Assembly: GCA_016873515.1 (NCBI GenBank)
Contig: VGXB01000001.1
Location: forward strand, 62,001-126,000
Length of the DNA: 64,000 nt
From: Nitrospira sp.
GTDB lineage: Bacteria; Nitrospirota; Nitrospiria; Nitrospirales; Nitrospiraceae
Direction of reading: 5' to 3'
The notes beneath the pieces were generated by a model. The model had not been told where the DNA came from. It saw only the letters and a list, made by a program, of their open reading frames with translations, and searched no databases. The position numbers were made by a program, and so were the translations under genes. Below are positions 1 through 64,000 of the stretch, piece after piece (positions within the stretch are counted from its first letter, which is position 1; each line of letters opens with the position of its first letter).

Positions 1-714
1 CCCCGTTACTGCGGGCTGTCGTGGCACGAGTTAAGAGGTCGGCCGGAACTTCTACTATGCGCGTTTTAAGCGGTTTTGCCATGACCCCGTTCTCTTTTCG
101 AGCGGGGCCTACGTTCTGCAACGCTTCGTCTACCATAGTCTCAGCTGTACATACGGGATCAGTGATGGCGGTTGAGAGGTGATGGAGGGCTTCGGTGGAT
201 CACACAGCGAAGGGGCGTTCTTTTTAAAAGCAGCGTTGAACGGTTGCCCCGCCGGTCTGGTTCGTCGTGTGGGAGATGCCGTTTATGGTTGGATTGGGAG
301 TGCCGGTCACAGTCCTAGTATCGAAGACAACGGCGTGGTCGGAGACATCAAAGCCAATCGACGCTGTGAACAAGAACCCCTGCTCGGCATTGCCACATGT
401 AATGAGGCCAAGGAGTGTGCTTCCGGCGTGGCACAGGAGGTCCAGGCCCATCGTCACGACATGCCTATCGCTATCGGGAAACGCCGAATCGAACCTGAGA
501 TCCGTCACTGGGCTATGTGAGTGAATGTAGGCGGCTCATAGCGACACATCCTAGCCACGGTAGAGCACCGACAGCGTGTGCGCTCTCCCGTGATTGATCC
601 ACGAGCTCTTCCCGTACCACTGCTTCGCAGCTCCTGGTCTTGTGCAAGCACCGGGTCGGAGTTTATCATGACGCCCGCAAACCATTGGATCCTCTTATAG
701 ATGGAGTACCGCGT

Positions 715-2151
715 ATGAACAAAGATCAGAACAAGCCGTCAGCAGCGGCGCGAATCGAGCGGGATACGATGGGCGAATTGGCCGTTCCTGTCGAGGCGTA
801 TTATGGAGTGCAGACCGCACGCGCGATCGAGAACTTTCCCATTAGTCCGTTGCGGATGCCGCGCTCTGTAATTCGCGCGATGGGCATGATCAAGCGGGCG
901 GCCGCAACGGTCAACCATTCCTTGGGATTACTTGATCAGAAGTCGACCGAGGCGATTAAGCAGGCGGCGACCGAAGTGGTCGAGGGAAAGCTGGACGCCG
1001 AGTTCCCAGTGGATATTTTTCAGACCGGCTCCGGCACGTCCACAAACATGAACACCAATGAAGTGATTTCCAACCGAGCGACTGAGCTGATCGGCGGCGC
1101 GCGAGGCAGCAAGCTCGTGCATCCCAACGATCATGTGAATCTTGGCCAGTCGAGCAACGACGTGATTCCGACCGCCATTCATATTGCCGCGTCTGAAACG
1201 ATGCAACAACAATTATTACCGGCGCTGACTCGACTCCAGAAGGCATTGACCCGCAAGGCGAAGGAGTTTGACGCGATCGTCAAGATCGGACGGACCCATT
1301 TACAAGACGCCACGCCGGTGCGGCTGGGGCAAGAATTCGGCGGCTATGCCAGACAGATTGAGCTTGGCATTGAGCGGGTGCAGCGCGCGCAGGACGCCTT
1401 AAGCGAAGTGGCCCTCGGTGGCACCGCGGTTGGCACTGGGTTGAACTGTCATCCGCGATTCTCGAGAAACGTTATGGCCATCATTTCGAAAGAAACGGGC
1501 TGTGTCTTCAAGGAGGCCAAGAATCACTTCGAGGCGCAGTCGGCTCAGGATGCGCTCGTCGAAGCCAGTGGCGCAGTGCGCACCGTTGCCGTGAGTCTCA
1601 TGAAAATCGCCAACGACATCCGCTGGCTGGGTTCCGGCCCTCGCTGTGGACTTGGCGAAATCAATCTTCCGGAGACACAACCAGGCTCATCCATCATGCC
1701 GGGGAAAGTCAATCCGGTGATCGCCGAGTCTGTGACGATGGTCTGTGCGCAGGTCATTGGCAATGATGTGACGGTCACCGTGGGTGGACAGGCGGCGAAC
1801 TTTGAGCTGATCGTAATGATGCCGGTCATGGCCTACAACCTCCTCCAATCCGTCGAGCTTTTGACGGCTGCCGCCAACAATTTTGCTGCAAAATGCATTG
1901 CCGGCATTACGGCGAACGAAGAGCGATGCAAGAGTCTGATCGAACAGAGTCTTGCCATGTGCACAGCCTTGGCACCGGTAATCGGGTACGAAGCAGCGGC
2001 GAAACTGGCCAAGGATGCCTACCAATCCGGTAAGACGGTTCGGCAGGTAGCCAAGGAACAAAAAGTTCTGCCGGACAAAAAGCTCGCTGAACTACTCGAC
2101 CCCTGGCGCATGACGGAATCGGGCGGACCAGTCGGCAGCGCGGGGGGCTAA
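715..2151 (+). CDS. fumC: Class II fumarate hydratase
   Basis: ORF 640..2151 with likely ATG at 715 (MNKDQNKP...); fumarase/aspartase motifs TGSGTSTNMNTNEV and GSSIMPGKVNPV. Confidence 0.93.
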   Translation: MNKDQNKPSAAARIERDTMGELAVPVEAYYGVQTARAIENFPISPLRMPRSVIRAMGMIKRAAATVNHSLGLLDQKSTEAIKQAATEVVEGKLDAEFPVDIFQTGSGTSTNMNTNEVISNRATELIGGARGSKLVHPNDHVNLGQSSNDVIPTAIHIAASETMQQQLLPALTRLQKALTRKAKEFDAIVKIGRTHLQDATPVRLGQEFGGYARQIELGIERVQRAQDALSEVALGGTAVGTGLNCHPRFSRNVMAIISKETGCVFKEAKNHFEAQSAQDALVEASGAVRTVAVSLMKIANDIRWLGSGPRCGLGEINLPETQPGSSIMPGKVNPVIAESVTMVCAQVIGNDVTVTVGGQAANFELIVMMPVMAYNLLQSVELLTAAANNFAAKCIAGITANEERCKSLIEQSLAMCTALAPVIGYEAAAKLAKDAYQSGKTVRQVAKEQKVLPDKKLAELLDPWRMTESGGPVGSAGG

Positions 2152-2173
2152 CTAATTCGGAAGATAGTCACGC

Positions 2174-2890
2174 GTGATGGATTCGGATAGCCACAGGTAT
2201 GTTGTCACGGTCAGTCTTCTTGCCTTGGTGGTAGCAGGCGCACTCTATGGTTGTACCGGAGCGGGACGCCAAGTGGCAGACAATGACATCCGTATGCACC
2301 CACTCACGACCGGTCTCCGAGGAGAGCCCTGTTGTGTATTGGCCAAAGGGGGGGCGCGGCAAATCGCGCTGGTGCGAGCAGCAGTAGGACTCGTTAGTCG
2401 GTCTCGAATTGAAGTTGAAGGGCAGCGCTATGTTGGTGACTGCTCAGGCTTTGTCCGAGGCGTGTATGCCGCCCAGCAAGTCGACGTATACGATGGACTG
2501 GGCGAGCTGGATGGCGGCAATGGAGTGGGGCGCATTTACACGCATGTTGTGGAACATGGCCGGATTCACTATGGTCCAATCGTGTATCCGGGTGATCTCA
2601 TCTTTTTCCACAGCACGTGGGACTTCAATCGCGACGGGTTGCACAACGATCCGCTGACACATGTTGGGATTGTGGAGACAGTCGAGCCTGACGGGACGGT
2701 GATCTTCGTAAGTTGGGTCTCAGCGGGGGTCGAGCGCTACCGAATGAATCTCAGACAGCCCGGTGTCCATAAAACCGCCGAGGGGCGTGTGCTCAACGAC
2801 TATATACGCCGGAAGGGATTCAGTGATCCAGAGTCCACCCGGTATCTGGGGGGGCAACTCTTCGCCGCCTTCGGCACACTTGTACGGTAA
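2174..2890 (+). CDS. NlpC/P60- or CHAP-like lipoprotein, putative cell-wall hydrolase
   Basis: N-terminal hydrophobic segment with lipobox-like LYGC; catalytic-type DCSGFVRGVY and THVGIVE motifs. Confidence 0.6.
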   Translation: MMDSDSHRYVVTVSLLALVVAGALYGCTGAGRQVADNDIRMHPLTTGLRGEPCCVLAKGGARQIALVRAAVGLVSRSRIEVEGQRYVGDCSGFVRGVYAAQQVDVYDGLGELDGGNGVGRIYTHVVEHGRIHYGPIVYPGDLIFFHSTWDFNRDGLHNDPLTHVGIVETVEPDGTVIFVSWVSAGVERYRMNLRQPGVHKTAEGRVLNDYIRRKGFSDPESTRYLGGQLFAAFGTLVR

Positions 2891-2930
2891 TTGCGCTAGA
2901 CGGCGTATGCTTGCCCAGCCCCGGCCCACC

Positions 2931-3233
2931 CTACTTTTTCTGCGGCTCCAGCAGTTTGTCGCCTTTCTTGAAGACTCCGTAGATGGCTTGAGAGGGGCAG
3001 GCGTCTAAACAGAGGCGGCAGCTTTCAAGGCAGCGGGACGGGTCGAATTTGTACGGGGGGGTGGAGAGCCAGGCGCTGGTCGGACAAATCGGCACGCAGA
3101 TGGCTTGGTGGGTGCAACGGTCCGGATGCCGGACCAGGTGATCGCGAATGACCATCATGGGTTTGACTCCTTCGAAGAGACCTTGCGAGAAGATCTCAAG
3201 CATGTTCTTGTTGGGAAGGCTACTCACGTCCAC
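2931..3233 (-). CDS. 4Fe-4S dicluster ferredoxin-like protein
   Basis: Cys-rich motifs CTHQAICVPICPTSAW and CLESCRLCLDACPSQAIY. Confidence 0.75.
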   Translation of the reverse strand: MDVSSLPNKNMLEIFSQGLFEGVKPMMVIRDHLVRHPDRCTHQAICVPICPTSAWLSTPPYKFDPSRCLESCRLCLDACPSQAIYGVFKKGDKLLEPQKK

Positions 3234-3637
3234 TCTTTGACGAGCGCCTTCAGCCGATCTTTTAGCTCGGGGATTTGCTCCACATTATTGTGAATCGCGC
3301 CGAGGATCTTGTCTAACCGGGCTGCGCGTAAGGCCGTTTTATCCTGTGCTGTCAGCCGGTCGTATTCTTGGTACGCCTCGCGATGTGGCGGTTCAAGATA
3401 TTGTCTGGCGTCTATCAGGGCCTGGCCGAGTTCCCATGCTTCCGGGGCCAGTGGCGGGACGACGACATACGATCCGTCGGTGAATGTCACGACGGCGGCA
3501 CCTTGTTTACCAGTGAGAGGGGTGATGGCCTCGACGGTTTTCCCCTGGCAGGCCCGCCATTCCGGCAGCAGTCCAGGAAACCGTTTTGCAAAGGCCACTT
3601 TTTCCAGGTTGGCCTTCCATTTATCTTCGGTCGGCAT
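3224..3637 (-). CDS. Hypothetical protein coupled to ferredoxin genes
   Basis: 137-aa ORF overlapping the downstream ferredoxin ORF by 10 nt on the same strand. Confidence 0.6.
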   Translation of the reverse strand: MPTEDKWKANLEKVAFAKRFPGLLPEWRACQGKTVEAITPLTGKQGAAVVTFTDGSYVVVPPLAPEAWELGQALIDARQYLEPPHREAYQEYDRLTAQDKTALRAARLDKILGAIHNNVEQIPELKDRLKALVKEWT

Positions 3638-3659
3638 AGGAATGTGTCGGCCTGGGGCC

Positions 3660-4013
3660 TTACGCTTTCTTAAGAGGACACAACGTGTCCGGTGTCGGAT
3701 GGTCCGGCATCAGTAGCCGGGTGACGACCTCACCGTGTACGATATGCCGCTCCATGATCTCTGTCACGTCCGCTTCCGTGCCGACCCAGTACCAGACCCC
3801 TTCCGGGTAGATCACGACGCTGGGTCCCATCTCGCAGTGGTCTAAGCAGCCGGCCTTGTTTGCGCGCACAACCCCTTTGAGATTCAGCCGTGTGGCTTCA
3901 CTTTTAAAGTGAGCATGGAGTTTCTCGGAGCCCAGGTTTGCACAGCTTCCGCGAGGGTCATCGTTCGGCCGCTGATTGATACAGACGAATATATGGCGCT
4001 GAAATGGTGGCAT
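3660..4013 (-). CDS. Thioredoxin-like (2Fe-2S) ferredoxin
   Basis: MPPFQRHIFVCINQRPNDDPRGSC...CLDHCEMGPSVVIYPEGVWY, pattern of shethna-type 2Fe-2S ferredoxins. Confidence 0.8.
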   Translation of the reverse strand: MPPFQRHIFVCINQRPNDDPRGSCANLGSEKLHAHFKSEATRLNLKGVVRANKAGCLDHCEMGPSVVIYPEGVWYWVGTEADVTEIMERHIVHGEVVTRLLMPDHPTPDTLCPLKKA

Positions 4014-4018
4014 GAGGG

Positions 4019-4396
4019 CTAGACTGGCATGGTGGCGGTCGTGAGCCGTTCCATCAGTAGCCGGACGGCCGGGCCGTCCAGCAATGGCGACGGGCCCTGT
4101 CCGGCTCCCAAGATGGTGATGATTTCCTGGAGCCGCACCGACGCGCGGAGAAATTCGTCGCTCTTGGCCAGTTCCGAACCCTGTCCGGCACTCAATTTGT
4201 CGTATTCGGTTCGAATATCTCGGAAATCACGCTGCAGATTCTTGTGCATCGAACAGGCGGCACAATACCATTTGGGGTTTTGATCAGACGAGGGAGACAG
4301 GCGATCGTAGGGACGGCCGAAGAAATCTTTCCCCAACGAAAACTTCATGAGCGGGCTGCCTGACACACCACAGCCCTGACAAGTTCCCGTGTCCAT
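4019..4396 (-). CDS. Hypothetical Cys-rich protein
   Basis: Internal start MDTGTCQGCGVSG; CxxC and CAAC motifs; same strand as ferredoxin cluster. Confidence 0.55.
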   Translation of the reverse strand: MDTGTCQGCGVSGSPLMKFSLGKDFFGRPYDRLSPSSDQNPKWYCAACSMHKNLQRDFRDIRTEYDKLSAGQGSELAKSDEFLRASVRLQEIITILGAGQGPSPLLDGPAVRLLMERLTTATMPV

Positions 4397-5440
4397 GCTG
4401 CCCTCCGGTAGGATTTTTCGTATCGCTGCGCGCGGAGGCCATCTTACACCAGAGGATTTTGACGTGTCTAGCGGCCGATCGTGGTCTGGTATAGTTTTGC
4501 CCTGATGATGGAAGGACGGAGCAGCAGAGGTCTCGCCGCCGGTGTCGGAATGTGTGGCAGGACCGTCTTCATGGTCCCACAGGGCCATGCAGGTCTCTGG
4601 CACTGCATTCAGGCGGACGGAACCATTCTTTTCAACGATGATGGAGGACCTGGATGCCGTGAAAGGGGCGCGTTAGCCGCGAGTCAGTCGACCCTGGCCC
4701 CTAACCCGGATGGTCTGGCTAATCTCCAACGAGAGTGTTTGTCAGACAAGCCGCGTTCGTTACCGAATGTGACAGCAGGGGGCGCGTTGTCTTCCCGTTC
4801 TTTTTCACCGGCGTCACGGGTAGCTCCCGCCGCCAGGTATCGTGATAGGGTTCCGGAGATGTGGACCAAAGGCTGGAATATCCCGAATAAAGGTGATATT
4901 CAGCTGTTGCAGCTAGGCGTGAGAGATGGGCCGGTTGGCACGGGGCCGTCCATCACAACGGCGCATCATTTCCTGGAGCAAACCAAGCATGCCTGGAATG
5001 TGGCGGTACTGGCGGCTGCCAAGGCCGTGCCGGATGAGCTCCGCTTTCTTCATGTGGCGTTGACGATGCCGCCTGGTGCTGGGATTATTTCACAGTGAAC
5101 CACCCAGCGATGGGGCGAGCGCATGCGCAACCTGGGCAGGGGCGGTCACGTCGGCGATCTGGGACGATGCGCGAGGGCAGGAGGTGTCTTTTTCTGGAAC
5201 AATCGATACGAGTCGTGGTGTCGGCCCTGTGGGAGAGTGAGAGCATAAGATCAAGGGGTGTGGCCTCTTATCGCAATCTCATGAGGTACTCGTGCCGGCA
5301 GGGCAGCGAACGTTTGCGATCACCAAGAAAAAAATGGCCCGATCGATCACGGTGCCCGAGGTGTCAACGTTGAGCGAGGCCGGTGAAATCGTCACAGGCC
5401 AGTCGCTGAGATCAGCTTCAATCGACTTCATAGGTGTTCA

Positions 5441-6544
5441 ATGATTATCGGTGTGCCAAAAGAAATCAAAGACCATGAGTATCGTGTGAGCCTCACCCCT
5501 GACGGAGCAGCCGCGTTGCGCCAGGCCGGCCATGAGGTCTGGGTCGAGTCATCCGCCGGGCTTGGAAGCGGGTTTGCCGACGACGAATACGGTCAGGCTG
5601 GGGCTGCGATTACCGTATCGAAAGAAGAGGTGTTTCAACGGGCTGATCTGATTGTGAAGGTCAAGGAACCATTGCTTGCAGAGTGCCCGCTGTTTCGGCC
5701 GGGCCAGGTCCTGTTTACCTATCTCCATTTGGCGGCATGTCCGGAGTTGACCACGACCTTACTGGAGAAAAGGGTCACGGCGATTGCGTATGAAACGACG
5801 ATGGCCCAGGACGGCGGCTTGCCGATGTTGAAGCCGATGAGCGAAATCGCTGGGCGGATGTCGATGCAGGTTGGCGCGCAGTACTTGGAGAAAATTCACG
5901 GCGGCCGGGGTGTGTTGTTGGCGGGGGTTCCCGGTGTGACGCCGGGCCACGTTGTCATCCTCGGCGCCGGTGTGGTGGGGACTTCGGCCCTGCGCATCGC
6001 TGTGGGCATGGGCGCGCAGGTGACGGTTCTCAACCTTGACGTCGAGCGGCTCCGCTATTTGGATACCCTCTATGGCGGCCGGATTGTCACGCGCGCCGCC
6101 AGTGCCGCTGCGATTGAACACACGGTCTGTGGCGCGGATCTTGTGATCGGGGCCGTATTGGTTCCTGGCGCAACAGCCCCGAAGTTAGTGTCGCGTGCTG
6201 TCGTCGCTCGGATGAAGCCTGGGGCCGTGGTCGTCGATGTGTCTGTGGATCAAGGGGGGTGTTTCGAGACGACGAAGCCGACGACGCATTCCGATCCGGT
6301 GTACACGGTGGACGGAGTCCTGCATTACTGCGTGGCCAATATGCCAGGTATCGTGCCGCGTACGTCGACGTTTGCATTGACGAACGCAACCCTGCCATAC
6401 CTGCTTCGGCTTGCATCCGAGGGCGTTGATCGGGCGATCCGTGCCGATGCCGGATTGGCAAACGGCGTCAACCTTAGGGACGGCCAGGTGACCTGTCAGG
6501 GGGTGGCGCAAGCCCATGGGTTGCGTTTTACCCCGCTCTTGTAA
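5441..6544 (+). CDS. ald: Alanine dehydrogenase
   Basis: [26 protein letters not shown]...; typical Ald motifs over full length. Confidence 0.95.
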
Positions 6545-6583
6545 GACAATCCAAATCCCGCGGTTTGTTTCTCACGCTCTCGT

Positions 6584-6661
<78 letters not shown>

Positions 6662-7558
6662 GCGGCACGTCGTGTGAGCCGCGCACAATTCAGCGGAGTA
6701 TCGTGCTTGTTGGGCGCGGATAAATACTTCGCGTGATCCGAACTTCGACGGCGCTTGTGCCGTTACCGCATTGGCGCAGCTGTGCGTCAGGCTTGCGCCG
6801 CTCTCCTACGATCGACGAGGTACGTACCCTCTCCGCTCTCGCGCGAAATTACAAAAGACGTGTCGCATGTGAAGAGGTGATCTGATGCCGCTTCGGATCC
6901 CACGCCTGCTGTCGCGACGTTGTCGAGCTAGGCGCCGAGATGCTGCGCGCATCTTGGCTAGGCCCACGGTGCACTTGTACGCCGTGCCTCGCCCGATACT
7001 CCCTGATTCGTGCAAAGAGCAGTGCCCCGATCTGGCGGGCGTGCACGAGAGGCCGAACCGGGCCGATGGTGGGCGCCTCTGGCACGAGCTCGCTCTCCGC
7101 CACCCACGCTGCCCACCGGTCCACACAAGTCATTTCATCGCGCGCGCGCTTCCAGCGAGTGGATTGGTAATGCTACGCGACGGGGACCGCGGCCCCGTCG
7201 ATTGCAGCAGAGAAGAGGCGTCGCCCGTTCCGTGCGGTGTGAGCCCGTGCACATCCCACGAGCCGAATCCATCATGCCGTCGCTTGAGCGGGGTGGCCAA
7301 TCCGATAACTGAGTTGGTTGGAGAGATCTTGGTTCGTGTGCAGATCGGTGGGAGGGGCGGTGTGTAAGACGTGGGGACCGTGCTGTGGCTGTCCGTGTGG
7401 GGACTTGCCATGGGCAGCTCGATGGAGCGAAAAATCTTGATGATGGCCGAGTTGAATTAGACGTCGAAGGAACACGGACGGCGATTGAGGCGCTGGTGGG
7501 TGCGTTGAACGTTGGTTCGCCGGGGGGGGGGAATGAAACGAGGGTGGAGGTGAAGTGA

Positions 7559-8585
7559 ATGTCTGTGACTTGGCAGGTTTCTGGTTTTCCGGTTTGCTAC
7601 TCGAGCAGCGTAAAGGAGGACCCCTTTCGAATGGGGCGATCACAAGAGGGATCGCTAGCGGTGAGCGATGTACGGCGGCGAACCGTTGACGATCATGCAG
7701 AGGCCGTTGTCGGAGGTATTTCCGATCGTGTCGAAAAGGAATCTGGCCGTTCTGAGGGGCTAGATACGCTGAAAAGGTATCATCGGGACGTCTGCCGAGC
7801 CACATGGCTCACGGTCAAGCAAAAGCAGCACTTCGGTAAGCGGGTGATGGCCGGCGACGAGCAGACGCGCCAGTCGATGATTGCATCCACTCTGCGCCGT
7901 GTCATCAGTATCGGTAACCGAGACATGCATCGGGGGTCTCTCGTTTCCGATATCGCCGAAGAAGCCAATCTGGGGCGCATCAAGGCTGTTGAGAAATGCA
8001 ACTATAAGCGGGGATGCTGGGTCAGTGCCTACGCATTCGGGTGGATCCGGCAGTCCATCGAGCGGGGTCTCATCAATCAAGGGACACTGGTTTGCTTGCC
8101 TGTGCATGCGGTGGAACGGGTGACGTGCGACATTTGGTAGGGTCGCCCAGCTGATGCAGAAACTCGAGCACGAGTCAATGGCGCAAGCAGTGGCCGTGAA
8201 GATGAAGACCTCGGAAGAGGAAGTCTTGGACATCCAACATCGAGTGCGGACGTCCTGTTCACGCGACAGTTTCATCAACGATTGGACGGATACATTGCTC
8301 CGTGACGTGCGCGAGGATGCTGCCGATCTGCTGCCTGACAAGACGATCAATGAGGGGGGGCGTCGGACTGACCTGATTGCCTGGGTCAAAGAGTTGTCTG
8401 AGAAAGTGCAATCTGGTAGTGTGGCGCGGGTTGGGCTCAAGGGCGACGAGGCAAAGGCGCTGGTAGACTTCAGCCGGGAGAGGGGAGTGACCCGCGAGCA
8501 GGTCCGGCAGAGCGAGATGCCGGCGTTGGTTCGGCTCCGCAACACCATCGAGCGGAAAATCATGACCCAGAAAGATTTGCGCTAA
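7559..8585 (+). pseudogene. Split/degraded sigma-70 family RNA polymerase sigma factor
   Basis: ORF 7559..8140 carries a region 2-like segment (VMAGDEQTRQSMIASTLRRVISIGNRDMHRG...WIRQSIERGLINQ...LPVHAVE); ORF 8154..8585 in another frame carries region 3/4-like sequence (GVTREQVRQSEMPALVRLRNTIERKI). Confidence 0.75.
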
Positions 8586-8589
8586 CTCC

Positions 8590-9114
8590 GTGGCCGCCAT
8601 CGACTACCGCGCATTGATCCGCGAAGTCCCGGACTTTCCCAAGCCCGGCATCTTGTTCTATGACATTACAACACTCTTGAAGAACGCCGAGGCAGTCCGA
8701 AGTCTGGCCGACGACTTGGTGGGCCGGTACCATACGCAGCGGATCGCGAAAGTCGTGGGGATCGAATCCCGTGGCTTCATCTTCGCCGGAATTTTATCGG
8801 CACGCCTTGGTGCCGGGTTTGTTCCCGTTCGTAAACCAGGAAAACTTCCCGCCGATTGTTTGGAAGTGCGATACAGTTTGGAGTACGGCTCAAATGCCCT
8901 GGCCATCCATCGCGATGCGATTGGCAGAGATGAGCGGGTGCTGATTGTAGATGATCTCTTAGCCACGGGGGGCACCGCGGAAGCCACGGTCCATCTTGTT
9001 CGCCAACTCGGCGGGCACATCGTCGGTCTCGATTTTCTTGTAGAGCTGAAGAGCCTGAACGGCCGTGATAAGCTGGCCGGCTATCCGGTGCACTCCACCA
9101 TTCTCTATCCCTAG
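8590..9114 (+). CDS. apt: Adenine phosphoribosyltransferase
   Basis: [30 protein letters not shown]...[17 protein letters not shown]-binding motif. Confidence 0.95.
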
Positions 9115-9203
9115 TCCGTCGCCTCTTGTCAAGCAGGAGATGGCGTGCTATAGATGCCGAACTTTTCCCCCGGCGCAAGCGTGCATAAGAGGTCAGAATC
9201 CTT

Positions 9204-9761
9204 ATGGCGACGAAGTCGCTCACAAAGAACAAACCCGTGAGCACGTCAAAGCCCGCGCGTGTCCGTCCTAAGGCGGCTGCCCCCGCTGCTCGTGCACTCC
9301 CTGTACAACCGGCCGCCCCCGCCGTGGCGGTGAAACCGATTCGATCCAAGGAAACAGCCAAAGAGCGCGAGGCACGAGAGCGCCGGCAAGCGGCGCTCCA
9401 AAAGATGCTCGTGAGCAAACGGCAGGAAATCATCAAGGAAATTGAGGAGAGCTTAGGGCAGTCGCTGACAACGGATCAGCAGCGGAGACTGGAGTCGGCG
9501 CGTGATGTCGGCGATCAGGCCTTGATGGATCTTGACCGCGAGCTCGGCATCTCGCTGATGGAGATGCGCAACCGCCGCCGGAAGTTGATCGATGAAGCAT
9601 TGAGGCGGCTGCGTGAAGGTACCTACGGGATCTGTGCCGAATGTGGTGTTGAGATCAGTGAAAAACGCCTGCAAATTGTTCCCTTTGCTAAGCTGTGTGT
9701 CGTGTGCCAATCGAAAGAAGAGTTACTCGAGAAAATCGAGAAGGAAGAAGCTCGCGATTAA
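9204..9761 (+). CDS. DksA/TraR family zinc-finger protein with Ala/Pro/Lys-rich N-terminus
   Basis: C-terminal GTYGICAECGVEISEKRLQIVPFAKLCVVCQ zinc finger. Confidence 0.85.
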   Translation: MATKSLTKNKPVSTSKPARVRPKAAAPAARALPVQPAAPAVAVKPIRSKETAKEREARERRQAALQKMLVSKRQEIIKEIEESLGQSLTTDQQRRLESARDVGDQALMDLDRELGISLMEMRNRRRKLIDEALRRLREGTYGICAECGVEISEKRLQIVPFAKLCVVCQSKEELLEKIEKEEARD

Positions 9762-9887
9762 GTCCTACTGGGATTCCACGCGGTATTTGCCCGACGCACG
9801 CATCCATCCTGCATCGCAACGAATCGATCAGCCGAGTCGCTGGCTCTTCAATCAGTTGAAGACGAACCACTCTGTGGTGGGATTATC

Positions 9888-10586
9888 ATGAGCAGCGGGG
9901 TGTCGCAATCAGCGGTCGTATTGGCCAGCGGGGGACTGGATTCGACGGTTGCCGCCGCGGTGGCTCAACGAGACGGATATGATGTATATCTCCTGACTGT
10001 GGCCTATGGCCAGCGGCACGCGATAGAAGTGGAGCGGGCCGGCCAGATTGGGATCGCGCTGGGTGCTCGGCGGCATCTGATTATTACTGCGGATTTACAG
10101 GCCATCGGGGGGTCGGCACTCACCGGCGATTTTCCCGTCCCCAAGAATCGATCGAACGGGGATCGGCAATCGGGGATACCCATTACCTATGTTCCAGGGA
10201 GAAATCTGATTTTTCTGTCTCTGGCCTCGGCGTATGCGGAAGTGCTGCGCGCAGCGGTCATCTATTTCGGTGCGAATGTGCAGGATTATTCCGGTTATCC
10301 GGACTGCAGCTTAGCATTTATCCGGGCCGCCGAGGCCGCGGTTCGGATCGGGACGAAGGCAGGGGTCGAGGGGCGAGCGATCGAGGTACGGGCGCCGCTG
10401 CTGAATATGACCAAAGCCGCGATCATCAGGCTTGGCACGACGCTGAATGTCCCATTTCACCTCACGCACAGTTGTTACGATCCCATTGGTTCGCTGGCTT
10501 GTGGACAATGCGACAGTTGCCTGATTCGAAAGCGAGGATTTCTTGAGGCGGGAGTTGTAGATCCTGTCCCCTATGCGGTACGCTAA
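9888..10586 (+). CDS. queC: 7-cyano-7-deazaguanine synthase
   Basis: VVLASGGLDSTVAAAVA P-loop and SCYDPIGSLACGQCDSCLIRKRGF. Confidence 0.93.
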   Translation: MSSGVSQSAVVLASGGLDSTVAAAVAQRDGYDVYLLTVAYGQRHAIEVERAGQIGIALGARRHLIITADLQAIGGSALTGDFPVPKNRSNGDRQSGIPITYVPGRNLIFLSLASAYAEVLRAAVIYFGANVQDYSGYPDCSLAFIRAAEAAVRIGTKAGVEGRAIEVRAPLLNMTKAAIIRLGTTLNVPFHLTHSCYDPIGSLACGQCDSCLIRKRGFLEAGVVDPVPYAVR

Positions 10587-10638
10587 GACAGTAGGCGAGG
10601 CTTTTCGTTGAAACAACTCAGCTGAACAGGATGCACCC

Positions 10639-11040
10639 ATGCTCATGAGTCAGAAGATCTCACAGGCGATCGGGATGAGTGCGGTTGTACTGGCGCTCGG
10701 AGCCGCTCCGGCGTGTAGTCAGGGCGAGTCTCAGCCGCAACGCCAGGCGGCGGCCGTACCAGCGGATCTGCAAATCGGGGAGCAGAAGTTCAGGGCCAAT
10801 TGCTCTGCGTGTCATGGCGTGGAGGGGGGGGGGACCACACAGGGGCCGCCGCTTGTTCACAAGATCTATGAGCCGCATCATCACGGCGATGCCGCATTCC
10901 AGCGGGCGGCCGCCAACGGTGTTCAGGCGCATCATTGGCAGTTCGGCAATATGCCAAAGATCGAAAAGGTGACGCCCGACGACGTTAGCCACATTGTTAC
11001 ATACGTCCGCTGGCTCCAACAACAAGCCGGAATTTTCTAA
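10639..11040 (+). CDS. Periplasmic monoheme c-type cytochrome
   Basis: Signal peptide, heme motif CSACH, distal GNMPKIEKVTPDDVSHIVTYVRWLQ. Confidence 0.88.
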   Translation: MLMSQKISQAIGMSAVVLALGAAPACSQGESQPQRQAAAVPADLQIGEQKFRANCSACHGVEGGGTTQGPPLVHKIYEPHHHGDAAFQRAAANGVQAHHWQFGNMPKIEKVTPDDVSHIVTYVRWLQQQAGIF

Positions 11041-11895
11041 CCCAATTCTAGCTGAGAAGTTCATTGCGCGCGGTGAAGCCACGGGCAGGAGCGACAAGAT
11101 TCTTTCGCAGAATGTTCGGCTGCAGGCCGGTCGTCATCGGCACATCCTTGTGCGGCTAATTCTACAAACGGTGGCGTGGCGCCAGGCATTGCGTTGCTCG
11201 ATTTGGGGGTGATTGAGCGGGCGCTTCGGGCTGCCATGGCTAAGACTGCCAAGGATGGTCACGTTGCACCCCTGAGATTGGAGGGTGTTCTGATTACTTG
11301 AGTCGCGATGAGTGGGGACGTGCTCCGGCGATTGCATCCGCAAATCCAGTAAATTGTGATGGGTATGCGGGAAGTCAGAGGGCCAAAGCCGAAGGTGTAC
11401 GCGCTTCTGCGATCGCCCCGATCCTGAAATAGCGTGTGGGGCGGTCATGAATAAAGAGGAGCCCCGCGCCGAAGACTCACCAGAGGGACCTGGGATAGCT
11501 TCCTGCCCGTGCCGGTTCCGTCTCAGTCTTGCCATCCGATCGCAACGGGCATCCGTGCAAGCGGTCAACAACTGGGTGCCCGACACACGGACGTATCGTG
11601 CTGCCTGCGGTCGTACCCCTGATTTTGACGCACGTGGCCGCGTCGCACTCAGGAACTGAGTGCCTCTAAGGGGACCGGAGCGAATGCAACGGAACGACTT
11701 GACTTGCCTCTTCCCCGCACACACACGCGTCTTCATGCGAAGAGGGGGGGGGCCGTCTGGGGCCGATCCCTCCCAATTACTCGTCGGTGCAGCCACCCAT
11801 CATTGCCCGACAGGGAGTGGGTAGTGGGAGGGGGCCAACAGTGCGGCGTGGGCCGAATTGGGTGTGGGTACTTCGGAGGACGTTAAGATGTCGGC

Positions 11896-12234
11896 GTGGG
11901 TAGACCGTCAACAAGAAAACTCCTCAATCATGGCAATCTTACCTGGGAGAGACGCGTGCCGAGCAGTCTGCCGAGTGCGGGGGCTCCGTCTGCGGCCATG
12001 CTAGGGAAGTTGGCCAAGGCGATTCCGATCGAGCGGGCTTACCCGCCCGCCGGGCTGGGGCTCGCCAACGTGGAAGATGTGATTGGCACACGGGTGCAGA
12101 CGAATGGGCCGGAAACGGTCGATCAGCATCCGACCTGGCGCAGAAAACTGACGGTAACGGTGGAGGAGCTGCTTTGCGACAGCTGGTTTGAACCGCTTAC
12201 GGGGGAGTTGCGTTCATTGCGCCCCCTTGTGTAA
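11896..12234 (+). pseudogene. C-terminal remnant resembling GH77 4-alpha-glucanotransferase
   Basis: NVEDVIGTRVQTNGPETVDQHPTWRRKLTVTVEELL resembles the C-terminal block of GH77 enzymes; no upstream catalytic domain in frame. Confidence 0.5.
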
Positions 12235-12255
12235 GAACATACCGTCGACACGAGA

Positions 12256-13446
12256 TTGTTCCACCGCCATCATCGGTTGGCCATGGTCCAGCATAACCAT
12301 CTTCTCCTATCCATCGCCGCCGCCTGTATCGTGATCATCTTTGTCATTGAAGAATTCGCCCCTGCCAACGTGGTTGGCGCCTATGGATATGTGGTGCCGA
12401 TTCTCCTTGTGGCCACCCGTCGCAGCCGGGCGCTGATGGTGGTCACCGTCCTGATCTGCGTAGCCGCGACCTATTCGGGCTTGTTACAGCCGACCAAGCC
12501 TGGCCGGTTTCAGGCGGCGGTCATCAATCGCAGTGTTGTGGCCAGCGTGTTATTGCTGGTGGCCTACCTTGGCATGAGTTGGGAGGAACGGAAGGCCCGT
12601 GAAGCGGACGTGCAGGCAGCGTTGGCACGTGAGACGGACAATCTGTTGAAGGCCAACACGCAGCTGGTGGAGGCCAAGGATCAGTTGAATCGGTCGGAAC
12701 GCTTGGCGGCGGTGGGGCAACTGGTGGCGTCCGTCGCGCATGAAGTGGGCACGCCGCTGCATTCGATTGCCTGGCATGTGCAGGCGCTGGCGGAAGCGCC
12801 AACACTAACATCTGAGATGAAGCAACACGTCACCGTCATTGATGAGCAACTGACGCGGGTGGTGCGGATCATTCAGGATTTGTTATCATCCACGCGGCCG
12901 CGCCAATCGCAGCCGCGCTGGGTGCCTGTCGAGCCCATCATCAGCTCGGCCGCCGTGCTGATGGATCCGGCTTTCCATGCCAAGGAAATCTCATTCACGG
13001 TGAAGATCGCGGCGGCCCTTCCGTACGTATGGGCCGAGGCGGAGAAGATGCACCAAGTGCTGGTGAATGTGCTGGTGAACGGGCTGGCGGCCACCGCTGG
13101 CCACGGATCGGTCACGATCACGGTGGAGGCGCGTGGGGCCTCGCCCGATGAACTTGACCGAGGCCGCCGTGTGGCCGATGCGATGTCGCCCTGTGTCGTC
13201 ATGATTGTCGTGCAGGATACGGGATGCGGGATGCTAGCGGCCGACGTGCACAAAGCATTCGAGCCGTTTTTCACCACGAAGGCCGTTGGCAAGGGAACCG
13301 GGCTGGGCCTATTCTTGAGCCGCGAGATCGTCGTGGCCTCTGGGGGCAGCCTTTCGCTCACCAGCGAACTTGGGCGGGGGACGACGGTTACCATCACCTT
13401 GCCTGGACTCCTGCCCGCTCCCAAACAGGCAGAGGAGAGAGCCTAA
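12256..13446 (+). CDS. Membrane-associated sensor histidine kinase (NtrB/AtoS-like)
   Basis: N-terminal hydrophobic segments, H-box SVAHEVGTPLHSI, HATPase motifs VLVNVLVNGLAA, DTGCGM, GKGTGLGL. Confidence 0.9.
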   Translation: MFHRHHRLAMVQHNHLLLSIAAACIVIIFVIEEFAPANVVGAYGYVVPILLVATRRSRALMVVTVLICVAATYSGLLQPTKPGRFQAAVINRSVVASVLLLVAYLGMSWEERKAREADVQAALARETDNLLKANTQLVEAKDQLNRSERLAAVGQLVASVAHEVGTPLHSIAWHVQALAEAPTLTSEMKQHVTVIDEQLTRVVRIIQDLLSSTRPRQSQPRWVPVEPIISSAAVLMDPAFHAKEISFTVKIAAALPYVWAEAEKMHQVLVNVLVNGLAATAGHGSVTITVEARGASPDELDRGRRVADAMSPCVVMIVVQDTGCGMLAADVHKAFEPFFTTKAVGKGTGLGLFLSREIVVASGGSLSLTSELGRGTTVTITLPGLLPAPKQAEERA

Positions 13447-14849
13447 TGCATCCAGCGACTATTCTCGTGGCCGACGATGATGCTGTGGCTCGTGCCCTTT
13501 TGGCTGAGGCCTTGAAGAAAGAGGGCTATGCCGTCGAAGCGTTCGCGAGCGGCGAAGAGACCATCGCTCGCGGGTGCCAGGGGCATGTGGATGTGGTCTT
13601 GACCGATATACGCATGGGCGCCGTCGATGGGCTCACGGTGTTGCGGAAGTTCAAGCAGATGAGCCCGAACACGGTGGTTGTGGTGCTAACGGCGTTTGGG
13701 TCGTTGGAAGGCGCAGTCGAGGCGATCAAGCAAGGTGCCTACGACTATCTGGCGAAGCCGTTCAGGAAGGACGAGATCAAATTGGTCGTCAAGCGGAGTC
13801 TCGACCACTGCCGGCTACTTCGAGAAAACGCCCAATTCCGCCACGCGTTGCAGCGCACGAGTGATTGCTCTCCATTGGTGGGGAGCAGCCCCGCCATGCT
13901 GGAGGTGTATAAATTGGTGGCCCGAGTGGCGGAAAGCAAAAGCACGGTGCTGCTCCAGGGAGAAAGCGGAACCGGCAAGGAGCTCATTGCTCGAGCGATT
14001 CATGCGAACGGTCTTCGCCGGGCCAAGCCCTTCGTTCCAGTAAATTGCGGCGCCTTGCCTGACAGCCTGCTGGAGTCGGAGATGTTCGGATATGAAAAGG
14101 GGGCATTCACCGGCGCGGTGCGAACAAAAGCCGGCCTCTTCGAAGCCGCCAACGGCGGCTCACTGTTTCTTGATGAAATTGGAGAGCTAGGGGCCGCCGT
14201 GCAAGTAAAGCTTCTGCGTGTGATGCAGGATCAAGAGGTGCGCCGTGTCGGAGGGACGGGTTCCATTAAGGTGGACGTACGGATCATTGCGGCAACGAAT
14301 CGCGATCTGAAACGGCTCGTCACAGAAGGGAAATTTCGCAACGATTTGTTTTATCGGCTGCAAGTTGTGCCGATTACGTTGCCGTCACTGGTGGAACGCC
14401 GGGAAGACATTCCGATGCTCGTTCATCATTTTCTCCAGAAGTGTGCGAGGGGGGAGGGGCCAACGGTCCGAGGCGTATTACCGGAAACCATGGGCGTGTT
14501 GACACGGTATCGATGGCCGGGCAATGTGCGAGAACTTGAGAATGCCATTGAACAGGCGGTCTCGCTGAGCCCGGGCCCGTTGTTAACCCCCGACGATTTG
14601 CCGGAAGCGATACGACACGCGGCGGTCGAGGACAGAGAAGGAATCCGTCGCTCTGATCCAGCCAGTGATGCCACCTTGACACTCGAGGAAGTCGAGAAGC
14701 GGCACCTGGTCCTGGTGCTCAAGGAAACCAAAGGCAATAAAGTCAAGGCGGCGAAAATTTTGGGGATCGATCGGCGCACCCTATACCGGATGGCAGAACG
14801 GTTGGGGCTGAATCTCGAAGACGCAATTGAAGGCGTAAAGAACGACTAA
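13446..14849 (+). CDS. Sigma-54-dependent response regulator (NtrC family)
   Basis: Receiver domain [15 protein letters not shown]...; AAA+ [15 protein letters not shown] and GAFTGA; Fis-type HTH at C-terminus; TAATG overlap with kinase gene. Confidence 0.93.
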
Positions 14850-15585
14850 CCTTGCCAGGCCAGGACATTCGTCCCCCGATCTGGCAAAGGTTCAGTGAAC
14901 CCGTGGAGCGACTCTGCACAGTCTGCGGAAACCGGCACAAGGCTTTCAGCCGTGTGCATCATGGCCTCGTATAGTGTCCCTGAATAAAGCGCTGAGTCGT
15001 GGAGGAGGGGAGGGGGCCAAGGGTCAGTTTATTGCGTAATCACGCGCAGTATGTTTTCTGCGCGTGGCGAACCTTGCGGAGCCACGGACTTCCAACTGTC
15101 AAACATCGTGCGGGTGTCTTCTGACGAGACTTGTATCTGGAGGCGAGCACGTTGGTGTGTTTCCGGTGTCACCGAGGCGTCAGTCCGGCTGCGGACAACG
15201 CCGAGTCGCCCCGTCACCATCCAATCCCATCTGCGCGCAGAGCGCGTGGCAGTCCTGACAGTGTTGAATGCAGCGCGGCATCGCCTCGCCGAGGCCCTGT
15301 TCGTCCAGGCCCCCCCCCTTGCCCCGGAGCGTTCTGGAGACGGTATCGGTTTGACGGGTACGAAGCCTGCGTCTGCAAAACCGTGTTTCGTCACCCGGTA
15401 CGCGTCACCCGTGAGGATCTGTACGGTGAGGGCAGACTTGAGGCGGATTGACGAATGACGAGAAATGGTGAACGTGGCCTGGGTGAGGCCCCTTGCACTC
15501 CGCGGGAGCGGCACAGTATCGTATGGGATCAATCGTGTGCGAGTGGATCACAGGATCACGTTGTTACTGATACAGGGAGGGCATC

Positions 15586-16221
15586 ATGGCGATCAGATTG
15601 GGCGACGACGCGCCGAATTTCACGGCGGACACGACGGAAGGGACGATCAATTTTCATGAATGGCTCGGCAGCAGCTGGGGCATCCTGTTTTCCCACCCCA
15701 AAGACTTTACGCCCGTCTGCACCACGGAGCTGGGAACGGTGGCCAAGATCATGCCAGACTTGAAGCAGCGCGGCGTAAAAGTGATAGCCGTCAGCGTCGA
15801 CCCGCTCGATTCGCACAAGGGCTGGATCAACGACATCAACGAAACGCAACGGACAACAATGAACTATCCCATCATTGCCGATCCGGACAAGAAGGTGGCG
15901 ACGCTCTATGACATGATCCACCCAAACGCGATCGACAATATGACCGTACGGTCGGTGTTCATCATCGGTCCGGATAAAAAGGTCAAGCTCACTCTGACCT
16001 ACCCGGCCTCGTGTGGGCGGAATTTCGATGAACTGTTGCGGGTCGTCGATTCCTTGCAACTCACGTCCAAATTCAAGGTCGCCACACCGGCCAATTGGAA
16101 AGACGGAGAGGACTGTATCATCACACCAGCGGTGAACGACGACGAGGCTAAGGCGCTATTTCCGAAAGGGTTTAAGACCGTTAAGCCCTATCTACGGTAC
16201 ACTCCGCAGCCCAATAAATAG
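15586..16221 (+). CDS. 1-Cys peroxiredoxin (Prx6-like)
   Basis: HPKDFTPVCTTELG and downstream FDELLRVVDSLQL...ANWKDGEDCII. Confidence 0.93.
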   Translation: MAIRLGDDAPNFTADTTEGTINFHEWLGSSWGILFSHPKDFTPVCTTELGTVAKIMPDLKQRGVKVIAVSVDPLDSHKGWINDINETQRTTMNYPIIADPDKKVATLYDMIHPNAIDNMTVRSVFIIGPDKKVKLTLTYPASCGRNFDELLRVVDSLQLTSKFKVATPANWKDGEDCIITPAVNDDEAKALFPKGFKTVKPYLRYTPQPNK

Positions 16222-16432
16222 CAAACGGGTCGATGCATCGCACGGCGGGCGCGTCGTTGGGGGCGGCTCTCCGCTGTGGTGCGGCGAGGCCGGTCGTGCC
16301 TTGCCCCAGCGCGCGATGGGATGGAGCCACTGCGTCTGAACAATCTGTCGCGACGTGGGGTTTGTTTCGCACTGCCACAGTGTAAGGAACGTTTCGCGAG
16401 GTACGTGAGGTACGGTCAGGCCGACATCAACG

Positions 16433-16657
16433 GTGACAAGGAACGGCCAAGCAACGATTCCAACGGAAATCCGAGAGCCGCGCCATTTGAACCCGAGGAA
16501 TCGAGTGGCATTTGTGACGGAGGAAGATGGCTGGGTCATGGTGCTGGCGGCTACTGATGCTGTTGCGGCGTTGGCTGATCAGCTGCCGCCGCCGGCAAAC
16601 TCGGTTTCCCTGGAGGAACTGGCGCAGGCTGTTCCGAAACAAGGAGGCCGTCGGTGA
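16433..16657 (+). CDS. AbrB/MazE-type (VapB-like) antitoxin
   Basis: MTRNGQATIPTEIREPRHLNPRNRVAFVTEEDG swapped-hairpin motif; stop overlaps start of the following vapC relic by 4 nt. Confidence 0.7.
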   Translation: MTRNGQATIPTEIREPRHLNPRNRVAFVTEEDGWVMVLAATDAVAALADQLPPPANSVSLEELAQAVPKQGGRR

Positions 16658-17051
16658 TCGGCTTTGATACGAACGGGCGCATGCGGTACTGGGGCCAGGA
16701 TTGCCACGATCAAGCGCGGATCGCCCGCGGAGGTGATCGCGAGCGACGGCATGCGCGCGTATCCTGCGGTCATCAATCCTCTCCAGCGCTGCGAACTGGT
16801 CTGAGTGCTGGCGCCGGCGTATGGATAATCCAAAGAGACGATCGCCGGCGTCTTAGAGCCGGTCTGTCGAACCACACCGTTCCAAGTCGCGGATGTGCCG
16901 GCGGCCTGGACTGCCTTTCGGATGTACCCAACGCGCAAGACAGACTTGTCAGCTGATCAGTGGGAAACGGATAACGCGCAAGCGTGGCGGTGAGCGCACG
17001 GGCACATTCGATCGCGATGCCGGAAAGCTGTCCGAGTTTCATCTGTGGTGA
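16654..17051 (+). pseudogene. Degraded PIN-domain (VapC-like) toxin
   Basis: GTG start then MIGFDTNGRMRYWGQDCHDQARIA; further frames contain SKETIAGVLEPVCRTTPFQVADVPAAWTAFRMY and GTFDRDAGKLSEFHLW, interrupted by stops/frameshifts. Confidence 0.75.
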
Positions 17052-17221
17052 GAAATAGAGAGGTGCGCCAGGTGGAGAGCCGTCTTTCGAGGGTTCTGTC
17101 TCGGAGAGTGTGGGGGCATGGCAGGCTATGTGAACAATGGTATCGATGTCGAGACGATGTTGGACCCGTCTTTGCAATCACGGCATGACTTGTGAGTAAG
17201 GCCTCTCCTCCTCCCTCCCCC

Positions 17222-17258
<37 letters not shown>

Positions 17259-17422
17259 TTGCGGCGTCTTCACAGCTGAAAATTGTTCTTGCAGTAATTG
17301 TTCAATTTAGGCATACTCCCTCCCGATTCACTGGCTGACGAGTATGAGCAAGTCGACTGGAGTACCGGAAAGACGATAACGGTTGGTGGTTCTAGCACTT
17401 CATTTCACAAGGAGGCATCATA

Positions 17423-18694
17423 ATGAAGGTAGAAAAAAGCAGGTGGTGGCAGAAGTTTTTAGTTGCTGGGGCCCTTGCGGCACTGGTGGCTGGGACTGGG
17501 TCCACGCTGCCGAGTGCCTACGCCGGGGGAATGATCAAGGGGGACGATGATAAGTGGATCTCGGTCGGTGTAGGTCTTCGTACGAGCTTTACCGCGAAGG
17601 AGAACTCAGCTCCGAACGGTAACGAGTACAGCACGGATTTCAATCTGGACAACGCTCGTGTCTACATCAATGGGCAACTCCACAAATATATCGGGTTCAC
17701 GTTCAACACGGAATGTTTTAACTGCAGTGTCAAACCTGCGGGCCAGGAATTTGGCTCCAATTCCGCAATGGGTTTGCTGGATGCAATCGCAAAGTTCGAG
17801 GTGCATCCCATGTTCAATATCTGGGCCGGGCGCACGCTGCTACCTAGTGAGCGTGGTGAATTGAACGGTCCGTATTACCATGCCACCTATGATGGCTTCC
17901 GGACCCCGTTCTTCCCCGCTGACCAGAGCGGGAACTTCAACTCGGGCGCTGGTCTCTATGGTCGTGACAATGCCGTCGTCTTATTCGGCAAAGTCCATCC
18001 AGCGGGGACTCACCTACTGTATGCCGTGTCGGTGTCGCAAGGTTTGCGGGGCCTCAGCGGTATGAATAGTGAAGGCAGCTTGATGTACACGGGACGCTTA
18101 CAGTGGAACCTGTTGAACGATGAAGATAACCCAGGGTACTACACCAGCGGCACCTACTATGGAACCGGTGGTGACATTTTCGCGATCGCTGCCAACGTAC
18201 AGCACCAGAAGGACGGGGCGGGTTCTGCTTCGACTGGCGGTGGGCTCCGAACTGCTGATTTCACGGGTATGTCCGCAGACGTGCTGTTGGAAAAGCTCAT
18301 GCCGAACGACCTGGGCGTCGTTACGTTTAACGCAGAGTTTAAGCGGTTCTGGGCCGATACGGGAAAGACGACCGCTACTTCGAGCGCCGCCTCGTTCAAC
18401 ATGTTCGACGGCGTGTCTTGGACCGTCTATGGCCTGTATTTAATCCCGACGCAAGTCGGCTGGGGCCGGTTCCAGCCCTATATGCGCTTTACCAGCATCG
18501 ATCCTCGTTACGGCAATTTGCGACAGGAATGGGAGCCGGGCATCAACTATGTCATCAACGGCCACAATGCCAGGATGTCAGTGTTCTATCGCTATGGCGA
18601 CAGTGGCGCCGGACCAGCTGGAGCGGCCTACGCCACCTCCTCTTCTTCACAAAAGGTAGATTCGTTCACCGTCGCGTTCCAATGGCAGTACTAA
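17423..18694 (+). CDS. Outer-membrane porin/beta-barrel protein
   Basis: Signal peptide ending SAYAGG; OprO/P-like architecture with aromatic C-terminus VDSFTVAFQWQY. Confidence 0.8.
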   Translation: MKVEKSRWWQKFLVAGALAALVAGTGSTLPSAYAGGMIKGDDDKWISVGVGLRTSFTAKENSAPNGNEYSTDFNLDNARVYINGQLHKYIGFTFNTECFNCSVKPAGQEFGSNSAMGLLDAIAKFEVHPMFNIWAGRTLLPSERGELNGPYYHATYDGFRTPFFPADQSGNFNSGAGLYGRDNAVVLFGKVHPAGTHLLYAVSVSQGLRGLSGMNSEGSLMYTGRLQWNLLNDEDNPGYYTSGTYYGTGGDIFAIAANVQHQKDGAGSASTGGGLRTADFTGMSADVLLEKLMPNDLGVVTFNAEFKRFWADTGKTTATSSAASFNMFDGVSWTVYGLYLIPTQVGWGRFQPYMRFTSIDPRYGNLRQEWEPGINYVINGHNARMSVFYRYGDSGAGPAGAAYATSSSSQKVDSFTVAFQWQY

Positions 18695-18730
18695 GTTAGG
18701 CAGTGTGAGCTGACAGCCGTCAGCGTCAAG

Positions 18731-18765
18731 AAAGGCCGAACCCCGCAACGGGGTTCGGCCTTTCT
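18731..18765 (+). terminator. Rho-independent terminator after porin gene
   Basis: AAAGGCCGAACCCCG-CAA-CGGGGTTCGGCCTTTCT perfect hairpin 37 nt after the stop. Confidence 0.93.
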
Positions 18766-19245
18766 GTTGGTCTCCATCCCTGTACCTGGGTTCATGAAGA
18801 GATGCGTGTGCGAGCAGCACTTCGTAGGGCCGCACAATCCGAGGACGAAGATGCCCACCGTTCTATGGACGAATTAAAAGACTAGCGCCGTCTTCTGGCG
18901 GCCTGGCGTAGGGGCGGGTCGCTGGTCTCGATGGTCCCGTGGTACCGATGTGCCCCAAAGCGTGGAGATGGACATTCATCCATCCCAACTCGGTATAGCC
19001 TACTACGCAGAACAGCGGCGGATATCCTCGAGATGGGGGCACTCGCCCCACGGCGGGCGAATCGTTTAGCGGCGGTGCAGGCAACAGGGGCCTCAAGCTC
19101 CACGCGGATGAGCTCGGGTTTTCCCCAAACACGCGTCAGCTGAGTTGCGCGCGTGATAAGCGAATTATCACGCGCGCGCCTCGTGCGCACCGGTCCCCTA
19201 TCGATCATCTCGTCGGACGCTGTCCCGCAGCCGCATCTCGCGTCG

Positions 19246-21423
19246 TCACACTAGCAACAAGCCCGCTGCGCGCAATTTCTTCCAGGAGGCCGTCTGGATG
19301 AAGGCCGTGAACTCCGGTCGGCCGCCCGGAAATGTAGCGTGCATCTCCTGCAGCAACGGATAGGAAGGTGACAGGGAAGTTTGCGGTCTGGATCGTCTGA
19401 TCAAATGGGCCAACCACTGCGCCTGATCGGTAGTGAGTGTGAGGGGGCAGTGGTCGGATCTCCCTGGAAGATACAGACGGGTCGTCTTGCCTGCCGATTC
19501 ACAAATCGGGTGCCCTCCTAGCCAGACGCATCGCCGTTCCAGCTGGAGATGGTTTTTCGTAGCGTCGCGCTTGAGGACCTGCCGGACCCACGAGGCGGCG
19601 ACCTGCGGCGTGGGAGTCGGATGGTCGAACCAGCCGCGCACGTCCATGGCGAACCCGCGCCCTTCGAGGAAATTGAGCATCGAGCGCCGTAGTCCTGCCC
19701 CGATCCATTCGGGGAGCTCACCGGTTTGATCTTCGTGAAGCAAATCGTTGTGCGCGAATCCCTCAAACGTCGGTCCATGGATTCGCAGACCGTGGCCTGC
19801 GGGGTTCAGACCAATTGGGCTGTGGGCGGTTGTCGTGAATCGGTGCCAGAAGGCAGACTGGATCAAGTCTGCTGCCATCAATTGCCGGACCCGTTCCAAT
19901 GAATCCATGGTTTCCTGCAGGGTCTCGGACGGAAATCCATACATTAGATAGGCATGGACCAGAATCCCTGCTTCTCGGAATGCCGCGGCGACCCGCGCGG
20001 TCTGATCGACCGTGATGCCTTTCTTCATCGTGTCCAACAGACGATCGGAGGCAGTTTCAAGCCCCGCTGTCACGGCGATACAGCCGGAGGCGGCGAGGAG
20101 ACGGCAGAGATCCGGTGAGAAGGTTTCTTCAAAACGGATGTTTCCCCACCATGAGATGTCGATTCCGCGTTCCAACAGCGTGAGGGCGAGCGATTTCAAG
20201 GCAGCGGGCGGCGCCGCTTCATCGACAAAATGGAATCCGCGTCGACCGGTCTCGGCGATCAACTGTTCAATCTGTCCAACCAGCCGGTCGGTTGGGGTCA
20301 TTTCGTACCGGCCGATATAGGCGAGGCCAACATCGCAGAAGGTGCATTGCTTCCAATAGCAACCGTGGGCCACGGTGAGCTTGTTCCAATGGCCTTCCGA
20401 CCAGAGCCGGTGCATGGGGTTGGCGCTGTCCAGAATCGTCACGTAGCGGTCCAGGTCAATCCCACGGTAGGTCGGGCAGCCGACGGCATCCATTGAGAAG
20501 TCCGACAACGCAGAATTGTCGGCGAACACGACGCGGTGCTGGTCTCGATAGAACGTGCGGCACAGGGCCTTGCGCGGGCGACGACCATCTAGATGTTCGA
20601 GAAGAGTGCACAACGGGCGCTCGCCGTCGTCCAGCGTAATAAAATCCACATAATCGAACACCCGTGGATCGGCGACACGGCGCAGTTCGGTGTTGACATA
20701 GCCGCCGCCCAATGCGATGGGCAGATTCGGATGGCGGTGCTTGAGTGCTTGGGCTATGCGAAAGGCTCCGTACAGATTGCCGGGGAACGGGACGGACAAG
20801 CCCACGAGCGTCGGTTTGACGCGGTCGAGATGCGCGTGCAGCGATTCCAGTAGGAATTCATCGGTGAGCGTCGGCGCGGCGTGCAAGGCGGCGATCATGC
20901 CGTCGAACGAGGAGGCGGCTCGGGCGATATGCTCGGCGTACCGGCTCAGGGCAAAATGAGGTGACACCGTCGCCTGGACCAAGTCGGCCAGATCTTCAAG
21001 GAACAGCGTGGCCACATGTTTGGCCTGGTCGTCAGGCGGCATGGACCGAACGAGGGTCGCTCTGCCGCGGAACCGTGGACCGCGAGGCAAGGTTCCCGGG
21101 CGTCGCAGTCGAGAAGCCAGGGCTGGAGTCCGCCCTTGAAGAAAGGAGATCACAGGTTCGATCCACTCGAAATACGCCTGCTCCCGGGCGAGCATGATAA
21201 TCGCTTCAGGTGGGAGGACCGTATCGTGTTTTCTGACTTGGGCGAACAGGCGGCGTAAGCCAGGTTGACTGAACAGCCGCAGGACCATCTCAATGCCCAG
21301 ATCGGCTTGCTCCGCGGCGATTCCGCGAGATTGGAGAAACCCAGTGAGATAGGCGGTCGACGGATAGGGGGTGTTCAACTGGGTGAGCGGTGGCAGGAGC
21401 AACAGCACGCGTTGAGTGGGCAT
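19246..21423 (-). CDS. B12-binding-domain radical SAM protein
   Basis: N-terminal cobalamin-binding-like domain (LLLLPPLTQLNTPYPSTAYL), radical SAM CYWKQCTFCD motif. Confidence 0.9.
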   Translation of the reverse strand: MPTQRVLLLLPPLTQLNTPYPSTAYLTGFLQSRGIAAEQADLGIEMVLRLFSQPGLRRLFAQVRKHDTVLPPEAIIMLAREQAYFEWIEPVISFLQGRTPALASRLRRPGTLPRGPRFRGRATLVRSMPPDDQAKHVATLFLEDLADLVQATVSPHFALSRYAEHIARAASSFDGMIAALHAAPTLTDEFLLESLHAHLDRVKPTLVGLSVPFPGNLYGAFRIAQALKHRHPNLPIALGGGYVNTELRRVADPRVFDYVDFITLDDGERPLCTLLEHLDGRRPRKALCRTFYRDQHRVVFADNSALSDFSMDAVGCPTYRGIDLDRYVTILDSANPMHRLWSEGHWNKLTVAHGCYWKQCTFCDVGLAYIGRYEMTPTDRLVGQIEQLIAETGRRGFHFVDEAAPPAALKSLALTLLERGIDISWWGNIRFEETFSPDLCRLLAASGCIAVTAGLETASDRLLDTMKKGITVDQTARVAAAFREAGILVHAYLMYGFPSETLQETMDSLERVRQLMAADLIQSAFWHRFTTTAHSPIGLNPAGHGLRIHGPTFEGFAHNDLLHEDQTGELPEWIGAGLRRSMLNFLEGRGFAMDVRGWFDHPTPTPQVAASWVRQVLKRDATKNHLQLERRCVWLGGHPICESAGKTTRLYLPGRSDHCPLTLTTDQAQWLAHLIRRSRPQTSLSPSYPLLQEMHATFPGGRPEFTAFIQTASWKKLRAAGLLLV

Positions 21424-21536
21424 GGGATCGACATAGCACAGAGACCGGCGGGAATGCTATGCGATAGGTTCAGGCTAAGGCGAACCGGGCATGCGGCCCT
21501 CTCGTGTGCCCCCCGCATTCGACATCCGTACTCAGG

Positions 21537-21548
21537 ATTGTATACAAT
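21537..21548. promoter_or_regulatory. Putative GntR/FCD operator (ATTGTATACAAT)
   Basis: Perfect palindrome upstream of the GntR gene; TTGTATACAA core repeated at 23263..23272. Confidence 0.6.
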
Positions 21549-21586
21549 AAGCCCGTACTCGCGAGCATGGCGGGAGCTGATCGCCG

Positions 21587-22285
21587 ATGGCACCGAAAGC
21601 TGGACGAAGCCGGACACGTGAATTCTCAAGCCTCAGCGCGTCGATCGTGACGACGCTGAAGGATCAGATCGTCCAGTGGCGATATCCTCCGGAGTATCGC
21701 ATGACCGAGGCAGAGCTATGTAAGCAGTTCGGCGTCAGCCGTAGCCCCGTGCGTGAAGCCTTGCGGATACTGGCAACGGATGGGTTTGTGCAGAGGATGC
21801 CCAACCGAAGTTACCGAGTAAAGCAACATAACCTTCAAGAGATCGAGGAGCTCTACGATGTCCGGTTGGCGTTGGAACTGTTTGTCGTTGAACAGCTGGC
21901 CAACCGGAGTGCGCCTGGCCATGACGATATCGCCGCGCTCAAGCGCACATGGACCAGCGTGTTGAACGGCTTGCCCAGAAAGGATGAGGAGCTCGCCAGG
22001 CTGGACACACAGTTTCACGAAACACTCGCCCTGGCCGCAGGTAACAAAACGTTGTTGCGCCAGCTGCGCGCGATCAACGAACGCTTGATGCTGTTCCGCA
22101 TCATTGACTTTGCCAAGGCACACCGGGCAACGAGCACCTGCCGCCAGCACCTGGCTATCCTCACCTTCATTCTCGCTAAGAATAGCGCCGGCGCCCGCAA
22201 GGCCATGCAGAAAAATATCGAGGAGGGCCGGAACAATGTTCAGTCGGCAATCAAGGATGCATTAGCGAGGGCGTATTCATTGTAG
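21587..22285 (+). CDS. GntR family (FCD) transcriptional regulator
   Basis: wHTH LKDQIVQWRYPPEYRMTEAELCKQFGVSRSPVREALRILATDGFVQRMPNR plus FCD-type C-terminal domain. Confidence 0.92.
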   Translation: MAPKAGRSRTREFSSLSASIVTTLKDQIVQWRYPPEYRMTEAELCKQFGVSRSPVREALRILATDGFVQRMPNRSYRVKQHNLQEIEELYDVRLALELFVVEQLANRSAPGHDDIAALKRTWTSVLNGLPRKDEELARLDTQFHETLALAAGNKTLLRQLRAINERLMLFRIIDFAKAHRATSTCRQHLAILTFILAKNSAGARKAMQKNIEEGRNNVQSAIKDALARAYSL

Positions 22286-22354
22286 TGTGCGGATCTGCCG
22301 CGCTGCGTTGACGCAGGGCGCGCAGCATGCGCACAGATAGTCGAAAGGGGCTCG

Positions 22355-23254
22355 ATGCGTCTCTATGCTCTTTCAGCCGGGATTGAGGCGTCGACCGAGC
22401 GTTTCAGCGGGATTGTGCACAGCGTGTTCGTTCGAGCCTGCAATATCAGGCTTGAGACCGGCGCCCTGCTGACCCTGGTGTCTTCAGAAAAGCCCAACCT
22501 GCCCAATGGGCTGCGCATCGAAACACCGGCCCACTTCGCCTTTCCCGACTTTGTCCGCGTGGGAGAACCGGTTGCCTGTCGAGGAGGAACCGTCCGATTC
22601 GCACGGTCCGCTCTTTCTATCGATCTACGGACAGCCGTGTCTTGGAATATCGACCTCAACGGATTACGGATCGATCTTCACCGGCAGAATCAGGCTACAG
22701 CATGGACAGCCGCATGGAACACGCTGCGCCACCATCAGCGCGGGAATACGATGTTCGCGATGAGTGCGGCCTTGGCTGAGGGGGCCTGGGGCACCGTGTC
22801 TGCTCTCCTTGAAACAACTGCCGCGTTGCAATCGGAAGCGGCAGGCGCCGCCAGCGCGCCATTAATCGGGTTGGGGCCGGGTCTAACACCGGCCGGAGAT
22901 GATTTTCTGGTGGGGTACCTGGCCGGGCTGTGGAGCACAGCGGGCACTGACACTGCACGGCTGCGGTTTCTGGCATCGATGGGGCGTGGGCTGTCGGCAG
23001 CGGCCTCTCAGACCAATGTGATCAGTCACGCCTACATCCAATCCGCCGTCCGGGGATCTGCGTCAGAGTCGATCGCGCGGGTGGCGCAACAATTGGATCG
23101 GGCAGATGACATCGGCAGCGTCCGCGCGGCAACCCAGGCCGCCCTGCAGATCGGTCACAGCTCAGGGACCAACGGCGTGGCAGGATTGTTGTTCGGGTGT
23201 GCTGTCTGGACCCAGCCAGCAGTGCTGGCCTCTCGGTGCGTGGGAGGGGCGTGA
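22355..23254 (+). CDS. DUF2877 protein (AllH/YlbF-like)
   Basis: GLGPGLTPAGDDFLVGYLAGLW signature; adjacent to FdrA/DUF1116/carbamate kinase genes. Confidence 0.85.
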   Translation: MRLYALSAGIEASTERFSGIVHSVFVRACNIRLETGALLTLVSSEKPNLPNGLRIETPAHFAFPDFVRVGEPVACRGGTVRFARSALSIDLRTAVSWNIDLNGLRIDLHRQNQATAWTAAWNTLRHHQRGNTMFAMSAALAEGAWGTVSALLETTAALQSEAAGAASAPLIGLGPGLTPAGDDFLVGYLAGLWSTAGTDTARLRFLASMGRGLSAAASQTNVISHAYIQSAVRGSASESIARVAQQLDRADDIGSVRAATQAALQIGHSSGTNGVAGLLFGCAVWTQPAVLASRCVGGA

Positions 23255-23262
23255 GCTTGACT

Positions 23263-23272
23263 TTGTATACAA
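23263..23272. promoter_or_regulatory. Putative second GntR/FCD operator (TTGTATACAA)
   Basis: Identical 10-bp core to the site at 21538..21547; lies 9 nt after the DUF2877 stop. Confidence 0.55.
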
Positions 23273-23370
23273 TTATGTGTTCAATAAAGCCACCGGACAC
23301 ACCCGCGAGGCTGGTGCGATGATCACCAGTTTAGAAGTGCATCAACAATTACTCGTATGGAGATTGCGGC

Positions 23371-23715
23371 ATGACCCACGAAGCTATTTACGCACTATAT
23401 CCGCAAGTTGTTAAAATCTTTGATTCAACAGGGGCGTTTGATAAAGACGGCAACAAGGTTGAGATTGACTTAGCCGCCGTAAACGCATGGCAAGACCCAA
23501 GCGCTTACAAAGCTAAACGCGCCGCGCCCTATCCATCAGCGACTGACTATCTGGACGGCATCGTGAAGAACGATCACGCGCAGATCGACAAATACAGTGC
23601 GGACTGTCGCGCCGTGAAAGCGAAATATCCCAAAGTTGGAACGGCTGCGGTGCGAGGTGCCGCGTTCGCGAACAGGGGGGGAGGGGTCGCGAGGGGACGG
23701 TCACCGCATAATTGA
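23371..23715 (+). other. Phage-like ORF (tail-associated/XkdW-type C-terminal motif)
   Basis: MTHEAIYALYPQVVKIFDSTGAFDKDGNKVEIDLAAVNAW...AYKAKRAAPYPSATDYLDGIV...AVKAKYPK resembles small proteins common in tailed phages; locally lower GC than flanks. Confidence 0.5.
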
Positions 23716-23794
23716 CCGGCGGGACATCTCACCCGCCCAAGGCAGCGCGCCCGACACCGTCCATGGCGCGAACCATCGAGGGAAGGCCGCAGAA

Positions 23795-25345
23795 ATGGCC
23801 CGGGCGACTAAAGTGATCCGTAATTTCTATCATGATTCGGTCTCGCTCATGCAGCTCTCCTCCATGTTCGCCCAATTGCCCGGCGTGGAGCAGGCCGCAG
23901 CCATCATGGCCTCTGCAAACAACATCAATCTGCTCAAGGAAGCGGGCCTGGTGGCCGGAACCGTCGAGGCCGGTGCCAATGATTTGCTGATCGCGCTACA
24001 AGGCAGCGCTGAGGCACTCGATGCCGCCCTCGCCGCAGCCGAATCGACGCTGAAGCAGTCTGCTTCTACGGCCGGACAAGGAACATCCCGCACGATCGCT
24101 CCTCGCAGTCTTGAAATGGGTCTTGCGAATATGGTCGAGGGGAACCTCGCCGTGATTTCCACGCCGGGCGAATACGCTGCGGCCGAAGCATTCAAGGCGT
24201 TGCGCCTTGGCCTCCACGTGATGCTCTTCAGCGACAATGTTCAGTTGCAGGATGAAATCGCATTGAAACAGTTCGCACGGGACCGCGACCTGATCGTCAT
24301 GGGGCCCGAGTGCGGAACCGCCGTCATCAATGGCGTTCCGCTCGCGTTCGCCAACGTCGTCACGCGCGGAACGATCGGCGTTGTAGCTGCGTCGGGGACC
24401 GGTCTCCAACAGGTCATCTGCTTGATCGATCGATGGGGCCAGGGCATCTCACAAGCGATTGGCACAGGTAGCCATGACCTCCATAGAGCGGTCGGCGGGA
24501 TTTCCATGCTGCAGGGTCTCAAAGCCCTGGCTGCCGATCGATCCACCTCGGTGATCGTGCTCATCTCCAAGCCCCCGGACTCCGAAGTGGCAGAGCATGT
24601 CCTTGAGGCGGCGGGCAAAGCCGGAAAGCCGGTGGTGGTGAACTTTCTGGGGGCGGACCCTGCGCGCATCAGACGACCAAATGTGTTTCCCGCCGACACG
24701 CTGGAAGATGCCGCGAAGGCAGCGGTCGCACTCGCCGAGGGCAGACCGCCTGATCCAGCGCAGCCCGCCGGCTTCTTGCACGCGGTCCCATTCACCTGTA
24801 CCCCCGGCCAGCGCTATATTCGAGGTCTTTATAGCGGGGGAACATTCTGCTATGAAGCTTCGCTCCTCCTGAAGAAGAACGTGGGGCGGATTTATTCCAA
24901 CACTCCGGTGGAACCGGCAGACCGATTGCACGATGGATGGACCAGCCGGGAACATACGGTCATCGATCTGGGAGACGATCGCTTCACCAGAGGGCGCCCG
25001 CATCCCATGATCGATCATCGGCTGCGCAATGAACGCATTCTAAAAGAAGCGGCGGATCCGCAAGTGGCGGTGATCGTATTGGACATCGTGCTCGGCTATG
25101 GGTCGCATCCTGACCCGGCCGGCGAACTGGCGCCGGTGCTTCATCAGGCCACGGGCTTGGCCAGGAAGGCCGGCAGACAGTTGGCCGTGATCGGGTTTGT
25201 GTGCGGGACAGCATCAGACCCGCAAGGGTTGTCCACACAGGAAGACACGTTGCGGGGGGCAGGCATGATCCTGGCCGAGAGCAATGCGCAAGCGGTGCGC
25301 ATGGCCGCCGCCGTAGTGGCTGGCCAAACTGGAATGTCCTCATGA
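23795..25345 (+). CDS. FdrA-like acyl-CoA synthetase-fold protein (AllF-like carbamoyltransferase subunit)
   Basis: Likely ATG 23795; VIRNFYHDSVSLMQLSSMFAQLPGVEQAAAIMAS, GGTFCYEASLLL, FTRGRPHPMIDHRLRNERI. Confidence 0.88.
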   Translation: MARATKVIRNFYHDSVSLMQLSSMFAQLPGVEQAAAIMASANNINLLKEAGLVAGTVEAGANDLLIALQGSAEALDAALAAAESTLKQSASTAGQGTSRTIAPRSLEMGLANMVEGNLAVISTPGEYAAAEAFKALRLGLHVMLFSDNVQLQDEIALKQFARDRDLIVMGPECGTAVINGVPLAFANVVTRGTIGVVAASGTGLQQVICLIDRWGQGISQAIGTGSHDLHRAVGGISMLQGLKALAADRSTSVIVLISKPPDSEVAEHVLEAAGKAGKPVVVNFLGADPARIRRPNVFPADTLEDAAKAAVALAEGRPPDPAQPAGFLHAVPFTCTPGQRYIRGLYSGGTFCYEASLLLKKNVGRIYSNTPVEPADRLHDGWTSREHTVIDLGDDRFTRGRPHPMIDHRLRNERILKEAADPQVAVIVLDIVLGYGSHPDPAGELAPVLHQATGLARKAGRQLAVIGFVCGTASDPQGLSTQEDTLRGAGMILAESNAQAVRMAAAVVAGQTGMSS

Positions 25346-26757
25346 TGCAGACGTTGTTTCAGGAAAAGCTGCACGTGTTAAACGTCGGGCTGGCGTCCTT
25401 CGCGGAATCGATCGTCAAGGCAGGGGGGACAGCGCTACAGATCGAATGGGCTCCGCCAGCTCAGGGACAACAGAACGTTGCTCGCGCCCTGGCCCAGCTG
25501 GTGAACCGTCCTTCCGTCGAAGCAGCCAACCGAACGGCCTTCGACTTGTATCAATCGTCTCAACCGATTCTTCGGGACATCGGCATCGCAAGCGAGATGC
25601 TCCCCAACATGGGCAACCGCATGATTCTGCACGGCGGCCCTCCCATCGCCTGGCAGAACATGTGCGGCCCCATGAAGGGCGCCATTCTCGGCGCCATTCT
25701 CTATGAAGGGTGGGCGAAGGATACGGCCGGCGCAACGGCCTTGGCTGCTGGCGGCGACATTGTCTTTGAACCGTGCCACCACCACGCTGCCGTGGGGCCC
25801 ATGGCCGGCGTGATCAGCCCATCCATGCCGGTTTGGATGGTCGTCGATACGGCGCATAATCGTCCCTCGTTCAGCAATTTCAACGAAGGACTCGGACAGG
25901 TGCTCAGATTCGGCGCCAATGGTCCGGATGTGATCGACCGGCTCAGATGGATAGAACAGACGCTCGCGCCGACCCTGCGGGCCGGGATAGAGATCCTTGG
26001 CGGCATCGATCTCAAGCCCTTGATGGCGCAGGCCCTACACATGGGCGACGAAGTGCATAATCGCAATGTCGCGGCATCGTCTCTGTTGCTCAAGCGGCTG
26101 ATCACGGCGCTCTTAAAAACACAGGCGTCGTCGCCCGACATTGCCGCAGCCGTGGACTTCGTCGCCGGAAACGATCACTTCTTTTTGAATCTCTCCATGG
26201 CTGCGTGCAAAGCCATGCTCGATGCCGCTCAAGGCGTCCCCGGTAGCAGCATGGTCACGGCGATGGCGCGCAATGGCGTCGAATTTGGCATCCGCGTCAG
26301 CGGCATGGGAGAACGCTGGTTCACCGCGCCGGCGCCGATCGTAGACGGACTCTTTTTCCCCGGCTTCACGATGGCGGACGCGGCGCCGGATTTGGGAGAC
26401 AGCGCGATCACTGAGACGGCCGGTGTCGGCGGCTTTGCCATGGCAGCGGCCCCGGCCATCGTCAAGTTCGTCGGCGGCGCGCCGCAGGATGCGATCGACA
26501 ATACCATGGCGATGGCCCACATCACGATCGGCTGCAATGAGGCGTTTACGCTGCCGCCGATGAATTTCGCCGGGTCGCCGGCTGGAATTGACATTCGCAA
26601 AGTCGTCGATACGGGCATTCTGCCGATCATCAATACGGGAATCGCCCATCGTGAGGCGGGCGTTGGGCAGATCGGAGCCGGTATCACTCGGGCTCCCTTG
26701 GCCTGTTTCACACAGGCCGTGTCCGCACTGGCAGCGCGCGTCTGCGGTACTCGGTAA
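25342..26757 (+). CDS. DUF1116 protein (AllG/YlbE-like carbamoyltransferase subunit)
   Basis: ATGA overlap with fdrA stop; ILHGGPPIAWQNMCGPMKGAILGAILYEGWA, GGIDLKPLMAQALHMGDEVHNRN. Confidence 0.88.
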   Translation: MMQTLFQEKLHVLNVGLASFAESIVKAGGTALQIEWAPPAQGQQNVARALAQLVNRPSVEAANRTAFDLYQSSQPILRDIGIASEMLPNMGNRMILHGGPPIAWQNMCGPMKGAILGAILYEGWAKDTAGATALAAGGDIVFEPCHHHAAVGPMAGVISPSMPVWMVVDTAHNRPSFSNFNEGLGQVLRFGANGPDVIDRLRWIEQTLAPTLRAGIEILGGIDLKPLMAQALHMGDEVHNRNVAASSLLLKRLITALLKTQASSPDIAAAVDFVAGNDHFFLNLSMAACKAMLDAAQGVPGSSMVTAMARNGVEFGIRVSGMGERWFTAPAPIVDGLFFPGFTMADAAPDLGDSAITETAGVGGFAMAAAPAIVKFVGGAPQDAIDNTMAMAHITIGCNEAFTLPPMNFAGSPAGIDIRKVVDTGILPIINTGIAHREAGVGQIGAGITRAPLACFTQAVSALAARVCGTR

Positions 26758-26768
26758 TCGCAAAGGAA

Positions 26769-27755
26769 ATGACCATGGAACATACCCACAAACTCGCTGT
26801 GGTCGCAGTCGGGGGCAATGCGTTAATCCGAGACAAACACCACGAATCGATTCCCGATCAAAGCCGCGAAGCGGCTCGCACCGTCCATCACATCGTGGAC
26901 ATGATTGTGGCTGGATGGAACGTGGTGATCACCCACGGAAGTGGTCCGCAGGTCGGATTCATTCTGCGCCGCTCAGAGTTGGCGTTGGAAGAAGTCCCTC
27001 CCGTACCGATGGATTATGCTGATGCGGACCTGCAGGGGGGGATCGGATACATGTTTCTGAAAGCCCTCTATAACGAATTTCGCATGCAGAAGCTCGATCG
27101 GAAAGCCGTGGCGATCGTCACGCAAACCTTGGTCGACCAGCATGACCCGGCATTTGCCGACCCCTCCAAGCCGATCGGATCGCAGATGGACGAACAGACT
27201 GCGCACCGACTCGCATCCCGCCAAGGGTGGACGGTCAAGGAGGACGCCGGACGCGGGTGGCGCCGAGTAGTGCCGTCGCCGTTGCCAACGGCGATCGTCG
27301 AACTGGCGGCTATCCAAACACTGGTGCGCGCGGGATTCGTCGTTATTGCCTGCGGCGGCGGGGGCATCCCTGTGATTGACAACGAAGAAGGAGGATTGAC
27401 TGGGGTCGAAGCGGTTATCGACAAAGACCTGGCATCAAGTCTCCTCGCCCGTGGTATCGGTGCCGATTTGTTGGTGATCTCTACGGGAGTCGAGAAGGTG
27501 GCCATCAATTTCAACAGACCGAATCAGCAATGGCTGGATCGCATGACTCTCGACGACGCGAAGCGCCATCTTGCAGACAACCAATTCGACAAGGGCAGCA
27601 TGGGGCCGAAGATTCAGGCAATCATCGAATTTTTGGAAGGAGGTGGACGCGCGGGTTTGATCACCGATCCGCCCAATATCGGTCGGGCGCTAGCTGGCAA
27701 GACAGGGACGTTCATCATACGGGATGGAGCGGCACCGCGCACATTCCCCAACTAA
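26769..27755 (+). CDS. Carbamate kinase
   Basis: VVAVGGNALIRDKHHESIPDQ, THGSGPQVGFILRRSELA, CGGGGIPVIDNEEGGLTGVEAVIDKDLASSLLA. Confidence 0.95.
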   Translation: MTMEHTHKLAVVAVGGNALIRDKHHESIPDQSREAARTVHHIVDMIVAGWNVVITHGSGPQVGFILRRSELALEEVPPVPMDYADADLQGGIGYMFLKALYNEFRMQKLDRKAVAIVTQTLVDQHDPAFADPSKPIGSQMDEQTAHRLASRQGWTVKEDAGRGWRRVVPSPLPTAIVELAAIQTLVRAGFVVIACGGGGIPVIDNEEGGLTGVEAVIDKDLASSLLARGIGADLLVISTGVEKVAINFNRPNQQWLDRMTLDDAKRHLADNQFDKGSMGPKIQAIIEFLEGGGRAGLITDPPNIGRALAGKTGTFIIRDGAAPRTFPN

Positions 27756-27764
27756 GGAGGACCT

Positions 27765-28898
27765 ATGTCTACATCAAACAAACTCACCCGGCGCCAGCTT
27801 CTTACAGGAACCGCGGCGGCCGGCGCGCTGGGACTGTGGGGTGGCTTGCCCTGGCCCGACCGAGCCTGGGGAGCGGATAAGGTCAAGATGGGATTCATCT
27901 TCGTCGGACCGCGAGACGACTATGGCTACAACCAGGCCCATTTTGAGGGGAAATCGGCGGTGGCCAAGCTCGACTGGGTGAAGGCCTTCGATGAAGAAAA
28001 AGTGCCTGAGACCATCGAGGTCCAAAAAACCATGGAAAGCATGGTCAAGCTGGACGGCGCCCAGGTTCTCTTTCCAACATCATTTGGGTATTTCGACCCG
28101 CACATTCTCAAAGTCGCGCCCCAATTTCCCAACATCCAGTTTCTTCATTGCGGCGGGCTCTATCAAGAAGGCAAACATCCCCAAAACGTCGGGAGTTACT
28201 TTGGCTACATCGATGAATCGCAGTATGTGGCCGGCATCGTAGCCGGGGGGATGAGCAAAAGTGGGAAGTTGGGATTCGTGGCGGCGAAGCCGATTCCGCA
28301 AGTCTTGCGCAATATCAACAACTATACACTTGGCGCCCGTAGCATCAAACCCAACACAACGGTCAATGTGATCTTCACCGGCGACTGGTCATTGCCGGTC
28401 CGCGAAGCGGAAGCAACCAATAGTTTGGTTGACCAAGGGATCGATGTCATTACCTGCCATGTCGACAGCCCTAAGGTCGTCATCACGACGGCCGAAAAGC
28501 GTGGCATCTATTGCACCGGGTATCACTGCAACCAATCCAAGCTTGCCCCTAAAGGGTATCTCACAGGTGCAGAATGGAACTGGGCCAAGGTCTACATGGA
28601 TTATGCCGAGTTGATCCGCAACAGACAGCCGATTCCTCACCTCGTACGAGGCGGCTTGAAGCAAGGACTTGTGAAGGTCTCGGAGTATCATCAAATCGTG
28701 CCCGGAGCCGTTCGTAATCAAGCCGAGGCGGCAAAGGCAAAATTCATGAGCGGCTCGATGGTCGTGTATAAAGGACCGATCAAAGACAATACGGGCCGCG
28801 TCGTCATCGCAGCTGGGAAGGAACATGTCCAGACGGATATCTGGCTGGAAAGTATGGATTGGCTGGTGGAAGGAGTCGTCGGCTCAACCAAGTCATGA
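27765..28898 (+). CDS. BMP-family ABC transporter substrate-binding protein, Tat-type signal
   Basis: TRRQLLTGTAAAGALG signal; VKMGFIFVGPRDDYGYNQAHFEGKSAV BMP/PnrA-like fold. Confidence 0.9.
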   Translation: MSTSNKLTRRQLLTGTAAAGALGLWGGLPWPDRAWGADKVKMGFIFVGPRDDYGYNQAHFEGKSAVAKLDWVKAFDEEKVPETIEVQKTMESMVKLDGAQVLFPTSFGYFDPHILKVAPQFPNIQFLHCGGLYQEGKHPQNVGSYFGYIDESQYVAGIVAGGMSKSGKLGFVAAKPIPQVLRNINNYTLGARSIKPNTTVNVIFTGDWSLPVREAEATNSLVDQGIDVITCHVDSPKVVITTAEKRGIYCTGYHCNQSKLAPKGYLTGAEWNWAKVYMDYAELIRNRQPIPHLVRGGLKQGLVKVSEYHQIVPGAVRNQAEAAKAKFMSGSMVVYKGPIKDNTGRVVIAAGKEHVQTDIWLESMDWLVEGVVGSTKS

Positions 28899-29959
28899 GC
28901 AAAGGTATACCGCATGCTCTGAATAAGGTGGTGGAGCCGTTCCTCATCATCGTCGGGTCCTTGTCGATCTCGATGATGCTGTTCGGCGCTTTTGTCGCCG
29001 CGGCGGGAGCAAATCCGTTCGAGGTCTATCAGACGATGTACCGGGCTGCGTTCGGAACATCGTTTTCGTGGCAAAACACGCTGATTCGAGCAGCGCCGTT
29101 GATGCTGACGGCCCTCTGTACGGCGCTTCCCGGTTATCTGGGGCTGATTATCATCGGTGGAGAGGGGGCCGTGGTCATGGGCGGCCTCTTCGCGGCCATC
29201 GTGGCCCTGACCATGCCCAACGCCCCTCCCATGGTCGTCCTGACAACCATGGCGCTCGCCGGCATGGCGGCCGGCGCGATCTGGCTCGCCATCGGCGGGG
29301 CGCTGCGGCACTATCGCGCCGTAAATGAGACGATCAGTAGCCTGTTACTGAATTATATCGCGATTGCACTGTTGAACCACCTCGTTACCAGTACATTTCG
29401 AGATTCGGAGAGTCTCAATCATCCCTCGACGCATCATATCGGAGAGGCCAATATGATCGGCCTCATTCCCGGAACGGACCTCCATTGGGGATTGGTATTC
29501 GGCATCGTGGCCTGCGTCCTCTCGTGGTTTCTCATGCACCACACGGTCTTCGGTTTTGCATCTCAAATCGCAGGGGGCAATGTGCGCGCCGCCCAAATCG
29601 CGGGGTTGCCTGTTGGGCGGTTGATTCTCATCGTGTGCTGCGTGGCCGGAGCGGCCGGCGGGTTGGCGGGCATGGTGGAAGTCGCGGCCATCCACGGCAG
29701 AGCCAACGATACGCTCAACGCCAACTACGGCTATGCCGGCATTCTCGTCGCGTTCGTCGCGCGGAACAATCCGCTGGCCATCATACCGGTCGCCGTGCTG
29801 TTGGGGGGAATCCGAGCGAGCAGCGGATTGTTGCAGCGCGCTCATGAGCTTCCGGATGCGACCGTACTCGTCATGCAGGGCATCATCTTCCTCGTCATTT
29901 TGTTTAGCGAAACGCTCTACGGCCGCTTTTCTCGCATGCCGAAGCAAGGAGCCGTATGA
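28895..29959 (+). CDS. ABC transporter permease (BMP-type importer)
   Basis: Polytopic membrane protein; ATGA overlap with upstream SBP gene. Confidence 0.9.
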   Translation: MSKGIPHALNKVVEPFLIIVGSLSISMMLFGAFVAAAGANPFEVYQTMYRAAFGTSFSWQNTLIRAAPLMLTALCTALPGYLGLIIIGGEGAVVMGGLFAAIVALTMPNAPPMVVLTTMALAGMAAGAIWLAIGGALRHYRAVNETISSLLLNYIAIALLNHLVTSTFRDSESLNHPSTHHIGEANMIGLIPGTDLHWGLVFGIVACVLSWFLMHHTVFGFASQIAGGNVRAAQIAGLPVGRLILIVCCVAGAAGGLAGMVEVAAIHGRANDTLNANYGYAGILVAFVARNNPLAIIPVAVLLGGIRASSGLLQRAHELPDATVLVMQGIIFLVILFSETLYGRFSRMPKQGAV

Positions 29960-30876
29960 TGGATGTCGGTTGGTGGGGCGTACTCATCGCGGTTCTCGGA
30001 GGAGCGATTCGAATCGGTACTCCGTTTCTCTTCGTCTCGCTGGGTGAATGCCTGACGGAGAAAAGTGGCCGCATCAATTTGGGCCTTGAAGGCACGCTGG
30101 TCATGGGCGCGATGACGGGCTATGCCGTTTCACTGCACAGTGGGTCTCCCTGGTTGGGAGTGCTGTGTGCTGGATTGGCCGGCATGACGCTCGGCGCCTT
30201 GCACAGTTGGCTGTGCAGCTTCAAACGCGTGAACGATATTGCCGTTGGGATCGCGATGATGCTGTTTGGCACCGGACTGGCGTTCTTTCTCGGGAAGCCA
30301 TACATCCAACCATCTGCGCCTCGGCTGCCGTCCATCGACCTCGGCGCATGGAGCGATATTCCGCAACTTCAGGCGGCCCTCCAAATCAATGCATTGTTCT
30401 TGATAGGAATCGTTGTGGCGGTTGTACTCGCCTGGATGTTGAAGCACACGGCCTGGGGGCTCAAGGTCCGGGTCGTCGGCGAAAGCGCGGATGCGGCGCG
30501 TGCCCTTGGCCTACCGGTCCATCGCATCCGTATCCTCAGCACGGCCCAGGGGGGATTCTTAGCAGGGATCGGAGGGTCATATTTGTCCCTCTACTATCCG
30601 TTCAACTGGAGTGAAGGCCTATCGAGCGGACAGGGACTGATGGCGGTGGCCCTCGTCATCTTCGCGCGTTGGCACCCGATAGGCTGTCTTTGGGTCTCGC
30701 TGTTGTGGGGAGGGGCCGCCGCACTGGGACCGTCCTTACAATCCGTCGGCATCACCGGGGGCTACTACATTTTCAACGCGATTCCGTACATCATGACTTT
30801 GGCCGTGATGATCATCACCTGTTCGCCCAAACGTACGCTTGTCGGAGTACCCCATGACCTGACGGTCAGTCGGTAG
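29956..30876 (+). CDS. ABC transporter permease (BMP-type importer)
   Basis: GTPFLFVSLGECLTEKSGRINLGLEGTLVMGAMTGY, classical BMP-importer permease motif. Confidence 0.92.
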   Translation: MMDVGWWGVLIAVLGGAIRIGTPFLFVSLGECLTEKSGRINLGLEGTLVMGAMTGYAVSLHSGSPWLGVLCAGLAGMTLGALHSWLCSFKRVNDIAVGIAMMLFGTGLAFFLGKPYIQPSAPRLPSIDLGAWSDIPQLQAALQINALFLIGIVVAVVLAWMLKHTAWGLKVRVVGESADAARALGLPVHRIRILSTAQGGFLAGIGGSYLSLYYPFNWSEGLSSGQGLMAVALVIFARWHPIGCLWVSLLWGGAAALGPSLQSVGITGGYYIFNAIPYIMTLAVMIITCSPKRTLVGVPHDLTVSR

Positions 30877-30936
30877 GCAATCAGGATGATCGGGACTTGA
30901 ATAAACCTTAATCCAGAAATCGATGAGAGGTGTACT

Positions 30937-31617
30937 ATGACGCGATATATCGCATCCGACCCCTACCCCTATCCCTATAACGGCGATCTCCGGCCGGACA
31001 ACTCGGTTTTTCTCATTATCGATATGCAGACCGACTTTTGCGGCAAAGGCGGCTATGTCGACAAGATGGGCTATGACATTTCGCTTACTCGCGCACCGAT
31101 CGCGCATATCCTCAAAGTGCTGTCGCTAGCACGAGCCATCGGTATGCATGTGTTTCACACCAGAGAGGGACATAGGCCCGACCTGTCGGATTTGCCAGAT
31201 AACAAGCGCTGGCGGAGCCGCCGCATCGGAGCCGGAATTGGTGATCCGGGTCCTTGCGGCAAGATACTGGTACGGGGCGAGCCCGGCTGGGACATCATTC
31301 CGGAATTGGCTCCGAAGGTGGGCGAACCGATCATCGATAAGCCCGGCAAGGGCTCGTTCTGGGCGACCGATTTGGAAATGTTGTTGCGGCTCCGTGGCAT
31401 CCAGAATGTGCTCTTGGCAGGCATCACCACCGATGTCTGTGTCCACACCACGATGCGGGAAGCCAACGATCGGGGCTTCGAATGTCTCCTGCTGGAAGAC
31501 TGTTGCGGGGCGACTGATTACACAAACCATCAGGCCGCGCTCAAGATGATCAAGATGCAGGGCGGTGTATTCGGCGCCGTGGCAAAATCGGACGCCTTAC
31601 TGGAAGCCTTGTCATGA
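30937..31617 (+). CDS. biuH: Isochorismatase-fold amidohydrolase, probable biuret amidohydrolase
   Basis: [83 protein letters not shown]; strongly reminiscent of characterised BiuH with Asp/Lys/Cys triad intact. Confidence 0.75.
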
Positions 31618-33137
31618 TCGACGGAGTTCCTCCGGATCTACACGCCTGTGGGATTACCAAACACTTCGGCCCGCTCACCGCCTTGCAGGCGGTCAATCTT
31701 CAATTGCGGTCCGGCCAGTTTCATGCCCTGCTCGGCGAGAACGGGGCGGGCAAAAGCACATTAGTCAAATGCATCATGGGGTATTATCACCCCGATGAGG
31801 GGACAATTTCGCTCAATCACGAGACGGTTTCGATACGGAGCCCGCGCGACGCACAGACTTTTGGCATCGGGATGGTCTATCAGCAATTTACGCTGATCCC
31901 CAACATGACGGTGTTGGAGAACCTGGTAATCTCCAGGGCGAGATTGGACCCTCTCATCGATTGGGAAAAGGAAGAGCGTCAATTGGCGGAGTTCATGGAG
32001 AACATGCCGTTTCAGGTGTCGCTCACCGCTCGTGTCAGCTCGCTTGCCGCGGGTGAAAAACAAAAAGTGGAGATCCTTAAGCAACTCGCGCTGCAGAACC
32101 GCATTCTGATTTTAGACGAACCGACGTCCGTGCTGACTCCACAGGAAGCCGATGAGATGTTGGGATACCTTCGAGCCCTGACGCTGGGCCAGCGATTGAG
32201 CGTTCTGATCATTACGCATAAACTGCGAGAAGTCGCAGCCTTCGCGGACGAAGTGACGGTGTTGCGGAAGGGGCAATTCGTAGGAACTGGAAATGTCTCG
32301 CAGCTGACCGTCTCGCAGATGGCGGAAATGATGGTGGGGTCTGAGGTTACGGTCAAGCCGAAACAGCGAAACGTGCAGTCGAGCAAAGTCCCCAAGCTGG
32401 TCCTACGGGATATCCGTGTCAAAGATGAGAGCGGCGTGGAAGTCGTTCGGGGCGTGCACCTCACCATCCATGAAGGCGAGATCGTCGGGATTGCCGGCGT
32501 ATCAGGGAACGGACAACGAGAACTAGTCGAAGTGTTGGCAGGGCAACGCTGTGCTAGTGCGGGCACAATCCACGCGCATGATCAACTCTACCAGCCGACG
32601 CGAGAGAAGATCATGAAACACAAAATGTTCTGTCTTCCCGAAGAACCGCTCCAGAACACGTGTGTCGGGCGGATGAGCGTGGCGGAGAACCTGGCATTTC
32701 GCCACTTTGATATCGAACCCTACGTGGTGGGCGGGTGGTTCATCAGTCGCCCTGCGCTACGGCGCGGCGCGACCGAACTCATTGAGCGGTACAACATCAA
32801 ACCGCCTTATCCCGATATGCCGATCCAGTCTCTCTCGGGCGGCAATGTCCAGCGAGCAGTCTTGGCCCGGGAACTGTCGGCTGATGTTGAGATTTTGATC
32901 ATCGCCAACCCCTGTGTCGGGTTGGACTTTCTGGCGATGGAGGAAATTCGTCAACGAATCGTCGCCGCGCGCAATCACGGGACGGCGGTGCTTCTGGTCA
33001 GCGAAGACCTCGACGAGATCATGGAACTCTCCGACCGGACAGTGGTGATGTTCAACGGTCAACTCGTGTATGAAACCACGTCGTCCGACGCAGATCTGGG
33101 GATCATTGGACGGCACATGACAGGACATACAACATGA
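31614..33137 (+). CDS. ABC transporter ATP-binding protein with two ABC domains (BMP/sugar type)
   Basis: Walker [30 protein letters not shown], second domain [16 protein letters not shown] and [15 protein letters not shown]; 4-nt overlaps with both neighbours. Confidence 0.93.
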
Positions 33138-33832
33138 ATACTGTAGGGGCTTCGCCATCGCCCTACCCGTTGCCACCGCAAAACTCCGGTGCGCACGTGG
33201 CGCTGGTGGTCATCGATATGCAGCGCGATTTCGTAGAGCCGGGCGGCTTCGGCGCCGCGCTGGGCAACAAGGTTGAACTCTTGCAAACGATCGTGCCGAC
33301 GGTCTTGAAACTCCTCAAGACGTTTCGGGAGTTGGGATTGCCTGTGATTCATACACGAGAAGGCCATCGCCCTGACTTGTCGGATTGCCCGCCGGCAAAG
33401 AAACGGCGTGGAGACGCGACATTGCGCATCGGCGATCCAGGCCCTATGGGACGCATTCTGATATTGGGCGAACCGGGAAACGACATCATCCCGCAATTGC
33501 GCCCCGAAGTCGGCGAACTCGTCATCGACAAGCCAGGCAAGGGGGCTTTTTACGCTACCGATCTTCAAGAGCGCCTGAAAGCCCTCCGTGTTACCCATCT
33601 CGTGTTCACCGGCGTCACGACTGAGGTCTGCGTGCAGACTAGCATGAGAGAAGCCAACGACCGCGGGTACGAATGCCTCTTGGTTGAAGATGGAACCGAA
33701 AGTTATTTTCCGGAATTCAAGCAGGCGACGGTCCGAATGATCCAATCACAGGGGGGCATTGTCGGGTGGGTGACCACTGCGGATCGTCTTATCGCGTCTC
33801 TCCGGCAGACCTACGCGGGGGGTGCCGCATGA
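33134..33832 (+). CDS. Second isochorismatase-fold cysteine hydrolase (candidate triuret/ureide hydrolase)
   Basis: [65 protein letters not shown]; substrate motif differs from the first paralogue. Confidence 0.8.
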
Positions 33833-34224
33833 GCGAGGGCGATGTGCTGCTTGCCATCAACGGCACGCTGATGCGCGGGCTCAAGCTCAATCCCAACATG
33901 GTGGCAGCCAATGCCACGTTCGTTCGAGAGACGAAGACCGAAGCGGCGTATCGGCTCTGGACGGTGAACAACGAACACCCTGCGATGCTGCGTGTGACGG
34001 GTGGAACTGGGGTCAAGGTTGCAGTCGAAGTTTGGTCGGTCCCCTCTGCCGGACTGGTGGGGATCCTACTGAACGAACCGCCCGGTCTATGCATCGGCAA
34101 AGTGCGGTTGGAAGACGGCAGTACTGTTCTGGGTGTACTGGGAGAACCTGCGCTCGTCGAAGGGCACCAAGAGATCACCGAGTACGGCGGTTGGCGGGCG
34201 TATCTGGCGCAGGGCGCACGATAG
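33829..34224 (+). CDS. Stand-alone allophanate hydrolase C-terminal-like (AH_C / gamma-glutamylcyclotransferase-like) protein
   Basis: [40 protein letters not shown]...[18 protein letters not shown] resembles AtzF C-terminal domain; 4-nt overlap with upstream gene. Confidence 0.72.
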
Positions 34225-34447
34225 AGTCCCCCTGCACTATGGGGTCTGGTCCTCGGATGGCAGAGACCGGAGCAGCTTCGTTCAGCCTCGAAATCGCGAA
34301 CCCCGTGGCAATATCTCCGGACGTGTCCGCAGCGCGGCAATAGGGGCGCGGCGTGAGCTATTGAGTTGCAAGCCGTTCAGCCCCCACTTATAATGCGTCA
34401 GCGGTAGTCGTCATATTCTTTAATTTTCTGAAGGAGTTGTCGCAACA

Positions 34448-34867
34448 ATGCGTGAACGAACATTGGCCATCATTAAACCGGATGCTGTGAAGAAACATGC
34501 AATTGGGGATATTATCAATCGATATGAGCGGGCCGGACTGACGCCGGTGGCGATGAAAGCCATGCAGATGTCGAAGCCGGTCGCGGAAGGGTTCTATGCC
34601 GTGCACAAAGCGCGGCCCTTCTTCGACAGTCTCTGTACCTTTATGTCGTCAGGACCCGCGGTGGTGCTGGTGTTGCAGGGTGAGGATGCGATTAAGAAGA
34701 ACCGTGAGCTCATGGGGGCTACGGATCCCGCGAAAGCCGATGCGGGTTCGATCAGAAAAGCGCACGGGACCAACATCGAGTTTAATGCCGTCCATGGGTC
34801 CGACTCTTCAGAGACGGCGGCGTTTGAGATCGGGTACTTTTTCCCAGACATGGAGATCTTCGGCTAG
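34448..34867 (+). CDS. ndk: Nucleoside-diphosphate kinase
   Basis: [23 protein letters not shown]...[17 protein letters not shown]. Confidence 0.97.
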
Positions 34868-34934
34868 CCCGCTGCGGGCGGCTAGAATTCGCTTGCAGTG
34901 CAATCGGAGTGTGGGTGCCTAACAAGGAGCAGAC

Positions 34935-35324
34935 ATGATTCCCTCAGACTTGCGCTATCACCACGAACATGAATGGGTGCGTCTCAACGGCAAGCAGGCA
35001 ACCATCGGGATCAGCCACTTTGCTCAGGACGCCCTTGGCGACATTGTGTTTCTTGACCTTCCCAAGGTCGGGACCGTCGTGAAGGCAGGTGGGCAGATCG
35101 GTGAAGTCGAGTCGACGAAAACGACGTCCACCATTTATAGTCCCGTCAGTGGGACCGTTGCGAATATTAATGCCAACCTCAAGGATCATCCCGAAGTCGT
35201 AAATTCCGATCCCTATGGCAAGGGGTGGATTGCGGTGATTGAACTGATGACTCCGACGGAAGTCGATCAGTTAATGACCGCCGCTCAGTACGAAGCGTTT
35301 CTTGCCTCACAGAAGAAAGGGTAA
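34935..35324 (+). CDS. gcvH: Glycine cleavage system H protein
   Basis: HHEHEWVRLNGKQATIGISHFAQDALGDIVFLDLP...GEVESTKTTSTIYSPVSGTV. Confidence 0.96.
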   Translation: MIPSDLRYHHEHEWVRLNGKQATIGISHFAQDALGDIVFLDLPKVGTVVKAGGQIGEVESTKTTSTIYSPVSGTVANINANLKDHPEVVNSDPYGKGWIAVIELMTPTEVDQLMTAAQYEAFLASQKKG

Positions 35325-35397
35325 GGTTCAGGCTGAGCTTCGGAGCAGCACTCACGCCTCCTCAACCTCAACCGCAACCTTAACCTGAGCCTTCAGC

Positions 35398-36831
35398 ATG
35401 GTAACTCCCGTGCACATTGCGATCCTCGGCGCCGGCCCCGGCGGCTATGTTGCAGCCATCCGTGCCGCCCAGCTTGGCGCCAGGGTCACTGTCGTCGAGC
35501 GGCAGGCACTCGGTGGGGTGTGTCTCAACTGGGGGTGTATTCCCAGCAAAACCCTCCTGTCCGTGATTGAGCTCGGCGACAAGCTGAAAAAGGCTGATGA
35601 GTTCGGATTAGTCCTGTCCGCACCGGCACGCTACGACTTGCCCCGCATGATCGCACGGAAAAATAGAGTCGTGGCCGGGCTGGTCAAGGGGATCGCCACG
35701 CTGTTCAAGACGTGGAACATTGAAGTGGTGGAGGGGCGGGGAGAAATTCTCGACGCCAAGACTCTCATGGTCACAGGGCCGAACGGTGCGCACCGAAAGG
35801 TGGAGGCCGAGGCCATCATCATCGCGACCGGGTCCTCTTGGCCGCACATCGCCCAGTTTCCCATTGACGGAACGCAGATCATCACCAGCAAGGAAGCGCT
35901 CGACCTTGAGGTTGTACCGGGGCGAATGGTGATTCTCGGCGGGGGGGTTGAAGGCTGCGAGTGCGCGACGCTCTTGAGTGGTTTGGGAACGGCCATCACG
36001 TTGGTTGAATTGCAGTCTCGTGTGTTGCCTCTGGAGGATGAAGAAGTCTCCATGCTGATGGCACGGGAGCTGAAAAAACGATCGGTCGACGTGAGGACCG
36101 GCACCACAATTACGAACGTTGAGCGTGTATCCAATGGACTGGCTATTCGGCTTGCGGATGACACTGTGGTTGAAGCGGACGTGCTGCTGATTTCCATCGG
36201 CAGAGGATTTCATTCCCAGGGCATTGGGCTAGACCGTGTGGGGGTGGCGCTGGGCCGGCGGGGTGAGGTGCTGGTCAATGAGCGGATGGAGACCACTGTG
36301 GCCGGTGTCTATGCGATCGGTGATGTGGTCGGCAAGGCGATGCTGGCTCATGTGGCGTCTGCGCAAGGAAAGGTGGCGGTGGAGAATATTCTCGGCCATC
36401 CCACTCAGATCAACTATGAGGTCGTTCCTGCCGGCATCTTTACCCTCCCTGAAGTGGGCCGTGTTGGATTGACGGAACAACAAGCACGTGAGCGAGCGCA
36501 GGCAGCGGGCCAGCATCCCGATCAGAGCGTGACGGTCGGCCGGTTTCGGTATGCGGGTCTCGGGAAGGCCCATGCGGTGGGAGACACGATCGGGCTGTTC
36601 AAAGTGATCGCGGATGCGGACACGGACAAGATTCTGGGTGTGCACATTGTCGGCGCGCATGCGGCCGATCTGGTGCATGAAGCAGCGCTGGCGATGCAAG
36701 TCGGGGCCACAGCCACTCAGGTGGCTGGAATGATCCATGCGCATCCGACGCTGTCTGAGGGTCTCGTGGAGGCGGTGGAAGATGTGAGCAGCATGGCCAT
36801 TCATCAGACTCGCAAGAAAGTCGGGACATGA
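35398..36831 (+). CDS. lpdA: Dihydrolipoyl dehydrogenase
   Basis: GAGPGGYVAAIRAAQLGA, GGVCLNWGCIPSKTLL redox-active disulfide. Confidence 0.95.
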   Translation: MVTPVHIAILGAGPGGYVAAIRAAQLGARVTVVERQALGGVCLNWGCIPSKTLLSVIELGDKLKKADEFGLVLSAPARYDLPRMIARKNRVVAGLVKGIATLFKTWNIEVVEGRGEILDAKTLMVTGPNGAHRKVEAEAIIIATGSSWPHIAQFPIDGTQIITSKEALDLEVVPGRMVILGGGVEGCECATLLSGLGTAITLVELQSRVLPLEDEEVSMLMARELKKRSVDVRTGTTITNVERVSNGLAIRLADDTVVEADVLLISIGRGFHSQGIGLDRVGVALGRRGEVLVNERMETTVAGVYAIGDVVGKAMLAHVASAQGKVAVENILGHPTQINYEVVPAGIFTLPEVGRVGLTEQQARERAQAAGQHPDQSVTVGRFRYAGLGKAHAVGDTIGLFKVIADADTDKILGVHIVGAHAADLVHEAALAMQVGATATQVAGMIHAHPTLSEGLVEAVEDVSSMAIHQTRKKVGT

Positions 36832-37313
36832 TCCGATCACTCAGTCTTAAGCTTGCGATGCTGACCATTACCAGAGGTCTGGTGTTTGGGGTCAGATGGC
36901 AACCAGGAGAACCTCAGCAGCACGCGATAGATCCAATGGATACCCCATCGGTACCCAGGGCTCCCTCGATGGCTGACACTCTAACGCAGACGACTCTGGC
37001 CCGTCCATCGACGAATGGCCCGGTAACCGTCACGTCAGGAGTATCCAACCATGGCGGTGTAGCCGGCCACACGGTATCACCGCTCGTGGATCTGAATCGC
37101 ACCACGGTGAAGGAATTGGAATCGCTGCCAGGCTTCGGGGCCGTGCTGGCTCAACGGGGTATTAACCATCGAACATCGATGGGACGGTTTCTGGCCGTCG
37201 AAGATCTGCGTGAGGTGAAGGGGAGTGAGGCAAAGAAATTCGAGCCGATTGCGTCGGTGGTGCTGGTGGCGAAGGGTGAGCCACAGGGGAGGACGGAGAA
37301 GCGAACAGTATGA
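36828..37313 (+). CDS. Helix-hairpin-helix (ComEA-like) protein
   Basis: [51 protein letters not shown]; 4-nt overlaps with lpdA and tyrS. Confidence 0.75.
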
Positions 37314-38521
37314 CCGATGTGAAACAGCAGTTGGCCCTGATCCTGCGCGGCGTCGCCGAGGTGATCCATCCAATTGAGTTGGAAGCCAAACTGACCCGTT
37401 CGCTCAAAGCGCATCGTCCGTTGCGGATCAAGGCCGGATTTGACCCCACTGCGCCGGATCTGCATCTTGGCCATACGGTCCTGATCCACAAGTTGAAACA
37501 CTTCCAAGATCTCGGACATCAGGTTCTGTTTTTGATCGGCGATTTCACTGGAATGATCGGCGATCCGACGGGCGTCTCTGAGACGCGTAGAGCGTTGACG
37601 AAGGAACAAGTGCTGGAGAACGCCACAACGTACCAGCGGCAGATCTTCAAGATTCTCGATCCGGCAAAAACCACGATCGAGTTCAACAGCCGGTGGATGG
37701 GGCCGATGACGGCCGATGGGCTGATTCAGCTGGCCGCGCACTATCGTGTCGCGCGGATGATGGAGCGAGATGATTTTCAAAAGCGCTATCGCGATCAAAA
37801 GCCGATCAGTGTCCACGAGTTTCTCTATCCGTTGGTGCAAGGGTATGACTCGGTGGCAATGAAGGCAGACGTGGAACTGGGCGGGACCGATCAGAAGTTC
37901 AACCTACTGGTTGGGCGGGAACTTCAGCGCGACTACGGCCAAGAGTCGCAAGTGGTCATCACGATGCCCCTGTTGGAAGGCACCGACGGCGTGAAAAAGA
38001 TGAGCAAGAGCGTCGGGAACTACATCGCGCTCGAAGATAAACCCGGCGACATGTTCGGCAAGGTCATGTCGATCAGCGATACCCTCATGCTGCGCTACTA
38101 TGAATTGCTCACCACGGAAGATCTCGGACGCGTAAAGGCGCTGCACCCTATGGAGGCCAAGCAATCCCTGGCGGAGCTGATTGTGGTGCGCTACCATGGA
38201 CACGAGGCCGGACGAAAGGCACGGAGGGAATTCCAGCAGAAGTTTCAGAAACAGGAATTCCCGGATGAGCCGGATGTGCGGCTTGCTCTTGTCTCCTCGG
38301 ATCTTCGTGAGGGGCGGTCGATCAGTCTGGTGGATCTGCTTGCCAAGACTGAACTGGTTTCCAGTAAGAGCGAAGCACGTCGTCTGATCGCACAAGGCGG
38401 CGTCGAAATCGATGGGGAAAAGCAGAACGATGCCAATAGTGTTGTGACCTTGGTTCTCGGCCGGCAGTATCGTCTAAAAATCGGCCGCCGAAAATTCGCG
38501 ATTGTCGAGTTCAAACCTTGA
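37310..38521 (+). CDS. tyrS: Tyrosyl-tRNA synthetase
   Basis: [27 protein letters not shown] and C-terminal S4 domain. Confidence 0.95.
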
Positions 38522-38580
38522 AGCGGGGAAGCGTTTTCTTGACTTGGCAGAGAGGCTCCGCGTAGGATGCCTCGCAGCGA

Positions 38581-38655
38581 GCGGGCGTAGCTCAGTGGTA
38601 GAGTCCTTGCTTCCCAAGCAAGTTGTCGTGGGTTCAAATCCCATCGCCCGCTCCA
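38581..38655 (+). tRNA. tRNA-Gly (anticodon CCC)
   Basis: GCGGGCG...CGCCCGC-TCCA acceptor, anticodon loop TTCCCAA, T-arm GTGGGTTCAAATCCCAT. Confidence 0.95.
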
Positions 38656-38965
38656 ATATGTTCAATCTCTTCCGTGCCCGTCTCTTCTGAGCCCCCTTCG
38701 CTCTTTCCGGTTTTTGTCACGGTTCCATGTGAAACTGGCGCATTAGGCGTAGAAGCCCTTGCCTTGACACTCCTGCGCAATCGGCCTAGCCTTGCGAAAG
38801 TGAAGAAGAAGGGACGTACTGAGAACTAGGTTCTATTTGTGCCAATGGTTTTATTTCTCTTAAGACGATACCTGTCCGTCAAAGAAGGAGACGATACCCC
38901 CTTAATCGAAATAGGAAAGTGCCGTCCTCTGTAAGTTTTCTCCCCCTACGGAATCGGAGGCATTC

Positions 38966-39139
38966 ATGCATGTCCTCGGTAGATTCTGGAACGTCCGGCC
39001 TGCTCTTCTGACCATGCTGTTTACCACCCCACTGTTCGCCCATCCCGGAGGCCTAGCCTTGCTGCAGAATGCTGTTATGAGGGCATTGCATCCGGTTCTG
39101 AACAACTCGATCGCACCCTACTTCCAAGGAGGAATGTGA
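38966..39139 (+). CDS. Small 57-aa putative secreted/membrane peptide
   Basis: My own translation: MHVLGRFWNVRPALLTMLFTTPLFAHPGGLALLQNAVMRALHPVLNNSIAPYFQGGM, stop overlaps next start (TGATG); below the ORF track size cut-off. Confidence 0.5.
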   Translation: MHVLGRFWNVRPALLTMLFTTPLFAHPGGLALLQNAVMRALHPVLNNSIAPYFQGGM

Positions 39140-39363
39140 TGAGATACCTGTACGCTCTGCTGCTTGGCCTCGCAGTCTGGGGGCCCGCGTTTGCAAACGC
39201 GGAAGGAGCCGGAGGGAGCTATCGCGGCATCGCCTCGTTGTATTACACGCTCATGTGGGGCATCTTGTGTTACGGTTTGTACGATACCTTCGGCAAGACG
39301 GCCTTCTACGTGGGAGCCCCGATCCTGGCAGTGATCACCTACTTGATGCTGCCTCCTGGATAA
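39139..39363 (+). CDS. Small membrane protein with signal peptide
   Basis: MRYLYALLLGLAVWGPAFANAEG...two hydrophobic segments; AAGGAGG-like RBS immediately upstream. Confidence 0.6.
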   Translation: MRYLYALLLGLAVWGPAFANAEGAGGSYRGIASLYYTLMWGILCYGLYDTFGKTAFYVGAPILAVITYLMLPPG

Positions 39364-39679
39364 GACTGCCCAACCGAATCGAAACATGCCCAGCAAGGGC
39401 GAAGTGGAAATGGCTAGTCGTCGGGTTCCCTAAATTGGCCCCCGCCTGCCGACAACAGGCCGGGGGGGGCGTTTCCCCATAGAGCAGCGTGAAGCAAGGC
39501 GATTTCCGGTTTCTGTCACGGTTCGGCTTTCGGTTTCCAGTTTTTGTCACGGTTGCCCGCATGTCTCGCGGTATCGTCCCGTATCTTGCTGCCCCTCGAA
39601 CTCGGTGGTAATGTTCGCCTTCTGTGACGTGCTGTGTCGTGGCGTATCGTGAGGTAGAAATAGGGCAGAGCCTTTTCAC

Positions 39680-39704
39680 GCAAGTTGTCGTGGGTTCAAA
39701 TCCC
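39680..39704 (+). repeat. 25-bp exact copy of tRNA-Gly 3' segment
   Basis: GCAAGTTGTCGTGGGTTCAAATCCC identical to 38618..38642 inside tRNA-Gly; near-identical sequence continues to the discriminator region. Confidence 0.88.
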
Positions 39705-39936
39705 GCCGCCCACTCCCTACCACACGTCGTGTAACCCGGCGGCTCATCCAGCGAAGCTGCGCATCATAGTTGCTGCCGGATCAATCCCACCAGTGATTCT
39801 TCGTACCTGGCTGATCCTGGGACCGTTGAACCCGCGCTAGGGGCGTACCACCTACTGTCCGCGAGCATGCATCATCGCGCCCGCCACAGCATCCTGGTGG
39901 AGCATTGAACGTTCGTGTTGGGAACGGAGAGTCGTC

Positions 39937-40128
39937 TCAGACCGCTTTCTTGACTAACCCTGACCGCAGGCAGCGGGTGCAGACGCGAATGCGCTTGTGG
40001 CTTTTCCCCACCAGGGCACGCACGGTTTGGATATTCGGATTGAACACCCGCCGAGTTTTGTTGTTGGCATGGCTGACGTTGTTCCCGGAGGTCGGCTTCT
40101 TTTGACAGAGTTCACACTGAAGTGCCAC
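39937..40128 (-). CDS. rpmB: 50S ribosomal protein L28
   Basis: [59 protein letters not shown], zinc-type L28. Confidence 0.93.
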
Positions 40129-40317
40129 GGCTCGTACTCCTTCTCGTCTAAATCAAATCTCACAGAGCACCCGATGCTACCACGGGCTGGCAACCCTTGA
40201 CAAGCGAAACGATTGACGGTGGGCCCAGGCAAGAAAGGGGAACACTCAGAGATTCCCTAATGAGCCGGACTTGACAAACTTCGTGCTGCTCTCCTATTGT
40301 GCCCTCCACATTGTAAT

Positions 40318-40545
40318 TCCAGGATAAGGGAAGAGGGTGCAATTCCCTCGCGGTCCCGCCGCTGTCAATGGGGACGAAACCCGGTAGGCCACTGTCTTGA
40401 AGCGTGAAAGGTGAAGCGTAAAACGTACGGAGTGTAGGGCGCACTTGTACGTTTCACGTGTAACAGTTCACGTCGAGGATGGGAAGGCGCGGGGAGTAGG
40501 GTGAACCATGAGCCAGAAAACCTGCCTGGAGCTTTGACCATCGTT
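40318..40545 (+). promoter_or_regulatory. Cobalamin riboswitch 1 (upstream of btuF-like gene)
   Basis: Conserved GCCGCTGTCAATGGGGACG, GGTAGGCCACTG and downstream AGCCAGAAAACCTGCCTG blocks. Confidence 0.85.
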
Positions 40546-40588
40546 CCCTCGAGGGCTGGGGAACAGGTGAGGATGAAGAAGCGGGTGC

Positions 40589-40626
40589 AATCCTCAAGGA
40601 CTGTCTCAGCCCTTGGGGATTTTTTA
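40589..40626 (+). terminator. Intrinsic terminator / expression platform of riboswitch 1
   Basis: AATCCTCAAGG...CCTTGGGGATTTTTTATT stem plus U-tract right before the CDS. Confidence 0.8.
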
Positions 40627-40637
40627 TTTCTATTGCG

Positions 40638-41636
40638 TTGCCAAAGGTATTCTGCGGAGTTTGGGCCACAGGTTTGGTAGCCTTGTGGTTAGCTGCGGTG
40701 CCATCTTCCGATGCGTGTGCTCAAGAGGAGTGTGGAACGATGAAGCGGCGGCAGCAAGGCATTCTGACCGGCATGCCGTTTATGACGCATGTATCGGTAC
40801 GTTCGTTCGTGGACGATACTGGGCGAAAGCTGTCGCTCGCGAAGACGCCGGTCCGCATTGTATCGCTGGCACCCAGTATCACGGAAATGTTGTTTGCGAT
40901 CGGAGCCGGCGCTCAAGTCGCCGGCGTCACGCAATTTTGTGATTTTCCTCCTGACGTCTCAACGAAACCCAAAATCGGCTACGCGAATCCGAATCTGGAA
41001 TCGCTGGTCGCGCTGCAACCGGATTTGGTTCTGGCGCCGAAAGAATTTCTCAAGTCGGACCTGCTTGCGTCGCTCGACAATCTGCGTATTCCGCTCTTCA
41101 TCTTCTCCGGCCAGACGGTTGAGGATATTTTCTCGCACATTCAGTTGATCGGCCGAATGACCGACCACCAGGCCGAGGCAGCCGCGCTGGCGGTGGAGAT
41201 GCGGAGGCAGATCGCCACCGTCACGCAACGGGTGCAAGGGCAGCCGCCGGTGCGGGTGCTCTATGTCTTGAACAGTCAGCCGCTGATCACAGTGGGGCCC
41301 GGCAGTTTCATCGATCAGCTCATTGGGCTCGCCGGCGGCCTCAATGTCGCAGCCCCAAGCGCTGTGCCCTACCCTCGCTTGAGTATGGAAACCGTGCTGG
41401 CGGAAGACCCGGAAGTGTTGATGTTTCCGGTGGGGCCGGCCGAAGGAATATCTGAAAGTGAGCAGCAGGCCTGGTGGCAGTGGTCCAGCCTGTCGGCGAT
41501 CAAACACGCGCGGACCCATCAAATTCCGGCGGATCTGCTGAATCGCCCGGGGCCGAGAATCGGTCAGGCGTTGGAGCACCTGGCGACCCTTCTGCATCCA
41601 TCCCGTTCCAGATCGGCTCTGAGCGGGAGGCCGTGA
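40638..41636 (+). CDS. btuF: Cobalamin/cobinamide ABC transporter substrate-binding protein
   Basis: TTG start gives a signal peptide; RIVSLAPSITEMLFAIGAGAQVAGVTQFCDFPP. Confidence 0.88.
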   Translation: MPKVFCGVWATGLVALWLAAVPSSDACAQEECGTMKRRQQGILTGMPFMTHVSVRSFVDDTGRKLSLAKTPVRIVSLAPSITEMLFAIGAGAQVAGVTQFCDFPPDVSTKPKIGYANPNLESLVALQPDLVLAPKEFLKSDLLASLDNLRIPLFIFSGQTVEDIFSHIQLIGRMTDHQAEAAALAVEMRRQIATVTQRVQGQPPVRVLYVLNSQPLITVGPGSFIDQLIGLAGGLNVAAPSAVPYPRLSMETVLAEDPEVLMFPVGPAEGISESEQQAWWQWSSLSAIKHARTHQIPADLLNRPGPRIGQALEHLATLLHPSRSRSALSGRP

Positions 41637-41639
41637 CCC

Positions 41640-42782
41640 ATGCCCAATGGACAGGCCGCTCCTCTTTCTTCGACTGCAAGCGGAGGGTCTCTCTCTGACT
41701 CGGCTGTGCAGTCCGCTGTGGTCGGATGGGCCAGGTCCGGTGCGATCTTAACGAGCCGCCGGCGATGGCTTGTGCTGATTGGGTTGCTGGTGGCTTCTGT
41801 CGTCGTGATGTGCTTCTGCAGCGGGTTTGGCGCGGCGAAGCTATCGAGCCGCGATCTACTGGCGGCGATTGGGTCACTATTGACTACCGGCCGCATCGAC
41901 GGTGCCGTGGACGACACGGTGGGTGCCATTCTGTTTCAGGTGAGGCTGCCGCGCGTGCTGATGGGCTTTCTCGTCGGCGGCACGTTGGCGATCGTGGGGG
42001 CCACGCTGCAAGCGCTCCTGCGCAACGCATTGGCCGATCCCTATGTCCTGGGCGTGTCGAGTGGGGCAGCGTTAGGGGTGGCCCTGGCGATGCTGCTGGG
42101 TATGGGAACGATATGGGTGGTGGTGCCGGTATTACCCTTGTGGGGATTTGCCGGCGGTGTGACAGCGTTGATGCTTATTTATCGGTTGGCGCAATCGCAT
42201 GGCCACTTGCCGATTCACAGCCTGTTGCTGGCCGGAGTGATTCTCAATGCCATGCTCACGGCGGTAATTATGTTCATCACCTCTATCATGGACCCGGCCC
42301 GTTCCACCGGGCTCATCATGTGGCTTATGGGGTCGTTGACGCCTCCGAGTTGGGTCAACTTGATCGGCATCGCGCTCTATGTGACGGCCGGTACGCTGGT
42401 GTTGCTGTATCAAGCACCGGCGTTGAATGTCCTGACACAGGGTGAAGACACGGCACGGTCGTTGGGGATCAATACGGAAGGGCTCAAGCGGCGGCTGTAC
42501 GTGCTGACAGCCTTATTGACGGGAGCGGTCGTAGCCGTCAGCGGCATGATCGGATTTATCGGCATGGTCATTCCCCACGCCGTGCGGATGGCCATTGGCT
42601 CGGATCACCGGCTGCTGATGCCGGCTTCAGCCTTCGTGGGCGGCATGTTCTTGGTTTTGTCGGATACGGTGGCACGGACGGCCTTCGCGCCGGCGGAAAT
42701 ACCCGTCGGCGTGGTGACGGCGCTGGCCGGAGGCCCAGTTTTTCTTTATCTCTTATTATGGCGAAAAGATCGGATGACATAG
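41640..42782 (+). CDS. btuC: FecCD/BtuC-type ABC permease
   Basis: LPRVLMGFLVGGTLAIVGATLQALLRNALADPYVLGVSSGAALG. Confidence 0.93.
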   Translation: MPNGQAAPLSSTASGGSLSDSAVQSAVVGWARSGAILTSRRRWLVLIGLLVASVVVMCFCSGFGAAKLSSRDLLAAIGSLLTTGRIDGAVDDTVGAILFQVRLPRVLMGFLVGGTLAIVGATLQALLRNALADPYVLGVSSGAALGVALAMLLGMGTIWVVVPVLPLWGFAGGVTALMLIYRLAQSHGHLPIHSLLLAGVILNAMLTAVIMFITSIMDPARSTGLIMWLMGSLTPPSWVNLIGIALYVTAGTLVLLYQAPALNVLTQGEDTARSLGINTEGLKRRLYVLTALLTGAVVAVSGMIGFIGMVIPHAVRMAIGSDHRLLMPASAFVGGMFLVLSDTVARTAFAPAEIPVGVVTALAGGPVFLYLLLWRKDRMT

Positions 42783-43646
42783 ATGCCGACGCCGCTACGA
42801 TCTGAATCGGACACCGCATACATGCCAACGGATTCAGCACTCACTGCTGAAGAGATCTCCTTCCGCTACAGCCCGTTCCAGTCCGGCCGTCCATGGACAA
42901 TCGAGCAGGCCACTTTCAGCGTTGCGCCCGGACAAGTGCTGGGAATTGTCGGACCGAATGGGTCGGGTAAGTCCTCGATGCTGAAATTGCTGGCCGGGCT
43001 GTTGCGTCCTGAATCCGGAACCATTCGGCTGACTGGACGGGCCCTCAAGGATCTGACCGCACTCGAGATCGCTAAGACTCTGGCCATGGTTCCGCAGGAA
43101 CAGGCTTTGGTGTTTCCCTTCACTGTTGCAGAGACGGTATTGATGGGCCGGTTTCCCCATCGGCAGACCGGGTGGTGGAGTGCGGAGATGGGGGTTGAGC
43201 GAGGGGAGGATCTTGTGGCGGCGCACCAAGCGATGGCTGAGACCGATGTGCTCGATCTGGCCGATCGGCTTGTATCGGAATTGTCCGGTGGAGAACGACA
43301 GCGCGTCATGATTGCGCGGGCCCTGGCGCAGGCGCCGCGCATCCTGTTGCTCGATGAGCCGACGGCGTTTCTCGATCTCAATCATCAGGTCGAGCTGTGT
43401 GCGTTAATTCAGCGGTTGGCGAAAGAGCGATCACTGACGGTTGTGCTGGTGTCGCACGATTTGAACGTGGCGAGCCTGCTCTGCGATCGTCTCCTGATGG
43501 TGAAGGATGGAAAGATTTGTGCGCAAGGGACGCCGGTTGAGACCATTCGCCCGGAGGTATTACGGGCCGTCTACGGATGCGCTGTCGTGGTCGATGCTCA
43601 TCCGCAGCGCGGTGTGCCACGGGTCACGCTAGGCGTCATGCAATGA
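42783..43646 (+). CDS. btuD: BtuD-type ABC ATPase
   Basis: GIVGPNGSGKSSMLKLLAGLL, LSGGERQRVMIARALAQAPRILLLDEPTAFLD. Confidence 0.92.
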   Translation: MPTPLRSESDTAYMPTDSALTAEEISFRYSPFQSGRPWTIEQATFSVAPGQVLGIVGPNGSGKSSMLKLLAGLLRPESGTIRLTGRALKDLTALEIAKTLAMVPQEQALVFPFTVAETVLMGRFPHRQTGWWSAEMGVERGEDLVAAHQAMAETDVLDLADRLVSELSGGERQRVMIARALAQAPRILLLDEPTAFLDLNHQVELCALIQRLAKERSLTVVLVSHDLNVASLLCDRLLMVKDGKICAQGTPVETIRPEVLRAVYGCAVVVDAHPQRGVPRVTLGVMQ

Positions 43647-43719
43647 ATCAGGCTCGGCGGCGAAGTCCCCAGCTGCTGGTCTATGTGCGCGACAGGGGAT
43701 GATTTCAATCAGGAGAAAC

Positions 43720-43985
43720 TCGAATGTAGGAGAAGCACTGCCGGTGACGGGGAAGATGGTGCAAGTCCATCACGGTGCCGCCACTGTAAGCGGGGAGTGT
43801 TCTTCAAGGTAGGCCACTGCTTGGACGTGATTCGTCAACCGTCAAGCGTCAATCGTAAACAGGATGCCGGACATACCACGGATTCTGCGATTGACCAATG
43901 ACGAATGGCGAATGACGAAGATCGGGAAGGCGGAAGAACGCGGCGATCCGTAAGTCAGGAGACCCAACCGACGGGAACCAATCGC
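43720..43985 (+). promoter_or_regulatory. Cobalamin riboswitch 2 (upstream of btuB-like gene)
   Basis: GGTGCAAGTCCATCACGGTGCCGCCACTGTAAGCGGGGAG, AAGGTAGGCCACTG, GTAAGTCAGGAGACC. Confidence 0.9.
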
Positions 43986-44011
43986 ACCCTTCGAGTCAAA
44001 GGGAGATCGTT

Positions 44012-46063
44012 ATGCATCGTGTGTACCGGTGTTGGGTATTTGTTTGTGCCGTCAGTATCTTCGCTGCGTGTGTGCAGTGCGCTCATCCAGCCGCATTTGC
44101 TCAAGATATCGCCAAGGCTGATCAACAGCAGACCGTCGAGACCCCTGAGGTCGTCGTGAGCGCGACGAAAACCCCCGTATTGGCTAAGCAAGCCAGCAGT
44201 GCTGTCGAGATCATCACGGGCGAGGAATTGGAGAAAAGGAAAATCAAATCCGTTATCGACGGGTTGCGCCTGTCGTCAGGTGTCTTTGCCACGTCAAGCG
44301 GTGGACCCGGTGCGACTGCCAACGTGAAGATGCGCGGGGCCTTCGCGCGGCATACGCTGGTTATGATCGATGGCGTCATCGTGAACAGTCCCACGACCGG
44401 TGATTATGATTTTGCCAATCTCACGGCGGAAAATATCGATCGCATCGAGATTCTTCGTGGGGCCCAGAGTATGCTCTACGGTTCCGATGCCATCGGTGGC
44501 GTGATCAACATTTTTACCAAGAAGGGAACCAGCAAGCCGACGGTCGGTGCGTTCATGGAGTATGGCTCGTTCGCGACATTTCGCGAAGGAGGAAATATTT
44601 CAGGAGCCAAAGGTCCATTGGACTTTTCAGTTTCGGCATCGCGCTGGGATACCAGTAACTTCTCCGCGATCAATTATCGCCGAGGCGCATTTGAAGGAGA
44701 CGGCTTCCACAATACACAGGTTTCGGCAAAAGTGGGCGCGGCACTCCCCAACGATGGTCGCGTAGAGTTCAATATGCGCTGGTACGATTCTCGAACCAGC
44801 TTCGACGGCTTCGCGGACAGCGGCGCGCCGGCGGACATCTTCGGGGGTCGACACACAAATCGCAATCTTATTCTCAACGGCGCATGGACGCAGCCGTTGA
44901 CGACATGGTGGACTACGAAACTCACGTTGTCCCAGGCCAACGAACGTTTGCGGAGTAACAGTGGAAATGCCGGCTTTAATCTGAGCACGCGGCAGTTCAT
45001 TCAGGCCAATCCGAATTCTTGCTGGGATGACACGTGTTTCACCTCATTTTCCACCGATCTTGAAATCCTCAATCGACGTTTGGAGTGGCAGAATGACTTT
45101 CGCGTCGGAGAGGTATTGCTGCTGACAGCGGGGTATCAATTGAGAAGGGAAGCAGGTGATAATCCTAGTGCATTTGGAGGAGCACAGCCGGCTCGTACCA
45201 TTTCGTCGAATGCCGGATTCGTTCAGGGACAGGTCAACTTGTGGGATCGCCTGTTCTTTACGGCAGGGGGGCGCCATGACCAGTACAATGCCTTTGAAGA
45301 CGCCACGACCTATCGCGTGACAGGGGGATATCACATCAAGGAAACTGAGACCAGGTTCAGAGGAAGTTACGCCACTGGGTTCAAAGCTCCGACGCTGAAC
45401 GATCTGTATTATGAAGGGTTCGGCAATCCTAATCTGAAGCCTGAGAAAAGTCTCAGTATGGATCTTGGAGTCGAACAGGCTCTTTTCAATGGACGGCTGC
45501 AACTCACTGCGGGCTATTTTTGGAATCGGTTTCAGAACTTGATTCAGTTTACTTCTAGTTCCCCACCATGTCCGCCAACGGCCTTTTTGGGGTACTGCCC
45601 AATTAATGTTGCGGATGCTAAAACACAGGGATGGGAGTTCGGGTTCAAAGTGGAACTCCTCAAAGGGCTGGAGGTGCGGGGTCAGTACACCCACACGCTA
45701 ACGCGCGCGTTTGATACGGCGGCGTTACCGGTTCGATTGGGGGGAGATAAACGACTTCCTCGTTGGCCAGTTGATCAGGCGAGTGTCGGGCTTAGTTATC
45801 AGCCGCTGGATTCTGTGCGGCTCTCCATCGATTATCGGTTCGTGGGAGCGAGGCAGAACACATTGTCCAATTCGCGGAGTCAACAGCTCGGAGTTTTCAA
45901 CCTCGTCAATCTTTCGGCCTCGTATGACGTGACTAAGAATTGGCAGACGTACGTGCGTGTTGATAATCTCTTCAATGAGAAATATGAGGAGGTTACCTTC
46001 TACGGCACCCCGTCACGTTCAGTGTTCGGGGGGGTGCGGATGAACTACGACATACCGCTCTGA
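44012..46063 (+). CDS. btuB: TonB-dependent outer-membrane receptor, BtuB-like
   Basis: TonB-box/plug region TPEVVVSATKTPVLAKQASSAVEIITGEEL...; C-terminal beta-barrel; directly downstream of cobalamin riboswitch. Confidence 0.9.
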   Translation: MHRVYRCWVFVCAVSIFAACVQCAHPAAFAQDIAKADQQQTVETPEVVVSATKTPVLAKQASSAVEIITGEELEKRKIKSVIDGLRLSSGVFATSSGGPGATANVKMRGAFARHTLVMIDGVIVNSPTTGDYDFANLTAENIDRIEILRGAQSMLYGSDAIGGVINIFTKKGTSKPTVGAFMEYGSFATFREGGNISGAKGPLDFSVSASRWDTSNFSAINYRRGAFEGDGFHNTQVSAKVGAALPNDGRVEFNMRWYDSRTSFDGFADSGAPADIFGGRHTNRNLILNGAWTQPLTTWWTTKLTLSQANERLRSNSGNAGFNLSTRQFIQANPNSCWDDTCFTSFSTDLEILNRRLEWQNDFRVGEVLLLTAGYQLRREAGDNPSAFGGAQPARTISSNAGFVQGQVNLWDRLFFTAGGRHDQYNAFEDATTYRVTGGYHIKETETRFRGSYATGFKAPTLNDLYYEGFGNPNLKPEKSLSMDLGVEQALFNGRLQLTAGYFWNRFQNLIQFTSSSPPCPPTAFLGYCPINVADAKTQGWEFGFKVELLKGLEVRGQYTHTLTRAFDTAALPVRLGGDKRLPRWPVDQASVGLSYQPLDSVRLSIDYRFVGARQNTLSNSRSQQLGVFNLVNLSASYDVTKNWQTYVRVDNLFNEKYEEVTFYGTPSRSVFGGVRMNYDIPL

Positions 46064-46074
46064 GGGGGAGCAGC

Positions 46075-46287
46075 ATGCGGGGATCCGCTCAGAAGATCTG
46101 CGAGCAGTGCGGCCAGGCCTTTGAGTGCGTGGGATACCAGTGTTGGTGTGGTCAGGCTGGAATTACTGAGTCCCAGATGGATTGGATTGCCGCACGGTAT
46201 AAGGATTGTCTGTGTCAGACCTGTCTGGAGCAAGTTGCAATGGGTAACCTGGGGCCACAGTCGCTGCTGCCGATTCACCCCCTTTAA
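46075..46287 (+). CDS. Cysteine-rich CWC-family small protein
   Basis: CEQCGQAFECVGYQCWCGQAGI...DCLCQTCLEQV. Confidence 0.75.
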   Translation: MRGSAQKICEQCGQAFECVGYQCWCGQAGITESQMDWIAARYKDCLCQTCLEQVAMGNLGPQSLLPIHPL

Positions 46288-46301
46288 GCTGAGTGGATGG
46301 G

Positions 46302-46991
46302 ATGATGAAGAAGGCTGCCGGACAGTTTTCTCGGCGAGAACGGGACGCCGTCTATCGCGTGATGTTTGAGCGCCGCGATGTGCGTCGAAATTTCCTGCCG
46401 ACGGCGATTTCTGATGAGGTGCTGATGCGTCTGTTGACGGCAGCGCATCATGCGGGATCGGTCGGGTTCATGCAACCATGGGATTTTGTGGTCATCCGCG
46501 ATCATGCCACCAAGGGGGCGGTGAAAGCGTTGTTTCTGCTGGCCAATGCCGAGGCTGCGACGCATTATCGGGGCGAGCAGGCCGCGCTCTACCGGGGCCT
46601 TAAGCTGGAAGGGATTGAGGAAGCCCCGATTAATATCGCGATAACCTGCAGCCGCCAGCGGGGCGGCCCGCATGTGTTGGGCCGTTCTACCGTGCGGGAT
46701 ACCGATTTATACAGTACCTGCTGCGCCATCCAGAATCTCTGGCTAGCCGCCCGGGCGGAGGGTATCGGAGTGGGATGGGTCAGTATTCTTGATCACGGGG
46801 CGCTGAAACGAGTGCTCGGTGTGCCGAAGCCCGTCAAAGTGCTGGCCTATCTCTGTCTGGGGTACGTATCGGATTTTGCAACACAGCCGGATTTAGAGCG
46901 TGCCGGGTGGCGTGAGCGGATTCCGGTGGAGCATCTCATTCACTACGAGTCATGGGGGAAAAACAAGGCTGGGTACGAAGGGAGACCCTAA
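46302..46991 (+). CDS. bluB: 5,6-dimethylbenzimidazole synthase
   Basis: YRVMFERRDVRRNFLPTAISDEVLMRLLTAAHHAGSVGFMQPWDFVVI; genomic context. Confidence 0.92.
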   Translation: MMKKAAGQFSRRERDAVYRVMFERRDVRRNFLPTAISDEVLMRLLTAAHHAGSVGFMQPWDFVVIRDHATKGAVKALFLLANAEAATHYRGEQAALYRGLKLEGIEEAPINIAITCSRQRGGPHVLGRSTVRDTDLYSTCCAIQNLWLAARAEGIGVGWVSILDHGALKRVLGVPKPVKVLAYLCLGYVSDFATQPDLERAGWRERIPVEHLIHYESWGKNKAGYEGRP

Positions 46992-47587
46992 TGCGCATTA
47001 CCAAGGTCTATACCAGAACGGGCGATGCGGGGAAGACGCGATTGGCCGGCGGGCAACAGGTGTGGAAGGACAGTTTGCGGGTTGAAGCCTATGGCACCAT
47101 CGATGAGCTGAACGCATCAGTCGGTGTCGTTCGCGTCATGAATGCTAAATCGGCAAATCTTCACGAAGAGGCACAGCAGCTGGAAGGGGAATTACGGTGG
47201 GTTCAAAACAAACTGTTCGACGTCGGCAGCATCCTGGCGACGGCGCCGGGGCAAACGTTTAAGAATATGCCGCACGTGGCGGCGTTAGACGTCACGCGGC
47301 TGGAAAAGCTGATCGATCGCTGCCAAAAGGAGCTCGCGCCTCTGAAAGAATTCATCTTGCCCGGCGGCGGCAAAGTGTCCGGGTTTCTTCATCAGGCCCG
47401 GACGATCTGCCGCCGGGCCGAACGACTGTGCGTGGCACTCTCAAAAACCGAACCGATCGATCCGACGATCATCAAGTTCGTCAATCGACTGAGCGATACG
47501 TTGTTTGTTCTGGCTCGCTGGGTGGCCCAAACACAGGGCGAGCCAGAATTCTTATGGGAACGGAATGTCACCCAGAAAGTTGACTAA
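46991..47587 (+). CDS. Corrinoid adenosyltransferase, PduO type
   Basis: MRITKVYTRTGDAGKTRLAGGQQVWKDSLRVEAYGTIDELNASVG. Confidence 0.93.
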   Translation: MRITKVYTRTGDAGKTRLAGGQQVWKDSLRVEAYGTIDELNASVGVVRVMNAKSANLHEEAQQLEGELRWVQNKLFDVGSILATAPGQTFKNMPHVAALDVTRLEKLIDRCQKELAPLKEFILPGGGKVSGFLHQARTICRRAERLCVALSKTEPIDPTIIKFVNRLSDTLFVLARWVAQTQGEPEFLWERNVTQKVD

Positions 47588-48125
47588 ACGTCACCCGACC
47601 CGCCGAACCATAGGGCGCATCATCTTAGTGCTGGGCGGGGCATCGTCTGGGAAAAGTGAGGCGGCGCTCCAGCTGGCCGGCGCATCCGAGCCCCGTGCGT
47701 TTGTCGCAACAGGACAGGCGCTGGATGACGAGATGGCTGCACGGATTGCGCGGCACCAGGCTGGACGCCCACAGAATTGGGATACGGTTGAAGAGCCGAT
47801 CGACGTGGAGGCATGGTTTGCCCAGCAGGGATCACAGTATCGGACGATTTTGTTTGACTGCGTGACGTTGTGGGTGAGCAATCTGGTCGGGATCGGTTTC
47901 GACGAGCGGACCATCCTCGCGCGAACCGGCTCGGTTCTTCACGCAATGCGCACGGCGGCTTCCCGAGTGATCATTGTCAGCAACGAGTTGGGCCTCGGTC
48001 TAGTGCCGACGGAGTCACACACACGTGCGTTCCGCGATGTGGCCGGACGGGTGAATCAGCAGATCGCTGCCGAAGCCGATGAGGTTTATCTAGTGATTAG
48101 TGGGTTGCCGCTTCGCCTGAAGTGA
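47565..48125 (+). CDS. cobU: Adenosylcobinamide kinase/adenosylcobinamide-phosphate guanylyltransferase
   Basis: ILVLGGASSGKSEAALQLA, IVSNELGLGLVPTESHTRAFRDVAGRVNQQIA. Confidence 0.93.
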   Translation: MSPRKLTKRHPTRRTIGRIILVLGGASSGKSEAALQLAGASEPRAFVATGQALDDEMAARIARHQAGRPQNWDTVEEPIDVEAWFAQQGSQYRTILFDCVTLWVSNLVGIGFDERTILARTGSVLHAMRTAASRVIIVSNELGLGLVPTESHTRAFRDVAGRVNQQIAAEADEVYLVISGLPLRLK

Positions 48126-49192
48126 ATAGAGGAGCCCTCATGTCGATATCAGGCACGTGCCGTCGAATCCAGCCGCTCGATACACGTCTGCGTGCCGCCG
48201 CGCAGGCCAGGCTCGATCGATTAACCAAACCGCTGGGCAGTCTGGGGCGGTTGGAGGAATTAGCCTCGTCCTACGTCACGATGACAGGGGAGCTCAAGCC
48301 GAACGTTCCACGTGGCGTGGTGTTTACCTTTGCTGCTGATCATGGAGTAGCCGCGGAAGGGGTGAGCGCGTATCCGCGTGAGGTGACTTCTCAGATGGTA
48401 CTAAATTTCTTGCGCGGCGGCGCCGGTGTAAATGTGCTATCGCGGCATGCTGGCGTGGACGTGCGTGTGGTGGACATCGGCGTCGATCATGAGTTTGGAC
48501 CGGTGTCAGGTCTACTCGATCGAAAGGTCATGAAGGGGACGCGCAATCTGTCGGTTGAATCGGCGATGACGCGCGTCCAAGCGGAACAGGCCGTGCAAGT
48601 TGGGATTGAGCTGGCGGAAGAAGCGGTGCGCGATGGGGTTGGCCTGATTGGAACCGGCGAGATGGGCATCGGCAATACCACGCCGAGTGCTGCTGTCACC
48701 GCCGTGATGACCGGTCGGCCCGTTTCCGCTGTGACTGGGCGAGGGACCGGTCTCGATGAGGCCGGTCGGGCGCATAAAGTTGCGGTGATTCAACGGGCGC
48801 TCAATCTGCATCGTCTTGATCGGGCTGATCCACTCGATGTCCTTGAGAAAGTTGGAGGGCTGGAAATCGGCGGACTGGCTGGACTAATCCTCGGTGCGGC
48901 GGCCGCTCGGGTTCCCATTGTGTTGGACGGGTTCATTGCCGGTGCGGCGGCGCTCATTGCCGTTGGGCTTCAGCCATTCTGCCAGGGGTATCTCATCGCC
49001 TCGCATCGGTCGGTCGAGCAGGGGCATCGCGTCATGTTGGACCATCTGGGTTTGAAACCGCTCTTGGATCTCGACTTGCGACTTGGCGAAGGCACAGGGG
49101 CCTGCTTGGGCATGGATCTGGTTTGCGCCGCGATCAAGATCTACACCGAAATGGCGACGTTCGGTGAAGCTGGAGTTTCAGAGAAGGGCTAA
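48122..49192 (+). CDS. cobT: Nicotinate-nucleotide--dimethylbenzimidazole phosphoribosyltransferase
   Basis: ARLDRLTKPLGSLGRLEELA, FTFAADHGVAAEGVSAYPREVTSQMVLNFLRGGAGVNVLSRHAG. Confidence 0.95.
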   Translation: MNRGALMSISGTCRRIQPLDTRLRAAAQARLDRLTKPLGSLGRLEELASSYVTMTGELKPNVPRGVVFTFAADHGVAAEGVSAYPREVTSQMVLNFLRGGAGVNVLSRHAGVDVRVVDIGVDHEFGPVSGLLDRKVMKGTRNLSVESAMTRVQAEQAVQVGIELAEEAVRDGVGLIGTGEMGIGNTTPSAAVTAVMTGRPVSAVTGRGTGLDEAGRAHKVAVIQRALNLHRLDRADPLDVLEKVGGLEIGGLAGLILGAAAARVPIVLDGFIAGAAALIAVGLQPFCQGYLIASHRSVEQGHRVMLDHLGLKPLLDLDLRLGEGTGACLGMDLVCAAIKIYTEMATFGEAGVSEKG

Positions 49193-49196
49193 TCAC

Positions 49197-49961
49197 ATGG
49201 GAACTGTCGCACGTCCGTTTATCTTTGCCTGGCATTTTCTCACCACGATTCCCTTGAGCCGGGCTCATCATGAGCCGACGGCGCCGGAACTGGCTGCCTC
49301 GATGGTCTGGTATCCCGTTGTTGGATTGCTGATCGGCGGCGGGCTGGTTGCAGCCGACTGGGCGCTGCGTCTTGTCGTTGAATCGGCCGTGGTGAATGCG
49401 TTGTTGATCCTGCTTTTGGTTGTACTCACGCGCGGGCTCCATCAGGATGGGTTGGCCGATACGCTGGACGGACTGGCCGGAGGGCACACGCTGCCGGAAC
49501 GGCTGTCGATCATGCGTGATCCTCGCATCGGCGCACTCGGGGCGACCGGCCTCTTTCTGTCGCTGATTCTCCGGTATGCGGGCTTGATGGCGCTGCCGCA
49601 AGAGCTGCGGGTGCCGGCCTTGTGTTGCATGCCGGCCGTCGGTCGCTGGACGATGGTGACGCTGGCCTGGACGTCTCCCTCTGCCAGAGCGGAGGGAGGG
49701 TTGGCAGCGCCGTTCCTCAAACATTTGTCATGGCAGCACGTGGCCCTGTCCACTCTCATCCTGGGGGTTGGACTGGCGGGAGGTTTTGGTGCGGTCGGCG
49801 CGGGTCTGATTATCATGGCAGGGACCGGAGTTGTACACGTGAGTTGGCGAGCCTGCCGTAGGTGGTTCGGCGGTATCACCGGGGATACCCTGGGAGCGAC
49901 CAATGAAGTGATCGAAATTCTCTTCCTGCTACTTGTTCCTCTCTTACTCCGATTGTCATGA
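49197..49961 (+). CDS. cobS: Adenosylcobinamide-GDP ribazoletransferase
   Basis: FAWHFLTTIPL, TRGLHQDGLADTLDGLAGG, MRDPRIGALG. Confidence 0.94.
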   Translation: MGTVARPFIFAWHFLTTIPLSRAHHEPTAPELAASMVWYPVVGLLIGGGLVAADWALRLVVESAVVNALLILLLVVLTRGLHQDGLADTLDGLAGGHTLPERLSIMRDPRIGALGATGLFLSLILRYAGLMALPQELRVPALCCMPAVGRWTMVTLAWTSPSARAEGGLAAPFLKHLSWQHVALSTLILGVGLAGGFGAVGAGLIIMAGTGVVHVSWRACRRWFGGITGDTLGATNEVIEILFLLLVPLLLRLS

Positions 49962-50914
49962 CTGGCGGCGAACTCCTCATGGCGTCTGCGCTGGATGCGG
50001 TCGTCGGCGATCCTCGCTGGGTGCCGCATCCAGTCCGTCTGATCGGGCGATGCATCGCCTCGGTCGATTGCCGCATACGGACGATCTGCCGAAGCGCCAT
50101 GAGTCTTCGGATCGCAGGGATTTGTGTGGCCGGTGGACTGCCGATCCTGACCTATGCCATTGCTGCAGTCCTCATTGAAGAGGCGGAACGGCTGGGCGGA
50201 TGGTTGGGATCGGCGCTGTCGATTGTGTTGGCGGCAACGACTCTTGCCGCGCGAGATTTATGGGACCATGTCTGCGCAGTGGATAGACCACTCAACGCTG
50301 GGGATCTTCCGGCCGCGCGGCGAGCCGTGGCGATGATTGTGAGTCGGGACACGGAGGATTTGTCCGATTCGGAAGTCGCCCGCGCGACGGTGGAAACGGT
50401 TGCGGAAAGCGCGGCGGATGGGGTGATCGCGCCGTTGTTCTATCTGGCGGTCGGCGGCGCTCCGCTGGCCCTGGCATACAAAGCGATCAACACGCTGGAT
50501 TCGATGATCGGTCATCGGGATGAACGGTATGCTGATTTCGGATGGGCGTCGGCCCGGCTTGATGATTTGGCCAATTGGATTCCCGCCCGTGCAACAGCGG
50601 TGCTGCTCCTCCTTGGAGCTGGTCTGAGTACAGGACAACTCGGACGACTCCGTCAGGGCTGGCGAGTGTTTCGACGCGATGGCGCAAAGCACCCTAGTCC
50701 GAACAGCGGTAAGCCGGAGGCGGCGATGGCCGGAATCTTGGGAGTGCGGTTGGGTGGCCCCAACTTCTATGATGGGCTCGCGCAGGACCGCCCTGTTCTC
50801 GGTGCCGAAGGGCGCCCTGTGCAGCCAGGCGACATTGCTCCCGCTGCAAAGAGTATGGCCGCAGCTTCGGCGCTGGGCGCCTGTGTCGCAGCGGGGTTTC
50901 GATGGCTCCTCTGA
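49958..50914 (+). CDS. cbiB: Adenosylcobinamide-phosphate synthase
   Basis: DAVVGDPRWVPHPVRLIGRCI, ADGVIAPLFYLAVGGAPLALAYKAINTLDSMIGHRDERYADFGWASARLDD. Confidence 0.94.
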   Translation: MTGGELLMASALDAVVGDPRWVPHPVRLIGRCIASVDCRIRTICRSAMSLRIAGICVAGGLPILTYAIAAVLIEEAERLGGWLGSALSIVLAATTLAARDLWDHVCAVDRPLNAGDLPAARRAVAMIVSRDTEDLSDSEVARATVETVAESAADGVIAPLFYLAVGGAPLALAYKAINTLDSMIGHRDERYADFGWASARLDDLANWIPARATAVLLLLGAGLSTGQLGRLRQGWRVFRRDGAKHPSPNSGKPEAAMAGILGVRLGGPNFYDGLAQDRPVLGAEGRPVQPGDIAPAAKSMAAASALGACVAAGFRWLL

Positions 50915-52011
50915 AGAGGCGGTTGCATGGCGGAGATGTGTATGCCGCGGCACGCGAATTAGGGCTTGATCCCAGAGCGATCCTGGACTTTAGCGCCAGT
51001 ATCAACCCTTTAGGTCCTTCTCCACGAGTCTGGAAGGCAATTGCAGATGCCAACCCGTTGTTGAGTCATTATCCGGACCCAGACTGTTGGGCACTTCGGC
51101 AGGCCTTGGCGATGTGCTGGCAAATCGATCCGGAACATATCGTCGTGGGGAACGGCTCCACAGAGTTGATCGATGCCATCCCTCGCGCGCTGGGGATCAA
51201 CCGGCTGCTGGTCGTTCATCCCACGTTTTCAGAATATGCGGCTGCGGTTACGCGAGCCGGAGGAGAAGCCAGGGCACTCTATGCGGATAGAAGGGATCAG
51301 TACGCAATTCCGATCGACCGTCTCTGCCACGTGATGGGCACAGGGCGGAGCGAGGGCGTTTCCATCGACGGGGTCGTCCTCTGCAATCCTAATAGCCCGA
51401 CCGGGCAAGCCTGCTCTGCCGAGGATGTCGTACGGGTGGCGAAAGCCGCGCGCCGGCGAAATCTCTGGCTGATCATCGACGAAGCATTTGCGGACTATTG
51501 TTCCGAACGATCCGTTCTCTCACAAGCGGCATCGTGGTCGCATGTGGTTGTCTTGCGCAGCATGACGAAATTCTATGCGTTGCCGGGGCTGCGGGTGGGA
51601 TATGCGGTAGCGGCGCGTGCGACCGTCCGGCGATTGCAACGGCAGCTGCCCCCTTGGTCGGTCAACATGATGGGGCAGGTTGCCGCGCTGACCGCGTTGA
51701 ACGATAGGGCACATGCGGAAAAAAGCGTGCAATTCATGACGAAGGAACGACCGAAGTTGGCGGCATCGCTCGCAACTCTGCCTGGGTGTGTGACGCTCCC
51801 AACCTGTGCCAACTACTTCTGGATTGAGTTGCCGCGCAACTGGCGGGCGAGCGCAGTGGCTGAACAGTTGTGGCGCGAAGGGCTATTGATTCGCGATTGC
51901 TCCTCCGTTCCGGGAGCACATGCGTGGGCCATTCGGCTGGCCGTACGAACCCAACGGGAAAATGACCGACTTGTTCAGGCATTGTCGCAGGTGCTTCGCA
52001 GGAAATCGTGA
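50902..52011 (+). CDS. cobD: Threonine-phosphate decarboxylase-like PLP aminotransferase
   Basis: HGGDVYAAARELGLDPRAILDFSASINPLGPSPRVWKAI; RSMTKFYALPGLRVGYAVA; context. Confidence 0.88.
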   Translation: MAPLKRRLHGGDVYAAARELGLDPRAILDFSASINPLGPSPRVWKAIADANPLLSHYPDPDCWALRQALAMCWQIDPEHIVVGNGSTELIDAIPRALGINRLLVVHPTFSEYAAAVTRAGGEARALYADRRDQYAIPIDRLCHVMGTGRSEGVSIDGVVLCNPNSPTGQACSAEDVVRVAKAARRRNLWLIIDEAFADYCSERSVLSQAASWSHVVVLRSMTKFYALPGLRVGYAVAARATVRRLQRQLPPWSVNMMGQVAALTALNDRAHAEKSVQFMTKERPKLAASLATLPGCVTLPTCANYFWIELPRNWRASAVAEQLWREGLLIRDCSSVPGAHAWAIRLAVRTQRENDRLVQALSQVLRRKS

Positions 52012-52748
52012 TGATGAGGGATGGGCAAATCCGAGCGCGTGTCCAGACTCGCCACCGAGTCGTCGAACGTACCCTCATTATCGACCTTGGAGGACGAAGA
52101 CGCGTTCTCTCGTCTGCCCCGCACGGCGGTGGATTCACGCTGGCTTCGTATATTCTCAATCACCAAGTCGAGGCGCATCCCTCCGAGAACGGATGCCGGC
52201 CCACTCATTTTCCAAATCCCTCGCGCACCTTGAGAATCCTGGCGGACCGACTGGGGGTCGGCAAGGACACAGTTGGACTCATGACGGCGGTGCCAATGAC
52301 GCAACTGGTCAGGGCTCGGGCTCGTGTGGGAGATCTTTGGGTGGAGTGTTTCGCGACGGTCGGTGTCACGAATGCGGTGTGTGCAGGAGAGTGGCCCACG
52401 GCGCACACGCAGCGAAAGAGCACTGCGCACCCGGGCACGATCAATCTCATTCTCATTACGAACGGGCATCTGTCGCATGCAGCACTGGTTGGTACGGTGC
52501 AAGTCGCCACTGAGGCCAAAACTGGCCTATTGCGCGAGTACGCGGTGCCGAGTTGTCAGAGCCAAGCCACGGCCACAGGAACCGGCACGGATGCCGTCGT
52601 GATTGCCAGTCAGCTGCGTGGGCAGGGGCCACTGTATCAGTATAGTGGAACACACACCATTATAGGGGCGTTGATGGGACAGGTCGTTGCCCACTGTGTT
52701 GCCGAGGGACTTGAAAAGGCTAAAGCATGGCAAAAGCGACATCAATGA
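52008..52748 (+). CDS. cbiZ: Adenosylcobinamide amidohydrolase (cobinamide salvage)
   Basis: GLMTAVPMTQLVRARA...VGVTNAVCAGE...GTINLILITNGHLSHAALVGTVQVATEAKTGLL...SQATATGTGTDAVVIAS. Confidence 0.88.
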   Translation: MMMRDGQIRARVQTRHRVVERTLIIDLGGRRRVLSSAPHGGGFTLASYILNHQVEAHPSENGCRPTHFPNPSRTLRILADRLGVGKDTVGLMTAVPMTQLVRARARVGDLWVECFATVGVTNAVCAGEWPTAHTQRKSTAHPGTINLILITNGHLSHAALVGTVQVATEAKTGLLREYAVPSCQSQATATGTGTDAVVIASQLRGQGPLYQYSGTHTIIGALMGQVVAHCVAEGLEKAKAWQKRHQ

Positions 52749-53130
52749 AGGGGGAGGCGCTGGCTGTGCTCAGCGCCGGATCGGACGTCGACACGAATCG
52801 CATTGCCACGGTGCTATGCGGGCTCTTTGTCCGCGCCGGTCTCCAGGGCACGCCCTTGCAGGCGCAGAATATGTCGAATAATCCCTGTGTCACATGGGAC
52901 GGGAAAGAAATCGGCCTTGCGCCGGGACTGGAAGCACAGGCGTCCGCCTCGATCCTGAGGCTGATATGAACTCGATTGTACTCAGGCCTGACTGGGCCCG
53001 ATGCGCGCAAATCGTCGTGCAGGGAAAGGTTTGCAGGAAGGCGGACGCACAGGACTATTTCACGCACAAGACGCAGGTGGTCGACCCGTCCGGCCTGTGC
53101 CGACCCCGGGGTTTATTGAATGCGCCATGC
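52727..53130 (+). pseudogene. cobQ: Truncated/frameshifted cobyric acid synthase
   Basis: LFVRAGLQGTPLQAQNMSNNPCVTWDGKEIGLAPGLEAQASA, then in another frame EADMNSIVLRPDWARCAQIVVQGKVCRKADAQDYF; no downstream CobQ body. Confidence 0.82.
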
Positions 53131-53632
53131 CAGTACTGCGGGCGTTGGAAGCGGTGGAGCGCAGTCTGCGTGATCTTGGCAGCATCGACGAAGAATTTCT
53201 GAAAGAAGTGCAGGACGGGATTCTAATTATAACGGAGCAACTCCGGCCGTTGCGCCCGCAAGGCGCAACCGATGTCGTCACCTCGTCTCAGCTAGCGTCG
53301 CGCGCAGCTCATGTTTCGCACTGAAAGAGGTGACCGAGACGATTTCTGCAGCGACGATCACGACTTTTTCCCAGGGCGTGCTGTTGTTTCTGAGTGCGGC
53401 GGCCTACCGAAAAGACGAGACATTGCCGTAACGATTGCAGAGTGCAGAAGGACGCATTCAATCGTGGCCCCCCATGGCGGAACAGTGCGTGACGCTCGTC
53501 AATATTTCTTTATCTCAGCTGGTCACACCGATGGGCTGTTTATTGTCATGGGATCTGACTTGTGATGGGGTTTGGATCTGGCAGGTGATCCCGTTATAAT
53601 GCCGACCTCCAACGGATCGTCGGAGGCCACAC

Positions 53633-54178
53633 GTGCCCAAGCTCATTACCGCACATTACCCTGGACAAGTCGACAAACAGGCGCGTGAGTATGTGCGGAC
53701 ATTTATTCTTTTTCCGTCCGGCATTGTGGGATTATTTTGTTTAGTCAGTGGAATCGGTGGCTTGGGATACCAATGGATGGCGACCGACACGTATTCCTGG
53801 ACCACCTTTGCCGCGAGCTCGATGCTGATTTTGGTTGGCGTAGTCCTCGGTATTGCCCAAACGTCGTACCACCGGTTCATATTTGCAAAATTTCCAGAGG
53901 TTTGGGCGGCTCGGATGAGCGCCCGAATGAAGCAGCGGGCGGGGGGGAACCGGGTGCGGATGAAAAAGGAAACGCCGGCCCAATCGATCGAGCATCCCGG
54001 ACGCCAACTGATTCCGGTGGCCTATCTCGCCGGTGTTGCGCTTTTGGTGGGGAGCGGGGTGGCGGGGATCGTGTATGGAGAGGTCCATCCGATCCCGGCG
54101 GTACTTATGCCATGGGCGGGATTCTATTGGGCGAAACTGTTCCTTTGGCGGCGTGTGATTATGCCGGAGAAACCGTAA
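53633..54178 (+). CDS. Integral membrane protein of unknown function
   Basis: GTG start; four hydrophobic segments; convergent with lpxD. Confidence 0.6.
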   Translation: MPKLITAHYPGQVDKQAREYVRTFILFPSGIVGLFCLVSGIGGLGYQWMATDTYSWTTFAASSMLILVGVVLGIAQTSYHRFIFAKFPEVWAARMSARMKQRAGGNRVRMKKETPAQSIEHPGRQLIPVAYLAGVALLVGSGVAGIVYGEVHPIPAVLMPWAGFYWAKLFLWRRVIMPEKP

Positions 54179-54185
54179 CTAATGA

Positions 54186-55274
54186 TTATTTTGCACGGGG
54201 CGCTCTGGCCTTCTTGGCTGGCGTTCGGCGCAGGGATTGCTCCAGCTGCTCCACTCGCTCCACCAAGTTTCGAACTTGCTGATTGATCTCCGGGAGATGA
54301 TGAATGACGCCCTGAACTTTCAGCGCCCGTTCGCGCAGAAGGGCAGGAGTTCCTCCGACGATCTGACTCGATTCCACGCTGCGATTGACTCCTGATTTGG
54401 CGGCGATCATGACGTGATCGCCGATCGTGATATGGTCCGAGAGGCCGGCTTGTCCGCCAATGATCACATGGTGGCCGATGGTCGTACTGCCAGCGATCCC
54501 CACCTGGGCAACCAAAATACAATGTTCGCCCACGGTTACGTTATGTGCCACCTGGACTAAATTGTCGACTTTGGTCCCTTGTTTGATCTGCGTGACCCCA
54601 AGGGTGGCACGATCGACGGTCACGTTCGCACCTAGCTCCACATCGTCTTCAATGACCACACTGCCAAGCTGAGGTATTTTCTGATGGCGGCCCTGGTGCT
54701 GGACATAGCCGAATCCATCAGCTCCGATGACGGTGCCGCTGTGCACAATCACACGAGCTCCCAGCGAGCAACCTTCCCGTACTACCACGTTTGGATAGAG
54801 CACACAATCGTCTCCGATTGTAGAGTCTGACCCCACGAAGACGCCAGGATAGAGTGTGACGCGGGCGCCGATGGTGACGCGGTCACCGAGGGTCACGAAT
54901 GGCCAGATTGACGGATCGGCTCCAATGGTAACGCCGGTGCCTTGCGTGATTCCGTCGGCGACGCCGCGAGGCGGAGTTGGTCGTACGTACAACTGTTGTG
55001 CCACCATGGCAAACGCCATCAAGGGATGTTCCACGACGATTTGTGGAATCGTCAGTTCCGGCACATGACGATGAATCAGTACCGCGGCGGCTTGAAATCC
55101 GTCCGGCAGCTTCAGCGCTTTGTCGTTGACAATGAACGACAGGGCTTGTGGGGTCGCTTCGGAGAGACTCGCCAATTCCGAAATCGCCGTGTTTTCGTCG
55201 CCATGGATGGTTCCGCCAATAAGTTGGTGGATTTGGGTCAGGGAAATCGAAATGGGCAGCTTCGGCAAGGCCAT
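54186..55274 (-). CDS. lpxD: UDP-3-O-(acyl)glucosamine N-acyltransferase
   Basis: Left-handed beta-helix hexapeptide repeats; DGFGYVQHQGRHQKIPQLGSVVIEDDVELGANVTVDRATLG. Confidence 0.95.
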   Translation of the reverse strand: MALPKLPISISLTQIHQLIGGTIHGDENTAISELASLSEATPQALSFIVNDKALKLPDGFQAAAVLIHRHVPELTIPQIVVEHPLMAFAMVAQQLYVRPTPPRGVADGITQGTGVTIGADPSIWPFVTLGDRVTIGARVTLYPGVFVGSDSTIGDDCVLYPNVVVREGCSLGARVIVHSGTVIGADGFGYVQHQGRHQKIPQLGSVVIEDDVELGANVTVDRATLGVTQIKQGTKVDNLVQVAHNVTVGEHCILVAQVGIAGSTTIGHHVIIGGQAGLSDHITIGDHVMIAAKSGVNRSVESSQIVGGTPALLRERALKVQGVIHHLPEINQQVRNLVERVEQLEQSLRRTPAKKARAPRAK

Positions 55275-55281
55275 GGTGTTA

Positions 55282-55716
55282 TTACCTCTTTTTGCTCGTA
55301 CTCGCCTTGGGAGTTGGTTTCGCAGCCAGTTTCTTGGTGGAAGAGGATGCCGCTTTCGTCTTCGTCGTGGATTTCACTCCTGATCGAGTCGAGGCTGTTG
55401 CAGGCGTTTGGGCTGCAGGTTTAGCGGCGGATGTGGGTGCGGCTTTAGCCAGAACCTTCGGTGCGGCGCTGGGGGAAACCAGCCGCTCGTGTACGTAGGC
55501 GGCGACTGATCCAACGGTGCTCAACCCCACGAGGTCCTGATCGGGAATCTGAATCTTGAAACGGTCTTCGATTTCAAAGAGTAACTCGATGACGGCCACC
55601 GAATCGAGTCCGAGATCGTCTCGGAGATGATGGGATTCCGTGATAGAGGCCGCATCACGCTTCAGATAGGTGGCCAGAGATTGAATGATTTGCTGTGTAA
55701 CCGTGAGATCGGCCAT
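55282..55716 (-). CDS. Acyl carrier protein with long Ala/Lys/Ser/Thr-rich C-terminal tail
   Basis: DDLGLDSVAVIELLFEIEDRF phosphopantetheine site; tail SAAPKVLAKAAPTSAAKPAAQTPATASTRSGVKSTTKTKAASSSTKKLAAKPTPKASTSKKR. Confidence 0.88.
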   Translation of the reverse strand: MADLTVTQQIIQSLATYLKRDAASITESHHLRDDLGLDSVAVIELLFEIEDRFKIQIPDQDLVGLSTVGSVAAYVHERLVSPSAAPKVLAKAAPTSAAKPAAQTPATASTRSGVKSTTKTKAASSSTKKLAAKPTPKASTSKKR

Positions 55717-55873
55717 TATGGATACTCCTTGGTGGACGCGAACGTCCCGTCAGCGTGTTGCGGGACATTCAGAACAATTGAAAAATGTGTGAGAGTGCAT
55801 GGGGGATTGCCGGGTTCTGTCATCCTGGTAAGTCAAAGGGGCGCTCCATGGGATATCCATCAATGCTGGCCCC

Positions 55874-57130
55874 TCATGCCGCGAACTTCTTCAGAACCAC
55901 CGTTGCGTTGTTGCTACCGAATCCGAATGAATTCACAAGAGCCGCGCGAATCTTGCGCCGCTGAGCCTGTCGGCTGATGCCGTCCAAACGGCAATCAGGA
56001 TCGGGGTCGTCATAGTTCAAGGTGGGATGGATCTGCTCGGTGTGAATTGCTAAGGACGACGCGATGGCACCCAGGGCTCCGGCCGCGCCGAGCGTATGGC
56101 CGACCAGCGACTTAGTCGCGCTGACCGCGATGGCATTCGCACGGGTTTTAAAGAGCCGCTTGATCGCCCTGACCTCCACCTGATCGCCGATGGGCGTCGA
56201 TGTCGCATGGGCATTCACGTAGTCCACGTTCGCTGGTGTCAGGCCAGCTGAATCCAGGGCAATTTTCATGGTTGTCGCAATTTCTTCGCCGTCTTCTTTG
56301 GGAATGACCATATGATAGGCTTCACTCGTTGCGCCGTATCCGGCGAGTTCCGCATACACGCGCGCATTTCGTTTTTTGGCGTGCGCCAAAGATTCCACGA
56401 TCAAAGCGCCGGCTCCCTCACCCATGACGAAGCCGTCGCGCTGTCGGTCAAAGGGGCGTGACGCGCGCTGCGGCGTGTCGTTGTACTTGGTTGAAAGGGC
56501 GCGCAAGGAGCAAAAGCCTGCAAATACAAGTGGGGTGATGCTGGCATCGGCTCCCGCGACAATGACGACGTCGGCTTGGCCCGTTCGGATGCAATACAGA
56601 GCCTGCCCCAATGCATGGGCGCTGGATGAACAGGCAGTCGAGATCGTGAGATTCGGGCCTTTAGCGCCATAGGCCATGGCCACGATGCCGGATGCGGAAT
56701 TGAGTGTGATCGTGGGAATAAAATTGGGATGCACGCGATTTGGTTTTTGCGTTTTGAAGAGCTGAGTGATCTCCCGTTCTCCCATGACCATGCCTCCCAT
56801 CCCCGCTCCGACCATCACACCGACACGGTACGGCGACTCCCTGGCCATCACAATGTCGGCGTCAGCGAGGGCCTCCTTTGCGGCCACCAGTGCGAATTGG
56901 GCATAGCGGTCCACACGATTGCTCTGGTTTGCTGGCAGATATTGTTCCGGTGAAAAGTTATGGACTTGTCCTGCGACGTTCGAACGGTAATCGGCCATCA
57001 AAAACGGTTCAAACGATGTAATGGCGGTAATGCCAGAACGGCCGGCAAGGGCGGTTTTCCAGAACTCACTCACACCGATCCCAATGGAGGAGACGACGCC
57101 CAGACCGGTAATCACCACTCGCGAGCTCAT
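55874..57130 (-). CDS. fabF: Beta-ketoacyl-ACP synthase II-like
   Basis: MSSRVVITGLGVVSSIGIGVSEFWK, active site STACSSSAHALGQA, NAHATSTPIGDQVE, SLVGHTLGAAG. Confidence 0.92.
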   Translation of the reverse strand: MSSRVVITGLGVVSSIGIGVSEFWKTALAGRSGITAITSFEPFLMADYRSNVAGQVHNFSPEQYLPANQSNRVDRYAQFALVAAKEALADADIVMARESPYRVGVMVGAGMGGMVMGEREITQLFKTQKPNRVHPNFIPTITLNSASGIVAMAYGAKGPNLTISTACSSSAHALGQALYCIRTGQADVVIVAGADASITPLVFAGFCSLRALSTKYNDTPQRASRPFDRQRDGFVMGEGAGALIVESLAHAKKRNARVYAELAGYGATSEAYHMVIPKEDGEEIATTMKIALDSAGLTPANVDYVNAHATSTPIGDQVEVRAIKRLFKTRANAIAVSATKSLVGHTLGAAGALGAIASSLAIHTEQIHPTLNYDDPDPDCRLDGISRQAQRRKIRAALVNSFGFGSNNATVVLKKFAA

Positions 57131-57207
57131 AATACGATTCTCCTTTGCAGCCGTACGCGTGCTCTACTTACCGGAAGCGCGGAAAGCAGTCAACTGGGAA
57201 CGATGGG

Positions 57208-58299
57208 CTAGTGGCGCACTTTGAGCAAGAGGTAGAGCCCAAAACTGGCGAACAGAATGTTGGCCATCCACCCGGCCAGCATAGGTGCCAGCGCCCCTCC
57301 CCGGCCCAGTGCAATCGAGACGGAATGCGTCGTCCAGTAACAAAATCCCACGATGAATGCTTGGCCGATTCCTGCGGCCATGCCACCCCCGCGGACTCCG
57401 CTTCGCCGCAAGGCTAGCGCGATGCCGACCAGAACCATGATCACGGTAACCAGTGGAAACGCGAGTCGAGCGTAATAGTCCGTGAGTAACCTCGAGAACG
57501 GTATGCCTTTAGGCTGGAGCCGGTCGACGTAATTGCGGATCTCCTGGAAGGTCATGGTTTCGGCGTTACCGGTCAGCGATGAGGAAAAATCATCAGGAAT
57601 TAATGGAATAGCTGCCGGGTGCTTAGTGAAGGTGCCCAGCGTCGTGACATGGTCTGGCTGAAAGAGCCGGCGGGTCCCGTTAAAGAGCGTCCAGTGGCCC
57701 GCGCTGTACTGCGCTATCTCGGCCTCAACAAGCTGGTCGAGCTGAAAGGCTTGGTTGAAGTGGAAGAGTTGGATGCCATGGATTGTCCCACCTCCGGTGT
57801 CAATACCGTGAATCTGCATCAGCGTATCGGTGCTGATACGGGCCCATGGCTGGATGGGTTTGCTGATTAAAGGGACCGACTTTTTCTCGATATGGACGAG
57901 GCGAACTTCTTCGGCTTTTCCCGAAGCGATCGGGATGATTGAAGAGCTGAAGGCGAGCAGAATGACGGACATGAACGATGCAAATAAGAGGAAGGGAGAC
58001 GTCATCCAGAGAAGGCTGACCCCGCAGCTACGCAAAGCGGTGATCTCGTTGGTCCTGGCGAGTAAGCCCAGCGTAAGGAGCGTGGCAACCAGGACGGCGA
58101 ACGGCACGACTTGAAAGGCGATGGCAGGAATTTTGAGCGCGAAATAGATCAGAATCGGGCCTACCCCCGTATCATATCGCAGAAATCGCCGGATCTTTTC
58201 AAGAAAGTCGATTACTACATAAATGGTCATGAGCCCGGCAAAGCACATCGAAAAAATCTTGGCGTATTCGCGCAGGATATATCGGAAGAGTATGGTCAT
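57208..58299 (-). CDS. lptG: LPS export permease LptG
   Basis: MTILFRYILREYAKIFSMCFAGLMTIYVVIDFLEK; six-TM LptF/G fold. Confidence 0.9.
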   Translation of the reverse strand: MTILFRYILREYAKIFSMCFAGLMTIYVVIDFLEKIRRFLRYDTGVGPILIYFALKIPAIAFQVVPFAVLVATLLTLGLLARTNEITALRSCGVSLLWMTSPFLLFASFMSVILLAFSSSIIPIASGKAEEVRLVHIEKKSVPLISKPIQPWARISTDTLMQIHGIDTGGGTIHGIQLFHFNQAFQLDQLVEAEIAQYSAGHWTLFNGTRRLFQPDHVTTLGTFTKHPAAIPLIPDDFSSSLTGNAETMTFQEIRNYVDRLQPKGIPFSRLLTDYYARLAFPLVTVIMVLVGIALALRRSGVRGGGMAAGIGQAFIVGFCYWTTHSVSIALGRGGALAPMLAGWMANILFASFGLYLLLKVRH

Positions 58300-58304
58300 G
58301 GCAT

Positions 58305-59543
58305 CTACTGGCGGCTCATCTTGCGATACAACCCAATGGTGGTGGCAATGAAGATGATGTTCGGTCCCCAGGCGCCTGCAAACGGTCCGATCCACGCCGT
58401 GGTGACCAGAAAGTCACAGGCCACGTTGAGCAAATAGAAGATTACGATGATGAGCACACCGACGGCAAACCCGCCGATACGCCCGGATCGCTTCGACACG
58501 ATTCCCACCGGCACTCCCAATAGGCAAAACACCAGCGACGCCGTGGGAAAGGCCAGGTCTTTGTAATATTCCATGAGCCGGCGCAGCCCGGTCGTATCTG
58601 CACCATCGGATTTCTGGATCATTGTCATGATTTGCTCGTAGGTTGGGCGTTCTTCCGTCGCGGCATAACTGCTCAGGCTCAGACTGATCCGAATGTCATA
58701 ATTCGAGAACGAGGCGAATCGGTATTGATCGGCCTGATCCGGCTTGGTGTGAATGACTCCGTTGACCAGCCTCAGGGCCACCTGGTTATTCACGTGGTCC
58801 ATGAACACCTGATATTCTTCTGCCACGATGATACGAGGTTCCTTCGGGGTCCGTTCGTCGGACACGAAAATACCCTTCGCGGGTTGTCCGTCGACGGACT
58901 CCGGTACGTAGATGACCATATGGGGAATCGGTTCATTGAATGTACCTCGCTCCAGCGCAAGCACAAGCTGATCCTTTAGAAGATTCAACGCCACTTTCTT
59001 GAGGTTCAGCGAGCTCCATGGCTGCCCCCATTGGGCCAGCGCAAGTGTGAGCCCAAACACCGCGAGGGAAAAGAGCACGACTGGTTGTGACAAGCGGAAC
59101 AGACTCAGTCCCGCGGCGCGCATAGCTACGAGTTCCTTGTCATATGACAAGCGTCCAAACGCGGTGATCGAGGCGATGAGGCCGGCGATCGGCAAAGTCA
59201 GTACCAGGCCGGATGGGAGCAGCATGGCGATGACTTTCAAGACTGCCCAGAGGCCGACTCCTTTCGAGACCAACAGTTCGACCAGACGCAACAGTTCCCG
59301 AGTCAGCATAACGAAACACAGCGCACCGAGGCTGAGGCCAAATGGCGAGAGGAGCTCCGTAAAAATGTACCGATCAAGCAGCGTTCGTAGGATCACGGGA
59401 TTCTTGTGGTCGAGGTGCCGAGGACACTCACTATAGGGGAGTCTCGTGTCCTTGTAAATATTGGGGAAGAAAGCAGCAGACGAAAGATGGGCTTGACAGA
59501 TCAAGACCCCTATGGTACATGCAGCGCGAAATTTGATAATCAC
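58305..59543 (-). CDS. lptF: LPS export permease LptF (true start probably downstream of the ORF start)
   Basis: LLDRYIFTELLSPFGLSLGALCFVMLTRELLRLVELLVSKGV; adjacent to lptG. Confidence 0.88.
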   Translation of the reverse strand: MIIKFRAACTIGVLICQAHLSSAAFFPNIYKDTRLPYSECPRHLDHKNPVILRTLLDRYIFTELLSPFGLSLGALCFVMLTRELLRLVELLVSKGVGLWAVLKVIAMLLPSGLVLTLPIAGLIASITAFGRLSYDKELVAMRAAGLSLFRLSQPVVLFSLAVFGLTLALAQWGQPWSSLNLKKVALNLLKDQLVLALERGTFNEPIPHMVIYVPESVDGQPAKGIFVSDERTPKEPRIIVAEEYQVFMDHVNNQVALRLVNGVIHTKPDQADQYRFASFSNYDIRISLSLSSYAATEERPTYEQIMTMIQKSDGADTTGLRRLMEYYKDLAFPTASLVFCLLGVPVGIVSKRSGRIGGFAVGVLIIVIFYLLNVACDFLVTTAWIGPFAGAWGPNIIFIATTIGLYRKMSRQ

Positions 59544-59697
59544 GATGGGGGCCGTGAGTGATGCAACTCTTCGTCAGATGCCCCTTGGTCGCTCCCACCC
59601 GGAGATTCGCATCTTACCATTCTGTTCGTATTTTTAACGCAGGGTTGAATGACTGCGCAGTGTAACTGTTCGTAGTCATTGAGGAAAGGAGTGGCTT

Positions 59698-59916
59698 GTG
59701 AAGACAAAAGGGACGGTTAAGTGGTTCAATGATCGGAAGGGGTTCGGGTTCATCCGTCTTGATGGCGGAGAAGACGTTTTTGTACATTATTCCGCGCTGC
59801 AGGGAGATGGGTTTAAGAGCCTCAAGGAAGGTGAGAACGTCGAGTTCGACATTGTCCAAGGCGCCAAGGGACCTCAAGCCGCCAATGTGCTGAAGGCGGC
59901 CGCGGCAAGCTCCTGA
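59698..59916 (+). CDS. csp: Cold-shock protein
   Basis: [45 protein letters not shown] motifs, GTG start. Confidence 0.96.
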
Positions 59917-60204
59917 AGTATCTACTGAGTCATCAACGATAGCTCGGGTCTTTCCCTTATGGGAGGGGCCGTGCAGCACATCGTCGCGTGTGTGTTCGAT
60001 TCAGGCATTTTCTCGACAAAACTCCTGAAGATTGTTCGCATCACCGTACTTCTCAGAGGAGGGAGGTACGGTGACGTCTGACCGCACCAGAGTTCTGCAA
60101 CATGCACAACTACGGGTTGCACGGAGGGAGTATAGTGAGGTCATGTCAAAATGGAAAACCCCTGGCCTCGGATACATCTCACGATTGCCGTCCTCACAAT
60201 TCCG

Positions 60205-60529
60205 TCAGCGATCTGTATCTGAAACGGCATGCGATCTCAGAAGCGACCGCGACCTTTCGGTAAGTCGCGAAAGCATTTCACGCCGAAGGCGTGAGGTTCA
60301 AGGGCATTGTCGCATCTAAGCAGGTACTCAAATGCAACCCGAATCGGTTGACAAGCTATCGGCAGTTGGGAGGCCTAAATTCGAAACGCGGTTTTGTGAG
60401 CAGCGCGGTTCTAGATTATCTGATACTGGCCAAGCACTATTGCAATGAGCGCAAGACGAAAGAGGTGCTCGACATCGAGGGTTTGGAGATGATCCTTGCC
60501 GACCCTCGTTGCCATGGGACCAAAGGTTA
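60205..60529 (+). pseudogene. Relic of a TPR-like protein
   Basis: LYLKRHAISEATATFR*VAKAFHAEG[fs]FKGIVASKQVLKCNPNRLTSYRQLGGLNSKRGFVSSAVLDYLILAKHYCNERKTKEVLDIEGLEMILADP: TPR-like helices interrupted by stop/frameshift. Confidence 0.6.
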
Positions 60530-60701
60530 GGCCAGTCGGTACGGCCTCGCCTTGTTGTATGGAGCCGCAGCGCAATGGGGAAAGGTCGTCGCGACATTCC
60601 AAACCATTCCGTTCTTTCACGACGTGCCGCAGCGACTGGCCATCCGCAAGGCCCATCGCGCATCGGAAGGCGTGGGTCTGCGCCTGACTGATTTTTCATC
60701 G

Positions 60702-61658
60702 TCATCCAACCTGATTCGGGGCTGGGTTTCCGGACAAAACTGCCGCGATATTCGTCAGGCAGATCATGCCCATGCGTATGCGTGTCTCCAAGGTTGCGGA
60801 ACCGAGATGCGGAAGTAGTACGACGTTCGAGAGCCGTGACAATGTCGCATGAACGGCCGGTTCATGTTCATACACGTCCAAGCCTGCTCCAGCGATACGA
60901 CCGGTTTTCAGCGCAATTACAAGAGCGGCCTCGTCGATGACAGCCCCGCGTGAGGTGTTGAGTAGATAGGCCGTCGGTTTCATGTTTTGCAACTCGTGAG
61001 CGCCGATCAAATGACGGGTGGTGTCCGTGAGTGGGACATGGAGAGAGAGGAAGTCGGATTGCGTCAGTACCTCGTCGAGCGAGCACTGTGTCCATGAAAG
61101 GCCGGCAGGGATGGCGACGGGCCGACGGCTGGTATAGAGGACGGGCATACGAAATCCCGCCGCCCGCAAGGCAACGGCCTGACCGATTCGTCCCATGCCG
61201 ATGATGCCGAGTGTTTTGCCTGTGAGATTGCCCCCCAGCATTTGCGTGGGGGCCCAGCCGGGCCACTGGCCTGTTCTCAGCCATCGGTCTCCTTCAACCA
61301 CCCGTCGAGTGACCGCAAGCAGCAACGCCCACGTCAGATCCGCTGTGGCATCGGTGAGGATATCGGGCGTGTTGCTGACGACGATCCCTCTCTGACCGGC
61401 AGCGAACACATCGATGTTGTTGTAGCCCACTGCGTAGTTGGCGATGATCTTGAGGCGGGGGGCACAAGCCAGCAACGTGTCGTCTACGCACTCGGTGAGG
61501 GTCGTGATCACCGCATCCGCCTGGGAAAATCCTTGCTGGAGGTCTGGCCGCGAAGGGGAATGATCCGGCGGTTCATGAACAAGGGCATATCGCGCTCGGA
61601 TAGCGGTCATGATCGGATCCGGGAGGACACGTGCACAGTAGATTTTCGATCGAGCCAT
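60702..61658 (-). CDS. D-isomer-specific 2-hydroxyacid dehydrogenase (glyoxylate/hydroxypyruvate reductase-like)
   Basis: LKIIANYAVGYNNIDV, GKTLGIIGMGRIGQAVALRA, NTSRGAVIDEAALV. Confidence 0.92.
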   Translation of the reverse strand: MARSKIYCARVLPDPIMTAIRARYALVHEPPDHSPSRPDLQQGFSQADAVITTLTECVDDTLLACAPRLKIIANYAVGYNNIDVFAAGQRGIVVSNTPDILTDATADLTWALLLAVTRRVVEGDRWLRTGQWPGWAPTQMLGGNLTGKTLGIIGMGRIGQAVALRAAGFRMPVLYTSRRPVAIPAGLSWTQCSLDEVLTQSDFLSLHVPLTDTTRHLIGAHELQNMKPTAYLLNTSRGAVIDEAALVIALKTGRIAGAGLDVYEHEPAVHATLSRLSNVVLLPHLGSATLETRIRMGMICLTNIAAVLSGNPAPNQVG

Positions 61659-61874
61659 ACAAAAGATCCTTTCCGAGCGCGAACATTCTACGAAGTGTAC
61701 AGTCCGGCTACAACACCAGACAGCAGATGCAGAGGATGGTTCCGTTTGGGTTTCCCGGCGCTTGACAGGGGCGGTACGTGCGAGTAGTATAGACACACCT
61801 TTAACGCTCATCCAGTGAGGTGGGCAAGGAGTTGACTATGTGTGCAGGTTGTGCTCGTACTGGGTCCGACCAGC

Positions 61875-61911
61875 TAACCTTCTTGCCAGTGTAGGGCGGG
61901 AAGGTTTTTTT
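61875..61911 (+). terminator. Intrinsic terminator/attenuator immediately upstream of pyrR
   Basis: AACCTTCTTGCC...GGGCGGGAAGGTTTTTTT hairpin plus U-tract ending directly at the ATG at 61912. Confidence 0.75.
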
Positions 61912-62511
61912 ATGTCTACCGTGCGACTCGCGCTGAGAACGATTCTGTCGATGAAGCAGAGTGTGAAGAAACAACGGGTTAATGAGAAGTTGGTCATGGA
62001 CACTGGTGACATCGCCCGTGCGTTGACTCGAATTGCGCACGAAATTCTGGAGCACAACAAGGGTGTAACGAATCTGGCGCTAGTTGGGATTCGGACGGGC
62101 GGCGTCCATTTAGCCCATCGGCTGGTGAAGCGCATCCAAAATATCGAAGGCGTATCTGTGCCTATCGGCGAGCTAGATATTACTCTCTATCGCGACGATC
62201 TGGCCCTGCGCAAGAATCAGCCGGTATTGCGGAAAACTTCGGTGCTCTTCGATTTGACGGACAAGATCGTGGTGCTGATCGACGATGTGCTGTTCACCGG
62301 GCGAACAATCCGCGCGGCGATGGATAGCCTCATAGATCTCGGCAGACCGGGAGAGATTCAGCTGGCCGTGCTCGTCGATCGCGGCCATCGACAACTGCCG
62401 ATCAAGGCCACGTATATCGGAAAGAATCTGCCGACTTCGCGAGAGGAAAAAGTCCAGGTCTTGCTGGAAGAGAATGGGGAGGAAGACCGGGTAGTTATTG
62501 CCAAGCCGTGA
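61912..62511 (+). CDS. pyrR: PyrR regulator/uracil phosphoribosyltransferase (start may instead be ATG 61951)
   Basis: [44 protein letters not shown]. Confidence 0.94.
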
Positions 62512-62524
62512 GGCGGAGGATGTC

Positions 62525-63445
62525 ATGAGTCTCAAACGCAAGGACTTGCTGAGTCTGGCACCCTTGTCGGTGGATGAGATTAAGCTGATGCTGGACACGG
62601 CGGACTCGTTCAAGGAAGTGACCGGTCGGGAAATCAAGAAAGTACCGACGTTGCGTGGCAAGACGGTCGTCAATTTGTTCTTCGAGCCGAGCACGCGAAC
62701 CCGCACCTCGTTCGAACTGGCGGCGAAGCGGCTGAGCGCCGATGTTATCAACTTCTCGCCTTCGTCCAGCAGTGTTGTGAAAGGTGAAACCCTGCTCGAT
62801 ACTGCGCGCAATATCGAAGCGATGCAGGCGGATGTCATCGTCCTTCGTCATTCCTCCGCCGGGGCGGCCGACACACTGGCCCGCGGGGTTAAATCATCGG
62901 TGATCAATGCCGGCGACGGCTGGCACGAGCATCCCACGCAGGCCCTGCTCGATCTCTACACGATTCGAGAGCGGGGTCTGGGATTCGAGGGGTTGCGAGT
63001 GGCGATTGTCGGCGACGTCTCGCATAGCCGCGTCGCGCGTTCTAATATTTATGCGCTCACGAAGCTCGGGGCTGAAGTCCGGCTGGTCGGACCGCCTACG
63101 ATGATGCCATGGGGCATCGAGAAGCTCGGAGTGACAGTCTACTCGAATATGGACGAGGGCTTGCGCGGGGTCAACGTGATTATGATGCTTCGTCTTCAGT
63201 TGGAGCGGCAGGGGCGGGCATTGTTTCCCACCATTCGTGAGTATGCGCGGTTATATGGGTTGACAGCCGAGCGGGTCAAATTGGCTGATTCTGGTGCCAT
63301 CGTGATGCATCCGGGCCCGATCAATCGAGGAGTGGAAATTGCCCCCGATGTGGCGGACAGTCTCTCGTCTGTCATTCTCGACCAGGTGGCGAATGGAGTG
63401 GCGGTGCGTATGGGCATCTTGTATCTTATATCTGGAGCCGGATGA
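62525..63445 (+). CDS. pyrB: Aspartate carbamoyltransferase catalytic subunit
   Basis: [32 protein letters not shown]. Confidence 0.96.
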
Positions 63446-64000
63446 CGGTACGTAGAAAGGGAGACGGTATTGCTGTGCAACCGATATGGATCAAGAACGG
63501 GCAGGTGATCGATCCCGGCCGCTTCGTTGGAGTCGGCGATGTAGTGATCGAACAGGGGAAGATTGCGGCAATCGGGCCCAATCTGTCGGGGCCTCCCGGC
63601 TGTGCAGTGATCCAGGCTACAGGAATGTTGGTGTTGCCAGGCTTTGTTGATTTGCACGTCCACTTCAGAGAGCCAGGCTTCGAATACAAAGAAACGATTC
63701 AGAGCGGCAGCGCAGCGGCGGTAGCCGGCGGGTTTACGACGGTGTGTTGCATGCCCAACACGAGTCCAATCAACGACAACCAAGCGGTGACTGAATTTAT
63801 CCTGGAACGAGCTCGAGTGGCCGGTCTAGCCAACGTGTTGCCGGTTGGTGCGATTACAAAGGGCTCGGAAGGAAAAGAGTTGGCGGAGATCGGCGATCTT
63901 CGGCGATCCGGTTGTGTGGCGATTTCCGACGACGGTCAGCCGGTGATGAATAGCCTGGTCATGCGCCGGGCAATGGAATATGCCCGAGCCTTCGATCTCA
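63442..64000 (+). CDS. pyrC: Dihydroorotase (partial, runs off the window)
   Basis: ATGA overlap with pyrB; translation contains [39 protein letters not shown]. Confidence 0.93.

Follow-up and report, generated by a model that had tools for sequence, protein, structure and literature searches.

We find that the AllFGH enzyme encoded in a comammox-type Nitrospira genome (99.8% complete) likely works in a pathway of carboxybiuret, biuret and allophanate, and not on oxalurate. Its genes lie in the window, by which we mean the whole 64,000-nucleotide stretch analysed here (contig VGXB01000001.1, positions 62,001 to 126,000). Family relationships and gene context suggest that this branch of AllFGH splits biuret-type compounds with phosphate and thereby feeds ATP formation, a route not described before. 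More broadly, we lean towards a phosphorolytic, ATP-yielding route for triuret and cyanuric acid that is widespread and has gone undescribed. In it, an AllFGH clade would use phosphate to cleave 1-carboxybiuret, biuret or allophanate, in coupling with carbamate kinase and a new AH_C* enzyme family, and the route would extend from comammox Nitrospira to mycobacteria and to at least a quarter of E. coli. A literature search found no paper linking AllFGH to triuret or carboxybiuret.

To our knowledge, the described routes convert triuret, biuret and cyanuric acid to ammonia by hydrolysis throughout, and the bond energy is lost. If our reading is correct, a phosphorolytic branch would return at least one ATP per molecule in addition to ammonia, which is relevant to an organism that depends on ammonia. 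It would also correct the published reading of oxalurate use by comammox and supply a function for a protein family whose solved structure has lacked an explanation (PDB 5c5z). The gene cluster shared by about 29% of the complete E. coli genomes would likewise gain a testable role.

Operon organization and gene assignments

The operon at 21587-34224 appears, from its gene families, to serve the import and breakdown of triuret and biuret. It comprises the following genes, numbered from the first letter of the window:

21587..22285, + strand, transcriptional regulator of the GntR/FCD type, opening the operon (PF07729, E=5e-22; PF00392, E=4e-16)
22355..23254, + strand, AllH, third subunit of AllFGH (PF11392, E=1.5e-24)
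23795..25345, + strand, AllF, FdrA-like, intact ORF (PRK06091 FdrA, 499.9 bits against a cut-off of 433; PDB 3dmy, E=2e-86)
25345..26757, + strand, AllG (DUF1116), intact ORF (PF06545, E=1e-96; PDB 3clq, E=7e-123)
26769..27755, + strand, AllK, predicted carbamate kinase (carbamoyl phosphate to ATP), intact ORF (PRK12352, 367.8 bits against 266)
27765..28898, + strand, BmpA-type ABC transporter substrate-binding protein (PF02608, E=4.5e-39)
28859..29959, + strand, NupB, ABC permease (PF02653, E=2e-28)
29956..30876, + strand, NupC, ABC permease (PF02653, E=8e-37)
30937..31617, + strand, BiuH, predicted biuret hydrolase (biuret to allophanate and NH3) (NF050097 equivalog, 405.8 against 370; PDB 6azo, E=3e-118)
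31614..33137, + strand, NupA, ABC ATPase (PF00005, two stretches)
33134..33832, + strand, TrtA, predicted triuret hydrolase (triuret to 1-carboxybiuret and NH3) (top PDB match TrtA 6xix, E=6e-90)
33829..34224, + strand, AH_C*, amidase-less stand-alone protein related to the allophanate-hydrolase C-terminal domain (PF21986, E=1.5e-39)

In the interval of the original prediction, 23795-27755, AllF, AllG and a carbamate kinase are all intact ORFs with strong family matches. The predicted three-subunit complex also holds in that AllH is present, but the gene lies outside that interval, at 22355-23254. AllK passes the carbamate kinase subfamily score of PRK12352 and falls slightly below that of TIGR00746 (353.9 against 358.25). 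AllH is 26-28% identical to its E. coli homologues. For AllF, identity is 49.5% with the TrtA-linked E. coli protein and 40.6% with the allantoin-linked one, and the corresponding values for AllG are 62% and 50%. The regulator gene keeps the same position across other Nitrospira loci, and the real start of NupB probably lies at least about 28 nt inside its ORF.

The presence of biuH, which the prediction had assumed, is borne out by the equivalog score given above and by the BiuH residues Y/Y/D/V. Two genes further along had gone unmentioned there, namely the triuret hydrolase (33134-33832) and the stand-alone AH_C domain (33829-34224).

To distinguish TrtA from related hydrolases, we used the catalytic triad D24/K129/C162 and the discriminating residues F35, N41, E160, Q202 and I205 (PMC7948467). 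The product of 33134-33832 keeps D24, F29, F35, N41, K129, T158, E160, C162, Q202 and I205, and by these residues it is a predicted triuret hydrolase of the TrtA subfamily. A second BiuH at this position was ruled out, since the diagnostic residues are those of TrtA and the NF050097 score is 257.7 against the cut-off of 370.

A separate AllG clade is associated with TrtA and AtzD

In the AllG tree, the window's AllG falls inside a TrtA/AtzD clade (support 0.96) that is separate from the allantoin and yah clades. Among 86 non-redundant loci of this clade, 62 carry TrtA, 9 carry AtzD and 15, mainly at contig ends, have no partner. All TrtA copies at these loci have the TrtA signature residues, and the four AtzD proteins scanned all exceeded the cyanuric acid hydrolase equivalog cut-off. 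The association was also seen in a similarity-independent sample of 598 genomes with 50 AllG loci: TrtA adjoins AllG in 7/7 clade members versus 3/43 others (p=1.2e-6), and AH_C* does so in 7/7 versus 0/43 (p=1e-8), both p values being uncorrected for phylogeny. The gene content, the TrtA, BiuH, AllG and AH_C* subfamilies, the absence of AtzF and this conserved association are observations.

These data bear on the published interpretation of this type of cluster, put forward for comammox and ammonia-oxidising archaea (PMC12625717), by which AllFGH would be an ordinary oxamate transcarbamylase supplied with oxalurate from other organisms, and the proximity of triuret genes would simply group purine-derived nitrogen sources. 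The window does encode all three subunit families together with a carbamate kinase, and they are homologous to an E. coli enzyme whose activity on oxamate/oxalurate has been measured (PMC11326118). However, the window's AllG lies outside the clade of that characterised enzyme, allantoin genes were found at 0/86 clade loci (nor did ureidoglycolate genes appear in their context), and TrtA or AtzD is present at 71/86. The fused AH_C*-TrtA and AH_C*-carbamate kinase proteins also argue against it. E. coli K-12, moreover, has separate AllFGH sets in other contexts, and the TrtA-linked AllG copy, which about 29% of the complete E. coli genomes carry in a type of cluster that also occurs on plasmids, would be redundant if it too were directed at oxalurate. 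We therefore regard oxalurate as an improbable substrate. Columns of AllG and AllF that differ from the allantoin type were listed against a set of only 4 allantoin sequences, which does not suffice to assign specificity.

Neither BiuH nor AtzF was found in 14 of the 26 checked genomes that have the module, which makes AllFGH-AllK the obvious consumer of the TrtA product. BiuH lies nearby only in the Nitrospira loci and one other (L030), and most clade members are without it.

AH_C* and the absence of allophanate hydrolase

The original prediction had noted that the window lacks an allophanate-hydrolase amidase domain, and this proved correct. A genome-wide search likewise found no amidase of the AtzF type: the sole PF01425 match, on another contig, is GatA (equivalog score 641.8 bits against 481), and no AtzF was found elsewhere in the genome.

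The 131-aa AH_C* protein matches TIGR02713 only at positions 437-563, and its closest solved relative (PDB 5c5z) is stand-alone too. When 33829-34224 was considered as AtzF, neither an amidase-signature domain nor the conserved C-domain histidine was found. This histidine (GAHL motif) is H in 23/23 AtzF domains versus L in 59/59 AH_C* domains, which have invariant residues of their own. We also ruled out a decayed relic of AtzF, as the protein clusters with the AH_C* family linked to AllFGHK and apart from AtzF C-domains.

AH_C* goes with the TrtA-type loci of the AllG clade and is fused to carbamate kinase in 15 loci and to TrtA at loci L064 and L124. It is not essential, since the 9 AtzD loci lack it and 5 TrtA loci have neither AH_C* nor AtzF nearby. 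Its probable role in the pathway is to act on an N-carboxylate, decarboxylating carboxybiuret or allophanate. That AllFGHK and AtzF might exclude each other at TrtA loci was dropped as proof of replacement: AllG and AtzF occur together at 0/36 loci of the TrtA sample, which is not significant (p=0.16), and a few clusters elsewhere (L005, L034 and others) have both AllFGHK and AtzF.

Proposed pathway and candidate substrates

In the pathway that we propose, TrtA would convert triuret to 1-carboxybiuret and NH3; 1-carboxybiuret would become biuret by loss of CO2, either spontaneously or through an enzyme; and BiuH would convert biuret to allophanate and NH3. AllFGH, which in E. coli is an acylurea-type transcarbamylase (PMC11326118), would take the terminal carbamoyl group from at least one of these acylureas and pass it on to phosphate, and AllK would use the resulting carbamoyl phosphate to form ATP and carbamate. 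Carbamate would then decay to CO2 and to NH3, the fuel of an ammonia oxidiser. The reactions of AllFGH and AH_C* are all ones that we infer, and the association leaves the choice of acylurea undecided.

For the clade in general, 1-carboxybiuret (giving carbamoyl phosphate and allophanate) ranks first as a tentative choice, followed by biuret (giving carbamoyl phosphate and urea), which is rather unlikely, and in third place by allophanate (giving carbamoyl phosphate and carbamate), which is unlikely. Because TrtA and AtzD both yield 1-carboxybiuret (PMC7948467, PMC6219798), this compound, or the biuret left when it is decarboxylated, makes the better candidate for the clade as a whole.

The original prediction, that AllFGH may act on allophanate or biuret, is thus supported strongly, though indirectly, as regards biuret-family acylureas, given the separate clade, its triuret, biuret and cyanuric-acid partners and the lack of AtzF, but not as regards allophanate as the general substrate: allophanate made by BiuH cannot have that role where, as in 14/26 related genomes, no BiuH was found. 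In Nitrospira, which has BiuH, allophanate is plausible and stands higher than in the clade. There, AllFGH and AllK might substitute for the AtzF amidase; the window and its sister Nitrospira loci have BiuH and AH_C* without AtzF where L005 has a full AtzF, and the genome would otherwise have no enzyme for allophanate. Nevertheless, this account fails to explain the clade, and L005 retains AtzF and AllFGHK together. As the physiological substrate here, BiuH-made allophanate is a minority possibility, though a serious one.

Alternatively, biuret and phosphate might yield carbamoyl phosphate and urea for urease, with AH_C* acting as the carboxybiuret decarboxylase in place of the missing TrtB. 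The AH_C*-TrtA fusions are what one would expect of an enzyme that takes the TrtA product, and the window's genome has urease. Urease co-occurrence, however, was mixed as a means of separating biuret from carboxybiuret: 8 of the 14 genomes that lack both BiuH and AtzF have urease and 6 do not. In addition, L025 and L034 combine TrtA, AllFGHK and AtzF without BiuH, which fits the release of allophanate better than that of urea, and we hold this scheme to be rather unlikely. A reversal of the reaction, in which AllFGHK would spend carbamoyl phosphate on a carbamoylated compound for biosynthesis or storage, is very improbable. Although the assays of the E. coli enzyme ran in the carbamoylating direction (PMC11326118), the importer, hydrolases and catabolic-type carbamate kinase of the operon point to breakdown, and the product has no evident use.

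Comparison with known systems

The AllFGH and AllK of E. coli allantoin degradation (PMC11326118) share their subunit families and carbamate kinase partner with the window's set, and acylurea-type chemistry is expected. The window's set nevertheless belongs to another AllG clade, at 40-50% identity, and its type is partnered by TrtA/AtzD and AH_C* instead of allantoin genes. Its AllG also has an N-terminal segment of about 50 residues with no counterpart in E. coli AllG; this segment instead matches the C-terminal end of the FdrA profile.

Compared with the TrtA-BiuH-AtzF triuret pathway of Herbaspirillum and Rhizobium (PMC7948467), the order of the Bmp/Nup transporter, BiuH and TrtA genes is identical, whereas the window has an amidase-less AH_C* instead of full AtzF and an AllHFGK cassette ahead of the transporter. 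The cyanuric acid pathway AtzDGEHF of Pseudomonas sp. ADP (PMC6219798) also deals with 1-carboxybiuret before it decays to biuret, but does so with the hydrolytic amidases AtzEG, AtzH and AtzF, with no carbamoyl phosphate and no ATP. The biuH-trtA-'atzF'-allFGHK cluster described for comammox (PMC12625717) is identical in kind to this one and comes from the same group of organisms. In that work allFGHK was taken as a separate oxalurate pathway and atzF was reported as present, whereas we find that the gene is no more than AH_C* in 5 of the 6 resolvable Nitrospira loci, the window included.

Gene content of the operon and host genome

The original prediction placed an AllFGH-like complex at 23795-27755 and proposed that it might cleave allophanate or biuret phosphorolytically, with carbamate kinase then giving ATP. 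AllF, AllG and carbamate kinase were indeed found within these coordinates, but the third subunit lies outside them:

22355-23254, AllH, third AllFGH subunit
23795-25345, AllF
25345-26757, AllG
26769-27755, carbamate kinase AllK

These genes belong to a same-strand run (21587 to 34224) in the order GntR regulator, AllH, AllF, AllG, AllK, BmpA, NupB, NupC, BiuH, NupA, a second isochorismatase-like hydrolase and an AH_C protein of 131 residues. Intergenic distances are mostly below 70 bases or overlapping, except for ~540 bases from allH to allF. This gap (23255-23794) holds an ORF of 114 residues (23371-23715) that matches phage family phrog_9114 (function unknown, E=2e-9) and is perhaps a remnant of a phage gene within the operon.

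In the window's genome (1.98 Mb, 83 contigs, completeness 99.84%), this operon holds the sole AH_C domain and the sole amidase-signature protein is GatA, extending to the whole genome the lack of an allophanate-hydrolase amidase noted for the window; urease is present. Because an ammonia monooxygenase subunit is encoded and the nearest genomes are Nitrospira MAGs, the organism is very probably a comammox Nitrospira. Elsewhere in the window, 40638-52748 looks like a corrinoid (vitamin B12) uptake/synthesis cluster (TonB receptor, ABC transporter, and CobT-, CobS- and CobD-like ORFs, identified by eye from translations).

The second hydrolase carries the signature of triuret hydrolase

Residues diagnostic for TrtA versus BiuH have been reported (PMC7948467). 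The gene at 30937 carries the BiuH residues, unlike the second hydrolase, which scored under the BiuH equivalog cut-off, has Herbaspirillum TrtA (6xix) as its nearest solved relative and carries all TrtA catalytic and discriminating residues (F35, N41, E160, I205). By these residues it is a triuret hydrolase, TrtA.

A separate AllG clade is associated with TrtA and AtzD

We compared the 80 AllG loci most similar to the window's, 50 from broader samples (399 and 199 genomes) and E. coli reference loci, using simple ORFs as gene calls where annotated records were lacking. In the AllG tree the window grouped within an 89-leaf clade with a support of 0.96; the E. coli allantoin/oxalurate enzyme and the yahEFG set both lay outside it. 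TrtA with its complete signature was present at 62 of 86 non-redundant clade loci and a ring-opening hydrolase of the AtzD family at 9, with 4/4 AtzD representatives scanned passing the cyanuric acid hydrolase equivalog cut-off. No partner was seen at 15, most on contigs ending close to AllG, and allantoin genes were seen at none of the 86, in neighbourhoods of ~10 kb of which several end at contig borders and where absence from draft genomes may be false. Because the 80 loci had been chosen by similarity, the broader sample served as a check: TrtA adjoined AllG in 7/7 clade members versus 3/43 others (p=1.2e-6), and AH_C*, a relative of the AtzF C-terminal domain, in 7/7 versus 0/43 (p=1e-8), kinship being ignored in both.

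Related arrangements were also observed. At two actinobacterial loci (L157, L160), TrtA adjoins a divergent AllG without AllF. E. coli yahE-yahJ (L085, 5926-12508) is a third AllFGH-carbamate kinase set, with the amidohydrolase YahJ and a clade of its own. Another E. coli cluster (L084, NZ_CP031215.1, 5816-14012) reads TrtA-AllH-AllF-AllG-carbamate kinase-AH_C*-cytosine permease-LysR. Among 5426 complete E. coli genomes, 1554 have an AllG match with a query coverage of 80% or more. Human urine contains triuret (PMC7948467).

Carboxybiuret as the favoured substrate

E. coli AllFGH interconverts oxalurate plus Pi and oxamate plus carbamoyl phosphate (PMC11326118). 1-Carboxybiuret is the TrtA product from triuret (PMC7948467) and the AtzD product from cyanuric acid, decaying to biuret and CO2 (PMC6219798). 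Since TrtA and AtzD have this product in common, carboxybiuret or a derivative of it is very probably the substrate of AllFGH in this clade. Carboxybiuret (H2N-CO-NH-CO-NH-COO-) is oxalurate with an extra NH ahead of the carboxylate, whereas allophanate is a shorter analogue and biuret a neutral one. We favour carboxybiuret itself: both partners form it directly, it retains the carboxylate, and its cleavage would release allophanate, which would explain clusters that combine TrtA, AllFGHK and AtzF without BiuH (L025, L034). Allophanate would be a sensible second substrate in the window, which encodes BiuH but no AtzF, in line with the original prediction.

The AH_C* family

Within the clade, 40 loci have AH_C* as a stand-alone protein, and 15 loci, plus one probable further case, have it fused behind carbamate kinase (for example L043, 9394-10812; mycobacteria and others). 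In L064 (7357-8421, Cupriavidus) and a second genome, L124, it is fused in front of TrtA. AH_C* domains group separately from AtzF C-domains: a histidine in 23/23 AtzF domains is leucine in 59/59 AH_C*, which have invariant residues of their own (N11, T13, M15, H50, E83). The aligned stretch of PDB 5c5z is identical to the AH_C protein of the E. coli cluster, which identifies this structure by sequence as a family member. The AtzF C-domain takes CO2 off N-carboxycarbamate; AH_C* may perform similar chemistry on carboxybiuret or allophanate, although this is uncertain because the site is changed.

A hybrid arrangement in Nitrospira and comparison with the published comammox cluster

In 14 of 26 genomes with a TrtA-type module, neither BiuH (counted at ≥60% identity to the window's) nor fused AtzF was found; AllFGHK and AH_C* were the sole candidates observed there for consuming what TrtA produces. 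Many Pseudomonadota TrtA genes (L186, L188-L198) have neither AtzF nor AllFGHK within ~9 kb, and a further downstream route may therefore exist; the one locus inspected had a permease only.

In other bacteria, operons that contain AtzF share the Nitrospira gene order BmpA-NupBC-BiuH-NupA-TrtA; at the AtzF position, the window and four sister loci carry AH_C*, and L005 a full AtzF. The Nitrospira operon is thus a hybrid arrangement. On a betaproteobacterial contig (L030, 2367-7421), a BiuH/TrtA/Nup operon adjoins a second TrtA with AllHFGK, and could represent a precursor.

In the published comammox cluster (PMC12625717), allFGHK was taken as oxalurate degradation and atzF listed as present. 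Beyond that study, the present comparison adds a separate AllFGH clade linked exclusively to enzymes that produce carboxybiuret, the family of AH_C* proteins and their fusions, and the absence of the amidase from the 'atzF' of most comammox loci compared here.
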